DNA from: Candidatus Aquicultor sp.
GTDB taxonomy: Bacteria > Actinomycetota > Aquicultoria > Aquicultorales > Aquicultoraceae
Reading direction: 5' to 3'
Assembly (NCBI GenBank): GCA_036504445.1
Contig: DASXVE010000034.1
Span: forward strand, 62,001-126,000
DNA: 64,000 nt
Positions 1-64,000 of this stretch are shown piece by piece. Under the pieces are notes generated by a model, which ran no database searches, was not told the DNA's origin, and saw only the letters and a list, made by a program, of their open reading frames with translations. The position numbers were made by a program, and so were the translations under genes. How positions within the stretch are numbered: the first letter of the stretch is position 1; every line of letters begins with the position of its first letter.

Positions 1-148
1 TGGTTAGTCGAGATTGGGTACATATTCCGCTGTCAAGGAATTAAAACGCTTGCAGTTATACTATAATATAATGTAGTAAACAAGCTGAGTATTATCTCAA
101 CCTTACTTTATCTCCATAGAAAGTCAACTCACCCAAAAGGTGTATGCC

Positions 149-170
149 GGGGAGGGGTGCCAGGGAGGGG
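149..170 (+). other. G-quadruplex-type G-run motif downstream of argS
   Basis: Four runs of three or four G (149-152, 154-157, 163-165, 167-170) are separated by loops of 1, 5 and 1 bases, which fits the canonical intramolecular quadruplex pattern. It lies 18 bp beyond the argS stop codon, on the strand opposite the argS message. The rest of 1-188 shows no gene. A TATAAT hexamer at 62-67 has no convincing -35 partner. Confidence 0.5.
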
Positions 171-188
171 TACCGTGCAACTGCCCTG

Positions 189-1850
189 CTACATTCTCTC
201 TGGCGCGTCAACTCCGAGTATCGAAAGAACGCTCCTCAACACGGTTGTGGTGGCCTCGCACAACGCCATCCTGGCGGTTGAAAGCTCTTGATCTTCGCTG
301 ACCACACGACACTTCGTATAGAAGTAATGAAACGTCGATGCGAGCTCTTGCGCGTATGCCGTCAACGGGTGCGGCGCACGTTGACGTGCTGCGCGCTCCA
401 AAATTTCGGGCCACTCAGCCAGCTTGCGGATAAGATCAAGCTCCGGCTCGGTTGCGAGAACACCGCAATTTATTCTTCCCGAGAGATTGACCCCCTCGGC
501 CTCCGCAAACCGTACGATACTTGAAATCCTGGCGTGCGCGTACTGGACGTAGTATACCGGGTTGTCGTTCGATTGCTGTTTTGCAAGATCGATATCGAAA
601 TCGACCGCGCTATCCGTGCTTCTCATCAGGAAGAAGTAACGCACCGCATCGCGGCCGACTTCTTCGAGCAGCTCGTCTAGCGTAACCATCTCTCCGGTGC
701 GTTTTGACATGCGCACAGGCTCACCACCCCTTAGCAAGTTTACAAGCTGTCCGATGATAATTTCAAGTGCATCCGACGGGTATCCAAGTGCCTGTATTGC
801 AGCCTTCATACGACCGATATAGCCGTGATGGTCGGCGCCCCAGATGTTAATGAGCGTGTTAAAACCGCGCTCGAGCTTGTTGCGGTGATACGCTATGTCG
901 GCGGCAAAATAAGTGGGCTCGCCGTTGGCCCGGATGAGAACACGGTCTTTTTCTTCGCCAAATTCCGTGGCCTTGAACCATACTGCGCCTTCATGATCGT
1001 AGACGTAGCCGCGCTCGCGAAGCTCGGCAATAGCTATTTCGACCGCATACGATTCGTGAAGCGTGCGCTCGCTGAACCAGGTGTCAAAGTGTACACCCAT
1101 GGCTTCGAGCGTAACCTTAAGGTGTTCGAGCACCTGCTTGTATGCGCGATCTTTAAAAATTGCTTCGCGTTCGGCTTCGGCCATCCCCAGGTATGAGTCG
1201 TCTTCGTCCACGATGATCTCGCGGGCGATGTCTTTAATATACTCGCCATGGTATCCGTCTTCGGGGAAGGGGATGTCTTGCCCTAGAAGCTCGGCGTATC
1301 GCACGGCAACCGATTTCGCAAAGATGTTCATCTGGTTGCCGTAATCATTGACGTAGAATTCGCGCTCGACCTCATAGCCGTTGGCGGCAAGCACGTTGGA
1401 GAGGGTGTCGCCGACCGCCGCCCACCGGCCGTGCCCGATATGCATCGGTCCGACGGGGTTGGCGCTGACGAATTCCACCTGGACGCGCTGCCCGGCGCCG
1501 CGGTCTGAGTAACCGAACTTTTCGCCCTCGTCAAAGATTTGCCGGAGCACGTCGTAGAGCCATTCGTTGCTTAGATAGAAGTTAATAAAACCGGGGCCCG
1601 CAATTTCGATTTTTTCAAAGTAGCGGCTGGTATCCCCAAGCGATTCAACGATGATGTCGGCGATAGCGCGCGGCGCCATTTTAGCAGGTTTGGCCAGCAT
1701 CATCGCCGCGTTGGTCGCCCAATCGCCGTGGGCTTTCTCCCGAGGGTGCTCGAGGACGACCGGAGGAAGCTCGTCTATCGGCAATCTTCCAGTTCGTTGC
1801 GCCCGTTCAAGGGCTTCGGTTACCAATTGTGTTAGTTTTTCCTTAATCAT
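189..1850 (-). CDS. argS: Arginyl-tRNA synthetase
   Basis: Class I aminoacyl-tRNA synthetase that charges tRNA-Arg with arginine in the cytoplasm. The N-terminal Add1-like domain (about residues 1-90) is followed by the catalytic core with the HIGH signature seen as HIGHGRW (after GPM) and a KMSKS-type loop seen as RMSKRTGEM. The C-terminal part resembles the DALR anticodon-binding domain and ends near the usual family length (553 aa). I place the start at the ATG at 1850, preceded by a GGGTG ribosome site. The frame stays open to 1949, but those 33 extra residues look unlike the family. In the mycobacterial gene order argS faces the same way as lysA. Here it is on the opposite strand and separated from lysA by an HD-GYP gene, which indicates a local inversion or insertion. 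Confidence 0.95.
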   Translation of the reverse strand: MIKEKLTQLVTEALERAQRTGRLPIDELPPVVLEHPREKAHGDWATNAAMMLAKPAKMAPRAIADIIVESLGDTSRYFEKIEIAGPGFINFYLSNEWLYDVLRQIFDEGEKFGYSDRGAGQRVQVEFVSANPVGPMHIGHGRWAAVGDTLSNVLAANGYEVEREFYVNDYGNQMNIFAKSVAVRYAELLGQDIPFPEDGYHGEYIKDIAREIIVDEDDSYLGMAEAEREAIFKDRAYKQVLEHLKVTLEAMGVHFDTWFSERTLHESYAVEIAIAELRERGYVYDHEGAVWFKATEFGEEKDRVLIRANGEPTYFAADIAYHRNKLERGFNTLINIWGADHHGYIGRMKAAIQALGYPSDALEIIIGQLVNLLRGGEPVRMSKRTGEMVTLDELLEEVGRDAVRYFFLMRSTDSAVDFDIDLAKQQSNDNPVYYVQYAHARISSIVRFAEAEGVNLSGRINCGVLATEPELDLIRKLAEWPEILERAARQRAPHPLTAYAQELASTFHYFYTKCRVVSEDQELSTARMALCEATTTVLRSVLSILGVDAPERM

Positions 1851-1958
1851 GCTCGCACCCTTTGAAAATATATTGAATATTGAAAAATTGATATAGTCAT
1901 GACATGTTAATTGATTTTGCGGTGGCTTTGCCATGACGTTGAACTTCACAAATAATAT

Positions 1959-1986
1959 ATTATACCAGTTTTTGGAGCATGGTGAA
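1959..1986 (-). promoter_or_regulatory. Candidate promoter of argS
   Basis: On the minus strand a perfect TATAAT (1959-1964) carries an extended -10 TGG and is preceded at 16 bp by TTCACC (1981-1986). Transcription would start near 1952 and leave a leader of about 100 nt. No T-box elements were recognised in that leader. Confidence 0.45.
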
Positions 1987-1987
1987 T

Positions 1988-2006
1988 GGGAGGGGCGGGA
2001 AAAGGG
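1988..2006 (+). other. G-quadruplex-type G-run motif upstream of the argS promoter
   Basis: G runs at 1988-1990, 1992-1995, 1997-1999 and 2004-2006 are separated by loops of 1, 1 and 4 bases. The motif abuts the candidate -35 box of argS and lies on the strand that is template for argS. A similar motif occurs just past the other end of the gene at 149-170. Confidence 0.5.
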
Positions 2007-2103
2007 TGTAAAGAAACAGGGGCATTTGGCCTGGGGTTTGATTCACTTGCGCTGGGGTCCCTGGCCAGTATCGGCCACGGTCTTATCAAATCTCGTGTCG
2101 GTG

Positions 2104-3768
2104 CTAGCCTTGAGCATGGCTACCAAGAAGATTAGACTCAAGATTTCCTAGGTCCAGGTAGTTGAGCGCAAATATCAACGTTTCAACCGCTGTCTCATCA
2201 TATTTCGTGCCGGAGTGTTTTTGTAGCTCGGCAATTGCCTCATCCGATGACATTGCATCGCGATATGCTCGTTTGCATGTCATTGCATCATAGCTATCTG
2301 CAACTGCAAGAATGCGTGCCGTAAGAGGAATATTATCGCCAGTCACACCTTCTGGGTAGCCCGATCCATCAAGTCGCTCATGGTGACATAAAATGGTTGG
2401 CACAAGCTTTCTGAGGGCGGGGGATGGCGCTAGCAGCTCTGCCGCAACTCCAGGATGAGTTTTGATAATCTTAAATTCTTCCGGGGTCAGGGCTTCAGTT
2501 TTTGTTAAGATATCCGGTGGAATACTTACCTTACCAATATCGTGAGCTAAGCTAGCTTCGTAAATCAGCTCAACTTGGTCTTCGGGTAATCCCATTTGAC
2601 GTGCTATAGCCTGCGCGATGGTTGCTACGCGTATAGCATGGCCTTTCACATATTCATCGACTATGCCTACGAGGTCGCAGAGAAGGTTAACTGTACCTAA
2701 ATGTACTTTTTCAAGATCATTGTATACGCGGGTTCTGTCAATAGCGTTAGCAAGTAAGATACAAACCGCACGTAAAGCCTCACTCACCTCTGGAGTTATA
2801 GCGGTCGGTGTGCTCCAGCCTATATCCAAAATCCCCATAACACGATCTTTAGCGTCAAGCTTCACCGTAGTAAGTGCGCGAATCGAATGGCGCCTAAGAG
2901 CCTTCGCCCACTCGGTATCGGATTTATTAATAGCTACCGCAGCTTCTAGATTAAGGTCTGTACAAGCTGTCGCATCAATTCCTTTAGCTAATGGTATAAT
3001 GCTTCTGGGAAAGCCGTATTGCGCTGCAAGCGAGCAATTATCCCCTTTTGCATCCCTAATATATAGTGCTGCCGCTGTAATGCCTGGAATAGTAGAGAGG
3101 CTTGCTACGAAACTTCGAGACAATTGTACATCATCTGGATTATCTCGCAAAACGAGTGCTAGGTAACCGAACAGTCCTAAAATTAGTTTGCGTCGAGCCT
3201 GACGTTGCTCTTCTGCCAGTTCGCTTTCGGAGTTCTCTGATTCGCTTCGGAGGAGGGCTATGGAGTCTTTTGAATATGTTATACCTCGATAGTTGCGAGC
3301 CTCATCAGTATCCCGCAAAAAGAGATGAAGCGAACACGGCTCATTTAATTGATCACAATGGATGCTCGGTGCAACCTTACCATAACCGAAGAGCATAACT
3401 GAAAAGCCGCCAAGCACGCTCTCGATTGCTTGGCACATCATGTAGGAGCGGGGTTCGACGAACGGGCATTTAGTGACGGTAAGCTGAATGTGGGTATCTG
3501 ATACTACTTTATCAATTATGCTTATACCAAAATCAATAGCCATGACTTTTACGATAGCTTTGGCAAACGTTTCTGCGGTTATAGGTGTGCCCAGTTCTCC
3601 TAAGACCTCGGCCATATGCGGTTTAGTTTGCAACGCGAGCTTCAAGCCAACGCTCGATATCGACACTTGTGGAAGCAATGTCGCATCTATCATTTCCGCA
3701 AATTCATACAATAATGTTCTAGTTAATTCCGGCTTTGGAAAGCTATCGCTATTCATCGTGTTGGCCAT
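2104..3768 (-). CDS. GAF and HD-GYP domain signalling protein with Cys-rich N-terminal sensor region
   Basis: 554-residue soluble protein. The last 200 residues form an HD-GYP domain, a cyclic-di-GMP phosphodiesterase family, with the metal-binding motifs HDIGK, a following THPG and the signature HHERLDGSGYP. The middle third looks like a GAF sensor (about residues 200-330). The first 180 residues contain CPF followed by spaced cysteines. This arrangement reminds me of the metanogen-output/V4R type of sensor domain, but the assignment is tentative. The start at 3768 is supported by a strong AGGAGAAGTT ribosome site at 3771-3780; the frame itself is open to 3849. There is no transmembrane segment, so a cytoplasmic ligand or redox signal is likely. 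It sits between argS and a divergent small Cys-rich gene, where other actinobacteria have nothing, so it is probably an insertion. Confidence 0.85.
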   Translation of the reverse strand: MANTMNSDSFPKPELTRTLLYEFAEMIDATLLPQVSISSVGLKLALQTKPHMAEVLGELGTPITAETFAKAIVKVMAIDFGISIIDKVVSDTHIQLTVTKCPFVEPRSYMMCQAIESVLGGFSVMLFGYGKVAPSIHCDQLNEPCSLHLFLRDTDEARNYRGITYSKDSIALLRSESENSESELAEEQRQARRKLILGLFGYLALVLRDNPDDVQLSRSFVASLSTIPGITAAALYIRDAKGDNCSLAAQYGFPRSIIPLAKGIDATACTDLNLEAAVAINKSDTEWAKALRRHSIRALTTVKLDAKDRVMGILDIGWSTPTAITPEVSEALRAVCILLANAIDRTRVYNDLEKVHLGTVNLLCDLVGIVDEYVKGHAIRVATIAQAIARQMGLPEDQVELIYEASLAHDIGKVSIPPDILTKTEALTPEEFKIIKTHPGVAAELLAPSPALRKLVPTILCHHERLDGSGYPEGVTGDNIPLTARILAVADSYDAMTCKRAYRDAMSSDEAIAELQKHSGTKYDETAVETLIFALNYLDLGNLESNLLGSHAQG

Positions 3769-3991
3769 AGAACTTCTCCTTGTTAAATGAAGATGCACAG
3801 TTTTGAGCGTTAGTATAACTATCGGAATAATTGCGTATATATTAAGCATACTGGCATATTTTTAGCGGTCCCTAGGTGTGAAATTTTTGAAGAGGCAGAC
3901 ATTTTTTATAATGGGCTTTATTTACATAAAGTTCTTGCTTGAATTGTCGATATTAGGAAATAATCAGCCACTCACTTTAGGAGCGTATGTA

Positions 3992-4219
3992 ATGGCGGGA
4001 TGTGAATTCATCGAGAAATGTATATTTTTTCACGACCAGATGGATGTTATGCCTTCGGCCGCATATATTTTCAAACAGGTATACTGCAAAGGAGATAACA
4101 TAGGTTGTGCGCGGTACATTGTTGCCGCAGCTTTAGGTAGAGAAAAAGTGCCGAGAGACCTTTTCCCGAATATGAGCGAGCATGCTAGAGAGATCATTGC
4201 CGCTTCCGCTGAGCGGTAG
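3992..4219 (+). CDS. Small Cys-rich conserved protein (C-EFIEKC / CARY type)
   Basis: 75-residue protein starting at the ATG at 3992, preceded by TAGGAGCG. The upstream open frame to 3878 is not supported by a ribosome site. Four cysteines fall in the pattern CEFIEKC near the N-terminus and YCKGDNIGCARY in the middle, followed by LGREKVP and DLFPN. I recall small proteins with this cysteine layout and the same VPxDLFPN ending from several anaerobic bacteria, where they are annotated as hypothetical. The cysteines could bind zinc or an Fe-S cluster. It is divergent from the HD-GYP gene, whose N-terminal region also carries spaced cysteines. No function is assigned. Confidence 0.7.
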   Translation: MAGCEFIEKCIFFHDQMDVMPSAAYIFKQVYCKGDNIGCARYIVAAALGREKVPRDLFPNMSEHAREIIAASAER

Positions 4220-4377
4220 TCGTATATACAACATAGTTTTGGCGATTGCTTGAAGAGCCATATTAACATGAGAGGTTATGGCCTCTGCCTCTCCTTTAGA
4301 ACGTACCAGATTTGTTTTATCCCCGTGCCCACCAGCTTTGACCTATTTACATTTCATATGGTAAACTTACGTATATT

Positions 4378-4408
4378 GGCAACCGAGGACTCGCTGGTTG
4401 CCCTTTTT
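4378..4408 (+). terminator. Hairpin with T-run ahead of lysA (terminator or attenuator)
   Basis: A 7 bp perfect stem, GGCAACC (4378-4384) with GGTTGCC (4396-4402), has an 11-base loop and is followed by C and five T (4404-4408). It ends only 30 bp before the lysA start. It may end transcription of the upstream small gene or act as a leader attenuator for lysA. The remainder of 4220-4377 shows no gene and nothing like the long lysine riboswitch. Confidence 0.55.
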
Positions 4409-4438
4409 GCATGATATCCATCGCATTGGGAGGTTCTT

Positions 4439-5776
4439 GTGGCTCCACCAGTTTCTGCAAGGGAGGTTTCATTGGTTTTACCGATTACGGCTTCGATAAA
4501 TACAAAAGGTCACCTTGAAATAGGCGGATGCGATACCGTTGAGCTCGCAAAACAATACGGCACGCCGCTTTTTATTGTCGATGAGCAAACGATCAGAAGC
4601 CAATGTAAAAGCTTCACGGGCGCGTTCGGCGTGAAAAATGCCAATGTTGAAGTCATCTACGCGAGCAAGGCGTTTTCCTGCATCGCGATGGGCCAGATCG
4701 CTAAACAAGAAGGCCTCGGGCTTGATGTCGCGGCCGGCGGTGAGCTGTATAAAGCCGTAAAAGCCGGTTTTCCAATGGATAGGGTATATATGCACGGCAA
4801 CAATAAAGAGCCGGATGAAATTGCACTCGCAATCGACAACGGCGTCGGCCATATCGTCGTCGACAGCTTTGATGAGCTTGAACTTTTAGATAGAATTGCC
4901 GGTGAGAAAAACGCGGTGCAACCGGTGCTCTTACGCATAACGCCCGGCATTAAACCGCAGACGCATAGCTACATACAGACAGGTCAGGTCGACAGCAAGT
5001 TCGGATTTGGTTTGCAGGACGGCTTGGCGCTGAGCGCGGCGAAAAAAGCGATTGATCTCGAGCATGTCGAGCTTAAAGGCATCCACGCGCATATCGGCTC
5101 GCAGATTTTCGAGCTTGGCTCGTATTCTAAGGCAATCGAAATCATCATGGCTTTTGTTAAGCAGATCAAAGATGAGACCGGCCTCACGATAAATGAACTT
5201 AACACGGGCGGCGGGCTCGGTATCAAATACCGGGTGGCCGACGAGCCTTCAACTGTTGAAGAATATGCCGATGTAATTGTTGACGGTGTTACAGCCGAAG
5301 CGAAAAGGCTCGGCCTGCCGATGCCGAAGATTATGATTGAACCCGGTAGGGCGATTGTGGCTAACGCCGGAGTTACTGTCTATACCGTGGGAACGATAAA
5401 AGAAATTCCGAATATCCGCACGTACGTATCGGTAAACGGCGGTATGTCGGATAATTTGCGCCCAATGCTCTATGACGCGGTCTATGAGGCGCTTCTTGTA
5501 AATAGGGCGGGGGATATACCGGATACCGTAGTTACCGTCGCGGGTAAGCATTGCGAATCCGGCGACATCCTGATAAAGGATGTCACGCTGCCGCACCCGA
5601 AAACCGGCGACCTGCTGTGTACACCGGCAACCGGAGCATACGGCTACGTGATGGCCAATAATTATAACGGCCAACCCCGGCCGGCGGTTGTGCTGGTAAA
5701 CAACGGGGAAGCCAAGGTCATTATCAGGCGCGAGACGTTTGAAGACCTGGTTCGTCTCGACGAAAGTATCGAGTAA
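4439..5776 (+). CDS. lysA: Diaminopimelate decarboxylase
   Basis: PLP-dependent enzyme that decarboxylates meso-diaminopimelate to L-lysine, the last step of lysine synthesis. It has an alanine-racemase-like barrel with the PLP lysine in YASKA (about K77), HIGSQI, the glycine-rich loop NTGGGLGI, EPGRAIVA and the C-terminal HCESGDIL with the active-site cysteine. Length (445 aa) is typical. The start is a GTG at 4439 preceded by GGGAGG; the first 25 residues are a poorly conserved extension. It heads the aspartate-family block lysA-hom-thrC-thrB and is separated from hom by only 35 bp, so the two are probably cotranscribed. A hairpin with a T-run lies just upstream. Confidence 0.97.
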   Translation: MAPPVSAREVSLVLPITASINTKGHLEIGGCDTVELAKQYGTPLFIVDEQTIRSQCKSFTGAFGVKNANVEVIYASKAFSCIAMGQIAKQEGLGLDVAAGGELYKAVKAGFPMDRVYMHGNNKEPDEIALAIDNGVGHIVVDSFDELELLDRIAGEKNAVQPVLLRITPGIKPQTHSYIQTGQVDSKFGFGLQDGLALSAAKKAIDLEHVELKGIHAHIGSQIFELGSYSKAIEIIMAFVKQIKDETGLTINELNTGGGLGIKYRVADEPSTVEEYADVIVDGVTAEAKRLGLPMPKIMIEPGRAIVANAGVTVYTVGTIKEIPNIRTYVSVNGGMSDNLRPMLYDAVYEALLVNRAGDIPDTVVTVAGKHCESGDILIKDVTLPHPKTGDLLCTPATGAYGYVMANNYNGQPRPAVVLVNNGEAKVIIRRETFEDLVRLDESIE

Positions 5777-5811
5777 TTATTAGTGTATATATAAAGGCGG
5801 TTGATACTACA

Positions 5812-7098
5812 ATGAAACAGAAGGTTGGTGTTGGGCTTCTTGGGTACGGAACGGTAGGCTCAGGCGTGTTCCACATCCTGACGGCTAAGGCGACTAAACT
5901 GATGCGTACGTCGGGGATTCCTATCGAAGTCATCAAAGTAGCAGAGAAGTACCCGGAACGGCTCAAAGGCGAAGTACCGGACGAGCTGGTCACCACCGAC
6001 GTTTATGAAGTAATCAACAACCCGGATATTGATGTCGTCGTCGAGGTAATCGGCGGGCTAGAACCCGCGCACACGTTTATCAAAGCGGCGCTCGAGGCTA
6101 AAAAGCACGTGGTCACCGCCAATAAAGCGGTTATGGCGACGTACGGCGGCGAGCTGTTGGAGCTGGCCGAAGCGCAGGGCGTCGATTTGTATTTCGAGGC
6201 GAGCGTTGGCGGCGGAATCCCGATTATCACCCCGATGAAGCACAGCCTGGCCGCGAACAAGATCACCCGCGTGATGGGTATCGTAAACGGCACGACCAAC
6301 TACATTCTCACCAAAATGACCGAAGAGGACATGTCGCTTGAGGATGCACTCAAAGAGGCTCAAGCCAAAGGGTTTGCCGAAGCCGACCCGACGGCCGATG
6401 TGGAAGGGCACGACGCCGCCGCAAAAATCGCTATTCTCGCATCGATCGCGTTTAACAGCAGAGTTACCATCGATGATGTCTATAAAGAGGGCATCATGAA
6501 GGTGACAAAAGAAGATATCGCGTACGCAAAGACGTTGGGCTACACAATTAAGCTACTCGCAATCGCTAAAGAAGACGAAGACGGGATGATCGAGGTGCGC
6601 GTGCATCCGGCGATGATTTCGTTGAAGCACCCGCTCGCCAACGTCTCCGGTGTGATGAACGCCATCTTTGTAGAGGGCGACGCGGTGGGCGAAGTAATGT
6701 TTTACGGTCCGGGCGCCGGTAGCCTGCCTGCGGCAAGCGCGGTGGTCGGCGATGTATTTGAAATTGCGCTCGGTATGCGTTTGCATAAGGTCGGCAGTAT
6801 GGCGTGTACTTGCTATGAGCACAAACCGATTAAACCGATTGAAGAAATTACATCGCGCTACTATATGCGCCTCGGTGCGCTGGATAAGCCCGGCGTGTTT
6901 GCCAAAGTCGCACAGGCATTCGGCAATAACGAGGTCAACATCGAAAGCGCGATTCAAGAGAACACCTATGACGGCTATGCAGAGCTTGTTTTCGGCATGT
7001 ACCAGGTAAAAGAGCAGAATATGCGCAACGCGATCGAGGAGATAAAGAAGCTCGACGTGGTCGCAAGCATCGGAAATATTTTACGAGTGGAAGGTTAA
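5812..7098 (+). CDS. hom: Homoserine dehydrogenase with C-terminal ACT domain
   Basis: NAD(P)-dependent reduction of aspartate semialdehyde to homoserine, the branch point to threonine and methionine. The Rossmann motif GYGTVGSGV is at the N-terminus. TANKA and [11 protein letters not shown] mark the catalytic domain, with D and K residues in [15 protein letters not shown]. The last 80 residues, starting near [14 protein letters not shown], form an ACT domain, consistent with threonine feedback control known for this family. Length 428 aa is normal. AAAGGCGG stands upstream of the ATG at 5812, with longer than usual spacing. thrC follows after 5 bp. Confidence 0.97.
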
Positions 7099-7103
7099 TT
7101 TCT

Positions 7104-8153
7104 ATGGCATGGCAAGGATTGATCAGGGAATTCGCTGAGTTTCTACCGGTGACGGAAGCGACGCCGGTTTGCACGCTTCTAGAGGGCAACACGCCGCTAA
7201 TCCCATCGGTTTCAATCGGCAAAGCGCTAGGGATTGACCTATATTTTAAATACGAGGGCTTGAACCCGACCGGGTCGTTTAAAGACCGCGGCATGACGAT
7301 GGCGATCAGTAAAGCGCTCGAAGCCGACTCCAAAGCGGTTATCTGTGCCTCGACCGGCAACACCAGTGCATCGGCTGCGGCGTACTCGTCGCGTGCCGGT
7401 ATCCGCTGCGTGGTGCTTATCCCCGAGGGCAAAATCGCGCTCGGTAAGCTGTCGCAGGCACTCATGCACGGCGCGGTTGTCGTCTCGGTTAAGGGTAACT
7501 TTGACGCGGCGTTTAGAATCGTTCGCGAACTCTCCGATGCGCATCCGATTACACTGGTTAATTCGCTTAACCCGTTTAGAATCGAAGGGCAGAAGACCAG
7601 CTCGTTCGAGATTTGCAATACGCTCGGGCAGGCGCCCGATTACCTGGCGATTCCTGTTGGGAACGCCGGTAACATCACGTCGTACTGGCGCGGTTTTAAA
7701 GATTACAAGGCCGCCGGCAAGATAGATTCACTGCCGAAGATGATCGGTTTCCAAGCGGCGGGAGCCGCCCCGATCGTGCTCGGCCATCCGGTTGAAAACC
7801 CGGAGACCATCGCGACCGCAATCCGTATCGGCAACCCGGCGCGCTGGGAAGAAGCGGAAAATGCGGCGACGGAGTCCGGCGGTTTTATCGATATCGTAAC
7901 CGACGAGGAGATCCTCGAATCATACAAGCTCTTAGCGGCGACGGAGGGCGTCTTTTGCGAACCCGCATCGGCGGCGTCGGTTGCGGGCTTGCGTAAGATG
8001 ATCGCGGCAGGTCGCGTACCCAGCGGCGTGCGCGTAGTCTGTGTGCTCACGGGTCACGGCTTGAAGGACCCGGATACTGCAATCAAAACCGGCGGCACGC
8101 TAATCGAGTGCGAAGCCACCACAGACGCAGTCGCAAAAGTTATTTTTGAATAA
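7104..8153 (+). CDS. thrC: Threonine synthase
   Basis: PLP enzyme converting O-phosphohomoserine to threonine. The short form (349 aa) matches the actinobacterial and Bacillus type. PLP binds the lysine in GSFKDRGM (K60), and the phosphate-binding loop is VGNAGN. The ribosome site GGAAGG overlaps the end of hom, and the ATG comes 5 bp after its stop, so the genes are translationally linked. thrB follows after 90 bp. Confidence 0.96.
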
Positions 8154-8243
8154 ACCGTGCTTAAGTATTGAGCGGGGGTTATTCGCAAAAGCTAGCGCTA
8201 AGAACAATTTCAATTTTTATCTTAGCTATAAGGGGAGGTTAAA

Positions 8244-9140
8244 ATGGCAAAAGCGATAGTGCCGGCAACGACGGCGAATCTTGGGCCGGGCTTTGATGCC
8301 CTGGGGCTTGCCCTTAACCTCTATAATATATTCACGCTCGAGGAAACCGGCAGCGGCCTCGAGGTCAACGTTCTTCCCGAGGGCGAGGTGCGTCTTCCGT
8401 TAAACGAGCGCAACCTGGCATACCGCGCGGCAAAACGCCTGCTCGACGAGGTAGGATACACGTCGCTAGGCTTAAAACTCACGATTGAAAACGACGTTCC
8501 GATGGGCCGGGGTCTGGGCAGCAGCTCGACGGCAATCGTCGGTGGGCTCGCGGCGGCAAACGTATTGGCGGGCGCCAGGCTTACCAAAGACGAGATTTTT
8601 GCGTTGGCTAGCGAGATCGAAGGGCATCCCGATAACGTGGGCCCGGCGATTTACGGCGGTTTTACCATTTGTTATCCGACCCAATCGGGTTTTAAGGCGG
8701 TATCATACAAGCCGTCTGATAGCCTTACGCCGGTGATTCTCATCCCGAACAGCACACTTGAGACCAAAAAGGCGAGGGGCGTTCTACCAACCGAAGTTTC
8801 GATGACCGATGCCGTATTTAATATCGCCAGGTCAAGTTTACTAGCTTCGGTAATACTCGAAGGGCGGGCGGATTTATTGCACGACGCCATGGTCGACCGG
8901 CTACACCAGCCATACCGGGCGCCGCTGATTCCGGGTTTGCTCGACGTTATCCGGGAAGTGCAATCCGTCCCCAATGTGGGAATCGCGCTCAGTGGGGCGG
9001 GGCCGAGCTTGATCTGCATCGTTGAGAAAACCAACCAGTCGCGGTTTAGCGAACTGGTTGAAGGGATAATTAAAGAGAAGCAGTGGGATTACACCGTTAA
9101 ACCCGCCGAGTTTGATCTCGTGGGTGTAACTGCCAGCTAA
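8244..9140 (+). CDS. thrB: Homoserine kinase
   Basis: GHMP-family kinase that phosphorylates homoserine with ATP. The N-terminus ATTANLGPGFDALGLAL is the substrate-binding signature, and the ATP loop is PMGRGLGSSS. The C-terminal GIALSGAGPS motif is also present. The length of 298 aa is usual. AAGGGGAGG precedes the ATG at 8244. The 90 bp upstream holds a weak inverted repeat (CTAAGA / TCTTAG) but no clear terminator, so thrB is probably in the hom-thrC operon. Confidence 0.96.
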   Translation: MAKAIVPATTANLGPGFDALGLALNLYNIFTLEETGSGLEVNVLPEGEVRLPLNERNLAYRAAKRLLDEVGYTSLGLKLTIENDVPMGRGLGSSSTAIVGGLAAANVLAGARLTKDEIFALASEIEGHPDNVGPAIYGGFTICYPTQSGFKAVSYKPSDSLTPVILIPNSTLETKKARGVLPTEVSMTDAVFNIARSSLLASVILEGRADLLHDAMVDRLHQPYRAPLIPGLLDVIREVQSVPNVGIALSGAGPSLICIVEKTNQSRFSELVEGIIKEKQWDYTVKPAEFDLVGVTAS

Positions 9141-9145
9141 GCCTA

Positions 9146-9174
9146 TTGACCAGGCGCTCATATTGTATACAATA
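9146..9174 (+). promoter_or_regulatory. Candidate promoter and overlapping 14-bp operator-like palindrome for the cDPG cassette
   Basis: TTGACC (9146-9151), a 16 bp spacer and TACAAT (9168-9173) resemble a sigma-70 promoter. A perfect 14 bp palindrome, TATTGTATACAATA (9161-9174), covers the -10 box, the classic position for a repressor site. A second palindrome, AGAGAATTCTCT, lies in the leader at 9228-9239. The leader to the phosphoesterase start is about 180 nt. Confidence 0.5.
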
Positions 9175-9359
9175 GAGACAGCAAAATATACTTCCTGCCT
9201 CAGGCTACATAATTTGTTGGGTTTATGAGAGAATTCTCTTATCTTCACAAAAAATAATCCCTCGTTGAAACGTAGCATCGCGGGTATATCAAAAGCATAC
9301 GCGGGGCGTGAGTGCGGAGCTAAAGATCTAACGGTTGTTTGAACTAGAAGGTGAATTTT

Positions 9360-10169
9360 ATGGCCGAAAGTGCCGTAACGACGATTGCTCACATCTCGGA
9401 CCTACACGTTGGCTCACAATACTTCATCCCGAACTTAATGAGTCGCACGATTGAAGAGCTCAACGAGCTCAAACCGGATGCGGTGATCTGCACCGGCGAT
9501 TTAACCAACGAGGGGTTCCGGCAGGAATATACGACCGCGCAGACGTTCTTGACCATGTTGGAGTGTGAACGGCGCCTGTTTATGCCGGGCAATCACGATT
9601 CGCGAAACGTCGGCTACGTGCACTTTGAAGAGCTGTTTGGGCAACGAAATAGCGTCTTGTCGTTTGATCGCTTTACCGTTGTGGGAACCGATTCAAGCGA
9701 ACCCGACTTGGATAACGGGCGCATCGGCAGGGAACGCTATTCGTGGCTTGAAGAACTCTTCAAGGGTGACGGCAAATACAAGATTTTTGCGCTGCATCAT
9801 CATCTGCTGCCGGTCCCGGGAACGGGGCGCGAGCGCAGTATGGTCCATGACGCCGGCGACCTTCTTGAAGTACTCATTAATTGTGGTGTCGATCTGGTTC
9901 TGTGTGGGCATAAACATGTTCCATATGTCTGGCGTCTGGAGAATCTGGTCGTCATCAACGCGGGGACGGCGTGCACGCTGCGCCTCAGGGGCCATACAAA
10001 GCCCTGCTACAATATTATTCAAATCGAGGGGCAAGATCACGTGCAGGTTTACAGAAAATATCCGTACGGCTCAAAAGAGTTAATCGCCGAGTTTTCACGC
10101 GGCGAGCATAAATTCAGTAAGTGGGAGACAGTCGAAGACGATATCCTAGCTGGGGGTGGCCTGCTATAA
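9360..10169 (+). CDS. Calcineurin-like metallophosphoesterase, first gene of the cDPG cassette
   Basis: 269-residue cytoplasmic phosphoesterase with all five metal motifs of the family: HISDLHVG, CTGDLTNEG, MPGNHDSR, ALHHHLLPV and CGHKHVPY. This set is typical of the cyclic-nucleotide phosphodiesterase (CpdA-like) branch. ATG 9360 has an AGAAGGTGA ribosome site at optimal distance; the GTG at 9351 is in frame but lies within that site. Its stop overlaps the start region of the cyclic diphosphoglycerate synthetase gene, so the two are translated together. The true substrate is unknown. Hydrolysis of cyclic 2,3-diphosphoglycerate or of another phosphate ester is an inference from context only. 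Confidence 0.9.
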   Translation: MAESAVTTIAHISDLHVGSQYFIPNLMSRTIEELNELKPDAVICTGDLTNEGFRQEYTTAQTFLTMLECERRLFMPGNHDSRNVGYVHFEELFGQRNSVLSFDRFTVVGTDSSEPDLDNGRIGRERYSWLEELFKGDGKYKIFALHHHLLPVPGTGRERSMVHDAGDLLEVLINCGVDLVLCGHKHVPYVWRLENLVVINAGTACTLRLRGHTKPCYNIIQIEGQDHVQVYRKYPYGSKELIAEFSRGEHKFSKWETVEDDILAGGGLL

Positions 10170-11518
10170 CCCGGGTTGTCATACTTATCGACGGCGAGCA
10201 TTATCCCCCGGTAATCCGGTCTGCGATAGAGGTCCTTGAAAAGCAGTTTAACTATGATGTGGCCGGCGCTGCCTTCATCGGCGGGCTTGAGAAGCTTTCC
10301 GAAAAGGGTGAATTCGATGTCGGATGCCCGGTCATTAAATGCGATGAACCGCTTGACGCCATACTCGAAGCGATCGATACATATGCGCCCGAGATGGTTG
10401 TCGATTTAAGTGACGAGCCGGTTATCGGGTACACGCAGCGTTTCTTTTATGCGAGCCACGTGCTCACCAGAGGGATACCGTATATCGGGGCCGATTTTTG
10501 GTTCTACCCGCCGGTGTTACAAGAAGTGCTCGAGAAGCCGTCGTTGAGTGTAATCGGCACCGGCAAGCGCGTCGGCAAGACGGCCATCGCGGGTTACATC
10601 TGCCGCTGCCTCGACGAGCAAGAGTATAAACCGGGTGTTATTGCGATGGGCCGTGGCGGTCCGCAAGCGCCCGAGATGATAGCGGGCGCCGAGATCGAGC
10701 TTACGCCGGAGTATCTGCTGAACCTTGCGCGCTCCGGCAAGCATGCGGCATCGGATTACCTGGAAGACGCGCTTACCAGCCGGATAACTGCAATCGGTTG
10801 CAGGCGCTGCGGCGGTGGTTTGGCCGGACAGCCGTTTGTCTCCAACGTTGCGGCGGGTGCGCGCCTCGCAAACGAGCTTGATATCGATTTCGTGGTGCTC
10901 GAGGGGTCGGGCTCCGCGTTACCGCCGGTTAAAGCGGATAGTTATGTGCTGATTGTGGATGCAAGCCAGCCCCTGGACTATATCTCGGGCTATTTCGGCA
11001 CCTACCGGGCGCTCTTATCCGAGATGGTTGTGCTTTCGATGTGCGAGCCGCCGCTGGCAGACAAAGCTAAAATCGAGCAGATCGACAAGGCGCTGCGTGA
11101 GATCAAGCCCGGCATAAAAATAGTGCATACGGTGTTTCGCCCGAAACCGCTTCAGCCGATCGAGGGCAAGAAGGTGTTTTTAGCAACGACCGCACCGACT
11201 TCGATGAAGGGCAAGATAGCGGGGCACCTCGAAAAGGTGTATGGTGCGCACGTCGTTGCCACCAGCAGTAATCTTTCAAACAAGAAAGCATTGCGTGAAG
11301 AAATTGAAGCCGCGGAAGGCTCGTTTACCGTTTTGTTAACCGAACTTAAGGCCGCTGCGGTCGATGTCGTGACGAGCATCGGTTTAGAGCTCGGCCTTGA
11401 TGTGATATATATGGACAATTTACCGGTGACTATCGGCGGCGACGGCGAGCTGGAAGAGCTTGTAACCTGGATCGCTCAAGATGCTAGGGCGAAGTTTTCA
11501 GAGCGGAGGACAACGTGA
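10121..11518 (+). CDS. cpgS: Cyclic 2,3-diphosphoglycerate synthetase
   Basis: ATP-dependent formation of the intramolecular anhydride of 2,3-diphosphoglycerate, giving the solute cyclic 2,3-diphosphoglycerate. Family marks: the N-terminal VVILIDGEHYPPV, the P-loop GTGKRVGKTAIAGY, MGRGGPQAPE and VLEGSGSALPPVKAD. The only canonical in-frame start is the GTG at 10121, which overlaps the phosphoesterase gene by 49 bp and adds 15 residues that look like shifted-frame sequence (RRRYPSWGWP). An in-frame ATA at 10166 overlaps the upstream stop by 4 bp and has GGGGGTGG at 10152-10159 in ribosome-site position, so initiation there is possible. About 450 aa is the length I remember for the archaeal enzyme. 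The gene for 2-phosphoglycerate kinase follows with a 4 bp overlap. Confidence 0.9.
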   Translation: MGDSRRRYPSWGWPAITRVVILIDGEHYPPVIRSAIEVLEKQFNYDVAGAAFIGGLEKLSEKGEFDVGCPVIKCDEPLDAILEAIDTYAPEMVVDLSDEPVIGYTQRFFYASHVLTRGIPYIGADFWFYPPVLQEVLEKPSLSVIGTGKRVGKTAIAGYICRCLDEQEYKPGVIAMGRGGPQAPEMIAGAEIELTPEYLLNLARSGKHAASDYLEDALTSRITAIGCRRCGGGLAGQPFVSNVAAGARLANELDIDFVVLEGSGSALPPVKADSYVLIVDASQPLDYISGYFGTYRALLSEMVVLSMCEPPLADKAKIEQIDKALREIKPGIKIVHTVFRPKPLQPIEGKKVFLATTAPTSMKGKIAGHLEKVYGAHVVATSSNLSNKKALREEIEAAEGSFTVLLTELKAAAVDVVTSIGLELGLDVIYMDNLPVTIGGDGELEELVTWIAQDARAKFSERRTT

Positions 11519-12486
11519 ACTTAGATGGAGAAAACCGTTCGCGGCAAATCATCATCAGTGATGATAAACATGGGCTGCCGTACTCAAAGGGCTTGACGGC
11601 GACCTCGATTATGGCAACAGGGCTGCCGCCGACCAAGGCGTACCGGATCGCGCGGCTCGTCCAGCAGCAGTTGGTTGAAAACAGCAGGTTGTCCGTAAAG
11701 ATGGACGAGCTCAGAGAGCTTACCTATACCATGCTCCTCGCCGAAGAAGGGAAAGACTACGCGAACAAGTATCGGCGCTGGCAGGCACTTCGAAGCGTTG
11801 ACAGGCCGATTATCGTTTTAATCGGCGGCACCACGGGTGTTGGAAAATCAACGGTCGCAACTACCATTGCGCACCGTCTCGGTATCACACATGTTGTCCC
11901 AACCGATGCGCTTCGTGAGGTCATGCGAGCGGTGCTTTCGCAAGAACTCGTGCCGACGCTGCATGAATCATCCTTTCTGGCATGGAAGGCGATACGGCAT
12001 AAAACCGATAACGACCCGCTCATTGCAGGTTTTTTGGAGCAGGTTAAAACCGTTGCTGTTGGTGTTCGTGCGGTCATCGACCGTTCCATCACCGAGGGTT
12101 TAAACGTTGTTATCGAAGGCGTTCACATAGTTCCCGGATTTATTAACAGTACTATGTGTGAAAAAGCGTTTGTTGTGCCGATGATAATAACAGTAGAAGA
12201 TGAAGACCTACACCGCAGCCACTTTTACATTCGTGAGTTGCAAACCGAAGGCGTGCGGCCGTTCGAACGCTACCGCGAAAATTTTGATTGGATTCGCACA
12301 ATCGGTGAATATATAAGTGAGATGGCGCGCGATCGCGACGTCGCGCTAATTTCCAGCCATAACCTGGATACAACGATTACCTCGGCACTTGAAGAAGTGC
12401 TTGATCAGGTCCTGGGGCCGGAGGGCAGTGATCCTGTTGAACCCGTCTCATGCGCCGAGCGCAAGGATATTGACTTAGTAGAATAG
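11515..12486 (+). CDS. pgk2: 2-Phosphoglycerate kinase with ATP-cone-like N-terminal region
   Basis: Phosphorylates 2-phosphoglycerate to 2,3-diphosphoglycerate, the substrate of the synthetase encoded just upstream. Residues 1-85 look like an ATP-cone-type regulatory region, ending in the segment NKYRRWQALR. The kinase half has the P-loop GGTTGVGKSTVA, then GITHVVPTDALREVMRAVL, and the later segment VIEGVHIVPGF; these are the signatures I associate with archaeal 2-phosphoglycerate kinases. Length is 323 aa. The GTG start at 11515 overlaps the preceding stop by 4 bp (GTGA), with GGAGGA a few bases upstream, so the cassette is tightly coupled. Confidence 0.88.
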   Translation: MNLDGENRSRQIIISDDKHGLPYSKGLTATSIMATGLPPTKAYRIARLVQQQLVENSRLSVKMDELRELTYTMLLAEEGKDYANKYRRWQALRSVDRPIIVLIGGTTGVGKSTVATTIAHRLGITHVVPTDALREVMRAVLSQELVPTLHESSFLAWKAIRHKTDNDPLIAGFLEQVKTVAVGVRAVIDRSITEGLNVVIEGVHIVPGFINSTMCEKAFVVPMIITVEDEDLHRSHFYIRELQTEGVRPFERYRENFDWIRTIGEYISEMARDRDVALISSHNLDTTITSALEEVLDQVLGPEGSDPVEPVSCAERKDIDLVE

Positions 12487-12583
12487 AACGCACGAGCTAG
12501 CGGTAGCAACGCCATATAGCTTTCACATAAAATACACAGCCAATGCGCATAACCAATACTTTACTTTCAAATAGGGGGAATAC

Positions 12584-13255
12584 ATGAAGTTATTTATTGA
12601 TAGCGCCAATATCGAGCATATACGTGAAATGAATTCGCTCGGTGTTATCAGCGGCGTTACCACAAATCCATCGCTCTGCTCAAAGGAGGGCAAGGATTTC
12701 AAAGATTTTAAGGCAGCGATCGCCGAAATTTGTGCAATTGTTGATGGCCCGATAAGCGCCGAGGCAATCAGCCTCACGCGCGACGGCATTATCCAGGAAG
12801 GTCGCGAACTTGCAAAAATAGCATCAAATGTTGTTGTAAAGATACCGATGATAGAAGAAGGTTTAGCTGCAACAAAAGTTCTAAGCTCGGAAGGCATCAA
12901 AGTCAATATGACGCTCGTATTTTCAGCCAACCAAGCAATGCTTGCCGCACAAGTCGGCGCGGCATTTGTGAGTCCTTTTGTAGGCAGGCTTGACGACATA
13001 GGCCATGACGGGATAGAGGAGCTTGACAAAATCGTGTCAATCTACGATATTTATGATATTGAGACTGAGATCATATCAGCCAGTATCAGGCATCCTCTCC
13101 ATGTAACCCAATCCGCTCAGGTTGGCGCACATATTGCAACAGTTCCGTATAACATATTGAAGCAAATGGTAAAACACCCGCTCACCGATACAGGGGTCGA
13201 TAGATTCCTTGAGGATTGGAAAAAGCTTCAGGAGACATGTTCATCAACAAGATAG
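12584..13255 (+). CDS. fsa: Fructose-6-phosphate aldolase / transaldolase-like enzyme
   Basis: Small class I aldolase of the FSA/TalC family (223 aa). The N-terminus [13 protein letters not shown] and GVTTNPSL are hallmark segments. The Schiff-base lysine is in VVVKIPM, and FVGRLDDIG is the late phosphate-binding motif. It acts on fructose-6-phosphate or performs transaldolase transfer; sequence alone does not separate the two. The ATG at 12584 has a TAGGGGG site upstream. It precedes rho by 63 bp, and talC-like genes next to rho are common in Gram-positive genomes, so it probably belongs to the ancestral order and not to the cDPG cassette. Confidence 0.92.
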
Positions 13256-13318
13256 CAACCGCCCAATACCCAACATTATATGGAAACGGATTATTTATTT
13301 AGCAAAGAAGGTGAAAAA

Positions 13319-14725
13319 GTGGACAAATCACAACTCGAATCGAAAACATTGACTGACCTGAGACCCATCGCGTCTGAATTGGGCATTGGCGGCGCTTCCA
13401 CTTTACGTAAGAAAGAGCTAATCGATGCAATAATGCAAGCACAGACGGGTGCTGACGGGGCCCGCGAGCAAGCACAGACGGCAGTCGCGACTGCCGAGCG
13501 CCCCGCGGCGCCGGTGAAGGAGCGCCCCGCAGGCGAAGAGCGACGCGAGGAACGCCATGAGCGCTATCGCGAAACGCGCGTTGAAGTGCGTGAGCGCGAA
13601 GAGCAGCTTATCATCAAGCAGGGAATTCTTGATACCTTGGCTGACGGATATGGCTTCTTACGTACGCAAGGATATCTGCCGAGCGAAGGCGATATTTATG
13701 TCTCACTCTCGCAGATCAGGCGCTTTAATTTGCGCCGGGGCGACGAGGTTGCCGGCCAGGTGCGCCCGCCGAAGGACACCGAGAAGTACAACGCGCTCCT
13801 TCGGATCGAAGGTGTCAACGGCGCCGACCCGGAAAAAGCGCGCCAGAGACCGACGTTCGAAACGCTCACCCCGGTCTATCCAGACCAACGCCTTCGCCTT
13901 GAGAATCGTCCGCAGGATATTACGTCCCGCATCATCGACCTGGTAGCCCCGATTGGAAAAGGGCAGAGAGGCTTGATTGTTTCCCCGCCAAAAGCAGGTA
14001 AAACAACGATTCTAAAGACGATTGCAAACGCGATTACAACCAATAACCCTGAAGTACACATGATGGCGCTGCTCGTTGACGAGCGACCCGAAGAGGTTAC
14101 CGATATGGAGCGATCCATCCAGGGTGAAGTAGTAAGCTCAACGTTCGACCAGCCCGCGGACAACCACGTTGCTGTTGCCGAACTCGTTTTAGAGCGTGCG
14201 AAACGTCTGGTCGAGCACGGCCAAGATGTCGTTATTATGCTCGACTCAATTACCAGGCTCGCCCGCGCGTACAACTTGACGACGCCGGCATCGGGTAGGA
14301 TTCTCTCGGGTGGTGTCGACTCGACCGCGCTCTTCCCGCCGAAACGTTTCTTTGGTGCTGCAAGAAACATCGAGTTTGGCGGAAGCCTGACAATTCTTGC
14401 TACGGCGCTGGTCGATACGGGAAGCCGTATGGACGATGTTATTTTTGAGGAATTCAAAGGTACCGGCAACATGGAGCTGCATCTCGATCGAAAACTTGCC
14501 GACAAACGTATCTTCCCGGCGATCGACATCGACAAGTCCGGTACGCGTAAAGAAGAGCTCATTTTACCAGGGGATGAGGCACAGCTCATTTGGAAGCTCA
14601 GGCGCGTACTGCAGGCGCTCGACCCGGGTGCGGCAATCGAGCTGTTAATCGACAAAATGCGTGAGCAAAAGTCGAATATCGAGTTCCTGTCGCAGATCGG
14701 GAGAGGCCGCTCAAACGGGCATTAA
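13319..14725 (+). CDS. rho: Transcription termination factor Rho
   Basis: Hexameric RNA helicase that ends transcription. The N-terminal Rho-N helix-loop region (about residues 1-40) is followed by an Arg/Glu/Ala-rich insertion (about 40-95) of the kind common in actinobacterial Rho. Next comes the RNA-binding cold-shock-like domain with DGYGFLRT. The ATPase core has [39 protein letters not shown] and the Q/R-loop region near [12 protein letters not shown] choose the GTG at 13319, which has AGAAGGTGA at proper distance; the frame continues to 13280 without a ribosome site. 468 aa. Confidence 0.96.
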
Positions 14726-14810
14726 TCCGAAACACGGCGTCTCGGCTCTGTACTTAGCGGAGCGCATAACGAGATTTTCGTGTTGCGGTATAACATTAGG
14801 GGAATATTGC

Positions 14811-14834
14811 AAGGGCCAGGCTTGCCTGGCCCTT
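14811..14834 (+). terminator. 24-bp perfect palindrome downstream of rho
   Basis: AAGGGCCAGGCT and its exact complement form a GC-rich stem with essentially no loop beyond the central bases. It lies 85 bp after rho. There is no T-run after it, so it is either a pausing hairpin, a Rho-type 3' stabiliser or a protein site and not a standard intrinsic terminator. Confidence 0.45.
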
Positions 14835-14891
14835 AGTATTTAGCAAGGGCATCCGAATTACGGCGCTTACGATATTGACGTGGTGTGATGA

Positions 14892-14920
14892 TTGTCAATC
14901 CGTGCTCGTTATGCTACCAT
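14892..14920 (+). promoter_or_regulatory. Candidate promoter of rpmE
   Basis: TTGTCA (14892-14897), 17 bp, then TACCAT (14915-14920). Transcription would begin near 14927, giving an 80-nt leader that contains the structured element at 14944-14997. Confidence 0.45.
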
Positions 14921-14943
14921 TATTTAGATTTATTACGAATAAG

Positions 14944-14997
14944 AGTTCACGGCCAAGTGATCTAAAGCATCTAATGCGCTGTGAACTATTTTTTTGG
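14944..14997 (+). promoter_or_regulatory. Structured rpmE leader, possible L31 autoregulatory RNA
   Basis: AGTTCAC (14944-14950) pairs with GTGAACT (14981-14987). Inside lies a small GCAT-CTA-ATGC hairpin. The outer stem is followed by A and seven T that run directly into the GGAGG ribosome site of rpmE. Such a hairpin with a U-run can act as a leader terminator or hide the ribosome site. L31 leader motifs are described for several bacterial groups; whether this matches one is not established here. Confidence 0.45.
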
Positions 14998-15008
14998 AGG
15001 TGTACAAC

Positions 15009-15260
15009 GTGAGAAAAGGGATTCATCCCGACTATGTCGAGGCGAAAGTAACGTGCTCCTGCGGTGAGACATTTACGACGCGCTCAACCAAAGACGAACT
15101 CAAGGTCGAGCTCTGCTCAAAATGCCACCCTTTCTATACCGGTAAGCAAAAGCTTGTCGATAGCGGTGGTAGAGTGCAGCGTTTCCAGAAGAAGTACGGT
15201 CTAGGAACCGAAGCAGCAAAAGAGACAGAAGAGAAGACGAAAGAAAAAGCAGCAGAATAA
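15009..15260 (+). CDS. rpmE: 50S ribosomal protein L31, zinc-binding form
   Basis: 83-residue large-subunit protein. The start is the GTG at 15009, 7 bp after GGAGGTG; the N-terminus then reads [20 protein letters not shown] as expected. Four cysteines (CSC and CSKC) form the zinc ribbon, so this is the zinc-containing C+ form. The tail after YGLG is a Glu/Lys-rich extension. It is followed within 14 bp by the DUF1385 gene. Confidence 0.95.
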
Positions 15261-15273
15261 GGGGGAGGCTCCT

Positions 15274-16224
15274 TTGGCCAAACCGTTTTTTGGCGGCCAG
15301 GCGGTAATCGAAGGCGTTATGATGAAAGGCCCGCACAACTGGAGTCTTTCCGTGCGTACACCCGAAGGTGAAATCGTAAACACCACCGAGCAGTTCAACT
15401 CTGTCGGTGATCGCTGGCCCATATTGAAAAAGCCCTTTATCAGGGGCATTGTCGTCTTGATCGAGATGTTGATTCTCGGCATCAAGACAATCGCACTATC
15501 GGCAAATCTCGCGCTCGGTGAGGCGGAAGAAGATATCTCGGGCAAAGAGATGGGCCTCACGCTCGTGTTTGCGTTTTTACTGGTCGTCGGCCTTTTTATG
15601 GTCGTACCGTTTTACGCAACCAGGGCGATGCACTCGGTTATTCAAAACAATTTGCTCTTTGCGTTCATTGAGGGGCTCTTTAGAATTGCGATATTTGTAG
15701 CCTACGTCTGGGTTATTTCAAGGGTTGCCGATATCAAGCGGGTCTTCCAGTACCACGGTGCCGAGCATAAGACGATTCATGCTTATGAGGCGGAAGAAGA
15801 GCTCACAACGCAGAACGCGGCCAAGTACACGACGCTTCACGTTCGCTGCGGCACGAGTTTGATGCTTATCGTCATGGTGGTAGCGATTTTAATGTTCTCG
15901 TTTTTGCCGACGTACAGCGTGCTTCTCAGGGTTGCCGGAAAAATCGTGTTGCTACCGGTAGTTGCCGGTATATCGTACGAGATTACCCGGCTCGCAGCGC
16001 GGCGCATCGATTCGCCGTTCATGAAAGCGATTATGTGGCCCGGTCTGAAGCTGCAAAAACTGACGACGCAAGAGCCAGATGAAGACCAGCTCGAAGTGGC
16101 AATTCACGCCTTGCAGCGCGTGCTTGTGACTGAGGGCTTACTGGAGCCGGTTGCACTCGAACGCGAGATCAAAGCGGAAAAGGTTGAAACGCAGCCGTCG
16201 CTTGCGAATCTGGAAACGACGTAA
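15274..16224 (+). CDS. DUF1385 family integral membrane protein
   Basis: 316-residue protein with the family N-terminus FGGQAVIEGVMMKGP and the segment KPFIRGIVVLIEML. Four or more hydrophobic segments follow (about 90-115, 130-150, 195-245). A conserved YHGAEHKTIHAYE is in the middle and HVRCGTSLMLIV marks the second half. The function of the family is not established; a YqhQ-like membrane role is the usual annotation. The start is a TTG at 15274 with AAGGGGGAGG upstream. The position between rpmE and prfA is common in Firmicutes and deep actinobacteria. Confidence 0.9.
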   Translation: MAKPFFGGQAVIEGVMMKGPHNWSLSVRTPEGEIVNTTEQFNSVGDRWPILKKPFIRGIVVLIEMLILGIKTIALSANLALGEAEEDISGKEMGLTLVFAFLLVVGLFMVVPFYATRAMHSVIQNNLLFAFIEGLFRIAIFVAYVWVISRVADIKRVFQYHGAEHKTIHAYEAEEELTTQNAAKYTTLHVRCGTSLMLIVMVVAILMFSFLPTYSVLLRVAGKIVLLPVVAGISYEITRLAARRIDSPFMKAIMWPGLKLQKLTTQEPDEDQLEVAIHALQRVLVTEGLLEPVALEREIKAEKVETQPSLANLETT

Positions 16225-16246
16225 CAACATCGCAAAAGCATCCGAT

Positions 16247-16275
16247 AAGAGCCCGGGTTCGGGCTCTTTGTTTTT
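16247..16275 (+). terminator. Intrinsic terminator after DUF1385 gene
   Basis: A 9 bp stem, AAGAGCCCG (16247-16255) with CGGGCTCTT (16260-16268), has a GGTT loop and is followed by TGTTTTT. It ends the rpmE-DUF1385 unit. Confidence 0.85.
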
Positions 16276-16433
16276 AAACGAGCTCGGTTTGCGCGACAAC
16301 CACCGGTTTCGTGTTGTCTGACCCGTCAAGATTCATTATAATTAATAAGGTTACGCAATACTTTAGGCACGGGGCGCCTTGCGTGGGCGCCATCTTTATT
16401 TTCATTGTGTAGATACGTAGCCAGGTGAAAAAT

Positions 16434-17501
16434 ATGTTAGAAAAATTACAGGAAATTTTAACGAGATACAACGAAATAACGGAGAAACTCAGCGATCCGG
16501 CGGTCATTAGCGATCAGAACGCCTACCGGGATCTCTCAAAAGCGCATGCCTCCATGACGCCGCTGATTACCCTTATCAGGCGGTTGGAGGAGCTTGAAGA
16601 GGGTATTACCGATGCGCAGGAGATGCTCAAGGATGAGGCAGATCCTGAAATGCACGAGTATCTGAAGGGCGAGCTTCACCACATGCGTGAAGAACGAGAG
16701 AAAGTCGAGGAAGAGATTAAGTACCTGCTTGTCGCTAAAGATCCGAACGATGAAAAAGACATCATCATCGAGATCAGGGCCGGTGCCGGCGGCGATGAGG
16801 CGAGCCTCTTTGCCGGTGACCTCTACCGCATGTACTCGCGCTACGCCGAGGAGCACCGCTGGAAAACAGAGCTTTTAAGCGCAAGCGAGTCGGATATGGG
16901 CGGCTTTAAAGAGATTATCTTTGAGATCAAAGGCAACGGCGCCTACAGCCGGTTTAAATACGAATCGGGCGTGCACCGCGTCCAGCGCATCCCGGTAACG
17001 GAATCAGGCGGGCGAATTCATACCTCAACAGTAACTGTTGCGGTACTGCCCGAAGCCGAAGATGTCGAGGTCGAGATCGGGCCGAATGATCTTCGCATCG
17101 ATGTATTTCGCTCCGGCGGCCCGGGCGGCCAGTCGGTTAACACGACCGACTCGGCGGTTCGTATCACCCACCTGCCGACGGGGCTCGTCATATCGTGTCA
17201 GAACGAAAAGAGCCAGCTGCAAAATAAAGAGCAAGGAATGCGAATTCTGCGGGCGCGGCTATATGAGAAATACCTCGAAGAGCAGCAGGCCAAGCTTGCT
17301 GCAACACGAAAATCGCAGGTCGGTACGGGCGATCGCAGTGAGCGAATCCGCACCTACAACTTCCCGCAAGGGCGCGTAACCGATCACCGTATCGGTTTTA
17401 CCATACACAACCTGCCGGCGGTTCTCGAAGGGGAGATCGACGATTTAATCGATGCTTTAGCGGCGGCCGATAAGGCGGAGAAGCTAAAGCAGGTGGTATA
17501 A
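16434..17501 (+). CDS. prfA: Peptide chain release factor 1
   Basis: Recognises UAA and UAG and releases the nascent peptide. The codon-recognition motif is PVT at about residues 187-189 (the RF1-type PxT), and the catalytic GGQ is in [11 protein letters not shown] (about 231-233). The ATG at 16434 has AGGTGA just upstream; the GTG at 16425 is part of that site. 355 aa, normal. prmC, which methylates the GGQ glutamine, starts directly after the stop codon. Confidence 0.97.
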
Positions 17502-18443
17502 ATGATTTCTAAGACGAATTTAACAATAGATACAATGCTTACCGGAACCACCCGCGAACTTGAGGGTGGTTCTGTGTTTTTACCCCGCGTTGAGGCCGAG
17601 CGCATTCTTACCGAGGCCACCGGGCTTTCATCGTTAGAGCTGCGCTTTGAGCGCCAGCGCATTCTTACCGAGGCAGAAGTCGCTTTTGTCGAGCGCGTAG
17701 TAGCCGAGCGCGTTACCGGAAAGCCTTTGCAGTATATCCTCGGTCATCAGCACTTTCGCATGCTCGACCTGGCGTGCCGTGAGGGCGTGCTTATACCACG
17801 CCCGGAAACCGAGCTCGTTGTCGATGCGGTTCTGGTTGAGCTTACCCAGTGCAGTATTAGAAAAGCCCTTCACGCATCGCACGAGCACGAACAGTACGAC
17901 GGCGCCTGGGCGCAGGACGAGCTGGCAAAGCGACCCATTGTGGTTGATATCGGCTGCGGCACCGGCGCAATCGCTCTTAGTATCGCGGCCGAATGCCCGC
18001 AAGCGGACGTCTATGCGACCGATATTTCCGACCAAGCCCTCTCTTTGATACGGGAGAACGCTGAAATAGCGGGCGTTAAGGATCGCGTTACAATAATTAA
18101 ATCGGATTTGTTTGGGGCGCTCGATGCGCTCAAAGGCCGCGTGAATGTTATAGTCTCAAATCCACCGTATATTCCGACGGATGATCTGGCGACATTGCAG
18201 CGCGAGGTGCTTCGCGAGCCGCGTCTCGCCCTCGATGGGGGCGATGACGGCCTCGATTTTTACCGGGCGATAGTGGGCCGGGCCGGTGAGTTTCTTATGT
18301 CCGGCGGATGTATTGTATTTGAAATCGGTTTCGACCAAGGGCCCGCGGTTGCGGCGCTGCTTGCGACGGCAGGGTTTTCCGACGTCGCCGTGTTGAAAGA
18401 TTTCCAGGTTCACGACCGGATCGTTATAGCGAGAGGGGGATAG
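17502..18443 (+). CDS. prmC: Release factor glutamine methyltransferase
   Basis: SAM-dependent enzyme that methylates the glutamine of the GGQ motif of release factors. It has a helical N-terminal domain, IPRPETELVVD, the SAM-binding VVDIGCGTGAIALSIA and the diagnostic NPPY in VSNPPYIPTDDL. About 15 residues (near HEHEQYDGAWAQ) are inserted between the PRPETE region and the SAM motif. 313 aa. The ATG immediately follows the prfA stop, so translation is coupled. Confidence 0.95.
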   Translation: MISKTNLTIDTMLTGTTRELEGGSVFLPRVEAERILTEATGLSSLELRFERQRILTEAEVAFVERVVAERVTGKPLQYILGHQHFRMLDLACREGVLIPRPETELVVDAVLVELTQCSIRKALHASHEHEQYDGAWAQDELAKRPIVVDIGCGTGAIALSIAAECPQADVYATDISDQALSLIRENAEIAGVKDRVTIIKSDLFGALDALKGRVNVIVSNPPYIPTDDLATLQREVLREPRLALDGGDDGLDFYRAIVGRAGEFLMSGGCIVFEIGFDQGPAVAALLATAGFSDVAVLKDFQVHDRIVIARGG

Positions 18444-18450
18444 GGATACG

Positions 18451-19107
18451 ATGGCATCGCCATTTACGCCGAGAGCGACGAAAACCATTAAGATAGACCC
18501 AGAGCATCCCGATTTGAGTGCGCTTGAGGACGCCGCGCTGGCGGCCCGAGAAGGCGAACCGGTTGTTTTTCCCACCGATACCGTTTACGGGATCGGTGTG
18601 AACGCGCTTATTCCCGATGCGGACCTAGAAATCTTCCGTATTAAGGAGCGGCCCGCCGACAAACCGCTGATTCTTCTTGTGGCCGACCCGGATGATATCG
18701 AGCGCTATGTTCTCGATATTAGCGACGGGGCGCGAAAACTTATTGCGGCGTATTGGCCGGGCCCGCTGACGCTTATCTTCAAAAAAGCCCCAGACGTTCC
18801 CGATGAAGTAACGGCCGGTGGAGCTACGGTCGGCGTGCGCTGTCCCAATAATATCATCGCGCGCGAGTTGATTCGCCGCGCGCGAGTCGCATTTGCAACA
18901 ACCAGCGCCAATATTAGTAGTAATGCAAGCCCAAGAACAGCCGACGAGGCGGGGGAGTTATCCGGACGCGTCGCTTACATAATCGACGGTGGCGAAACAA
19001 AACTCGGCGTCGAATCCACGGTCGTCGATCTGTCGCAGGGTGAGCCTAAGATTGTCCGGCAGGGCTATCTCTCTCTTGGAGAAATTATCGCGGCTGTGAA
19101 TAGTTAA
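18451..19107 (+). CDS. tsaC: L-threonylcarbamoyladenylate synthase
   Basis: Makes threonylcarbamoyl-AMP from threonine, bicarbonate and ATP for the t6A modification of tRNA. The YrdC/Sua5 fold is shown by FPTDTVYGIGVNA, KERPADKPL, WPGPLTLIF, GVRCPNN and TTSANIS, and the end GVESTVVDL matches. 218 aa, the short form without the Sua5 C-terminal domain. It starts 7 bp after prmC. Confidence 0.93.
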   Translation: MASPFTPRATKTIKIDPEHPDLSALEDAALAAREGEPVVFPTDTVYGIGVNALIPDADLEIFRIKERPADKPLILLVADPDDIERYVLDISDGARKLIAAYWPGPLTLIFKKAPDVPDEVTAGGATVGVRCPNNIIARELIRRARVAFATTSANISSNASPRTADEAGELSGRVAYIIDGGETKLGVESTVVDLSQGEPKIVRQGYLSLGEIIAAVNS

Positions 19108-19638
19108 CATTACTATTGCAATCGCGGGCCCCGAGATTAAGAATATGGGCTTTGAAAGTAACTCTACCGAGTCTATAGACTCGGTAGAGTATAAATACCA
19201 CCAGTCCAGTAGTGTTTGCTTGCTGAAAACTTCGCGTCATCCCGATGTCTAGAGTACGGCTTTAAACTCTCAAGTACCGTTTTTCGTTTACGCAGTTAAC
19301 ATGGCATAAACCCTCAAGTAGCGAGAACTCATAGCGGGCATTTTTAATAGCAAGCATCAACTAGAGGGTTATTGTAATACGTATAGGATGTTATAGATAA
19401 GACACGGATGAGAACGAGCCGGCGGTGTGAGAAGGCTTGCACGAATTCCGATTTTGGTTGTAGTTTTGTGGTGGCGGGCATCGCTCTAACGGGTAAGTGC
19501 GATTGGCGGGCGCTCGTGCCGATAAAACCAACTAAATGGAAATCCCCAAGGCGCTTAGGGGTTTACAAGCCTCTTACATGCAGGTATTCTTCAATGGTAG
19601 GCATTTACACCTCGAATGCTTGGAAGGCGGTAGACTAG
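19108..19638. other. 531-bp intergenic region between tsaC and rpiB
   Basis: No convincing gene. A 76-codon open frame at 19408-19638 lacks a ribosome site and family features. The region holds the 30 bp palindrome at 19161-19190 and two 17 bp near-repeats: TAAACTCTCAAGTACCG at 19263-19279 and TAAACCCTCAAGTAGCG at 19307-19323 (15 of 17 identical). It also has a CCCC/GGGG hairpin near 19545-19563. In mycobacteria the gene after tsaC is wecA, which is absent here. Confidence 0.5.
19161..19190. repeat. 30-bp perfect palindrome
   Basis: ACTCTACCGAGTCTA is followed directly by its exact reverse complement. No T-run follows. It could be the stem of a transcript end for tsaC or a large dimer-binding site. 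Confidence 0.7.
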
Positions 19639-20094
19639 TTGAAGATAGTTATTGGAGCCGACCATGCCGGGTTTGGCTTAAAAGAAGAGTATAAAGAAAT
19701 TCTGAGAGCGGAAGGCATCGAATTCTTGGATATGGGGACGATGGGGGCTGACCAGCCCGTTGATTACCCTGATATTGCCGAGGCGGTTGCCCGTAAGGTG
19801 GCAAGCGGCGAATATGAGCGCGGTGTTATTATATGCGGTACCGGAATCGGCGTCGCCATTGCCGCGAATAAAGTGAAAGGTATACGTGCCGCGGCATGTA
19901 ACGACCCCGTTAGCGCACGTTTCTCGCGTGCGCATAACGATTCAAATATACTCACCGTCGGTGCGCGTATTGTCGGCATAGCGGTGGCACGCGAAATATT
20001 TCTTGTATGGCTTCATACCGGCTTCGAGGGCGGAAGACATGCCACCAGAGTCGAGAAAATAAATAAGATTGAAGAACGATCGGGAGTGAAATAA
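19639..20094 (+). CDS. rpiB: Ribose-5-phosphate isomerase B
   Basis: Interconverts ribose-5-phosphate and ribulose-5-phosphate in the pentose phosphate pathway. The RpiB/LacAB signatures are [40 protein letters not shown] and the C-terminal LWLH-like segment [12 protein letters not shown]. 151 aa. The start is a TTG at 19639 with GGAAGG upstream at somewhat long spacing. Its stop overlaps the glyA start by one base (TAATG), so glyA depends on it for translation. Confidence 0.94.
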
Positions 20095-21344
20095 TGACAC
20101 TGCGAGTAAGCGATCCGGACATCTGGCAGGCTATCCAGGGAGAGTTAAGCCGCCAGCAGAAAACGCTCGACCTCATCGCTTCAGAGAACTACACGAGCGA
20201 AGCGATCCTTGAAGCCCAAGGGTCGGTCATGACAAACAAATATGCGGAAGGATATCCAGGCAAGCGTTACTATGGCGGGTGCGAATTCGTTGATATCGCG
20301 GAAAACCTCGCGATCGAACGGGCCAAAGTGCTGTTTGGCGCCGAGTATGCAAACGTGCAGCCCCATTCGGGCGCACAGGCAAACACGGCAATCTACGTAG
20401 CGCTTCTCGAACCCGGCGATACCGTTATGGGGCTTATGCTGCCGCACGGCGGGCACTTAACGCACGGAAGCCCGGCCAACCTCTCCGGCCAAATTTATAA
20501 TTTTGTTGCGTATGGGGTAGATAAAGACTCGGAACGGCTTGATTACGATAAGATACGGGCGGCTGCACACGAGTGTAAACCGCGCATGATCGTAACCGGT
20601 GCGAGCGCGTACCCACGCGTCATCGATTTTAAGGCGTTTCGGTCGATCGCCGACGAAGTAGGGGCGTACCTGATGGTGGATATAGCCCATATTGCAGGGC
20701 TTGTTGCGGCGGGCGTTCACCCGAGCCCCGTACCGTATGCGGATGTCATCGGCACGACGACCCACAAAACACTGCGCGGCCCGCGCGGCGGTCTTATCCT
20801 GGCGCGCGAGCAGTACGGCAAAGCCTTAAATAAAGCCGTCTTCCCCGGTACGCAGGGTGGTCCTTGCATGCACACGGTTGCAGCTAAGGCAGTGTGTTTC
20901 AAAGAAGCCATGACCGACGGCTTCGAAGCATATTCAAAGCAAATCGTGGCTAATGCCCGGGCGATGGCTGAGGCGCTTGTGGAGCGCGGCTTTAGAATCT
21001 GCTCGGGTGGTACCGATACCCACCTGATGCTGGTCGACCTTACTAATAAAGAGATTACAGGCGCCGATGCGGAGCGCGAACTCGCGGCCGTCGGTATCAT
21101 CGCCAATAAAAACACAATCCCGTTTGAAACGAGGAGCGCATCGGTAACGAGCGGTATCCGTCTCGGTACACCGGCGGTTACGACCCGCGGTTTTGCCGAG
21201 GCCGAAACGCGCAAGCTGGCAAACCTCATCGCCGATACGCTTGAGAACATCGGTAACGATGCCGTTCAGCAGCGCATACGAGCCGAGGTTCAAAAGATGT
21301 GCAACGAGCACCCGATTTACACCGATCTCGCAGTTGGAGTCTAG
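20094..21344 (+). CDS. glyA: Serine hydroxymethyltransferase
   Basis: PLP enzyme that converts serine and tetrahydrofolate to glycine and methylene-tetrahydrofolate, supplying one-carbon units. Recognised by [12 protein letters not shown], the segment [40 protein letters not shown] and the PLP lysine in [13 protein letters not shown]. 416 aa, standard length. It follows rpiB in the same operon. A GTCTAGAC sequence overlaps the stop codon region and recurs at 21366-21373. Confidence 0.97.
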
Positions 21345-21375
21345 ACGGTAAAGGTAGTGCAAACTGTCTAGACAG
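21339..21375. repeat. Two GTCTAGAC palindromes after glyA
   Basis: GTCTAGAC occurs at 21339-21346 and, as part of the 12 bp palindrome CTGTCTAGACAG, at 21364-21375. The two could pair as a hairpin at the end of glyA or be a paired protein site. No T-run follows. Confidence 0.35.
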
Positions 21376-21503
21376 CTTAGAGCGCATTGGCGCAATATAG
21401 GCCTACAATATGGGCTCTATATAGATTGTAGATATTATTATATGTAGCTTGGATATAACTATAAGCACCAGTAAGCGGCGAACGAAACCGGTGAGGTAGC
21501 CAC

Positions 21504-22037
21504 ATGGATACAGAGCAAAGCGGCAGCGAACAAGATACCCGGGGGTTGCGGCACAACGACGATATGCGCCCGTCGTGGGACGAGTACTTCATGAATATCG
21601 CCAGACAGGTTTCTGAGCGTTCGACGTGCATACGTCGGAAAATCGGTGCGGTTGTTGTTCGAGATAAGCGGATTCTTACCACAGGCTATAACGGTGCCCC
21701 TTCAGGCATCCGGCACTGTTACGATGTCGGATGCCTTCGACAAGAGCGGGGCATTGCCTCAGGAGAGCGGCACGAGCTGTGTCGAGGGCTTCACGCCGAG
21801 CAAAACGCGATTATCCAGGCGGCTTTATACGGCGTAGCGGTACGGGGAGGATCGATTTACTGTACGCATCAACCCTGCAGTTTGTGTGCTAAGATGTTAA
21901 TCAACGCGGGAATTTTGGAAATATTATACGTAGAAGGTTATCCGGATTTGCTCTCGCAAGATTTGTTACAAGAAGCAGGCGTACAGGTAACAAAGCTTGC
22001 GTTCTATCGCGGAGAACAACCAGAAACCCTGCTATAG
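21504..22037 (+). CDS. comEB: Deoxycytidylate (dCMP) deaminase
   Basis: Zinc enzyme converting dCMP to dUMP for thymidylate synthesis. The zinc site and proton shuttle are HAEQNAI (His and Glu) and PCSLCAK (two Cys). The substrate region [16 protein letters not shown] and YNGAPSG are typical. 177 aa including a 25-residue polar N-terminal extension. AGGT precedes the ATG at 21504. The link with glyA makes metabolic sense through the thymidylate/folate cycle. Confidence 0.92.
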
Positions 22038-22043
22038 TGCTGA

Positions 22044-22064
22044 GCTGATATTTCTTATATCAGC
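22044..22064 (+). terminator. Hairpin between dCMP deaminase and the atp operon
   Basis: GCTGATAT and ATATCAGC form an 8 bp stem with a 5-base loop, starting 6 bp after the stop codon. There is no T-run, so termination would be weak. Confidence 0.4.
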
Positions 22065-22139
22065 GCGTGCAAGTTGGCAACCAAGCTATTGCAACAATTT
22101 ATAATTTATAGTACCATGCAAGGGGCGTGTTCGTATTAA

Positions 22140-22526
22140 ATGTTACAACCTGATGATGAAGACCGCTGGCCGATGTGGGATGACAAAAAACTAGATCCGT
22201 CTGAAAGTAGGCCGCAAGAAGAACGGTCGTCGCAACAAACAAGTATAACAGGCGAGAAAAGGCACAATGATGCCTCGCGCGAATCACTGGCAGGTTCAAT
22301 GCGATATATGTCCCTTGGAACTGAACTGTTCGGCGCTGTTGTCGTAGGAACGCTGCTTGGATGGGCGGTAAGCTGGCTGGTTAGCCTTATTACCGGCCAT
22401 GAGCCTATTTGGATTATTGCAATTGGCGTTATATTAGGGGCGGTAGCGGGGTTCTTCAATATGTACCATTTTGTGGTTGAGGAAGAGCAACGAGAGGAGC
22501 AGAAACGCCGTGGCTCCTCACGGTAG
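22140..22526 (+). CDS. atpZ: AtpZ-like two-helix membrane protein
   Basis: 128-residue protein with a polar, acidic N-terminal 60 residues and two membrane helices (about 57-80 and 88-112), the second ending in FFNMYHFVVEEE. This matches the AtpZ / ATPase gene 1 family encoded ahead of F-type ATP synthase subunits, thought to help magnesium handling or assembly. The ATG at 22140 has only a distant GGGG site. The next gene starts inside its last codons. Confidence 0.8.
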   Translation: MLQPDDEDRWPMWDDKKLDPSESRPQEERSSQQTSITGEKRHNDASRESLAGSMRYMSLGTELFGAVVVGTLLGWAVSWLVSLITGHEPIWIIAIGVILGAVAGFFNMYHFVVEEEQREEQKRRGSSR

Positions 22527-22923
22527 GCAGCAACAAATGCCCCGAAATAAATCTTCGTTTAACGTCATTGAAATTTTGATATATGGGCTTCCGTTCTGGA
22601 TAGGAATACTGGTCGCAGCATGGTTTTACAAAGGGCTGATCGGCTTGGAGAGTACTCTAGTTGGGCTCGGTATTCTAAGCGTGTTTCTTGCGAGCGAGGT
22701 CTTTGTTGATAAGAAATCGAAGAGGCTGTCTGGAGCAAAAGCAGTCGCCTTGATTGCAGGAAGTTTTGGAGTGCGCCTTATAGCGCTCCTGGTGGTGAGC
22801 TACCTGTTCTACAGATTTTCAGAGCTTAATTTGTTTATTCTGTTGCTTACCATAGCGTTTGGTTTTACGGCAATACTTCTAATTAGTATGAAGAACTGGC
22901 TGAAAGGCCCGGTTGGTAGATAA
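22510..22923 (+). CDS. atpI: ATP synthase protein I
   Basis: Small hydrophobic protein (137 aa from GTG 22510) with four predicted membrane segments, assigned to the AtpI/ATP synthase I family from its position and pattern; AtpI assists c-ring assembly. GTG 22510 has GAGGAG 10 bp upstream and overlaps atpZ by 17 bp. An ATG at 22537 is an alternative start with a weaker site. Sequence similarity of this family is low, so the call leans on context. Confidence 0.75.
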   Translation: MAPHGRQQQMPRNKSSFNVIEILIYGLPFWIGILVAAWFYKGLIGLESTLVGLGILSVFLASEVFVDKKSKRLSGAKAVALIAGSFGVRLIALLVVSYLFYRFSELNLFILLLTIAFGFTAILLISMKNWLKGPVGR

Positions 22924-22934
22924 AGAAAGGGGTA

Positions 22935-23747
22935 ATGAGATTGGCTGCCGAAGCTGTTAACCCAATGGAAGAAATATTGAGGGAATTTGATCTCTCAAGC
23001 CCACACGCTCAAAATTTCTTTGGCATTAACCTCGCGCCGGTAAATCACGTTTTAAAGCAAATCCCGCTTCCATTTGATATTACCATTAATAAAGCTGTAG
23101 TAATCATGTGGCTTGCGGCAATTCTGTCATTTACTCTGATTGCGTACGCGGGTAGGGGAAGAGGGCTTGTTGCGAAGGGCTTAAAGAATGCAATGGAAGC
23201 GATATTCCAATTCATTAAGTTGGACGTCGTTGATGATAACTTAGGTGATGCGGGAAGGACATGGCTACCATTTATCGGCGGTTTATTCTTCTTTATCTTG
23301 TTTAACAATCTGCTCGGCCTCATTCCAGCCGGATTCTCTCCGGGATCAAACATCAACTTTACCGCATCGCTTGCAATCATGGTTTTCTTAAGTGTGCTCA
23401 TGGCTGGCATGAAGAAACAGGGACCAGTCAAATACTGGGTGAATCTGGCGCCAGGCGGGCTGCCGAAATGGATCTATATAATTCTCTATCCGATCGAATT
23501 CATAAGCTTGTTAGCAAAACCATTCTCACTGGCAGTTCGACTTTTTGCCAACCTCTTGGCCGGCCACATCGTCATTGCATCGCTTTTGGCACTGATCATC
23601 CTTTTTGGCGTATGGCTTGCCCCGGTTTCCGTCGTTATCGCGGTTATCATGTATGCTTTCGAAATATTTGTAGCGTTTATCCAGGCGTATATTTTTGCAA
23701 TTTTAGCTTCGGTTTATATCGGCGCTTCGGTGCATCCCGAGCACTAA
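22935..23747 (+). CDS. atpB: ATP synthase subunit a
   Basis: Membrane stator subunit that forms the two half-channels for protons beside the c-ring. The essential arginine is in the helix region SLAVRLFANLLAGH. Other family segments are LPFIGGLFFFILFNNLLGL and EIFVAFIQAYIFAIL. 270 aa with about six helices. AAAGGGG precedes the ATG. It follows atpI by 11 bp. Confidence 0.96.
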   Translation: MRLAAEAVNPMEEILREFDLSSPHAQNFFGINLAPVNHVLKQIPLPFDITINKAVVIMWLAAILSFTLIAYAGRGRGLVAKGLKNAMEAIFQFIKLDVVDDNLGDAGRTWLPFIGGLFFFILFNNLLGLIPAGFSPGSNINFTASLAIMVFLSVLMAGMKKQGPVKYWVNLAPGGLPKWIYIILYPIEFISLLAKPFSLAVRLFANLLAGHIVIASLLALIILFGVWLAPVSVVIAVIMYAFEIFVAFIQAYIFAILASVYIGASVHPEH

Positions 23748-24008
<261 letters not shown>

Positions 24009-24055
24009 GGTTCACTCAGTAATGGCGGATCTTTTCAAGAACAGGTGGGGTAAGA

Positions 24056-24541
24056 GTGTTAGCATTGCAGACTAACCTCATATTCTGGACGGTACTAACG
24101 TTTCTCATTCTTGTGGTGCTGCTTGGTAAATTCGGGTTCGCACCCCTCGTTCAGATTCTTGAGAGTCGCGAGCGTAAGATTCGCGAATCGATCGAACAAG
24201 CGGAACACGCAAGACTTGAGGCAGAACGTTTACTGCGTGAATACGAGGAGAAGTTGGCGGAAGCCAGGAAAGAGGCTCAGCAGTTTATCGCAGAAGGCAA
24301 AGATCTCGGTGATAAACTCAGAGCTGAAATTGTCCAAAAAGCAGAAGAAGAAGGAAAGCGAATCGTCGCTAAAGCCGAGGAGCAGATCAATCGCGATGTT
24401 GAGCAAGCACGCAAAGACCTCAGGGCTGAAGTTGCGAATCTAAGCGTAGATTTAGCGGCTAAAGTTATTGAGCGCGAGCTTGATCAAAGCGCACACGAGC
24501 AGCTCATCGAGAAATACCTCAGTGAAGTGGGTCGCTTATAA
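24056..24541 (+). CDS. atpF: ATP synthase subunit b
   Basis: Peripheral stalk subunit of 161 aa: one N-terminal membrane helix (about residues 5-25), then a long charged coiled coil (about 35-155) with a typical AERLLREYEEKLAEARKEA segment. GTG start at 24056 after AGGTGGGG. It overlaps atpH by one base. Confidence 0.94.
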   Translation: MLALQTNLIFWTVLTFLILVVLLGKFGFAPLVQILESRERKIRESIEQAEHARLEAERLLREYEEKLAEARKEAQQFIAEGKDLGDKLRAEIVQKAEEEGKRIVAKAEEQINRDVEQARKDLRAEVANLSVDLAAKVIERELDQSAHEQLIEKYLSEVGRL

Positions 24542-25080
24542 TGAGAGGCGAGCAAATAGCGAGGGAATATGCGAGAGGGCTGTTTGAAGCAGCCGTCGGG
24601 AAAAAGAACCTCGACAAAGTAGTTAAAGAGGTAAATTTCGTTGGCGATAACCTAACGGATCCTGAATTTGAAGGGTTTTTCCAGTCGATTAAGATCGACA
24701 GCGAAGCGAAAAAAAGCGTCTTTAACAAAGTATTCCTTCAAGAAGTATCCGTGATAACTCGCAACTTCTTCTGGCTTATTTTTGACAATGGCAGGGAAAA
24801 CCTGCTGTATGAAATCCGCAATGAGTTTGAGCGGTTAGTTGACGAGCAAAACAAATGCGTGGTCGCGAAAGTTATAACTGCTGTGCCTTTGAACGACAAA
24901 ATCAAGCGCAGATTGCAGAAACAACTTACGGATGCCACCAAAAAAGAAGTGCTCGTCGAAACGGTTGTAGACCCAAGCATCTTTGGTGGAATGCTGGTCT
25001 ACGCTGATGGACAAGTTATTGACGCTAGCGTGAAGTCACGTCTAAACAACTTACGCGAACGATTAACTCAAGCGCGGTAA
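24541..25080 (+). CDS. atpH: ATP synthase subunit delta
   Basis: Joins the stalk to the alpha subunits (OSCP homologue). 179 aa; N-terminal helical bundle beginning [13 protein letters not shown] and a C-terminal region with [18 protein letters not shown], the conserved family end. It is a separate delta and not the mycobacterial b-delta fusion. The ATG overlaps the atpF stop. Confidence 0.94.
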
Positions 25081-25091
25081 GGAGAAGCTTA

Positions 25092-26606
25092 ATGAGAATC
25101 AAGTCTAGGGAAATTGCCTCAATACTGAGGCAAGAAATCGAAAAATACGAACCTCAAATTGAGGTTGAAGAAATCGGAACGGTTCTCGAAGCCAGAGATG
25201 GAATCGCTATTGTCCACGGTGTACGCGGCGTCATGGCAAACGAAATGTTGGAGTTTCCCGGTGGGATTATGGGACTCGCGCTTAACCTCGAAGAGGATAA
25301 CGTGGGTGTCGTTATCATGGGAGACTACCTCAAGATTCAGGAAGGTGACATCGTCAAACGTACCGGGCGTATTGCCGAGGTACCGGTCGGTGAAGCACTT
25401 CTTGGCCGTGTCGTTAATTCACTAGGTCAGCCGATCGACGGGAAAGGACCTATCGCTAACGAAGGTTACCGCCCGATCGAATGGTTGGCGCCGGGTGTTG
25501 TACAAAGGCAACCTGTTAAGGAGCCTTTGCAGACCGGTTTGAAAGCCGTAGATTCAATGATTCCGATAGGCCGCGGTCAGCGCGAGCTTATCATTGGTGA
25601 CCGTAGAACTGGAAAAACCGCGATTGCGCTCGACGCGATTATCAACCAGAAAGATACTGGTGTTATCTGCGTTTATGTAGCAATCGGCGGTAAGGCATCG
25701 ACCGTCGCTCAGGTCGTTGAGACCCTTGAGCGCCATGATGCAATGAAATACACGATAGTTGTCGCATCCCCGGCATCCGACCCGGCACCGATGCAGTACA
25801 TCGCGCCGTACGCCGGTTGTGCCATGGCCGAACATTATCTGTATAACGGGAAGCACACCCTGGTTATCTATGATGACTTGAGCAAGCAGGCACAGGCATA
25901 TCGCCAGATGTCGCTGCTCCTTCGTCGTCCGCCAGGCCGTGAGGCTTATCCGGGTGACGTTTTCTATCTCCACTCAAGGTTGTTAGAGCGGGCATGCAAG
26001 CTCAACGATGAGCTTGGCGGCGGTTCACTTACCGCGCTGCCTATTATCGAGACCCTTGCGGGTGACGTTTCGGCGTACATTCCGACCAATGTTATTTCGA
26101 TTACCGATGGCCAGATCTTCCTCGAGAACGATCTCTTCTACTCGGGCGTACGTCCGGCTGTTAACATCGGTATTTCAGTATCCCGAGTCGGTGGTTACGC
26201 ACAGATTAAAGCTATGAAGCAAGTCGCCGGGGGCCTAAGAATGGACCTCGCGCAGTTTAGGTCGCTCGAAGCGTTTGCGCAGTTTGCATCCGATTTGGAT
26301 AAAGCGACACAGGCACAGCTCGCACGCGGTCAGCGCATGATCGAGCTTCTGAAGCAAAATCAGTATGTGCCGATGGTGGTTGAGGATCAGGTTATCCAGA
26401 TCTTTACCGGTGTTCGCGGATTCTTGGATGACGTCGATGTGGCAAAGATTCAGGAATTCGAAGCCGGTCTTGTTGAGTTTATTCACAGCAAATACGCTGA
26501 GATTCCGCAGGCTATCGCCAGTGAGAAAGTGCTCTCTGAGAATACCGAAAAGAAACTTAGTGATGCCGTTAGCGAATTCAAAAAGATGTTCATCAGATCT
26601 CTGTAA
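25092..26606 (+). CDS. atpA: ATP synthase subunit alpha
   Basis: Non-catalytic nucleotide-binding subunit of F1. The P-loop is [15 protein letters not shown] (about 169-183), and the arginine finger region [15 protein letters not shown] is present. 504 aa, normal. AAGGAGAAGC precedes the ATG at 25092. Confidence 0.97.
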
Positions 26607-26622
26607 GTCAGGGTGATAATAA

Positions 26623-27507
26623 ATGGCTAAAGCGAGAACAGTCTTAAATCAAATAAAAAGCGTTGAGAAGACACGCCAGATCACCAAAACTATGGAGATG
26701 GTTGCGACTGCAAAGATCAAGAGGGCCCAGGCACGCATCGAAGCGGCACGCCCGTACGCAATAAAAATGGTCGATGTACTTAACAACGTTGCACAAAACG
26801 TCGGGCCGGGAAGCCATCCGCTTCTTGATGTTCACGAAAAAACCGAGAACGTCATCATCGTCTCGATTACATCGAACCGGGGTTTGTGCGGGTCGTTCAA
26901 CATGAACATCTTGCGACAGTCGATTGGCGTCTACAAGAAAGAGGCTGCGGAGGGCAGGAATGTTTCGTTTATTGGCGTAGGGCGTAAAGGCGTTAACGCA
27001 TTAAGGTTCGCGGGCTATGAAATCATGGAGGCACATACCGATTTCTCGGATAACCCGACGTTTGCGGAAGCAAAGATCATTGCCGACAGGGTGGTTGAAC
27101 TATATCAAGAGGGCAAGGTAGACAAAGTGTACCTGGTATTCAACCAGTTCAAATCGCTCATGGAGCAAAAGCCTACTATTCACCAGCTGCTACCTATCAA
27201 ACAGGAGCAGATTACGAGTGATAATGATGCAGGCGCCGGAGTTGCGAAGTATGAGTTTGAACCGGACGCTGTAAGCGTGCTCTATGATTTACTCCCACGG
27301 TATGTGGATACGGTTGTTTTGCGTGCCTTGATGGAGTCGGTTGCAAGCATGTTCGCGGCACAACGTACCGCGATGAAATCGGCTACAGACAATGCCGAGG
27401 ATATGATCACAAATCTTACCCGGTGGTATAACCGGGCGCGTCAGGCACAGATCACGCAGGAAATCGCGGAGATCGTCGGCGGAGCCAACGCTCTGCAGGA
27501 AGCATAA
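26623..27507 (+). CDS. atpG: ATP synthase subunit gamma
   Basis: Central shaft of F1, 294 aa. The N-terminal coiled-coil start, KARTVLNQIKSVEKTRQITK, and the C-terminal helix with AMKSATDNAEDMI are diagnostic, as is SNRGLCGSFN. No redox or regulatory cysteine insertion is seen. A 31 bp hairpin lies between it and atpD. Confidence 0.96.
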   Translation: MAKARTVLNQIKSVEKTRQITKTMEMVATAKIKRAQARIEAARPYAIKMVDVLNNVAQNVGPGSHPLLDVHEKTENVIIVSITSNRGLCGSFNMNILRQSIGVYKKEAAEGRNVSFIGVGRKGVNALRFAGYEIMEAHTDFSDNPTFAEAKIIADRVVELYQEGKVDKVYLVFNQFKSLMEQKPTIHQLLPIKQEQITSDNDAGAGVAKYEFEPDAVSVLYDLLPRYVDTVVLRALMESVASMFAAQRTAMKSATDNAEDMITNLTRWYNRARQAQITQEIAEIVGGANALQEA

Positions 27508-27512
27508 TCAAT

Positions 27513-27543
27513 GTTTATCTATAAGAATAACTTATAGATAAAC
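27513..27543 (+). repeat. Hairpin between atpG and atpD
   Basis: GTTTATCTATAAG (27513-27525) and its exact complement (27531-27543) form a 13 bp AT-rich stem with an AATAA loop, six bases after the atpG stop. No T-run follows. It may set relative expression by protecting or processing the message. Confidence 0.65.
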
Positions 27544-27586
27544 TGGTATACAAAGTGAACATTGTTTGGATACGTTTGGCGTATAA

Positions 27587-29041
<1,455 letters not shown>

Positions 29042-29056
29042 GTGGAGGATTTATTA

Positions 29057-29473
29057 ATGGCTGATCACAAGCTTACATGCGAAGTGGTGAGCCCGGAGCG
29101 AATCGTCTTTAGTGGAGAGGCGGATATAATTGTCGCCCGAGGTGCCGAGGGAGAACTCGGTATCATGGCGAACCATATCCCTATTGTCACGCCTCTTCAG
29201 ATTGGCGAGCTCAGGGTCAAAAACGGTAACGATCAAGAGTATATTACCGTCATGGGCGGCTACCTGGAGTTTAACAACAACAAGGCAACCGTACTGGCGG
29301 ACGTAGCTGAACTCTGGTCGCAGATTGACGTTGAGCGGGCACGGCAGAAAAAAGAAGAGCGGGAGCGGGAGCTTTCTGACGCTAAGTTGAGCGAAGAAAC
29401 ATTAGCGGAAGCCGAGATAAGCCTTCGGAAAGCGCTCTTAAGGCTAGAGATTGCCGAGCGGGCTCGCCGGTAA
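29057..29473 (+). CDS. atpC: ATP synthase subunit epsilon
   Basis: Regulatory subunit: an N-terminal beta-sandwich with LTCEVVSPERIVFSG and GELGIMANHIP, then a C-terminal two-helix arm rich in Arg/Glu (about residues 90-138). The ATG at 29057 has GGAGG at good spacing; a GTG at 29042 in frame would add five residues. 138 aa. It is the last gene of the atp operon. Confidence 0.95.
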   Translation: MADHKLTCEVVSPERIVFSGEADIIVARGAEGELGIMANHIPIVTPLQIGELRVKNGNDQEYITVMGGYLEFNNNKATVLADVAELWSQIDVERARQKKEERERELSDAKLSEETLAEAEISLRKALLRLEIAERARR

Positions 29474-29651
29474 AAAAATTAAATAACGATAATTGCTGGA
29501 TAAACGGTTAAAAATGTGTGCAAGAGAGTGCACTAACTTGCTTGCCGCATTGACCACCGTTTAAAAGTCAATTATGCTTTTTTATCAGGGCAGGTTTGTA
29601 AAAGCTTGCCTTGGTTTTTTCTGGAGCAATGCCGGGAATGTAGGGGTAGAT

Positions 29652-30953
29652 ATGAGCAGCAAATTCGTCATCACAGGTGGAAATAGACTAAACGGCAAGG
29701 TCCGGGTTGGAGGCGCTAAGAATTCCGCGCTGAAACTTATGGCTGCCGCACTTCTAACAGAAGGCAAGACAACGCTGGCTAACGTACCGGCGATCACGGA
29801 TATGAAGATAATGGCGGCGGTGCTTGAGCGTCTCGGCTGCTGTGTTGATTGCGTCGGCGTCAATGCGATTGAAATCGAGCCGGGCTGTTCGATTTACACC
29901 GAAGCACCGTACGATTTAGTCAGCCAGATGCGGGCTTCAATTATCGTATTGGGACCGCTTCTCGCCAGGCTCGGCCGGGCGCGCGTGGCGATGCCCGGCG
30001 GCTGCAATATCGGCTCACGTAAGATCGACATGCATATCAGGGGTCTTGAGGCGCTTGGGGCCCGGTTTGAGGTCGGTCACGGCTTCATCGAAGCATTCTC
30101 TGAAAAGCTGGTGGGCAGTAAAATCGCCCTCGACTATCCGAGTGTCGGTGCTACTGAGAACCTGCTGATGGCGGCAACCCTGGCAGAAGGCGTAACGATT
30201 ATTGATAACGTAGCGCGTGAACCGGAGATTGTTGATCTGGTGCGGTTCCTGATTAAGATGGGTGCTAGAATCGAGGGGGCAGGTACGCCGACGTTGCGTA
30301 TTGAAGGCGTTGATAAGCTCTATGGGGTTGAATATCGCGTTATGCCCGATCGTATTGAAGCCGGTACGTTCCTTGTGGCGGGTGCTGTCACGGGCGGCGA
30401 TATTTTAGTCGAGGACACTATCCCCGAGCACTTAGACCTGGTTATCAGCAAACTTCAGGACGCAGGTGTTGCCATCAGCCAGTACGACAATAAAATCAGG
30501 GTGCACGGTTGCAAGGGTATAAGCCCGGTCGATATCGCGACACTGCCGTACCCCGGCTTTCCGACCGATATGCAAACCCAGGTTATGGCGCTCCTAGCCC
30601 TGGCGGACGGTATTAGTATCATTACCGAGAATATCTTTGAAAACCGCTTTATGTTTGTTAACGAGCTCAATCGGATGGGCAGCGACGTGCGTATCGAAGG
30701 TCGCCATGCAATCATCAAAGGTGTTCCCAAAATCACGGGAGCACCGGTAAAGTCGCCCGATTTACGGGGCGGCGCGGCGCTGGTCGTTGCCGGTCTGGTA
30801 GCTGAAGGCGTTACCGAAGTTCTCGATGTCTACCATATAGATCGCGGTTACCAGAATTTTGAGGAGAAACTGCGGGGTCTCGGGGCAAACATTACACGTG
30901 TTGGCGAAGGCGAGCACGTTGCCGCCCTTAGAGCGGTTCAATCAAGCAAGTAG
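29652..30953 (+). CDS. murA: UDP-N-acetylglucosamine 1-carboxyvinyltransferase
   Basis: First committed step of peptidoglycan synthesis: transfer of enolpyruvate to UDP-GlcNAc. N-terminal GGAKNSALKLMAAALL, the catalytic loop MPGGCNIGSR with the cysteine at about residue 118 (the fosfomycin target), and FPTDMQTQ, DLRGGAAL are conserved. The ATG at 29652 is preceded by TAGGGGTAG; the frame is open to 29574 but that part is not family-like. 433 aa. murA after atpC matches the mycobacterial order. Confidence 0.95.
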   Translation: MSSKFVITGGNRLNGKVRVGGAKNSALKLMAAALLTEGKTTLANVPAITDMKIMAAVLERLGCCVDCVGVNAIEIEPGCSIYTEAPYDLVSQMRASIIVLGPLLARLGRARVAMPGGCNIGSRKIDMHIRGLEALGARFEVGHGFIEAFSEKLVGSKIALDYPSVGATENLLMAATLAEGVTIIDNVAREPEIVDLVRFLIKMGARIEGAGTPTLRIEGVDKLYGVEYRVMPDRIEAGTFLVAGAVTGGDILVEDTIPEHLDLVISKLQDAGVAISQYDNKIRVHGCKGISPVDIATLPYPGFPTDMQTQVMALLALADGISIITENIFENRFMFVNELNRMGSDVRIEGRHAIIKGVPKITGAPVKSPDLRGGAALVVAGLVAEGVTEVLDVYHIDRGYQNFEEKLRGLGANITRVGEGEHVAALRAVQSSK

Positions 30954-31037
30954 CTGCTGTCCGGTTAGCGTGTATGTCACGCTGACGCTATCGCGCACTT
31001 CAATTATTATCCGCTCGGCGTCTAAAGTGCAGCGTTA

Positions 31038-31066
31038 TTGACTATATTTGTTGGCGAGAATATAAT
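31038..31066 (+). promoter_or_regulatory. Near-consensus promoter of the M-box operon
   Basis: TTGACT (31038-31043), exactly 17 bp, then TATAAT (31061-31066). The start of transcription would fall near 31073, about 20 bases before the riboswitch. The 30954-31037 stretch after murA holds only a small AGCGTG/CACGCT hairpin. Confidence 0.85.
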
Positions 31067-31092
31067 CAAACTTTGGGTACATAGTATCCGCA

Positions 31093-31255
31093 AAGGAGCT
31101 TGTTAGGTGAGGCTCCTGGATGAACATAGGCTGCTGCCCGGAAACGTCTAGAGACGCCAATGGGTAGAACAGGCAAGGTCGAATTAAGGCTTTGCATAAT
31201 GTAGCTGATCGCGCTATGCACGATCTACGTCATCCAGTGCCAAAACTCAACGAGG
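31093..31255 (+). ncRNA. M-box (ykoK) magnesium riboswitch
   Basis: The aptamer shows the conserved blocks in order: GTTAGGTGAGGCTCCTG, then CTGCTGCCC, GACGCCAATGGGT, AACAGGCAAGGTCGA, ATGTAGCTGAT, the paired arm around TATGCAC, and CATCCAGTGCCAAAACTC. These match the M-box family, which folds when magnesium is high. A TTGCGG/CCGCAA stem (31270-31297) and then an intrinsic terminator (31311-31333) follow. So high magnesium is expected to end transcription before the transporter gene. Confidence 0.93.
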
Positions 31256-31310
31256 GGCTGAATAATTGATTGCGGCTTGCATTGCAAGTTTCCGCAATAT
31301 TTGGTATTTG

Positions 31311-31333
31311 GCAGCCCTTCGGGCTGCTTTTTT
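31311..31333 (+). terminator. Riboswitch-controlled intrinsic terminator
   Basis: GCAGCCC (31311-31317) pairs with GGGCTGC (31321-31327) around TTC, followed by six T. It lies 55 bp after the aptamer, the expected expression platform of an M-box that acts on transcription. Confidence 0.9.
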
Positions 31334-31470
31334 ATTGTTCAAATTTCTACGTAAGAAAGGGGGCTGCTTATTTATGGACAGCGAGCCTGGCAGTATGTGT
31401 GAACTGTCAAGACGACTCTGCGCAACAACGGTACTAATATGCACAAAATATCTGGATAGGAGTGGTTACT

Positions 31471-31593
31471 ATGGCTATGCTAATAGCGGCCCCGAAGAGA
31501 TTCGAACCGCTGCATAAAACGCTTATCGTACCCCCGCGTGTCCGGCACGACGGGAGGCATGATTATGAACTTCTGGGCAAGATTCTTCTATAA
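31471..31593 (+). CDS. Possible 40-codon leader or small protein overlapping the transporter start
   Basis: ATG 31471 has a good ribosome site (TAGGAGTGG, 31457-31465) and opens 40 codons ending at TAA 31591-31593. The stop lies 29 bp inside the transporter gene, in a different frame. The product is basic and proline-containing (APKRFEP, VPPRVRH). Another short frame with a weaker site starts at 31374 and ends at 31517. Either could be a leader peptide whose translation affects the transporter, or chance. No homologue is recalled. Confidence 0.4.
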   Translation: MAMLIAAPKRFEPLHKTLIVPPRVRHDGRHDYELLGKILL

Positions 31594-32833
31594 CTACCGC
31601 AGGATATTTAAAGCCGTCAGACTTTACCTGATAATTTCCGGCCCCGGTCTCATCGTAATGTTAGCTGATAACGATGCGGGCGGCATCACGACGTATTCGG
31701 CAACCGGAGCACAATTCGGCTATGGTCTAATCTGGTTTCTCGTATTGCTCCTGCCAGTAGCATATTATGTTCAAGAAATGACGGTGCGGCTTGGCGCTGT
31801 GACCAAAAGCGGGCATGCCGAAGCAATTTTTGGCGCCTTTGGCCCGTTCTGGGGATGGTTCTCGCTCATCGATCTGCTGCTTGTCAATTGGTTGACCCTT
31901 ATCACTGAATTTATCGGCATGACGGCGGCTCTGAGCATCTTCCATGTGCCGCCTGCGCTGACCATAATTGTGACATCGATTATCATGGTGCTCATGGTAC
32001 TGCAGGGAAGGTACTGGACCTGGGAGAAGATCGCACTGGTATTCGCGGGCTTAAACCTTATCTATATACCGGCCGCATTCCTTGTTCATCCTTCGGTTTC
32101 GGCGGTGGTGCACCAGGCGTTCATCCCGCATTTTCCGGGAGGGTTTAATAATCAGATATTCTTTTTCCTGATGGCGAATATCGGGACGACTATCGCCCCG
32201 TGGATGATCTTCTTCCAGCAGAGTGCGGTTGTCGATAAAGGTTTACAGGAAAAAGATATCTCTTTAGGGAAAGCAGATACCTTGATCGGGTCGACGTTCA
32301 CGGTTATCGTGGCGATCTTTATAGTTATCGTTACCGGAACACTTCTTTACGGTACACCAATACAGAGCGCGGCTCAGGCAGCAACAGTGCTTATGGGCTT
32401 CAATAAGTATGTGGGCACATTTCTCGCAATAGGTCTGCTTGATGCCGGGTTCCTCGGCGCTATTTGTATATCACTAGCAAGTTCATGGGCGTTCGGTGAG
32501 GTATTCGGCTGGGCGCATTCACTGAATCGCAAGATTAGAGAGGCGCCGTGGTTTTACGCGACGTATTTCTTGACGCTCATCAGCGCCGGTGTAGTAGTGC
32601 TCATACCGAACGCACCGCTGGTGCTTATTACGCTATTTGTTCAGGTAATCGCCGTAACGCTATTACCGGCAGCGCTGGTATTTCTGATCTTGCTCCTTAA
32701 TAACGAGGAGACAATGGGCAAGTATAAGAACACGCTTTCTCAGAATATAATAACTATCACGATTGTAGTCGGGATAATTATCCTCTCTACACTTTACAGC
32801 TTGAGCGCTCTGTTCCCGAACTTGTTCCAATAG
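31565..32833 (+). CDS. NRAMP-related magnesium transporter (NRMT type)
   Basis: 422-residue membrane protein with about 11 helices of the NRAMP/SLC11 fold. Helix 1 has SGPGLIVMLADNDAGG where manganese/iron NRAMPs have DPGN. Helix 6 has TTIAPWMIFFQQSAV where they have the metal-binding MPH; the key methionine is alanine. Loss of that methionine is the known mark of the NRAMP branch that carries hydrated magnesium. The upstream M-box supports magnesium as substrate. The start at ATG 31565 has GGGAGG 8 bp before it; GTG 31538 and ATG 31559 are in-frame alternatives. Confidence 0.88.
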   Translation: MNFWARFFYNYRRIFKAVRLYLIISGPGLIVMLADNDAGGITTYSATGAQFGYGLIWFLVLLLPVAYYVQEMTVRLGAVTKSGHAEAIFGAFGPFWGWFSLIDLLLVNWLTLITEFIGMTAALSIFHVPPALTIIVTSIIMVLMVLQGRYWTWEKIALVFAGLNLIYIPAAFLVHPSVSAVVHQAFIPHFPGGFNNQIFFFLMANIGTTIAPWMIFFQQSAVVDKGLQEKDISLGKADTLIGSTFTVIVAIFIVIVTGTLLYGTPIQSAAQAATVLMGFNKYVGTFLAIGLLDAGFLGAICISLASSWAFGEVFGWAHSLNRKIREAPWFYATYFLTLISAGVVVLIPNAPLVLITLFVQVIAVTLLPAALVFLILLLNNEETMGKYKNTLSQNIITITIVVGIIILSTLYSLSALFPNLFQ

Positions 32834-32864
32834 ACCGTTCAAGAATATATGGGAGTGCTGGCTT

Positions 32865-33074
32865 ATGGTGAGAAGCATAAGAGAATTATTTAATAAAAGA
32901 ATACGGAATTTCTTTCGCAAGAGATTTCGCAAAATTATCGAGATAAACCAGAAGTATGCGCACAGCAGCATTAAGATGACACCGGCTGTAAGCTTTGCGC
33001 TGCTGATGCTCAGATTCTATCTGATTTTTCTCGTAATCATACTGATATACAAGTTTATAACCCTAGCTGGGTAA
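32865..33074 (+). CDS. Small one-helix membrane protein of the magnesium operon
   Basis: 69 residues: a strongly basic N-terminal half (FNKRIRNFFRKRFRKII) and one hydrophobic helix near the end (about residues 42-65). GGGAG lies 10 bp before the ATG. It sits 31 bp after the transporter and 15 bp before the PRC/MgtE-N/CBS gene, so it is almost certainly cotranscribed under the M-box. It could be an accessory subunit that links the transporter to the soluble sensor. No family was recognised. Confidence 0.65.
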   Translation: MVRSIRELFNKRIRNFFRKRFRKIIEINQKYAHSSIKMTPAVSFALLMLRFYLIFLVIILIYKFITLAG

Positions 33075-33089
33075 AGTGAGGTGATTCAC

Positions 33090-34370
33090 ATGGCAACCAA
33101 CCCCGCAGTAGAGAGAGTTCGCTCAGGCAGGGCATATTTCCTGACAGAGCTGCTCGGAGCCAAGGTGCTGCTTAACGGAAAGAAAGTCGGAAAGCTCAAA
33201 GATATTGTTATAAAGGAGACCGGCAAGATACCGGTAGTAACGCATCTCTATGTTAGCCGGCCGTTCGGCGACCCGGCGTTGTTGATTCCGTGGGATAAAG
33301 TTAAGTCGATCAACCCGAGAGAAATTGTCGTTGATATCGAAGATAAGAAGCAATATGAGGCGGAGCCACCGGAAGGATCGGTACTGCTCAAAGACCATAT
33401 TCTCGATAAGAAAGTACTCGATATCGAAGGGCGTGAAATCGATGTCGCATACGATATAAAACTGGTTATGCGAAACGGTAATCTTTATGTGACCAAGGTG
33501 GATTTTAGCCGGCACGGTCTGTTAAGGCGTATGCACTTAAAATGGTTGTCGGATTTCATCTATAACCTTTCAGTAAAGGCTAAGGGGGAGACGGTATCCT
33601 GGGCATATATCGAGCCGCTGCCGACCGAGATCGACAGTTTCAGGGGCAACCTGCAGCTTAAAGTTCTACAAGAAAAGCTATCCGATATGCCGCCCGTCGA
33701 TTTGGCGGATATCATTGAAGAGCTCGATCACGACCAGCGAATCGCGATCTTTAATCAACTCAATACCGAGCAGGCATCAGACGCTCTCGAAGAGATCGAC
33801 CCCAACGTACAGCGGGCGCTGATCTCGTCACTTGGTACGGACAAAGCAGCTGAGCTCGTTGGTGAGATGACTGTCGGTCAGGCCGCGGACGTTCTGGCGG
33901 TGTTATCATCCGCCGGCGCAACCGCCATTCTGAATTTGCTCGACAAGGATGAAGCGATAAAGATCAAGGCGATTCTCGAGCGGCAAGAAGAGCATATTCT
34001 CAACTTTGCGACGCCCGATTTTGTGTGGTATCCGCCCGATAAAACGGTTGAGCAGGCGCAAGAAGAGTACCATATCGTGGCTAAAGGCAAAGATGTGGTG
34101 ATGTATATCTATATCGTCAACGAGCGCAACCAGTTGCTCGGGCTTCTCGATGTCAAAGAACTCCTGCAGGCGGATGATAAAGCGCTGCTGAAAGATGTTA
34201 TGATCGATAACGTAGTAAGCCTGAGGCCCGAAAGCACGCTCAAGGAAGCTTCGGAGATGTTCGAAAGGTACGAGTTCCGCGCCATTCCGGTCTTAGACGG
34301 GAGCGACAGGATTCTCGGCGTTATCCCGTATCGCGACATCATGAATCTCAAGCACCGTTTCTGGGAGTAA
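33090..34370 (+). CDS. PRC-barrel, MgtE N-domain and CBS-pair protein (soluble magnesium sensor-like)
   Basis: 426 residues with no membrane segment. Two PRC-barrel-like segments (about 10-80 and 85-155; ELLGAKVLLNGKKVGKLKDI, then ILDKKVLDIEGREI) are followed by an MgtE N domain of helical repeats (about 185-300; LPPADLADIIEEL-like, then FNQLNTEQASDALEEI). Two CBS motifs (about 305-425; FVWYPPDKTVEQAQEEY, then VVSLRPESTLKEASEMF) complete the protein. In MgtE the same N and CBS domains sense cytoplasmic magnesium and gate the channel; here the channel domain is missing. The ATG at 33090 has GAGGTGATTC upstream. It likely senses magnesium for the adjacent NRAMP transporter. Confidence 0.88.
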   Translation: MATNPAVERVRSGRAYFLTELLGAKVLLNGKKVGKLKDIVIKETGKIPVVTHLYVSRPFGDPALLIPWDKVKSINPREIVVDIEDKKQYEAEPPEGSVLLKDHILDKKVLDIEGREIDVAYDIKLVMRNGNLYVTKVDFSRHGLLRRMHLKWLSDFIYNLSVKAKGETVSWAYIEPLPTEIDSFRGNLQLKVLQEKLSDMPPVDLADIIEELDHDQRIAIFNQLNTEQASDALEEIDPNVQRALISSLGTDKAAELVGEMTVGQAADVLAVLSSAGATAILNLLDKDEAIKIKAILERQEEHILNFATPDFVWYPPDKTVEQAQEEYHIVAKGKDVVMYIYIVNERNQLLGLLDVKELLQADDKALLKDVMIDNVVSLRPESTLKEASEMFERYEFRAIPVLDGSDRILGVIPYRDIMNLKHRFWE

Positions 34371-34386
34371 GATAAGCGTCGCCGTG

Positions 34387-35466
34387 TTACTTGTAGGTAA
34401 CCTGCATGGTTGACGGGTCTACGATTTCAATCCAGGTTTGGCCGGAGTTGAATCGAATTTCAGTGCCGCTTTGGTCGTAGTAGCGAGTCAAGTCGGCGAG
34501 TGCCGGGCGCTGCCATGTAGCCTGAATCACTTGTCCGTCTTGGAACACGGTTGCTTTACCCATACCGGCAAGGCTCACTTTCATGCGCCCCTTGGGATCG
34601 TTGGCGATGGGGCCGATCGGGTTAAACTGCACAACGACGTTTTTAGGCGCAATCTGCAGTTCGTATACGCCGTCCATGTGGGCTTTCCCCGCCATAAAGC
34701 GTTTGTAGGTGTTGGTCTGGCGGTCGTACTCGTAGTGCACTGCAAAGTCGGGTCGCGAGAAGTTTATATCGATTGACGCAACAGCCGGTCGTTCGGAGAG
34801 CGACGCGTCGTCTTTGAAATTGGGTTTTTGGAAAAACACCTGAGAAGAGTAGCCTTTAGCCACGGCCTTTGCCCACAGATTCTTCGTTGATGAATACAGG
34901 TTATGCGGCGCACGCCTGGTTTTCAAACGCCAGTACGCATCCCCGTTTGCCATCTCGTCCAAGTCGGCGATAGCGAGATTCTTAAGCACCGTATAAATCG
35001 TTGCCGGCCCACCGCAATGTGAGTAGATTGCATCATACTGCTTAGCCAGATCGACGAAATACTCGCGGGCGCTTCTCACGGGGCCGACGGCCGGTATATC
35101 ATTATGCAGGAAAATCGCCATGAACCTGGTAACGCCGCCCTCGGCTACGGTTTCGTATACCGTACATGCTTTAATCAGCCCGGATTGTGGGCGTGCATCG
35201 GGGTGATTTTCAATCATAACCGCAAGCGGCCGGCGTTGTCCGTTCTCAACCGTTGTCGCTTCATCATCAAGCGGACAACGATAGGTAAGTTGAGGCTGGG
35301 TTGTCGTCGTAGCGGGTACTTCAACTTTTTGCCCGGTACCTTCTATGGATGTTTGCTTTTGGGTGTATTCTTCATCAATGATTCGGGCTATCACCAAAGC
35401 GCTGACAACGCCGAGTGCAATTACGGTAATAGTAACGGCTAAAATGATATAGTGGACTCTCTTCAT
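34387..35466 (-). CDS. DUF3048 family secreted or membrane-anchored protein
   Basis: 359 residues. An N-terminal membrane helix (about 6-28) and a Thr/Pro/Gln-rich linker are followed by the DUF3048 domain: RRPLAVMIENHPDARPQSGL, GGVTRFMAIFL, VGPVRSAREYFVDLA, and the C-terminal subdomain ending WIEIVDPS. This resembles the YerB lipoprotein family but has no lipobox cysteine. Function is unknown; the fold is secreted and probably cell-wall-associated. It is convergent with the magnesium operon and divergent from fabZ. Confidence 0.88.
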   Translation of the reverse strand: MKRVHYIILAVTITVIALGVVSALVIARIIDEEYTQKQTSIEGTGQKVEVPATTTTQPQLTYRCPLDDEATTVENGQRRPLAVMIENHPDARPQSGLIKACTVYETVAEGGVTRFMAIFLHNDIPAVGPVRSAREYFVDLAKQYDAIYSHCGGPATIYTVLKNLAIADLDEMANGDAYWRLKTRRAPHNLYSSTKNLWAKAVAKGYSSQVFFQKPNFKDDASLSERPAVASIDINFSRPDFAVHYEYDRQTNTYKRFMAGKAHMDGVYELQIAPKNVVVQFNPIGPIANDPKGRMKVSLAGMGKATVFQDGQVIQATWQRPALADLTRYYDQSGTEIRFNSGQTWIEIVDPSTMQVTYK

Positions 35467-35655
35467 CGTGAAACTAACCCTTATCTACACTGGTAACGTG
35501 TGTGACCTGTATTCTTAGCACCACAGTAGCATAAAACACCGGTGCTTATCCGTCAAGTTGACAACGGCCGCAGATGCCGCTGGCGTGTTTGATAAATATC
35601 AGAAAAACCGCTAATATCTTTAGAAAGTATCCATATACAGGCAAAAGGGGAAATC

Positions 35656-36078
35656 GTGCTAGACATCCAAGAAATTCAGAAGATTATCCCGCACCGCTAC
35701 CCGTTTTTACTCGTCGATCGCATCTTGGAGCTAGAGCCGGGGAAGCGGGCGAAAGGGCTCAAAAACGTTACGGTTAATGAGCCGTTTTTTGTTGGTCATT
35801 TCCCGGAATATCCCGTTATGCCGGGTGTTCTCATTGTTGAAGCGCTGGCGCAGGTTGGCGCGGTCTCCATCCTAAGCGTCGAAGCAAACAAGGGAAAAAT
35901 CGCATTTTTCGGCGGTATCGACGGGTTCCGGTTTAAGAGGCAAGTAATGCCGGGAGACCAGCTCACCCTTGAGGTCGAGATCACCAAATCGCGAGGGCCG
36001 ATCGGCAAAGGGACCGCTGTTGCAACAGTTGACGGCGATGTCGTTGCCCAAGGCGAATTGACATTTGCGGTAAAGTAA
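35656..36078 (+). CDS. fabZ: 3-hydroxyacyl-ACP dehydratase FabZ
   Basis: Dehydrates 3-hydroxyacyl-ACP in fatty acid elongation. Hot-dog fold motifs: [12 protein letters not shown] with the catalytic histidine, [20 protein letters not shown] with the catalytic glutamate, and FRRQV-like [11 protein letters not shown]. 140 aa. GTG start at 35656 with AAAAGGGG upstream. It precedes the wbp genes by 60 bp; in many bacteria fabZ lies near lipid or surface sugar genes. Confidence 0.95.
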
Positions 36079-36138
36079 TTTGCGGTTTAGAATCATAGTT
36101 CGGGTGACAAAGTTATTAAACTAGGAGATGGTTGTGTA

Positions 36139-37434
36139 ATGCCTTTGGCAGACCTTATAACTACAAAAACCGCACGTGTTGGAATCATCGGTATGGGCTA
36201 TGTAGGCCTTCCTCTGGCGGTTGCTATCGCCCAGGCAGGGTTTACTGTGACCGGCATCGACGTCGATAAGGCAAAGGTGTCAAGCATTAGCCGAGGTGAG
36301 AGCTATATCCCCGATGTTCCCACAGCCGACTTGAAAGACGCTGTTGATAAAGGGCTCTTTAGCGCGACGACAGATTTTTCAGTACTAAAAGACGCCGACG
36401 TTATCAGCATTTGCGTCCCGACGCCTCTTTCCGAGATGCGCGAGCCCGATATTACGTACGTGCGGGCCGCCGCAAGCGAGGTAGCCAAATATTTGCGTTC
36501 GGGACAGCTCGTTATCCTTGAGAGCACTACATATCCGGGTACGACCGAAGAAGTCCTTCTGCCGATGCTCGAAGAGAGCGGTTTGACGGTGGGGAAAGAT
36601 TTCTGGCTGGCGTTTTCGCCGGAGCGGGTCGATCCGGGTAATGAGAAATATAATATGAGCAACACGCCCAAAGTAGTCGGCGGCGTCAAATCGCAGTGCA
36701 CGGAGGCCGCGCGACTCTTCTATTCGCAGTTCGTCGGACAGGTTGTGCCTGTGTCGTCAACTCAGGCGGCGGAGATGACCAAGCTTTTGGAGAACATCTT
36801 CCGCTGCGTTAACATTGCCCTGGTAAACGAGCTTATGGTGCTCTGCGACCGCATGGGTATAAACATTTGGGAAGTAATCGAGGCAGCTTCATCGAAACCG
36901 TTCGGTTTCATGCCGTTCTTCCCGGGGCCGGGCCTTGGCGGCCACTGTATTCCGATTGACCCGTTCTATCTTTCTTGGAAGGCGCGCCAGTATGATTTTC
37001 ATACCGAGTTTATTGAGCTTGCCGGAAAGACGAATGAGGGTATACCATATTTTGTCGCCACAAAGGTAGGCGAAGCGCTTAACGCGCATGAAAAGAGCAT
37101 CAAGGGTTCAAATGTCCTGGTGCTTGGTCTGGCGTATAAGAAAGACATTGGCGACACACGCGAATCGCCGGCGCTTAAGATCATCACGCTTCTTGAGAAC
37201 TTAGGGGCGCACGTCACGTATCACGATCCGTATGCGAAACAAGCGATTATAGGCGCCAAAACCTATACATCGGTAGAGCTGACGCCGGCGGTCGTCAACG
37301 AGAGTGATTGCGTGCTCATAGTAACCGATCATACGAATGTCGATTACCAGATGGTTGCCGATAACGCGAAGCTCATCGTTGATACCAGGAATAAGCTCAA
37401 GAATTTCGCAGGAAGTAATATTGTCAGGATTTAA
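36139..37434 (+). CDS. wbpA: UDP-N-acetylglucosamine 6-dehydrogenase (WbpA type)
   Basis: Oxidises UDP-GlcNAc at C6 to the uronic acid, using NAD twice. Nucleotide-binding GMGYVGLPLAVAIAQAGF, the loop CVPTPLSEMREPD, ESTTYPGTTEEV, and the catalytic cysteine in GLGGHCIPIDPFYLSW identify the WbpA/WecC group of nucleotide-sugar dehydrogenases. 431 aa. TAGGAG precedes the ATG. The order of following genes supports UDP-GlcNAc as substrate. Confidence 0.92.
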   Translation: MPLADLITTKTARVGIIGMGYVGLPLAVAIAQAGFTVTGIDVDKAKVSSISRGESYIPDVPTADLKDAVDKGLFSATTDFSVLKDADVISICVPTPLSEMREPDITYVRAAASEVAKYLRSGQLVILESTTYPGTTEEVLLPMLEESGLTVGKDFWLAFSPERVDPGNEKYNMSNTPKVVGGVKSQCTEAARLFYSQFVGQVVPVSSTQAAEMTKLLENIFRCVNIALVNELMVLCDRMGINIWEVIEAASSKPFGFMPFFPGPGLGGHCIPIDPFYLSWKARQYDFHTEFIELAGKTNEGIPYFVATKVGEALNAHEKSIKGSNVLVLGLAYKKDIGDTRESPALKIITLLENLGAHVTYHDPYAKQAIIGAKTYTSVELTPAVVNESDCVLIVTDHTNVDYQMVADNAKLIVDTRNKLKNFAGSNIVRI

Positions 37435-37446
37435 TGGGGGATATAA

Positions 37447-38469
37447 GTGGTTAACGTTGGAGTCATCGGCTACGGTTATTGGGGGCCGAATTTGGTGCGC
37501 AACTTCGAGCAGATACCGTCGAGTAATCTCGTTGCGTGTTGTGATTTGAACCCCGACAATTTAAAGAAAGTGCAGGGGACTTACCCGCAGGTACGGGTAA
37601 CCCAAAACATAGATGATATTTTGCAGGATACGGCGATTGATGCCGTAATCATAGCGACATCGGCACCTACGCACCATGAACTCGCAAAAAAAGCGCTTCT
37701 CGCCAAGAAACATGTCATGGTTGAGAAACCGCTTACACTCAGCAGCGCTAGCTCAAAAGATTTAATCGACACTGCCGAATCCGTTAATCGAAGGCTGATG
37801 GTGGGGCATTTGCTGGAGTATCACTCGGCGGTCGAGCATGTAAAAAGCTTAATCGATGACGGCACGCTCGGCGATGTCCTCTATCTGTATACCCAGCGTC
37901 TCAATCTCGGCCAGGTACGAAAGGATGAGAACGCCTTTTGGAGTTTGGCGCCGCACGATATTTCGGTCATATTCTACTTGCTGGACGGGAAGAATCCGGT
38001 TGAAGTATCCGCGCGCGGGCAAGCATATATAACCGATGGCGTTGAGGACGTTGTGTTCGCATCGGTTTCATTCGCCGACAAGACGATGGCGCATATCCAC
38101 GTGAGCTGGCTCGATCCTCATAAGATTCGAAAACTTACCGTTGTGGGCACGAAGCGGATGGCGGTCTTTGATGATATGGAGGGCTCCGAGAAGATTCGCA
38201 TTTATGATAAAGGTGTCGGCGCGGAGCCGGTAGAAGATTACCGCTCATACGGCGAAGATCTGCGGCTTCGTTTCGGCGATATTACAATCCCCAGCGTTAA
38301 GATGAAAGAGCCGCTTCGCACCGAGTGCGAGCACTTTATTTCGTGTATCGAAAACGGGCAAATACCGCGAAGCGACGGATATGACGGCCTGCGGGTTGTG
38401 CAGGTGCTCGAGGCCGCGCACAAGTCACTGAAAAACGGCGGCCAACCGGTCAGAATCACGGAGGTATAG
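37447..38469 (+). CDS. wbpB: UDP-GlcNAcA 3-dehydrogenase (WbpB type, Gfo/Idh/MocA family)
   Basis: Oxidises C3 of UDP-N-acetylglucosaminuronate to the 3-keto sugar. The Rossmann start GVIGYGYWGPNLVRNF and the EKPLT motif (MVEKPLTL) with its conserved lysine define the Gfo/Idh/MocA family, and GHLLEYHSAV follows. 340 aa. GTG start 12 bp after wbpA. In Pseudomonas the WbpB and WbpE reactions are linked; here wbpD lies between them. Confidence 0.9.
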   Translation: MVNVGVIGYGYWGPNLVRNFEQIPSSNLVACCDLNPDNLKKVQGTYPQVRVTQNIDDILQDTAIDAVIIATSAPTHHELAKKALLAKKHVMVEKPLTLSSASSKDLIDTAESVNRRLMVGHLLEYHSAVEHVKSLIDDGTLGDVLYLYTQRLNLGQVRKDENAFWSLAPHDISVIFYLLDGKNPVEVSARGQAYITDGVEDVVFASVSFADKTMAHIHVSWLDPHKIRKLTVVGTKRMAVFDDMEGSEKIRIYDKGVGAEPVEDYRSYGEDLRLRFGDITIPSVKMKEPLRTECEHFISCIENGQIPRSDGYDGLRVVQVLEAAHKSLKNGGQPVRITEV

Positions 38470-38474
38470 ATTTA

Positions 38475-39215
38475 ATGACCGCGTTTATTCATGAGACCGC
38501 TCGAATCCCCGAAAGCGCGGTCTTAGGCGAAAACTGCGTAATTCAAGCCGGCGTTGAGCTGGGCGATGGCGTGGAAATCGGTAACAATGCGGTCATCCAC
38601 GAGGGCACAAAAATCGGTGCCAACACCGTGGTTGGCGATTGCGCCGTCGTGGGCAAGCAGCCCAGGCCGCCGAAAACCAGCACACTCTCATATACCGAGC
38701 CGTTTGCACCGCTTGTGCTTGGCGAAGGCTGCACGGTCGGCTCGAGCGCGGTACTCTACGCCGGCACGACAATCGGCAACAATTCCATGGTTGCCGACCT
38801 TGCTTCAGTTCGCGAAAATTGCGCCATCGGCGACTACTCGCTCGTCGGTCGCGGCGTCTGCGTCGAAAACGGCGTAAAAATCGGAGATTACACCAAGGTG
38901 CAATCAAACGCCTACATTACGGCCTATACAGTGCTGGAAGACCGGGTATTTATCGCGCCGTGCGTAACCACAACCAATGATAATTTTATGGGGCGCACCG
39001 AAAAACGGTTTAAATTTATTAAGGGCGCCCATGTCAAGCGGGGCGCACGTGTCGGCGGTAACTCGATTCTGCTGCCGGGTATCACGATAGGCGAGGAAGC
39101 GTTTATAGCTGCCGGCTCTGTAGTAACGCGCGACGTACCGCCTAAGAAATTGGTCATGGGGGTTCCGGCTAAAGTCACGCGCGACGTACCTGAGGATGAG
39201 CTTTTGCCTGAATAG
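38475..39215 (+). CDS. wbpD: UDP-2-acetamido-3-amino sugar 3-N-acetyltransferase (WbpD type)
   Basis: Left-handed beta-helix acetyltransferase with many hexapeptide repeats (AVLGENCVIQAGVELGDGVE, then IGNNAVIHEGTKIG), KRGARVGGNSILLPG, and the end GVPAKVTRDVP. It acetylates the 3-amino group made by the WbpE step. 246 aa. The ATG is 5 bp after the wbpB stop. A longer repeat region is interrupted near PRPPKTSTL, as in the Pseudomonas and Bordetella enzymes. Confidence 0.88.
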   Translation: MTAFIHETARIPESAVLGENCVIQAGVELGDGVEIGNNAVIHEGTKIGANTVVGDCAVVGKQPRPPKTSTLSYTEPFAPLVLGEGCTVGSSAVLYAGTTIGNNSMVADLASVRENCAIGDYSLVGRGVCVENGVKIGDYTKVQSNAYITAYTVLEDRVFIAPCVTTTNDNFMGRTEKRFKFIKGAHVKRGARVGGNSILLPGITIGEEAFIAAGSVVTRDVPPKKLVMGVPAKVTRDVPEDELLPE

Positions 39216-39278
39216 GGGCGTAGCATGTGCTCATGTTTCATATGTATCTTTCACAACGACACACATTTACGTACGCTT

Positions 39279-39351
39279 GCCCGAGCTATCGGGCATCTGC
39301 TTTTTATGGCTATCGAGCGGTAGCCGAGATAGCAAACAAAAGTGCTATAAT
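39279..39351 (+). promoter_or_regulatory. Weak terminator-like hairpin and new promoter between wbpD and wbpE
   Basis: GCCCGA (39279-39284) and TCGGGC (39289-39294) form a short stem followed at 6 bases by TTTTT. Then TGCTATAAT (39343-39351) is an extended -10 element, 31 bp before wbpE, without a clear -35. The 166 bp gap contains no gene; the open frame starting at 39196 is an upstream extension of wbpE. Confidence 0.4.
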
Positions 39352-39381
39352 ATGGTTTTGAACCGGAAACAAGGAGGATAT

Positions 39382-40491
39382 ATGGGTGTTCCATTACTCG
39401 ATCTAAAGGCGCAATACAGCTCAATTCAGGATGAGCTCGAGGCAGCCGTCCTTGCGACAATGAGGAGCGGAGGCTATATTCTCGGGCCGAAAGTTGAGGA
39501 ATTTGAAAAGGCGATCGCCGCATATTGCGGTGTTGATTATGCGGTTGGTGTGGCAAACGGCACCGACGCACTGGTACTGTCGCTCGACGCGATAGGTGTC
39601 GGCCCCGGCGATGAGGTTATCACCACCCCGTTTACATTCTATGCGAGCGCCGAGTCGATCTCACGTCTCGGTGCAACGCCGGTGTTCGTAGATATCGATC
39701 CAAAGACATATAACATGGTGGCCGGGCAACTCGAGGCGAAGATTACCTCGAAGACAAAGGCGATCATCCCGGTTCACATCTTCGGCCAACCGGTCGAGAT
39801 GGATGAGATAAACGAAATCGCGAAGAGGCACGGCATCAAAGTTATCGAAGATGCCTGCCAGGCGATCGGTGCAGAATATAAAGGGAGGAAAGTCGGCTCA
39901 CTCGGCGATGCGGCTTGTTTCAGCTTCTTCCCGAGTAAAAACCTCGGTGGGGCCGGCGATGGGGGCATTGTTGTCACCGACAACAAAGAGATTGCCGATA
40001 AAGTGCGCGCGCTCAGACAACATGGGAGCACGAAGAAGTACTTCCATAGCTTCGTGGGGTACAATAGCCGCCTTGATGCACTGCAAGCATCGATTCTGAG
40101 CGTTAAGCTCAACTACATAGATCAGTGGAACAACGGTCGTAGGGAGAAGGCGCACGCATATAATGAGTTCTTTGCCGCCACCGATATCGTAACGCCGGAA
40201 GAACTCGCGCACGTTAAGCACGTGTATCATCTCTACATTATTAGAGTTCCCAACCGTGCGCAGGTTGAAGCGGCGCTTAAAGAAAACGGTATCGGGCACG
40301 GCGTCTATTATCCGGTTCCGCTGCACCTGCAGGATGTCTATACAGACCTCGGGTACAAAGAGGGATATCTACCGGTGAGCGAGGCGGCAGCGAAAGAAAC
40401 GATTGCCATACCGTGTTATCCGGAGCTAAAAGCCCAGGATGCGGAGTTCATAGCCGGTCTTGTGAAAGATACTGTCGGCGTAACTGTTTGA
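39382..40491 (+). CDS. wbpE: UDP-3-keto sugar aminotransferase (WbpE type, DegT/DnrJ/EryC1/StrS family)
   Basis: PLP aminotransferase giving the 3-amino sugar from the 3-keto intermediate. Family marks are VPLLDLKAQY, GVANGTDALVLSL, IEDACQAIGAEY and the PLP lysine in FFPSKNLGGAGDGG. GYNSRLDALQA follows. 369 aa from the ATG at 39382, which has a perfect AAGGAGGA site; the frame upstream to 39196 is not part of the protein. Confidence 0.93.
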   Translation: MGVPLLDLKAQYSSIQDELEAAVLATMRSGGYILGPKVEEFEKAIAAYCGVDYAVGVANGTDALVLSLDAIGVGPGDEVITTPFTFYASAESISRLGATPVFVDIDPKTYNMVAGQLEAKITSKTKAIIPVHIFGQPVEMDEINEIAKRHGIKVIEDACQAIGAEYKGRKVGSLGDAACFSFFPSKNLGGAGDGGIVVTDNKEIADKVRALRQHGSTKKYFHSFVGYNSRLDALQASILSVKLNYIDQWNNGRREKAHAYNEFFAATDIVTPEELAHVKHVYHLYIIRVPNRAQVEAALKENGIGHGVYYPVPLHLQDVYTDLGYKEGYLPVSEAAAKETIAIPCYPELKAQDAEFIAGLVKDTVGVTV

Positions 40492-40515
40492 GAATAAGAA
40501 TAGTTTGAGGTTTTA

Positions 40516-41580
40516 ATGAAAATCGTAACAATCGTCGGTGCACGGCCCCAGTTTATTAAAGCTTTGCCGGTTTCAAACGAGATTCGAACAACGTGCACGG
40601 AAGTGCTGGTTCACACCGGCCAGCACTACGACCACAACATGTCGGATATCTTCTTTGAGGAGATGGGTATCCCGCGTCCGGACTATCACCTTGGGGTGGG
40701 CTCGGGTACGCAAGCCGATCAAACTGCGCAGATGCTCAGCAGGATCGAGGAGGTCCTTTATACCGAAAAGCCGGATATCCTGCTTATCTACGGCGATACT
40801 AACTCGACGCTCGCCGGTGCGCTGGCGGCGGCGAAGCTTCATATACCGGTTGCTCACGTTGAAGCGGGTCTTCGTTCATTTGACAAAAAAATGCCGGAGG
40901 AGATAAATCGCATCGTGGCCGACCACGTATCCGAGGTTTTATTCTGCCCGACGCAGACCGCTGTAAATAACCTAAAAAATGAGGGCATAACCGAGGGAGT
41001 TGAGCTGGTCGGCGACGTTATGTACGATGCGGCGCTCTACTTCGGCAGCATAGCTGAAGACCGCTCACGAGTTCTGGAGATCTTCGGGCTTGAGCCGAAG
41101 GGCTACTATCTGGCAACGATCCACCGCTCGGCAAATACCGATGATGTCGATAATTTACGGGCGCTTCTTAGCGCGTTCGTAGAGTCCGGTAAAAACATCG
41201 TGTTTCCGGTACATCCCCGGACGAAAAAAGTTATGGCGGATGCCGGTCTTGACCGCATTATCAAAGGTACGCATATCCGGGTGGTCGACCCCGTCGGCTA
41301 TATCGATTTCTTACGTCTTGAACGCAACGCCGTTAAGATCCTGACCGATTCGGGAGGCGTTCAAAAAGAAGCATTCTTCTTTTCGGTGCCGTGTATTACG
41401 CTTCGAGATACAACCGAGTGGGTGGAAACAGTGGAGAGCGGGTGGAACGTCCTGGTCAATATCGATGTAACCAAGTTGTTGCATACAATCGATACCTTCA
41501 ATCCGGTCGGACAACCGCCGCAATTGTTCGGCGATGGGAAAGCTTCGTTTTATATCGCGCAACGGTTAACATCCGCCTAG
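40516..41580 (+). CDS. wbpI: UDP-N-acetylglucosamine-type 2-epimerase (WbpI type)
   Basis: Converts the gluco- to the manno-configuration at C2 of a UDP sugar. GARPQFIKALPVS, TGQHYDHNMSD, YGDTNSTLAGALAAAKL, VAHVEAGLRS, PEEINR and LTDSGGVQKEA are all signatures of the non-hydrolysing 2-epimerases. 354 aa. As the fifth gene after wbpA-B-D-E it is best read as the epimerase for the diacetamido-uronic acid, giving the mannuronic form; a WecB role on UDP-GlcNAc cannot be excluded. Confidence 0.88.
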   Translation: MKIVTIVGARPQFIKALPVSNEIRTTCTEVLVHTGQHYDHNMSDIFFEEMGIPRPDYHLGVGSGTQADQTAQMLSRIEEVLYTEKPDILLIYGDTNSTLAGALAAAKLHIPVAHVEAGLRSFDKKMPEEINRIVADHVSEVLFCPTQTAVNNLKNEGITEGVELVGDVMYDAALYFGSIAEDRSRVLEIFGLEPKGYYLATIHRSANTDDVDNLRALLSAFVESGKNIVFPVHPRTKKVMADAGLDRIIKGTHIRVVDPVGYIDFLRLERNAVKILTDSGGVQKEAFFFSVPCITLRDTTEWVETVESGWNVLVNIDVTKLLHTIDTFNPVGQPPQLFGDGKASFYIAQRLTSA

Positions 41581-41594
41581 CACGGCGCTATAAT
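41566..41594 (+). promoter_or_regulatory. Promoter for the DUF354 gene
   Basis: TTAACA (41566-41571), 17 bp and TATAAT (41589-41594). It overlaps the end of wbpI, and the leader to 41716 has two inverted repeats (AAAAGCT/AGCTTTT and CACATC/GATGTG). Confidence 0.6.
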
Positions 41595-41715
41595 TGTTGA
41601 GTGCATAAAAAAGCTTATGGTTGTCTTTTGATAGCTTTTCACATCATTTAGGCGATGTGCGACAGGCAATGGACGATGAGCGCTCAGCTATATCCGGTAA
41701 TCATTATACAAAGGT

Positions 41716-42780
41716 ATGTCATTGAAAAACACTGCAAAAGACACAAAAGACACAAATAAAGACGCAAAACAATTGCGAATATGGATCGATATCACCAATA
41801 CGCCGCACGTTTTGATATTTCGTCCCTTAATTAAAGAATTGCAGGCTCAAGGGCACGAGGTTTTGGTAACAGCCCGGGAGTTTGCGCAAACCAGCCAACT
41901 CCTCGACCGGTTTGGGATCAAACATACCCTTATTGGAAAGCACCAGGGCAAAGAGGTTTACCGGAAGATCTACGGGTTGGCCTCCCGCACAAGCAGGCTT
42001 ATCGGCTACGCAGCAGGTAAGCGGTTCAACCTTTCAATCGGGCACGGTTCAAATGATTGTGCGCTCGCATCGTTTTTCTTGCGTATCCCGCACGTAACCA
42101 TGTTTGATTACGAGTTTGCGAAAGCGATGCACAGCATCAACCTGCGGGTTGCTACCAAGGTGCTCATACCGGATATGATTCCATCGGAGCCGCTTTACGA
42201 GTATGGCGGGACCGACGCAAAGATAGATAAATACCCCGGCCTGAAAGAGGAGTACTATCTTGCGGATTTCTCACCGGATGAGTCGGTTGTCGATGAGATC
42301 GGGTTGGACATCGGCAAGATAGTTATCGTTATGCGTACGCCGCCGGATGTCGCGCTGTACCATCGTTTCCATAATCCGATTTTCATGGATGTGCTTCGCA
42401 AGTTCGCCGCGCGCGACGACATACAAGTGGTGCTTTTACCGCGTACACCGGAGCAGCGCGATGAGGTGCTTAGTTTCGGGTTTAGTAACGTCTTTATCCC
42501 GGCAAAAGCGGTCGATGCGCAGAGCCTCATCTACTATTCAGACCTGGTTATCAGTGCCGGCGGCACGATGAACCGTGAGGCGGTTGCACTCAACACACCG
42601 GTGTATACGCTGTTTTCAGGCAGAATGGGAGCAATAGATACAAAACTTATCGCACAGGGTAAAATGATGAAACTCACCGACCCGGATCACATCGAGATCA
42701 AGAAAAAAGCCGTCTACGGGCAGGGTCAAACCCGCGATATTAATGTATTATTAGATAGGATAAAAGAGATTGCCAGGTAA
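41716..42780 (+). CDS. DUF354 family GT-B-like protein
   Basis: 354 residues. After a Lys/Thr/Asp-rich 20-residue head the domain starts IWIDITNTPHVLIFRPLI, typical of DUF354, a family with the fold of UDP-sugar epimerases and GT-B glycosyltransferases. Later marks are SIGHGSNDCALASFF, HVTMFDYE and the nucleotide-binding-like SAGGTMNREAVALNTP. It lies in the surface sugar cluster, so a glycosyltransferase role is likely but not shown. Confidence 0.82.
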   Translation: MSLKNTAKDTKDTNKDAKQLRIWIDITNTPHVLIFRPLIKELQAQGHEVLVTAREFAQTSQLLDRFGIKHTLIGKHQGKEVYRKIYGLASRTSRLIGYAAGKRFNLSIGHGSNDCALASFFLRIPHVTMFDYEFAKAMHSINLRVATKVLIPDMIPSEPLYEYGGTDAKIDKYPGLKEEYYLADFSPDESVVDEIGLDIGKIVIVMRTPPDVALYHRFHNPIFMDVLRKFAARDDIQVVLLPRTPEQRDEVLSFGFSNVFIPAKAVDAQSLIYYSDLVISAGGTMNREAVALNTPVYTLFSGRMGAIDTKLIAQGKMMKLTDPDHIEIKKKAVYGQGQTRDINVLLDRIKEIAR

Positions 42781-42798
42781 GGGGAGGAACTAATATTC

Positions 42799-43302
42799 AT
42801 GGCTGTGATTGATGAGAAGGGTAGAGTTTTCGGGCGAATCAATCTTATAGATTTCACACTCATTATAGGGATTGTTGTGATTGCTGTCGCTGTAGCCGTG
42901 TTTGCAACAAAATCGGGCAAAGTAGTCTCGATTCCCGAGAATAATACGGTTGATTATACGGTAATTGTTAAAGGCATCCGTCCGGATGTCGCAGGCTATA
43001 TCAAAGTAGGGGACCTTGCTAAAAAGCAAATGACCCAAAATCCAATCGGCACGGTTAAAAAAGTTGTGCTCAAACCCGCCCAAGAGGTAATCGACACGGC
43101 TGACGGGAAAAAGGTGCTTGCCGTATCACCCGTTGAAAAAGACGCATATATCACCATAGAGACAAAAGGCCGGGCTGGAAGCGATCTTATTTCGACCGGC
43201 AACGAAGTACTGCGTGTCGGTGACAGGTTTAACCTCGTCACCAAGTGGTTCCTCGGAGATTCGGTTATCATCGGCATGAGCGTTCAGGGCGATCAGAAAT
43301 AG
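42799..43302 (+). CDS. DUF4330 family membrane-anchored protein
   Basis: 167 residues beginning VIDEKGRVFGRINLIDFTL, the typical DUF4330 start, followed by one membrane helix (about 17-38) and an extracytoplasmic beta-rich domain. Function is unknown. The family often sits among polysaccharide genes in cyanobacteria and Firmicutes, as I recall. It starts 18 bp after the DUF354 gene and is probably cotranscribed. Confidence 0.78.
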   Translation: MAVIDEKGRVFGRINLIDFTLIIGIVVIAVAVAVFATKSGKVVSIPENNTVDYTVIVKGIRPDVAGYIKVGDLAKKQMTQNPIGTVKKVVLKPAQEVIDTADGKKVLAVSPVEKDAYITIETKGRAGSDLISTGNEVLRVGDRFNLVTKWFLGDSVIIGMSVQGDQK

Positions 43303-43356
43303 TCTAATCGGTAAATCAGCATAGCCTATTTCTAAATATATACAAGCGAGGTTATC

Positions 43357-45105
43357 GTGTCTGAATTGGTCGCTCCAACGCCATCAAAAAAAGTAGCAAT
43401 TTCTACAGCATATCTGCTGGTATTTACCATAGCAGCTTTAGTGGGTTATGCCGGGCTGTATTTGTCACCCCTGCAATTCCTGGTTGCAACGGTGGGGCTT
43501 CTTCTTGTGGCGATCGCGCTGGTAAAAACCGAGTTTGCAATTGTGCTGCTCGTCGTTATCGCGCCGCTCGCCAATATTAAAGTCAACTTGGGTCCGATAC
43601 CGCTCGATGTGGTAACGATTTGTATGGGGCTCATTATCCTCTCGTACATGATCCACAATGCGGGGAAGAGAAACTCGTCTACCGCAACACCATTTACCTG
43701 GGCGTTCTTAGCATTTTTCATAATATCGGCAATTTCGATGGTTATCGCGCCGTCAATGGTCGAAGCGGCCACAACGTTTATGCGTTTTGCCGGATATTTC
43801 TTACTCGTTGCAGTGATAGGCCGTTCGGTGAAATCAAGGGAAACACTCACGTGGATACTTGTCCTCATGGTTGCAGCGGGGGCTGTTACGGCACTGTACG
43901 GCATCTATCAATACATCTACATACCGGATAGTTCGGCGAAGATCGGCGTCTACGGTCTCGGCCAGGATGTCCTGGCCCGTGCGGGCTCCACTTTTGGTAA
44001 CTCCAATTTTTATGCGGAATACCTGGTGCTGATCGTACCGATTGGTCTTGCATTAACCATTGGTTCACGTAATTGGTTCAGGCGAACGATAATCGGGAGT
44101 GCCACCATACTGTTGTTTATCGCGCTGGTTCTTACCTACACGCGCGGTAGCTGGCTTGGCGCCGCCATAGGTATCGTACTCATGTCGCTTCTTACGGAGG
44201 CGTGGCTCTTCTGGGTATGGGCAGGTCTTTTCGCGGTTGCGCTGGTTGCCGCACCCGGTGTCGCCAACCGCGTTGCGAGCATGGCGGACATGAGCGGCGG
44301 CACCGCCGGTTTTAGAATGCGCCTGTGGCATATCGCCTACGGCATCATCCGCGAGCACCCGCTTATCGGCATCGGCATCGGCAATTACTACGAAGCGTTT
44401 ACGAATTACATATTCAAACATCCCGAGTCGAGCGTTGGCTGGGTTATTTACGGGGCGCATAACTCGTATCTCACGCTCTTTGCTGAGACCGGCGTCTTCG
44501 GCATCCTTTCCTTTATTGCAATTATTCTTATTTCAATACGCTACGGTCTATTCCTGGCGCACGCAAAAGCGCAGGATAAGTACCTCTCATGGATTAATTC
44601 GGCGCTTTTTGCCGGTGTCGTCGGTTTTGCGATCAACAGCTTAACCAGCAACAGCTTCCATCACCCGCAGGGCGCGGTTTTCTTCTGGGTCGCGTTAGGC
44701 CTGCAGGTTGCTATCGGAAATATGGCAGCCGAGCCAACCGGTGTGCAAACATCGCCCATAGTAATCGGGAGCTACATCCTCCGGCCTTTTCGCACGTCGC
44801 TCGCATCATTTAGAGCAGCGGCTGCCAGCCACCAGATCAAGCGCATTACCGCTCGCATAGGCGGGTCATGGCAGGAGAGTAGACTCGCCGCATTTTTCTG
44901 TAAAGAACCAAGTCAAATTAATCTATTGTCGGGCAGTCGGGCGTATCAACCGGTTATAGCGGCGCTCGAGAAGTTTCGCGGCGCGGTTGAGAACTCGTTC
45001 TTCTATGCGGTTACCGGCGGAATCGTTGCGCGCCCGGTTGTTATGGCGCTTGTCTTTGTCATGGCAGCCGTTATGCTTCGCATGTTAGCGGGGGCGGTAA
45101 CCTGA
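43357..45105 (+). CDS. O-antigen ligase / Wzy_C family polymerase
   Basis: 582-residue membrane protein with about 11 helices. The Wzy_C periplasmic loop is recognised by LTYTRGSWLGAAIGI, then HPLIGIGIGNYYEAF and YGAHNSYLTLFAETGVFGIL. It should polymerise or ligate lipid-linked glycan outside the membrane. The last 130 residues form an unusual extension, half soluble, with a further helix near the end. GTG start at 43357. It overlaps the next gene by one base. Confidence 0.88.
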   Translation: MSELVAPTPSKKVAISTAYLLVFTIAALVGYAGLYLSPLQFLVATVGLLLVAIALVKTEFAIVLLVVIAPLANIKVNLGPIPLDVVTICMGLIILSYMIHNAGKRNSSTATPFTWAFLAFFIISAISMVIAPSMVEAATTFMRFAGYFLLVAVIGRSVKSRETLTWILVLMVAAGAVTALYGIYQYIYIPDSSAKIGVYGLGQDVLARAGSTFGNSNFYAEYLVLIVPIGLALTIGSRNWFRRTIIGSATILLFIALVLTYTRGSWLGAAIGIVLMSLLTEAWLFWVWAGLFAVALVAAPGVANRVASMADMSGGTAGFRMRLWHIAYGIIREHPLIGIGIGNYYEAFTNYIFKHPESSVGWVIYGAHNSYLTLFAETGVFGILSFIAIILISIRYGLFLAHAKAQDKYLSWINSALFAGVVGFAINSLTSNSFHHPQGAVFFWVALGLQVAIGNMAAEPTGVQTSPIVIGSYILRPFRTSLASFRAAAASHQIKRITARIGGSWQESRLAAFFCKEPSQINLLSGSRAYQPVIAALEKFRGAVENSFFYAVTGGIVARPVVMALVFVMAAVMLRMLAGAVT

Positions 45106-46463
45106 TGGGTCAAGCACAAACGAGCGGAAGCCCTAAGCTCGGCGCATTTTCTCCAGGCGTCTTTTTACCACTGTTTGTCCTGAGCTTTTATCTCGTTGGC
45201 CTAACGCTCGTTCAGTTCTCACTGCGAGCCCTCGGTATCGTTGCGCTAAGTATCGCCGTCTACCTGCTGGCCTCGCGGTTGACCGCGCGATTCATCGATA
45301 CCACCGATCAACAGACCTCCCGGCGCACAGTACTTTCCGGGAATTACTTCGAGCGGCTGCTCATTTCATTATGTGTGATCTTCGTTATCGACCTTGCGCT
45401 TAAGGGGGTTGCGCCGGTTGCGGTGCGGGCGCCGCTCTATCTAATTATTCTCAGCGCCGCATTCTATTTTCTCGGGCGCAAGAAAACCGATATTCCCGGA
45501 ACCTATTTCTTGAGCGCCGGCGTCGCCATGATACTTCTTTATGTGGTACCGGCATTCATCTCATACGGGATGTACGGTGCGTATCTCAACCGCACCGGCG
45601 GTTTGATGCCGGCGTTTCTCGTCGGGATAGGTACCATTACTACGGTATACGGCCTGATGAAGGTGGCGTCACTGCTCTCAACGCGCAACCTTTTTATCAT
45701 GATTGGCCTGATTACGCTGGTTGCCGGGCCGTTTATGGCGGCGATCATCGGCTACCGCGCTTACGCGATCATCTACATTATGCCGCTAATCTTCCAGTAC
45801 TATATCGAGCGCAAACCAGCCGTTACCGTAAAAACGGCGTTTGTCGCCCTCGGCGTAGTGGCCGCGATCTTTTTGTATACGTATTTCGCCACCTCGGTTA
45901 CCCGCGGCGTTATCTACATGTTTGCGCCGCTCGATTCAGCAAAAGCGCCCCCGTTCGTCGTGTCCTCGATGGAGGCGGGCCACTATACCGACAAAGACAT
46001 GAACTTCTCCAACGCCGAAGCGCGCAGTAAAGTCATAACCAGGCCGTTCTTTACCTACAAGGTGTTTCTCGATGTCATCGATGTGAGTTACCCGTGGGGC
46101 AAATCGCACGGAAAGCTTACGCTCTCATTGATGCCCGGGGTGACAAAGGGAAGAGCCACGACCATTAGTATTCTGAAAAAGCCGCTCTCGACGTCGTTTT
46201 TCGGCCTGCCGTTTTTGGAATTCGGGGTTGCCGGCGTGATGCTGTACGGACTTATGCTTGGGGTATGCCTTGCGGTTGCTTCGCGCCTGCGAGATAAGAA
46301 AACCTATGCGTTGATTCTGACCATCATAATGCTATGGCTTGACACCGGTCCCTCGGTTTGGTGGCACTGGTTGCCGTTTGCGAGCTCGTTCATTGCTCTG
46401 GGTGCTATTCTGCTTAGCTACTTTGTACAGCCAGAAGTCGTGGTAACGGAAGACCGGCTGTAA
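45105..46463 (+). CDS. Wzy-like polysaccharide polymerase
   Basis: 452 residues with about 12 membrane helices and one large outer loop (about residues 270-345, including SSMEAGHYTDKDM and PWGKSHGKLTLSLMPG). The loop ends at TSFFGLPFLEFGVAGVMLYG, the pattern of the oligosaccharide-repeat polymerases found in archaea and bacteria. Precise family is uncertain. The start overlaps the ligase stop (TGATG). Its last 132 bp overlap the end of the opposite-strand GT39-like gene. Confidence 0.7.
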   Translation: MGQAQTSGSPKLGAFSPGVFLPLFVLSFYLVGLTLVQFSLRALGIVALSIAVYLLASRLTARFIDTTDQQTSRRTVLSGNYFERLLISLCVIFVIDLALKGVAPVAVRAPLYLIILSAAFYFLGRKKTDIPGTYFLSAGVAMILLYVVPAFISYGMYGAYLNRTGGLMPAFLVGIGTITTVYGLMKVASLLSTRNLFIMIGLITLVAGPFMAAIIGYRAYAIIYIMPLIFQYYIERKPAVTVKTAFVALGVVAAIFLYTYFATSVTRGVIYMFAPLDSAKAPPFVVSSMEAGHYTDKDMNFSNAEARSKVITRPFFTYKVFLDVIDVSYPWGKSHGKLTLSLMPGVTKGRATTISILKKPLSTSFFGLPFLEFGVAGVMLYGLMLGVCLAVASRLRDKKTYALILTIIMLWLDTGPSVWWHWLPFASSFIALGAILLSYFVQPEVVVTEDRL

Positions 46464-48605
46464 ACCTCCTTGCTTGACGAGGCCGTCGGTTGCAACTACT
46501 ATCGGCCGGTAAATCATACTGAACGGCGAATTTATAGGGAGGCTGTAGGTATACCGCCTGATTTCGTCGGTCGCAAACACATAATCCACTTGCTCTCGCG
46601 AGAGTATATCCATCAATTGTTCCGGTGTTCTTATCCCGACTTGGTTGATCCTACCGTTATCAAGCGGGCTTAACATAAGAATCGGCCGCTTATCAAGGTA
46701 GTATGTCCGGTTATCGACCACCATAGCTATCCGCTGGTCGGTGGGAATATAGGTGTTGATATAATTCTGCGCCTGATACAGCATGTTGCCCTTAAGAAAC
46801 TCCTCGTGGCTCCGCACCGCGAGCCCGATTGCCATCGCATCGCCCCTGGTGGCGTACAGTAAATTTACACTGGCAAGCACGCCGGCGATCAGAAGGATGG
46901 CTGTTGCCAGCTTAAGGTAGAGACGATTGCCGATAAACGTGTCGATGCCGGCCGCGATGACGGGAACCAATATAACGATGCCGGGCAGCGCATAATTTGC
47001 GGTTTGCGCGAGGAGCAGCGTCCAGGGGACAAGAAGCCCGAGGGCGACAATAACAGGGAGCAGAAGGGGCGCTGGGGCCTTGCGAAGGCGCAGCAGCGCA
47101 AACGGTATACATGCCGAAAACGCAACAAATGCGGGGCCGATGGTTTTTTGTGGTATATCGCGAAAGGTGAGATGCCAGAGCACGGCTAGATCGTCCGGCA
47201 GGTTGTTCGTCATCTGATTGGCTGAGCGGATGGTTGATTGAAAGAGGGTGGTTGCCGCAGGGTTCCAATCGCGTCCGCCGAATAGCTCCATAAATGTCGG
47301 GTATACCGGGTTTCCTGTATAAATATAATTTTTAATGAGCCAGGGGCCGACACCGATAAACGCCGCGAGCGCAAAGCCGACCGCCATCAAAGCGGCACGC
47401 ACAGCTTCGGAAGGGCCGCGACCGACCGAGAGTACGATCAGCGAGACGACCAGGAATCCCGAAGCAACCAGCATGAAAAACCCCGAGTATTTACTGCCGG
47501 CCGCAAACCCGAAGAAAGCTCCGGCGACGTATAGCCACATCATATTTTTAGTCTCGCGCCAGCCGACAAGCGCATAGACACCCGCAAAGGCAAAGAGCGC
47601 GAGAACCGTGTCGTTGTTGTTGAGCGTAATATTGTAGGCAAACGCGGATACGGTGCATAGCAGCATTACCGCCAGCACTGCCGTCCGGTACGAGAAGAAC
47701 CGCCGGGCAAACACAAAGACACCGAGCACCACCCAGCACGCGATAAAATAGGTCAAGAGCTGGGGAACCGTATCGTCTTTAATCAAAAGCCCGAGCATAA
47801 AGAGCATCTCACCGTTGAGGGGGTAGTTAGCGGGCAGGAAGTCCCTGATGTAATGGATTTGGTGAGCCAGTATATAGGCTTTCGGCACGGCAATGTGGTA
47901 CAGCAACGCGTCATACGTCCAAGTCGGCGTCCAGGCGGCCATAAAACCGAAACCAAGAAGGGCAACGATGATTAAAGCAAGCGGACTTGGTGCGGCAGAT
48001 AGTTTGATGGTATCGGCAAAGCGGCCCCTAAATTTGGAGAACGCTCGCACCGCGCCCAGGATAGCGAGAGTCGCAACTGCTATACGGGCCGGTTCCTTGT
48101 AAATAGCGCCGGCCATGCCGGCAATAAATACGAAGACCGCACATATGCCGAATCCGGCCGTGATGGATACGAATAGACGGTCGAGCCCGTCGATATCGAG
48201 GCAGAGCAGCTCAATAACTTTGTCGCCTACATAGTAAACAGCGGCAATGATGGCTGCAAAAAACGCCAGTTCTGCCAGGTTCGATGATACGTAGCTACTG
48301 AAATACTTGCCTTCTAAAGCGATTCCAAACGAGGCGATAATAATTACGGTATACGCCAGTGTTAGAAGCGCCGGCAACTCACGTAAACCGGCCCCGATGT
48401 GGCTGTAGCGACCGAGGAAGATATACCAGACGATTGCATAGAGAGCAAGACCGATAATAATAACCGCGCGGACGTCGATAGCGCTCAGCAGGGAAGCAAG
48501 TTGAATTGTTGGGGAGAAATAGCGCGCATAAATCCAAATTGCCCAACAGAGGGTCGCAAACGTCCCGATTCGTATCGCCAGGGGTTTTAGTTTCGTGCGT
48601 TCCAT
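46332..48605 (-). CDS. GT39/ArnT-like membrane glycosyltransferase
   Basis: 757 residues with about a dozen helices in the first 600 and an extracytoplasmic C-terminal domain. The region PTWTYDALLYHIAVPKAYI with its acidic loop, followed by ANYPLNGEMLF, is the pattern of PMT/GT39-type enzymes that use polyprenyl-phosphate sugars. The conserved C-terminus ends at RYHDFWLYKV; a further tail of about 28 residues (rich in Arg, Gln, Pro) is encoded opposite the end of the Wzy-like gene. It is the last gene of the minus-strand block 46.3-51.7 kb. Confidence 0.85.
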   Translation of the reverse strand: MERTKLKPLAIRIGTFATLCWAIWIYARYFSPTIQLASLLSAIDVRAVIIIGLALYAIVWYIFLGRYSHIGAGLRELPALLTLAYTVIIIASFGIALEGKYFSSYVSSNLAELAFFAAIIAAVYYVGDKVIELLCLDIDGLDRLFVSITAGFGICAVFVFIAGMAGAIYKEPARIAVATLAILGAVRAFSKFRGRFADTIKLSAAPSPLALIIVALLGFGFMAAWTPTWTYDALLYHIAVPKAYILAHQIHYIRDFLPANYPLNGEMLFMLGLLIKDDTVPQLLTYFIACWVVLGVFVFARRFFSYRTAVLAVMLLCTVSAFAYNITLNNNDTVLALFAFAGVYALVGWRETKNMMWLYVAGAFFGFAAGSKYSGFFMLVASGFLVVSLIVLSVGRGPSEAVRAALMAVGFALAAFIGVGPWLIKNYIYTGNPVYPTFMELFGGRDWNPAATTLFQSTIRSANQMTNNLPDDLAVLWHLTFRDIPQKTIGPAFVAFSACIPFALLRLRKAPAPLLLPVIVALGLLVPWTLLLAQTANYALPGIVILVPVIAAGIDTFIGNRLYLKLATAILLIAGVLASVNLLYATRGDAMAIGLAVRSHEEFLKGNMLYQAQNYINTYIPTDQRIAMVVDNRTYYLDKRPILMLSPLDNGRINQVGIRTPEQLMDILSREQVDYVFATDEIRRYTYSLPINSPFSMIYRPIVVATDGLVKQGGLQPVFRYHDFWLYKVAKQNSTQSNERARKRQPVPPNRGTGVKP

Positions 48606-48729
48606 GCGTGTTTTCCCGCCTCACTCATAATAGGTACGTGGTATTCATACCCAACGGTGGGTCGGGGTGAACGAAAGAATGGGCAAAGGCAAGAGGATTG
48701 GTTGCGCGGACGAGATTATTGCTTCGGCG

Positions 48730-50481
48730 CTATTGCTTGGCGAGTGGCACAAACAATTTATACAGCATGTTTACCGCTTGTTCGCGTGTAACCCCGAGTG
48801 TCGGCCGGAAATAGTTCGGCTCGTATGGCTCCATGAGCCCGCTGGAGAGGGCCAGAACAATGGAGTTTTTATCCCGCACGCCGGTTGCTATATCGGATAC
48901 CGGTGTGCTGGGCTGGATCGATTTTGCACTTGAAACATCAAACGCCTTGCATAAGATGGACGCCATATCGGCGCGGTTGACCGGATCGTTCGGCCGGAAG
49001 TAACCATCGGGGTTGCCCATCTTCAAGCCGTGCTCGTAGGCTGCCTCGATGTAGCCCCAATCGGCCCGCTCTTTGTTGATATCGCGGTAATAACCCTGAT
49101 ATGTCGCCAAGGGCGCCCAACCGCGACCCCGCGCAATCCAGGTGATAAGTTCAGCCCGGCTCGTATTGGCCCCTGCGCCAAACCAACCGTCTTTGCCTAA
49201 AACTATCCCGCGCTCGGTAAGCACGCTGATTGCTTTAAACGACCGGTGTGTCGGCGGGATATCAAAGAAACGGTACTTTTGATAGAACGCAAATTTGTCC
49301 GCATACGTTCTAAATGCCGGTACTTTTGTGATCGCATACAGCTTCTTGAGTAGATCGACGTGGATCTTATGGTATCCGTAGCTGGCACGATCTCCCTGCA
49401 GCAGCGAGTAATTCGACCAGTAACCCAAGTCGTATTGCTCTAAGTGATACTGGGCTTCACCAACGCCGGCGTTAAAGAGCTTTAGGACCTTTGTATTGCC
49501 GGTTGCCTCGTAGAAATTGTGCATGCTGTAGAGCGTAAATAAATAGCCGTTAAGAATGCGCAGCTTGTTTGTCGCGGCAACCTCAAGGTACCAATTGCCG
49601 TGGTTATCAATGTCGGTGACACCACCCTCGGTATAGGGCACCTTGAAAGAATTCAGTACGAGTTCGGCGGCTCTTAAATACTTCTTGTCGTCAGTAATCG
49701 TATACGTTTTACCGAGGACGTCCAGGATAAGCCCCTGCGCCATGCCCGACGCCCACGGAGCATCGAATTTATACTTATTAAACTCAAGGTCGAAATAGTA
49801 TTCCCAAATGTAATATTTGCCGACGCCTTTGTATTCTTTGACGATGGCGTTATCCAGGATAGCATCCGCTATAGCGACAACTTGCTTGTTGTCGCCCTGT
49901 GCGTATTTTTCCAGCGCAATATTGCAGGTTGTGACCGGGTTAAAGTGTACGCCGTAATTCGGGTAATAGACATAGGCAAGGTGCCCGCCCTCATATTGCC
50001 CGAGAATTTGCGCTTTACCCGACGCCGTATTGCCGGCAGCATAGTAGGCCGTTGTTTTTTCCAGGTCGCGCATGATCGCGCGTGCGCGCGTGCGCCCGGT
50101 AGCCGTGTTGGTGTTCAGCTGAGATAGTAGATCAAGGCTGAATATTACTTCCGAAGCCTCTTTTTTTCTGCCTTCACTCATGAGCTGTCTTACCAACGCC
50201 TGGGCTGATTTAACGCTTTCGGCGGGCTGTTTCGGTTGTTTTTCTCGCAGGCGATTCTGCAACGGTTTTGTCGGTGCGACTTTTGGGCTGGTCACGTCGG
50301 TGCTGGGCTCCGTTTGCGTTGCAAAGTTCGGTAGGGTCGGCGTATCGAAGTGCTGGGTCACGCTCGCTAATGAGCCGGGATAATAAAAATAAGCCCATAG
50401 CATAAGTGACATCCCGCACGCGATAATCGCTGTATGCGCTCTGTACCCGGACTTCCTCTTTACCTTATAGTAGTAAAGCAT
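48730..50481 (-). CDS. D-glucuronyl C5-epimerase domain protein with three SLH repeats
   Basis: 583 residues. N-terminal membrane anchor or signal (about 16-38), a Pro/Thr/Lys linker (40-90), then a helical (alpha/alpha) catalytic region of the D-glucuronyl C5-epimerase family: VYYPNYGVHFNPVTTCNIAL, ASGMAQGLILDVLGKTY, GGVTDIDNHGNWYLE and YHKIHVDLLKKLY. Three SLH repeats end the protein (about 410-583; SRAEL, NRADM, TREQA as the repeat cores). It should epimerise glucuronyl residues of a polymer at the cell surface, held by SLH binding. ATG 50481 has AAGGAAATT upstream; the frame to 50610 is not supported. Confidence 0.88.
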   Translation of the reverse strand: MLYYYKVKRKSGYRAHTAIIACGMSLMLWAYFYYPGSLASVTQHFDTPTLPNFATQTEPSTDVTSPKVAPTKPLQNRLREKQPKQPAESVKSAQALVRQLMSEGRKKEASEVIFSLDLLSQLNTNTATGRTRARAIMRDLEKTTAYYAAGNTASGKAQILGQYEGGHLAYVYYPNYGVHFNPVTTCNIALEKYAQGDNKQVVAIADAILDNAIVKEYKGVGKYYIWEYYFDLEFNKYKFDAPWASGMAQGLILDVLGKTYTITDDKKYLRAAELVLNSFKVPYTEGGVTDIDNHGNWYLEVAATNKLRILNGYLFTLYSMHNFYEATGNTKVLKLFNAGVGEAQYHLEQYDLGYWSNYSLLQGDRASYGYHKIHVDLLKKLYAITKVPAFRTYADKFAFYQKYRFFDIPPTHRSFKAISVLTERGIVLGKDGWFGAGANTSRAELITWIARGRGWAPLATYQGYYRDINKERADWGYIEAAYEHGLKMGNPDGYFRPNDPVNRADMASILCKAFDVSSAKSIQPSTPVSDIATGVRDKNSIVLALSSGLMEPYEPNYFRPTLGVTREQAVNMLYKLFVPLAKQ

Positions 50482-50679
50482 AATTTCCTTATAACATAAA
50501 AACCAAGGTTTGCCCTCATATTTCCCAAAAAGAGGGGGATTTATGCATCGGTTGCTTGATTGAACCATTTTGCTTCGAGTGGTGTATCTAGAGCCGTGAT
50601 GATGTTGCATAAGGGCACATTAATTATCCAATCCAATAATTGGAATTATATACCAATATCGGCACTCGGTCCAGGTAAC

Positions 50680-51663
50680 TTAATATGCGCCGTGTCGGAG
50701 GAGGACCTGGCGAATTGTAGCGAGGAATATTTTAGCGTCGAGGACAAGCGATTGATTCTCAACATATTCGATGTCTTTCATGAGGCGCTCGGTAAAGGTA
50801 AGGTTACCGCGCCCGTTGATTTGCGCAAGACCGGTAAGGCCGGGTTTAACATCCAGGCGCTTAAGAGTCATTGCATCCGACGTCTCAAGCTCTTCAGGCA
50901 CGAGCGGGCGAGGCCCGACCATGCTCATTTCTCCTTTGGCGATATTGATGAGCTGTGGCAGCTCATCCAGGCTGGTGGTTCGCAAGAACTTACCGAACGG
51001 AAACACCCGCGGGTCGTCTTTTATCTGGCACGCCTCATCTTCCTGCTCGTTTAACAGCTGCAGGCGGTCCACAATTTCATCCGCATCCGGGCTCATTGTG
51101 CGGAACTTAATCACGTTGATAATCCGTCCGTGCTGGCCTAGACGTTTTTGGTGGAAGAAGATCGGGCCGGGCGAGCCGACTTTTATTCCAAACGCAATAG
51201 CAAGCATAATCGGGGCGAGCAGCAGGAGACTGACCGTGCTGACGAGCATATCGACGATCCGTTTAACAGCCGGGTAAATCGCCCGGTCCCGCTGGCTGAC
51301 CGGTGCATAGTGGGCCCGCTGTTCGCCGATAACGCCACCGAACATGAGAAGCGCCAAGATCGGGATATATCCCAGCAGTTTAATATGTAGCGGGAAGGGA
51401 AGCACTGCGTGCACCCCAAATAGAGTCGTTAATCCCTTAAAAAGAAAATAGGCTACTATCCCGAACATCCAGCCGTCGGTTTTTGAGCGCCAACCCGCCC
51501 AGTAGCCGCAAAAAATTGCGGTCAGATAGTGGGCGATACTGATCAAGACAACGGCAACCCAAGCTTCCGGTGGCAATAGCGCCTTGTAGAGCAAGACAAA
51601 TGACCAGAAGAACAGGAAAGAAAAGATGCCTGATTCGATTATTGCACGGACTTTGTTAAGCAT
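50680..51663 (-). CDS. Undecaprenyl-phosphate sugar phosphotransferase (initiating enzyme)
   Basis: 327 residues. Four N-terminal membrane helices (about 10-115) precede a bacterial sugar transferase domain: RIVDMLVSTVSLLLLAPIM as the re-entrant helix, GSPGPIFFHQKRLGQ, VIKFRTM, TSLDELPQLINI and GPRPLVPEE. It loads a sugar phosphate on undecaprenyl phosphate to start a surface glycan, a role filled by wecA in the matching mycobacterial locus. GAGGTATAG precedes the ATG at 51663. Confidence 0.92.
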   Translation of the reverse strand: MLNKVRAIIESGIFSFLFFWSFVLLYKALLPPEAWVAVVLISIAHYLTAIFCGYWAGWRSKTDGWMFGIVAYFLFKGLTTLFGVHAVLPFPLHIKLLGYIPILALLMFGGVIGEQRAHYAPVSQRDRAIYPAVKRIVDMLVSTVSLLLLAPIMLAIAFGIKVGSPGPIFFHQKRLGQHGRIINVIKFRTMSPDADEIVDRLQLLNEQEDEACQIKDDPRVFPFGKFLRTTSLDELPQLINIAKGEMSMVGPRPLVPEELETSDAMTLKRLDVKPGLTGLAQINGRGNLTFTERLMKDIEYVENQSLVLDAKIFLATIRQVLLRHGAY

Positions 51664-51693
51664 TGCTATACCTCATAGGTGGCATTCTGTTAT

Positions 51694-51722
51694 AGTGTAA
51701 TAGGCTTTCTCTATCATATCAA
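51694..51722 (-). promoter_or_regulatory. Promoter for the minus-strand glycan block
   Basis: On the minus strand TTGATA (51717-51722), 17 bp, then TACACT (51694-51699), with the start codon of the sugar transferase 31 bp further on. It would drive the sugar transferase and perhaps the SLH epimerase and GT39 genes. Confidence 0.5.
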
Positions 51723-51910
51723 GTGAGCGACGACTCCGTTGCTACCGGGGGCTTGTTTCGAAACGAACTAACCTGGAAATCATTATATATGGAATTATGT
51801 GATATTTCTCCGGTATTTGAATAACCAACTAACGCGCCAAGCTTAACGAATTGAGTACCGGTTGGTTTTTGTGCTATTCTTGCGCTTAGGTCATTTTGGA
51901 GGATTGTGTT

Positions 51911-53248
51911 TTGTATAACGGTAGGCACACATCGGCTAATTCGGATATGTCAAAACTCCGGAAAACCGGATATATACGAGTATTTATCCTTTGGATGCTC
52001 TTAATAATACTTATTGTCGGCGCTGCGGGTTTCGTGTACGCGCGCTTTCTCGAAGAGCGTATACACGTTGGCAGCTTACTTAATGGATCTGATAGCGCGT
52101 ATAAGCATATCACTCCACGTGCGCAGGATTCCGACCCGATAACGTTTCTGCTTCTAGGCAGCGACAAGCGCTGGTCTATAAAAGAAGACCCCGGTCGTTC
52201 CGACACCATCATGGTGCTTCGCATCAACCCGCAAAAAAAAATCGCATATCTAATTTCGTTCCCGCGCGATTCACGGGTCGATATTCCGGGGCACGGTAAA
52301 AAGAAGATTAACGCCGCATACCAGTACGGCGGCCCCGATCTCATGATCCAGACGATACATCAGCTGACCGGCCTTGAAATCAACCACTTCGCGGTCGTTG
52401 ATTTTGACGGGTTCAAGGAAATCGTCAATGCGCTCGGCGGCATCGACATCAATGTCGAAAAAGATATTAAGGACCACTTCCAGGGAAGGGATATCTTCAT
52501 TCCGGCGGGCAGGCAACACCTCGAAGGGCAAACTGCACTTGATTATGTGCGCGTTCGCCACGTCGATGATGATTTCGGCCGCATGGGGCGCCAGCAGCAG
52601 TTTTTGAAGGGAATTATGGATAAAGTGCTGAGCTTAGGCGGAGTCCTCCGTATTCCCCAGCTTGCCAATATCGCATCGAATAATATCACAACCGATAACG
52701 GCTTGAGTCTTGGCGAGATGGCATCGTATGCCAACATGGTGCGTTCGGTCGGGCGCTCGAATCTCCACATGCTAACGCTTCCCGGTACATGTGAAATGAT
52801 CGGCGATGGCAGCTACGTTGTGCTCGATCAAGGTAAGATGGCCTGGATATTGGATCGCATAAACAACGATCTACCGCCTGAGCTTACCGCAGAAGAGAAG
52901 CAAATCCAAAATATCACGGTTGACGTGCAAAATGGCACGGGTACATCCGGTATGGCGAAGAAGATGGCTGATAAGCTCTCTGCAAACGGTTTTAAAGTCG
53001 GGCAAGTTGGCAACGCGGAGAATTTCAACTACTATAACACGCGCATCATCGCACCTGGGGAAATGGTCGATCTGGCCAAGACGGTTCAGACGCAGCTGGG
53101 GTTCGGGCGTGTGGTAATGCAGACTGCAACCGAGGGATCGTTCGTACCCAATATCACCGTTATCGTCGGTCGGGATTTTTCCAAGTACCAGGTCTCCGGC
53201 GCATCCGGGTCAGGTGGCAGCAGCGGTAGCGGCACTGCATCACAGTAG
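51911..53248 (+). CDS. LytR-CpsA-Psr (LCP) family wall polymer ligase with LytR_C domain
   Basis: Attaches lipid-linked polymers to peptidoglycan outside the membrane. A short cytoplasmic tail, one helix (about 22-45), then the LCP domain with LLLGSDKR, RSDTIMVLRI, SFPRDSRVDIPG (catalytic arginines) and VRVRHVDDDFGRMGRQQQ. The LytR_C domain follows (about 335-425; VDVQNGTGTSGMA), then a Gly/Ser tail. 445 aa from TTG 51911, which is 7 bp after GGAGGA; the TTG at 51896 overlaps that site and is less likely. Confidence 0.92.
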   Translation: MYNGRHTSANSDMSKLRKTGYIRVFILWMLLIILIVGAAGFVYARFLEERIHVGSLLNGSDSAYKHITPRAQDSDPITFLLLGSDKRWSIKEDPGRSDTIMVLRINPQKKIAYLISFPRDSRVDIPGHGKKKINAAYQYGGPDLMIQTIHQLTGLEINHFAVVDFDGFKEIVNALGGIDINVEKDIKDHFQGRDIFIPAGRQHLEGQTALDYVRVRHVDDDFGRMGRQQQFLKGIMDKVLSLGGVLRIPQLANIASNNITTDNGLSLGEMASYANMVRSVGRSNLHMLTLPGTCEMIGDGSYVVLDQGKMAWILDRINNDLPPELTAEEKQIQNITVDVQNGTGTSGMAKKMADKLSANGFKVGQVGNAENFNYYNTRIIAPGEMVDLAKTVQTQLGFGRVVMQTATEGSFVPNITVIVGRDFSKYQVSGASGSGGSSGSGTASQ

Positions 53249-53317
53249 TGGTCACGATGCACCGCTGTTACTCTACAGTGTATAATTAATCTACTCGTCA
53301 AATAAGAGCCGTAGCTA

Positions 53318-54304
53318 TTACGGAGTGCAATAGCTTGAATATGTTGCCGCAAGCCTCTCGGCAACCGAAATGTAGTCGTGATACTTCACAACCCAGTCGC
53401 GGCTTGCCGTGCCGATTTCCTCACACAAGCGCGGGTCGCCCAGTAAGCGTTCAACCTTGGCGACGATTTCATCGGCCCGTTTTGCTTGAACGAGCGGCGG
53501 CGCTTCGGCATACCAACTCTGGTACTCAAAATCACTCACCACAGGGCGTGCGCACGCCATAGCTTCCATTTCGGACATCCCCATAATACCGAGCTCGAAT
53601 TGCCCAACGATCACCTGGTAGCGGGGGATAAGGGTAGCGATTTCGCTGTGCGATACCGGCGGGATAAAGTTCACGAAGCTTTTATCTTTAAATCGTGCCA
53701 GGTCCGGCCCCCACGCGAACGCATCGATTTCGATCTTGGGATTGCGCTCTTTGAGCTTCTCAAGCGCCTCAAATGCTACGTCGATTCCTTTCACCGGGTC
53801 AATACGGCTAATGAGGAGCACTTTGCCGTGGGTCCCGTCAAACCCTTTGGGCTCAAACAGCTCGGTCTGAATGGGATTCGGTAAAAACATGGCGTCACCG
53901 CGCACGGTATCGGCATGCACCTTTAAATCCGGCGTTGAGTAAAACACACGGTCCGCTCGATTGAGACACGTGGTAGTTACGTTCTTGAAGGCAGGGCGAT
54001 AGAGATTCTTGCGGATATCGGTGCCGTGGCAATGCAGCCAGTACCGGTAGTTGCCGAGTATCCCCAAGACGCCAAAATACGCATAGTGAATGTGTACTAT
54101 GTCATACTCCTCTTTTAGTATTTGTTTCTTTAAAGACCGCGCATCCGCGATGCGGTTAGTTACGACACGAAGCTTACCGAGTTTTCCGGATATGTTCACG
54201 CCGGTGTACGGTTGGTATAGCTGGGCGTCAACCCCGACTTTTTGCAGCCCTTTTACCAGGCCGTCAGGAACGTTTGCCACGTTGTTTACATGTAATACCT
54301 TCAT
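53318..54304 (-). CDS. GT4 family glycosyltransferase
   Basis: 328-residue cytoplasmic GT-B enzyme. The N-terminus MKVLHVNNVANVPDGLVKGL and the donor half with LLISRIDPVKGIDVAFEAL, then MGMSEMEAMACARPVV place it in glycosyltransferase family 4. ATG 54304 follows GGAGAG at good spacing. The gene is convergent with the LCP gene and divergent from the SLH amidase. Donor and acceptor sugars are unknown. Confidence 0.88.
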   Translation of the reverse strand: MKVLHVNNVANVPDGLVKGLQKVGVDAQLYQPYTGVNISGKLGKLRVVTNRIADARSLKKQILKEEYDIVHIHYAYFGVLGILGNYRYWLHCHGTDIRKNLYRPAFKNVTTTCLNRADRVFYSTPDLKVHADTVRGDAMFLPNPIQTELFEPKGFDGTHGKVLLISRIDPVKGIDVAFEALEKLKERNPKIEIDAFAWGPDLARFKDKSFVNFIPPVSHSEIATLIPRYQVIVGQFELGIMGMSEMEAMACARPVVSDFEYQSWYAEAPPLVQAKRADEIVAKVERLLGDPRLCEEIGTASRDWVVKYHDYISVAERLAATYSSYCTP

Positions 54305-54560
54305 TATTTTACTCTCCAATGGTGCCGCTATGGCGGCAACAGATTTTTTTGGCTATCGGGTACTTAATATAAAACACTCGTTCCCGGTTGGCAATGCAAG
54401 CTCTTAGTGGTACACTAATGCGAGATTACTTAGTCCGCTTAGCCTGCCTATGTTCTAGATAGTTAAGAGAGACTCACTTAGGGTAATAATAGAGCGGCAC
54501 ACAAACCCAGCAACCTAAAGAATTTCCAGAATCTGCCGATATTTAGTTCATAGTAGCGTT

Positions 54561-54589
54561 TTTACGTAAGCTTGTAAAAATAATTATAG
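54561..54589 (+). promoter_or_regulatory. Candidate promoter of the SLH amidase gene
   Basis: TTTACG (54561-54566), 17 bp, TTATAG (54584-54589). A TTTTTAC/GTAAAAA inverted repeat starts in the -35 box. The rest of 54305-54560 is a divergent intergenic region in which I see no gene. Confidence 0.45.
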
Positions 54590-54613
54590 TCCGATCGTAC
54601 CAGGGGGTTTATT

Positions 54614-55915
54614 ATGGCAAGACGAGGACTATTGGTAGTAACTCTCACGTTGATTATTAGCCTCGTGCTAACTCTTCCCGCATACGCTTCGTTCAGCGAC
54701 GTTAAAGATTCGAAGCTCACAGCGATCATAAACGATCTTTCGTCCAAATCAATTATTTCGGGTTTTGGCGATGGCACGTTTCGTCCCACAAAGCCGGTAA
54801 CCAGGGCGCAAATGGCGAAACTCGTAGCCCTTGCTAAGGAATATCCGCTGGCTTCCGCCGTCGCTAATAGTTGCACTTTTAAGGACGTAACTTCCAAGCA
54901 CTGGGCTGTAAGCTACATCAAGGCAAGCGCCGCTGAAGGTATCGTAAAAGGGTATACGGACGGCACATTCCGGCCGAACGCCCAGATTTCCAGGGGAGAG
55001 CTGGCCCGGATGCTTAGGCGAGCGGGCGAAACCCAAGCCATAACCCCGGCAAGTGCGACATATAAAGATGTATCCGCCAAATACTGGGCGTATAGTGATA
55101 TTGAAACGGTCGTTCATTACGGTATTATGGGCGGCTATCGCGGCGGTACATTTAAGCCGGCGCAACCCGCAACCCGTGCTGAAGTGGCGCGGGCGATCTA
55201 CAATTTACTCAACGCAAAAATCGCACCGACCGAACCTACACAACCTACAACGCCTGCGGACCCTACTACCCAGCCTATTACACCGCCAACTCAGTCCGAT
55301 CAGGGGTCGACCGAGCCGACGACGCCGATAACAGCTGCTAACGATGGCAAGATTATTATTGCGATAGATCCAGGCCACGGTGGGTACGACTCGGGCGCGG
55401 TTGCAGCGAGCACCGGGCTGAAAGAAAAAGAAATCAACCTTGCTGTTGCGCTGAGGGTTCGCGATTTGCTGGTCGCAAAAGGTTATCAAGTGGTGTTGAC
55501 CAGGTCGACGGATACCTATATCGGTTTGTCCGAGCGGGCCGCATGCGCCAATAATGCTTTAGCGGACTTGTTTATAAGCATTCATCATAATTCCAACGCA
55601 ACTGAAACTGCGATGGGGACGGCTGTCTATAGTTTCCCCGGCTCACAGCAGGGTGCGGTCCTGGCCAAAATGATCCAGCAGGAGCTCGTCAAAGAGTTCG
55701 GCTGGGCCGGCGTTGCCGGTAAAGACGACGGGCAGCTAACGGCTAACTTCGCAGTACTTCGCCAGACCGTAATGACGGCGTCCCTCTGCGAGTCCGCATA
55801 TATGAGCAACCCGAGCGAAGCCGCACTGCTCATGACAAATGAGTTCCGGCAGAAAGAAGCCCAGGGCATTAGCGACGGCATCGCAAAATATGTTGATACG
55901 TATTTGAACAAATAA
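54614..55915 (+). CDS. N-acetylmuramoyl-L-alanine amidase with three N-terminal SLH repeats
   Basis: Peptidoglycan hydrolase of the Amidase_3 family. Signal peptide (about 1-25, ending PAYA), three SLH repeats (26-200; cores TRAQM, SRGEL, TRAEV), a Thr/Pro/Gln linker (205-240), then the zinc amidase: IDPGHGGYDSGA, KEKEINL, SIHHNSN and CESAYMSN supply the zinc ligands and catalytic glutamate. 433 aa. SLH repeats would hold the enzyme on the wall polymer. AGGGGG precedes the ATG. Confidence 0.93.
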   Translation: MARRGLLVVTLTLIISLVLTLPAYASFSDVKDSKLTAIINDLSSKSIISGFGDGTFRPTKPVTRAQMAKLVALAKEYPLASAVANSCTFKDVTSKHWAVSYIKASAAEGIVKGYTDGTFRPNAQISRGELARMLRRAGETQAITPASATYKDVSAKYWAYSDIETVVHYGIMGGYRGGTFKPAQPATRAEVARAIYNLLNAKIAPTEPTQPTTPADPTTQPITPPTQSDQGSTEPTTPITAANDGKIIIAIDPGHGGYDSGAVAASTGLKEKEINLAVALRVRDLLVAKGYQVVLTRSTDTYIGLSERAACANNALADLFISIHHNSNATETAMGTAVYSFPGSQQGAVLAKMIQQELVKEFGWAGVAGKDDGQLTANFAVLRQTVMTASLCESAYMSNPSEAALLMTNEFRQKEAQGISDGIAKYVDTYLNK

Positions 55916-55925
55916 ATTGAGAGCA

Positions 55926-55955
55926 TACAAAAGGAGCATGCGTGCCCCTTTTGTA
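55926..55955 (+). terminator. Hairpin after the SLH amidase gene
   Basis: TACAAAAGG (55926-55934) pairs with CCTTTTGTA (55947-55955); inside, GCA and TGC extend the stem. It lies 10 bp after the stop codon. There is no separate T-run other than that in the stem. Confidence 0.55.
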
Positions 55956-56059
55956 CATTACAGCTCCAAAGCCGGTTTCACTCGCAAGACACACTATTCA
56001 ATCTAACGTTTTGTATTATAATAATGAAAAGATGTAATGCCGCAGTGAAAGGAACTATA

Positions 56060-56686
56060 GTGAAAGCAATAATCAAAGCAGCAATCACAATAGCATTAGT
56101 TCTGCTGGTCATAGTTGCTGTCGCAGGTTGCAAGGGCGGGGCAACAACATCCGGCAAAGCATCGAAAAGCGCACCGTCGAAGACAGTAGTCCAGCAGCCG
56201 GAACAAGATAATGCGGCAGGCAACGCAGTCTCCAAGGAAAAGACCGCACAAGCGCTTCCTCCGAAGAAAACCATCCCCATAACCCTGTATTTTGGTGACA
56301 CACAGGGCGAGCATCTACTACCGGAAATCAGACAGATACCCGAGACGTCTACCGTCGCCAAGATTGCGATTGAAGAGCTCATAAAAGGCCCAAGCCTCAA
56401 AGAGAGCACTCATGTCAAAACGATTCCACCTGAAGCTAAGGTGCTTAATGTAGATATCATCAAGGGTGTCGCGTACGTTAACTTCTCACAGGAGCTCATT
56501 ACCAAGCACTGGGGTGGAAGCAGCGGCGAGCAGATGACAATCGGATCTATTGTTGATACGCTCACCGAGTTTAAAAACATTCAAAAGGTTCAGATCATGG
56601 TCAACGGCAAAGCTGTGGACACCATAGCCGGGCACCTAGATACCAGCCAACCGCTTACCCGTGACGAATCGCTCATCAAGAAATAG
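56060..56686 (+). CDS. GerMN domain lipoprotein
   Basis: 208 residues from GTG 56060 (AAAGGA at 7 bp). N-terminal hydrophobic segment ending in the lipobox AVAGC, a polar linker of about 45 residues, then a GerMN domain: ITLYFGDTQGEHLLPEIRQI, LIKGPS, ILNVDI-like VLNVDIIKGVAYVNFSQEL and the closing VQIMVNGK. GerMN proteins are thought to bind at cell-wall sites. An upstream in-frame ATG at 56024 would add 12 residues. SpoIID-like gene follows after 22 bp. Confidence 0.88.
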   Translation: MKAIIKAAITIALVLLVIVAVAGCKGGATTSGKASKSAPSKTVVQQPEQDNAAGNAVSKEKTAQALPPKKTIPITLYFGDTQGEHLLPEIRQIPETSTVAKIAIEELIKGPSLKESTHVKTIPPEAKVLNVDIIKGVAYVNFSQELITKHWGGSSGEQMTIGSIVDTLTEFKNIQKVQIMVNGKAVDTIAGHLDTSQPLTRDESLIKK

Positions 56687-56708
56687 CAACTAGTGTTTGG
56701 AGTTTGCG

Positions 56709-58436
56709 ATGCGTAAAAACCTTCTAATTATTTCACTTCTTGCGCTGTGCGCAATCCTTTTGATTGGCTCCCCGGCATTTGCTGAGTGCCAATACACCTT
56801 GAAAGGCTTCGGTTACGGACATGGAATAGGTTTATGCCAGTGGGGCGCAAAGGGAAGGGCGGATGCCGGTCAAACCTACAGCGAGATTCTCACCCATTAC
56901 TTCCAGGGCGCTCAGCTGTCCGGCAACTATGCCGGACCAGCTTCGGTGCGAGTGCGGCTTTTTGGGGCATCTAACCTTGCCAAAGCTACTGTTGAGGGTG
57001 TTAACGGCTCGGCGCTCGACTTTGTAAAAACCGATGGCACCTATGCATATCAGGGCGCAAAGGGACAATGGTCGGTTGCCGCAAACCCGGACAGCACGCT
57101 CAGGATAATTTCACCCGAAGGCAGTACAACGGTTGATAGACTGGTTGCGCCTCTGGTAATAACTTCGAACTCCGATACAAACATGACCGTGTATAACACA
57201 AACGGAAAACGATTTCATGTCTATAGCGGCGCTATGTACATCTATCCCGCGGCAAAGAGCACCGTCTATCTGGTAAATAACGTGGGCTTTGAGCCATATT
57301 ACTTAAACGGCCTGGGCGAGGTTCCGTCGAGTTGGCCGTACGACGCGCTCTATTCACAGGCGGTCGCCGCCCGCTCGTACGCTATCGCCAATATGCATCC
57401 GCAAAGCACCTTTGATCTGTATGATGATACCCGCAGCCAGGTATATGTGGGTGTCGATAAGATAAATGAGACGTCGGGCAGCACCAATTGGGGTGCTCGC
57501 TGGGCAAAGGCTGTTGCAGACACTAACGGTCAAGTAATGGTTTACGACGGTAAGGTAATATCCTGTTACTATTACTCCAGCTGCGGTGGCCATACCGAGA
57601 ATATAGAGCTTGCATGGAGTGGGTCTACAGCTAAACCTTACCTTAAGGGAGTAAGCGATTTAGACTCCTCCGGCAAAGCGTACTGCCAGCAGTCGGGCAA
57701 CTCGAGTTTTTCCTGGCAGCAGGCCATTGCCAAGAGTACTTTTGAGTCGAAGCTCGGCATTACCGGCATTACCGGCGTAGCCATAACGAAAACAGGAGCT
57801 TCACCGCGCATCGTTGAGCTCAAAATAACCAAGACTGATGGATCGTGTACGGCGATGTCGGGGGCGACACTGCGCACTAAACTCGGTTTAAAAAGCACCT
57901 GGGTTGCCCAGATAACCGGTACGTTCCCGGATGTATCGCTCGGGTACTGGGCGTTTCCGCAAATCGAGGATTTAGCGGCTAAGAACGTTATCGGCGGCTA
58001 TAGTGACGGCAGGTTCAAGCCTACCGCCACCGTAACGCGTGCGGAGTTTGCCAAGATGCTCTGCCTTGCGTTAAATATTCCAACTGGAGGCACGAGCACG
58101 TTCGTCGATGTCAACGGAAACTGGGCCGAATCGTATATATCGGCGCTAGTGGCCAAGGGTATAACAAACGGCTATTCCGACGGCACTTTCAGGCCTTCGG
58201 CGCTCATAACCAGGGCTGAGATTTGCACGATCATCGCACGCGCAAAAACCCTCACCACCGGATCAAAGCCTGCAAGCTTCCCGGATATATCGAGTCACTG
58301 GGCCGAAACATCCATCGAGCTTGTTGCGTCAAACGGTATCGTTACCGGCTACCCGGAAGGGGCTTTCAAGCCCGGCGCAAACGCCACACGTGCCGAAATC
58401 GCGGTAATTATCTCAAGAATGCTTGCAGTGAAGTAG
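56709..58436 (+). CDS. SpoIID/LytB-like protein with permuted motif order and three C-terminal SLH repeats
   Basis: 575 residues with a signal peptide (1-25). The GHG motif that normally ends a SpoIID domain, here GFGYGHGIGLCQWGAKGRA, stands right at the mature N-terminus; the SpoIID core EVPSSWPYDALYSQAVAARS and YSSCGGHTENIE come later (about 200-310). Three SLH repeats close the protein (about 400-575; TRAEF, TRAEI, TRAEI). SpoIID is a lytic transglycosylase acting on denuded glycan, so this is a likely wall-remodelling enzyme. ATG 56709 has TTTGGAG upstream. Confidence 0.88.
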   Translation: MRKNLLIISLLALCAILLIGSPAFAECQYTLKGFGYGHGIGLCQWGAKGRADAGQTYSEILTHYFQGAQLSGNYAGPASVRVRLFGASNLAKATVEGVNGSALDFVKTDGTYAYQGAKGQWSVAANPDSTLRIISPEGSTTVDRLVAPLVITSNSDTNMTVYNTNGKRFHVYSGAMYIYPAAKSTVYLVNNVGFEPYYLNGLGEVPSSWPYDALYSQAVAARSYAIANMHPQSTFDLYDDTRSQVYVGVDKINETSGSTNWGARWAKAVADTNGQVMVYDGKVISCYYYSSCGGHTENIELAWSGSTAKPYLKGVSDLDSSGKAYCQQSGNSSFSWQQAIAKSTFESKLGITGITGVAITKTGASPRIVELKITKTDGSCTAMSGATLRTKLGLKSTWVAQITGTFPDVSLGYWAFPQIEDLAAKNVIGGYSDGRFKPTATVTRAEFAKMLCLALNIPTGGTSTFVDVNGNWAESYISALVAKGITNGYSDGTFRPSALITRAEICTIIARAKTLTTGSKPASFPDISSHWAETSIELVASNGIVTGYPEGAFKPGANATRAEIAVIISRMLAVK

Positions 58437-58461
58437 GTACAACATATAGGGATGAAGTAGC

Positions 58462-58593
58462 ATGAACCAGGAAGATCGCAGAGAATTCATGAACTTGTTT
58501 AGCGAGGGCTTTGAGCGGCTCGTCATTCCAGCTATTGCAGGCTTGCGCAAACAGAGATGGCTGGCATTGCCAGCCATCTCTTTGGCAAGCTAG
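58462..58593 (+). CDS. Possible 43-residue peptide
   Basis: ATG 58462 begins an amphipathic, acidic-then-basic sequence (NQEDRREFMNLFSEGFERL) and ends at TAG 58591-58593. A GGGATG lies upstream. The C-terminal third is encoded by the hairpin at 58553-58581, so this may be a real short gene cut by a terminator, or chance. No family recognised. Confidence 0.35.
   Translation: MNQEDRREFMNLFSEGFERLVIPAIAGLRKQRWLALPAISLAS
58553..58583 (+). terminator. Strong hairpin after the SpoIID-like gene
   Basis: AGAGATGGCTGGC (58553-58565) and its exact complement (58569-58581) form a 13 bp stem with an ATT loop, followed by TT only. It lies about 115 bp after the SpoIID-like gene and is a likely transcript end. 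Confidence 0.55.
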
Positions 58594-58911
58594 CTTAGCG
58601 CAATAAGGGGAAACATATCTACCGCAGAACTGCCTTTATAATACGCTTGTCATGATGCATAACCACTCACATTTTCCGCAAAATCGCTTCCTTGCAAACC
58701 GGTTTTATTGTACAATTATAAGCTGTGTGTACTGATAATTAAGCGGCTGTAATTTTACTCAGCTTACAAGGATTAACCTGTTAGATTGTAAAAGGAAGAA
58801 AGCCTTTTCAATCTGCCGCATCAATAAAGATAGTCGGCGGATGAAGGAATCGCAACAATATAAACGTAGCAATGAATGGTAGCAAGTGCCCAACAGCCGG
58901 AGGAGGCTTTC
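58594..58911. promoter_or_regulatory. 318-bp leader region ahead of the sigma factor genes
   Basis: A weak promoter is possible with TTGCAA (58692-58697) and ATTATA (58715-58720) at 17 bp. A 12 bp hairpin with one bulged T (58783-58795 with 58803-58814) follows. Neither a known riboswitch nor a gene is recognised. Confidence 0.35.
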
Positions 58912-59145
58912 GTGACACCCGTTCAAAAACAGCGGTTGGTGTTCGAATCAAGCAACAAAAGAGCAGATGAAACAAACACCATAGCGGTCATAAGCCACCT
59001 CACTGCCCCCAGACCTAGGAAGAAATTGTCAAGAATTTTAAGAATTATTAAGATAACCCGTAACTTTTTTGCGTTAGCGCCGTCTTTTCTTTGTGGAAGG
59101 GCCGTTGCAATGTTGCCTTATTTCGAGGTGAGGGTCTATGAATAA
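58912..59145 (+). CDS. Small basic protein overlapping the sigma factor start
   Basis: 77 residues from GTG 58912, which has a strong GGAGGAGG ribosome site (58899-58906) at 5 bp. The sequence is Arg/Lys-rich in the middle (RPRKKLSRILRIIK) with a moderately hydrophobic stretch after it (ITRNFFALAPSFL). Its stop lies inside the first codons of the sigma factor gene (8 bp overlap), so translation may be coupled. No family was recognised. Confidence 0.5.
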   Translation: MTPVQKQRLVFESSNKRADETNTIAVISHLTAPRPRKKLSRILRIIKITRNFFALAPSFLCGRAVAMLPYFEVRVYE

Positions 59146-59776
59146 CCCGAAGAACCTCGATGTATTGGTAATGAACGCAAAGCAAACGGACTCGGAAGCT
59201 TTAACCGAGCTCTACGATATGTACCTTCCTCACGTGTTCCGTTATATCTACTATCAAGTAAATAACAGGGTAGTGGCAGAAGATCTGACATCGGAGACGT
59301 TCTTAAAGATGCTCGTTGCGATCCCCGATTTCAGGGAAGACGGTAAATCATTTTATCCGTGGCTGCTGCGAATTGCTAAGAACACGACGCTCGATCACTT
59401 TAGGTCGAAGTCAAAGCAAATGCACGTGTTGCTTGATGAGGATATTGAAGAACTTTTCTTTGATAAGAGAAACGCGGCGGACCTTGAGCATACAGTGATA
59501 ACTGCGCTCGATGCAGAAGAGGTCAAAGTGGCGGTTGGCAAGCTTACCGAGGAGCAGCAGCAGGTCTTACTGCTCAGGTTTACGATGGGGCTTTCCAACG
59601 CCGAGGTCGCCAAAGTACTCGATAAGACCGAGGGCTCGATAAAATCACTGCAAGTGCGGGCGCTCGCGTCGCTGAAGAGGATTCTTGAAAACAAGGATTA
59701 TAGAAGCGAAGCCTCCGAAAGGGTAGAGCCGGTCCTAAGCGGCAACAGCCGGAGATCGTTTTTTAGACGGACATAA
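59138..59776 (+). CDS. ECF-type sigma-70 family RNA polymerase sigma factor
   Basis: 212 residues with region 2 (about 20-90: ALTELYDMYLPHVFRYIYY, AEDLTSETFLKML, then FYPWLLRIAKNTTLDHFR) and region 4 (about 125-185: KLTEEQQQVLLLRF, then LSNAEVAKVLDKTEGSIKSL as the helix-turn-helix). No region 1.1 or 3. A tail of 25 residues rich in Arg and Ser follows. GAGGTGAGG precedes the ATG. The next gene encodes a likely anti-sigma factor, the usual pairing. Confidence 0.92.
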   Translation: MNNPKNLDVLVMNAKQTDSEALTELYDMYLPHVFRYIYYQVNNRVVAEDLTSETFLKMLVAIPDFREDGKSFYPWLLRIAKNTTLDHFRSKSKQMHVLLDEDIEELFFDKRNAADLEHTVITALDAEEVKVAVGKLTEEQQQVLLLRFTMGLSNAEVAKVLDKTEGSIKSLQVRALASLKRILENKDYRSEASERVEPVLSGNSRRSFFRRT

Positions 59777-59852
59777 GACTAGCTTGGATAGATAATTGGG
59801 TAACGTGCAACTTTGAAAGGTTCCAGTTACCTAGTATATAGATGGAAACCTG

Positions 59853-61418
59853 GTGAGTAACGTGGAAAACAGCAACGGGAACGCAAACAAAAAGCTAGAG
59901 AGCGCACTCGAGTACAGTGTCAAGCTGATCGATTCAGGTGCCTCGATAGAGGATTGCCTAAGGCTATACCCGAACCAGCGTAAAGAGCTGAGAGGGTTAC
60001 TTGAGGCGCTTGTCTGCGTGAAGCAGTCCTATACGGACTATCCCGAGCTGCGCCCCTCGAAGCTCTATATGAAGACCGGTAAAGCCAAGTTCCTCGAAGC
60101 CATCGAAAATGGTGTACCGGCTATGATTCAAGAACCGGCTATTGCGGCTGAGAGGCGCTCTAACATCATCAATATTTTCAGACGCGCCTACGTTACCGCA
60201 ACGGCCGCAGCCGCAGTCGCAGCAATCCTCGTTGGCGGTTTGGTTTATGTATCATCCGATAGTTTACCCGGGAGTCCGCTCTACACAGTCAAGCGCGCAA
60301 CTGAAAGCGTTCAACTTGCGCTAACGCTTGATAGCAAGGCTAAAGCTAAACTTCACTATGGGATCGCACAGCGGCGCATAGCCGAAGCGAAGGTTGCTGA
60401 GAAAGCGGGCGAGAAGGGCACAGCCGCAGACATATATAATGATGCGCACCGGAGTCTGTCCGAAGCCCAGAAGATGGCCAAAGCCTCTTCTGTCGATATG
60501 AAGGATAACCTCGAGGGCGCCATTAGATCACTGGATCAATCGGTAAAAGATAAAACGACAAAGCTTGCTGCAGCCGTACATGGTTCCACCAAGGATACTA
60601 ATAACGACAAAGCCGTTTCTCCCGATACGCAGGTCGCTCTGAATGACAACCAATCGTCTTCAGAAAACAACAAGGATAACAGCCGCAGCGTAACCGAGGC
60701 AAAAGCCGTAAATACCGACAAGCAGAAGAGAAATACCCTGGTCGGCACGGATACCGCCGTTGCGAGGCGGTCTCTGGCATCGATCAAGCCATTTGAGATT
60801 AGTTCTCTAGAGGTTGCCGGTCAATACATAAGCCCGAACGGCGATGGCGTTAAAGATAAGCTTGGCATATCGGTTGCAGGCGCCGAAGGCGATTATATGG
60901 TCGGTCTCTATAAGGGCGCAACCAAGATTGCCACGATCGCCGGGCAAGATTCCGGTAAAGACTTAGACTTTACATGGGACGGCGCCGACATTAACGGCAA
61001 GAAAATCGCCGACGGCAAGTATAGCTTGAGAGTTGAAAACGCTATAGGCCAACTCGCTCACCGCAAGGCTGAAGTAGTAGTTGATACTATTGCCGAGCGC
61101 GTTAATTTGATCGAACCTCTGGATGGAGTAAGTACCGAAAATGGTGCACTCCGATTTGTGTGGAATCCAACGAATGATGCCGATACTTATACGTTGTATC
61201 TACGTAGCAATGCTAGCCAAGGCGACTATGTAGTGAGCGGTCTTACTAACAACGCATATCAACTCGATGGCGTGCTCATGCCCGGCGATTGGGAATGGCA
61301 TGTTGTCACAATCGACAAAGCAGGAAACACAACTTCCTCAAACCATGGTCGCTTCACCGTTAAACATATAGACGATGCAGCTAATCAGGCGAACGCAGCA
61401 GGTAAGCCTGAAAGCTAA
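59853..61418 (+). CDS. DUF5667-type membrane anti-sigma candidate with FlgD-like and Fn3-like outer domains
   Basis: 521 residues. A cytoplasmic N-terminal part of about 110 residues (LESALEYSVKLIDSGASIED, then LRLYPNQRKELRGLLEAL) is of the kind found next to ECF sigma factors. One membrane helix follows (about 112-132). Outside is a DUF5667-like helical segment (LPGSPLYTVKRATESVQLAL), a Ser/Asn/Asp-rich linker, a FlgD-type Ig domain (YISPNGDGVKDKLGISVAG) and a final beta domain. GTG start at 59853. It likely holds the sigma factor and senses an envelope signal; this is inferred from layout. Confidence 0.82.
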   Translation: MSNVENSNGNANKKLESALEYSVKLIDSGASIEDCLRLYPNQRKELRGLLEALVCVKQSYTDYPELRPSKLYMKTGKAKFLEAIENGVPAMIQEPAIAAERRSNIINIFRRAYVTATAAAAVAAILVGGLVYVSSDSLPGSPLYTVKRATESVQLALTLDSKAKAKLHYGIAQRRIAEAKVAEKAGEKGTAADIYNDAHRSLSEAQKMAKASSVDMKDNLEGAIRSLDQSVKDKTTKLAAAVHGSTKDTNNDKAVSPDTQVALNDNQSSSENNKDNSRSVTEAKAVNTDKQKRNTLVGTDTAVARRSLASIKPFEISSLEVAGQYISPNGDGVKDKLGISVAGAEGDYMVGLYKGATKIATIAGQDSGKDLDFTWDGADINGKKIADGKYSLRVENAIGQLAHRKAEVVVDTIAERVNLIEPLDGVSTENGALRFVWNPTNDADTYTLYLRSNASQGDYVVSGLTNNAYQLDGVLMPGDWEWHVVTIDKAGNTTSSNHGRFTVKHIDDAANQANAAGKPES

Positions 61419-61597
61419 AAAAATTAAACAAATATTCGCAGCTTTACCCGTAACTTTTACTATCGCGAAAGCGTCTATATATTCGTAAGGAAACCCTGAA
61501 AGACCAAATTCTTATTATGCGCATAAGCGCTTAACTTATATATGATTTACACTGTCGTGGAAGGAGGTGGACAATATTAAGACATTTAGTATAAACA

Positions 61598-61624
61598 ATG
61601 GAATTCGAAAGGACGGTGCTTTAA
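61598..61624 (+). promoter_or_regulatory. Eight-codon upstream frame ending at the SLH protein start
   Basis: A perfect AAGGAGGT (61561-61568) has no ATG, GTG or TTG at normal spacing. An 8-codon frame starting at ATG 61598 ends in TAA whose last A is the first base of the SLH protein ATG. This could couple translation or be chance. Confidence 0.3.
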
Positions 61625-63924
61625 TGATTAGAAACAAAAGCGTATCGCTGTTAATCGTTGTCGCAATGGTTATCAGCATGCTGCCGCTTGGCGCACTTGC
61701 AGCATTGGCTGCCTCAACACCTTCCCCATCATCACCGACTGCAAAAGTCATAACCGGTGCTGGCGCAACTGTTGTAAAGAACCAAGCGACAGATAATATT
61801 ACGATCAAGGAAAACTCGGCTGCGCACGATGAGTGGAACGGCCCTGTAACAATTAAGGTGGAGGGTAATGTTGGTGCGGCGGTGAAATTTAACGTGAAAC
61901 CAACCGTCACCGTTAACGGTACGGCGCTTGCCGCAAGCCAGATTACTTTTGCAGCCGATAGGACAAACATCCAATTTACGATAGATGGCGACAACACCAA
62001 ACAAGATGTAGTCGTTATCAGCAACGTAAAGGTAGACCTGGGCATTGTCGCTGCAGGACCCCTTGATATGAAGTGTTCGCTCTCGGGAGCAGTAACAGAG
62101 ACACTTCATTCATTTCCGGCAAAGGTACAAAACGGACTCATCTTCTCATGCGCTGCAGTAAACACTGCTCTCAAAACCGATACTAACAATCAAGCTGTAG
62201 TGTTCCAGTTTGACGAGTCAGCGACCGGCACTGTTGAGAAAGACGATATCCTCACAGTTACCGCACCGGCTGGCGTTACGTTCTATGAGCCACCGGTAGC
62301 CACCATTGTATCGGGCACCGGGTTCGGCCTTTATTCGCTCAACGGCTCGTTAAACGCCGATCGCACTCAAGCGACATGGCAGGTAAGTGCAGCTGCAACA
62401 TCACCGATTAAAATCACCTTTGCAGCTAACGTTAATGTCGCAGCAAGTTTTGCCGCTGATGCTGATGTTAACTTCACGTCCACAACCAATAACACTGGTT
62501 ATGCAGTGGCACCGGCGAGCGTAAAAGTAGCTAAAACTACAGCTACGGATGCCCTCACATTTGAGGCGGCGGCAGCGCCAACTATCAGCAATAGTATCAA
62601 CCAAGCCGCAGCGGGTATCACAATTAGTGAGAGCAAAGCTTCGTCATTTGCAGGTTCTGATACGACGCTTACCGTTCAGCTTCTTAGCGGTACATTCGCA
62701 AGCAGCCCTGTTGGAACTCCTTCAGGCGCCGGCCTTACCCTAAAGAATGCTTCGGGCGACGCTGTAACAACAGGTCTTCCTGGTAACCTCACCACAGTCG
62801 TTGGCTTCCAGAGAGCCACATGGACGATCGCCGATCAGTCAACCGCTGCTGGCAAGATCAGCATCAGCAACATAGCGGTCAATGCTTCAGGTCTCACCGA
62901 TGGCGCTGTCCAGGTTAAGATCTATGGTACTGCTGTTGGTATCCCAACAATTGCAGGTGCGAAAGTACTTACAATTGCTAACGTAAACAGCAGCCAGACT
63001 GTAAAACTCAGCGCAGTAACCACGCCTGCTCTTATGATCAATGCTGCAAACCAGGCTGGTGGCGATGTTCTTATCACCGAGACGAAGGCTGGTGCTCTTA
63101 CTGCCGGTCTTGTCACGCTGCATGTCTTCGGAAACAGCGCTGATAAAGAGGTACTGTTAGGTCAAGCACCAACCGTATCAGTTAGCAGCGGTGATATAAC
63201 TATCAGTAATGTTACGCTAGCAGCAGGTAGCGAGGATGTTACATTTACAGTTACTCAGAGCACCAAGGCAAGCACAATTAAGATCTCTGGTATCAAGTAT
63301 GATATCAATTCCAAGGCAAAAGCTGGTGCAATTCAGCTTCTCGTTACCAATGCTGGCACAAGGATTGGAACTGTAAGCGATGCCACAATCGGCACCGCTG
63401 TAGCCAAGTTTAGCGATGTCCCAGCAACCTTCTGGGCATTCAACGCGATTGATTACCTTGCAAGCCAGAGCATCATTAGCGGCCGTACAAGCGGTCTCTT
63501 CGATCCAAGCGCAAGCATAACCCGTGCCGAGTTCGCAAAGATCGTTTGCCTCGCTGCTGGTCTTAAAGCGACCACGCCGAGCACTGCGAGCTTTAGCGAC
63601 ATCAGTGGCAACTGGGCAGCCGGCTACATCGAGGCTGCTAAGGCTGCTGGAATCATCGGCGGTTACACGGATGGAACCTTCCGTCCAAACAACAAGATCA
63701 CCCGTGCGGAAATCGCTAAGATGGTCGTTACGGGTGCGAAGTACACAGTTGTAACGAGCGGTGCTAGCTTCACCGATATCTCAAGCAACTGGGCTAAGGA
63801 CTTCATCGTCACAGCTGCTGTGAAGGGCGTTGTCAGTGGTTACACCGACGGCACCTTCAAGCCGGGCAACAACGCAACCCGCGCTGAAGCAAGCCAGATG
63901 ATCTTCAAGTGGCTCGTTCCGTAA
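61624..63924 (+). CDS. Large SLH-domain surface (S-layer) protein
   Basis: 766 residues. A clear signal peptide (about 1-30, ending ALAALA) leads into about 550 residues of Ala/Thr/Ser/Val-rich beta-type sequence with at least three loose repeats centred on NQA-x-ITI-x-E motifs (KNQATDNITIKENSA, NQAAAGITISESKA, NQAGGDVLITETKA). Three SLH repeats close the protein (about 595-766; TRAEF, TRAEI, TRAEA). Almost no cysteine. It is a strong candidate for the main S-layer protein. The codons look more optimised than in neighbours, as for abundant proteins. ATG 61624 has AAAGGACGG; a GTG at 61567 is in frame but spoils the signal peptide. Confidence 0.88.
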   Translation: MIRNKSVSLLIVVAMVISMLPLGALAALAASTPSPSSPTAKVITGAGATVVKNQATDNITIKENSAAHDEWNGPVTIKVEGNVGAAVKFNVKPTVTVNGTALAASQITFAADRTNIQFTIDGDNTKQDVVVISNVKVDLGIVAAGPLDMKCSLSGAVTETLHSFPAKVQNGLIFSCAAVNTALKTDTNNQAVVFQFDESATGTVEKDDILTVTAPAGVTFYEPPVATIVSGTGFGLYSLNGSLNADRTQATWQVSAAATSPIKITFAANVNVAASFAADADVNFTSTTNNTGYAVAPASVKVAKTTATDALTFEAAAAPTISNSINQAAAGITISESKASSFAGSDTTLTVQLLSGTFASSPVGTPSGAGLTLKNASGDAVTTGLPGNLTTVVGFQRATWTIADQSTAAGKISISNIAVNASGLTDGAVQVKIYGTAVGIPTIAGAKVLTIANVNSSQTVKLSAVTTPALMINAANQAGGDVLITETKAGALTAGLVTLHVFGNSADKEVLLGQAPTVSVSSGDITISNVTLAAGSEDVTFTVTQSTKASTIKISGIKYDINSKAKAGAIQLLVTNAGTRIGTVSDATIGTAVAKFSDVPATFWAFNAIDYLASQSIISGRTSGLFDPSASITRAEFAKIVCLAAGLKATTPSTASFSDISGNWAAGYIEAAKAAGIIGGYTDGTFRPNNKITRAEIAKMVVTGAKYTVVTSGASFTDISSNWAKDFIVTAAVKGVVSGYTDGTFKPGNNATRAEASQMIFKWLVP

Positions 63925-63952
63925 GTTTCTTTAAACTTACATAGCACAACTA

Positions 63953-63984
63953 AAAAAGAGCGCCTCGAAAGAGGCGCTCTTTTT
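63953..63984 (+). terminator. Strong intrinsic terminator of the S-layer gene
   Basis: A 14 bp stem (63953-63966 with 63971-63984) with a stable GAAA tetraloop has a GC-rich core and ends in five T. The A- and T-runs make it work in both directions. A second hairpin, GTAAGTTT/AAACTTAC (63921-63940), overlaps the stop codon. Confidence 0.93.
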
Positions 63985-64000
63985 ATTTCCCGCACTTTTA

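Follow-up and report, generated by a model that had tools for sequence, protein, structure and literature searches.

Enzymes of the GLCE family flip sugar acids in animal heparan sulfate, and C5 epimerization at the polymer level is known for glucuronic acid (GlcA) in glycosaminoglycans and for mannuronate in alginate. The alginate C5-epimerases AlgG and AlgE also edit uronic acid at the polymer level outside the cytoplasm; their fold, a beta-helix, is unrelated to the GLCE type. GLCE itself (EC 5.1.3.12; structures 4pw2, 4pxq, 6hzz, 6i01 and 6i02) acts in a polymer context and has a C-terminal helical catalytic domain in addition to beta-hairpin and beta-sandwich domains (PMC13308652). The key residues of the human enzyme are E499, Y500, N510, Y560 and Y578 (PMC13308652), and Tyr578 and Glu499 form the proton-transfer pair (PMC12834895).

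Bacterial C5-epimerases of the GLCE family are already known. Raedts et al. characterized the GlcA C5-epimerase of Bermanella marisrubri RED65 in 2013; PMC13308652, which cites this work, says that the enzyme uses a GLCE-like mechanism, and, unlike the protein described here, it is reported as active on a heparin-type substrate. Others are named "D-glucuronyl C5-epimerase family protein" in RefSeq, including proteins from Priestia and Deinococcus plasmids (L035, L036) that share a PF06662-type domain with EEYP or DEYP and the other key residues. These differ from our protein in being standalone domains that keep Y500 and lack SLH repeats. On Priestia megaterium plasmids (L035, L086), the gene lies between genes for a DegT aminotransferase, a GNAT acetyltransferase, wecB and a glycosyltransferase, which is another tie of the family to amino-uronic pathways.

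WbpA/B/E/D/I constitute the pathway to UDP-ManNAc3NAcA in P. aeruginosa and T. thermophilus (PMC10622841), and Streptomyces has documented wall polymers of ManNAc3NAcA (PMC13274773). The Streptomyces teichuronic acid clusters and the Wbp pathway resemble our locus in having a UDP-ManNAc3NAcA-type pathway and an Actinomycetota wall polymer, and the passages that describe them mention no C5-epimerase. A literature search of incomplete coverage yielded no published SLH-anchored C5-epimerase.

We analyzed a window of 64,000 nucleotides (contig 34, positions 62001-126000) from a genome of 2.57 Mb with a completeness rating of 100 percent; the named relatives closest to it are MAGs of Candidatus Aquicultor and of other Actinomycetota. 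The gene of interest and the parts of its product are as follows.

48730..50481, minus strand: C5-epimerase-SLH protein, 583 aa (open reading frame, PF06662 and SLH matches, start conserved among orthologues)
50365..50481, minus strand: putative N-terminal signal peptide or signal anchor, residues 1-39 (sequence reading)
50038..50226, minus strand: helical region preceding the catalytic domain, residues 86-148, kept in orthologues
49291..49818, minus strand: C5-epim_C catalytic domain, residues 222-397 (E300, N311, Y358 and Y370 kept; V301 for Y500)
49123..49272, minus strand: SLH repeat 1, residues 404-453, weak, SRAE motif
48934..49095, minus strand: SLH repeat 2, residues 463-516, strong, NRAD motif
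48745..48876, minus strand: SLH repeat 3, residues 536-579, weak, TREQ motif

A sequence-only reading had placed an SLH-anchored glucuronyl C5-epimerase here. The open reading frame (583 codons plus stop) reproduces its coordinates, and the Pfam scores bear out a minus-strand C5-epimerase-domain gene with SLH repeats (C5-epim_C, PF06662, 142.6 bits versus a cut-off of 23.3; SLH, PF00395, 88.4 bits versus 20.8). This is the sole PF06662 match in the genome. A longer in-frame start at 50610 was considered and rejected: the upstream frame is not conserved in orthologues, and all full-length orthologues share the MLYYYK start at 50481, which is thus the better start. Because orthologues are 50-60 percent identical and gene order is the same in relatives, the gene is not a chance open reading frame. 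Its product begins with a basic n-region and hydrophobic residues 13-33, followed in the orthologue alignment by a conserved S-[LF]-A, and we read residues 1-39 as a putative signal peptide or signal anchor.

In a sequence search of solved structures, zebrafish and human GLCE were nearest, followed by SLH proteins. An AlphaFold model made from 23 aligned sequences has a mean pLDDT of 82.4, with values >90 across most of residues 91-400 and low confidence in the linker after the N-terminal segment. For this model, Foldseek ranks 1-8 are all human or zebrafish GLCE chains (including 4pxq, 4pw2, 6i02, 6i01 and 6hzz; E 2.5e-9 to 1.1e-8; rmsd 2.7-2.8 across 211-215 columns), and the Sap SLH trimer follows (TM 0.81-0.82 by target length). 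We did not find the GLCE beta-hairpin and beta-sandwich domains, as 211-215 columns align and residues 86-148 are helical; the Aquicultor protein instead adds this N-terminal helical region and the SLH anchor. The fold rules out an alginate-type epimerase. GH76 mannanases, which appear among lower-ranked matches, were rejected as the closest fold (E 3e-4 or worse, rmsd about 14, far weaker than GLCE). Thus, the protein almost certainly belongs to the GLCE (C5-epim_C) family and has its fold. The calculated pI of residues 130-403 is 8.6, which fits an anionic substrate.

In an alignment with the GLCE fragments from the structure search, human E499, N510, Y560 and Y578 correspond to E300, N311, Y358 and Y370, and Y500 corresponds to V301. 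The sequence, the fold and most residues of the active site therefore uphold the GLCE-type domain proposed earlier, and the expected match to the catalytic residues of known enzymes holds for E499, Y578, Y560 and N510 and fails at Y500. All five positions, including V301, are invariant across orthologues. The valine might be taken as a loss unique to the orthologue group, but actinobacterial L039 and L045, outside that group, carry it too. In a domain tree of 35 rows, from which L045 was left out, the orthologues form one well-supported group and L039 is placed elsewhere; deep branches are weak.

The best surviving alternative is that catalysis has been altered, so that the protein binds, lyses or hydrolyzes a uronic polymer and does not epimerize it. 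The change from Y500 to valine in every orthologue favors this, as does the helical toroid fold shared with GH76 mannanases. However, no orthologue departs from the proton-transfer pair, N510 or Y560, the same valine occurs in L039 and L045, and the GH76 matches are distant by comparison. We consider altered catalysis unlikely; from sequence and model, the C5-epimerase-SLH protein is probably an active epimerase.

Other C5-epim_C proteins vary in both active site and architecture. In one group (f49; L042, L044, L047, L048 and L054), E499 is replaced within a HYLIYS-type motif, and Y500 and Y578 are kept. These proteins may not be epimerases, and the existence of members without E499 suggests that the family is possibly not uniformly one of epimerases. 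A second SLH-bearing protein, in another genome of the same bacterial family (L011/L028, G001), has the SLH-anchored C5-epimerase architecture with three SLH repeats, but differs in its canonical WYEEY motif, an added F5/8 type C (discoidin-type) domain and a location outside any polysaccharide cluster; the reading frames on both sides look like housekeeping genes. In L041 (G242), the C5-epim_C domain is joined to CW_binding_2 repeats, another wall-anchoring solution.

The three SLH repeats of our protein comprise a strong middle repeat and weak or degenerate repeats 1 and 3, and in the model they fold like the Sap SLH trimer. An arginine of the TRAE type can be read in each repeat (SRAE, NRAD and TREQ). 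SLH domains bind a pyruvylated ligand that CsaB produces. We identified csaB in the genome (equivalog TIGR03609, 304 bits versus 213), and SLH anchoring is credible because of it. The pyruvyltransferase and a TagA/WecG-type glycosyltransferase form a single fused frame of 592 aa (L021), at 137699-138511 of contig 34 of the source genome (G000), some 12 kb after the window stops. The role of the TRAE-type motif in SLH domains has been described (PMC6081394). The N-terminal hydrophobic segment, the three repeats and csaB thus support the earlier suggestion that the protein is exported and held on the wall, and we infer export and wall location from sequence on these grounds. The genome has 62 SLH matches. 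Three further SLH proteins are encoded in the window (54614-55915, 56697-58436 and 61567-63924): an amidase, a SpoIID-type protein and one without another Pfam match.

The genes around the epimerase are listed below.

36139..37434, plus strand: WbpA-like UDP-HexNAc 6-dehydrogenase (by relatives)
37447..38469, plus strand: Gfo/Idh 3-dehydrogenase, WbpB-like by family and position only
38475..39215, plus strand: WbpD/QdtC-like hexapeptide N-acetyltransferase (by relatives)
39196..40491, plus strand: WbpE-like aminotransferase of the DegT family (by relatives)
40516..41580, plus strand: WbpI-like UDP-GlcNAc3NAcA 2-epimerase (best solved relative, the Thermus thermophilus enzyme)
41716..42780, plus strand: DUF354 protein (Pfam), which we read as glycosyltransferase-like
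43357..45105, plus strand: Wzy_C (O-antigen ligase/polymerase) membrane protein (Pfam)
45105..46463, plus strand: O-antigen-polymerase-like protein (O_anti_polymase, Pfam); its presence tracks the epimerase across the family
46332..48605, minus strand: PMT_2 / GT-C-type membrane glycosyltransferase (Pfam), dispensable
50680..51663, minus strand: Bac_transf polyprenyl-phosphate sugar-1-phosphate transferase for chain initiation (PF02397, 210 bits)
51896..53248, plus strand: LytR-CpsA-Psr (LCP) protein (Pfam), which presumably links the polymer to peptidoglycan
53318..54319, minus strand: GT4 glycosyltransferase (Pfam), syntenic in relatives

Polymerase and transferase neighbors had been predicted, and Pfam matches to Wzy_C, O_anti_polymase, PMT_2, Bac_transf, LytR-CpsA-Psr and GT4 confirm them. 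The PMT_2 and O-antigen-polymerase-like genes share 132 bases in a tail-to-tail overlap (46332-46463), and L016, L017 and L018 show an overlap as well. The proposed upstream pathway for uronic sugars is likewise supported by the nucleotide-sugar dehydrogenase, Gfo/Idh protein, hexapeptide acetyltransferase, DegT aminotransferase and 2-epimerase. All five enzyme classes of the WbpA/B/E/D/I pathway are present and clustered, WbpB by class only. The 2-epimerase scores 422 bits against Thermus UDP-GlcNAc3NAcA 2-epimerase, versus 328 for the next kind. The identification of WbpB is weak, as the Gfo/Idh protein does not reach the NCBIfam cut-off and the solved structures closest to it belong to other Gfo/Idh enzymes. 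By sequence, the operon adjacent to the epimerase resembles the WbpA/B/E/D/I pathway that leads to UDP-ManNAc3NAcA.

The genome encodes two PF00984 dehydrogenases, both nearest to HexNAc-type enzymes: one passes the UDP-ManNAc dehydrogenase equivalog, and the nearest solved relatives of the other are HexNAc-type. A PF00984 search of this near-complete genome, on which the absence rests, identified no UDP-glucose-dehydrogenase-like gene. We favor an N-acetylated uronic acid as the substrate. Plain GlcA is unlikely, because the PF00984 dehydrogenases are of the UDP-HexNAc type and the clustered pathway is WbpA/B/E/D/I-like. The "glucuronyl" label of the sequence-only reading is thus probably wrong, as the pathway points to N-acetylated hexuronic acids.

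In relatives, the gene order is GT4, LCP, Bac_transf, epimerase, usually PMT_2, O-antigen-polymerase-like, Wzy_C, DUF4330, DUF354 and WbpI, with WbpE/D/B/A after WbpI where the contig reaches that far. Across near-complete genomes of one bacterial family (G010 is incomplete), the epimerase orthologue occurs in seven (G000, G001, G002, G003, G005, G006 and G008, where it is split across two contig ends), and the O-antigen-polymerase-like gene occurs in the same seven. G004, G007 and G009, all near-complete and of one genus, lack both but keep wbpD. Because the two genes are present or absent together while wbpD stays, the epimerase tracks the polymerase and not the sugar pathway, although the three absences fall in one genus of one family and possibly reflect a single loss. 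Neither PMT_2 nor Wzy_C is an obligate partner: both are present in G004, where the epimerase is absent, and in G003 and G006 the epimerase has no PMT_2 gene next to it. In the genus without epimerase and polymerase, we also observed genes for UbiA-like, FAD-oxidoreductase and SDR proteins (L083, G007, 14192-17200), which we tentatively read as a decaprenylphosphoryl-arabinose route.

The epimerase might instead edit the glycan of an S-layer glycoprotein, or another pyruvylated secondary wall polymer, and not the product of the cluster. The abundance of SLH matches in the genome and a second uronic-acid-type sugar, predicted to be UDP-ManNAcA, are in keeping with this; PMT_2 and Wzy_C proteins can act in protein glycosylation in other systems. 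We consider it improbable, however, since the distribution of PMT_2 in G003, G006 and G004 and of Wzy_C in G004 is uncoupled from that of the epimerase, which follows the O-antigen-polymerase-like gene across genomes. The least probable alternative is a true D-glucuronyl C5-epimerase that would act on ordinary GlcA in the polymer and yield IdoA, as happens in heparosan. The protein does resemble GLCE in domain family, in fold and in most of its catalytic residues, but the HexNAc-type dehydrogenases, the lack of a UDP-glucose-dehydrogenase-like gene in the PF00984 search, the WbpA/B/E/D/I-like pathway and the loss of Y500 argue against it.

We infer the activity, substrate, chemistry and biological role of the protein as follows. 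It is predicted, with slightly better than even confidence, to be a secreted, SLH-tethered C5-epimerase that edits a wall polymer of 2,3-diacetamido-hexuronic acid. The glycan would be started by the Bac_transf enzyme, polymerized by one or more Wzy-like proteins and placed on the wall by the LCP protein. The SLH repeats would hold the epimerase outside the membrane on pyruvylated wall polymer, where its basic cleft may bind the anionic chain. Either Y370 or E300 would take the C5 proton of a uronic residue and the other would return a proton from the opposite face, so that D-manno residues become L-gulo (or D-gluco residues L-ido). More tentatively, inversion after polymerization may give a wall polymer of ManNAc3NAcA a mixed manno/gulo composition, in alginate-like editing by a heparan-type enzyme with one dedicated polymerase.

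If this reading is right, polymer-level C5 epimerization would extend to the N-acetylated uronic acids of a bacterial wall, carried out by an enzyme fixed at the site where its product is used. Studies of mechanism and enzyme engineering would also gain a simple GLCE-type catalytic domain that lacks beta domains and carries a natural Y500V substitution.
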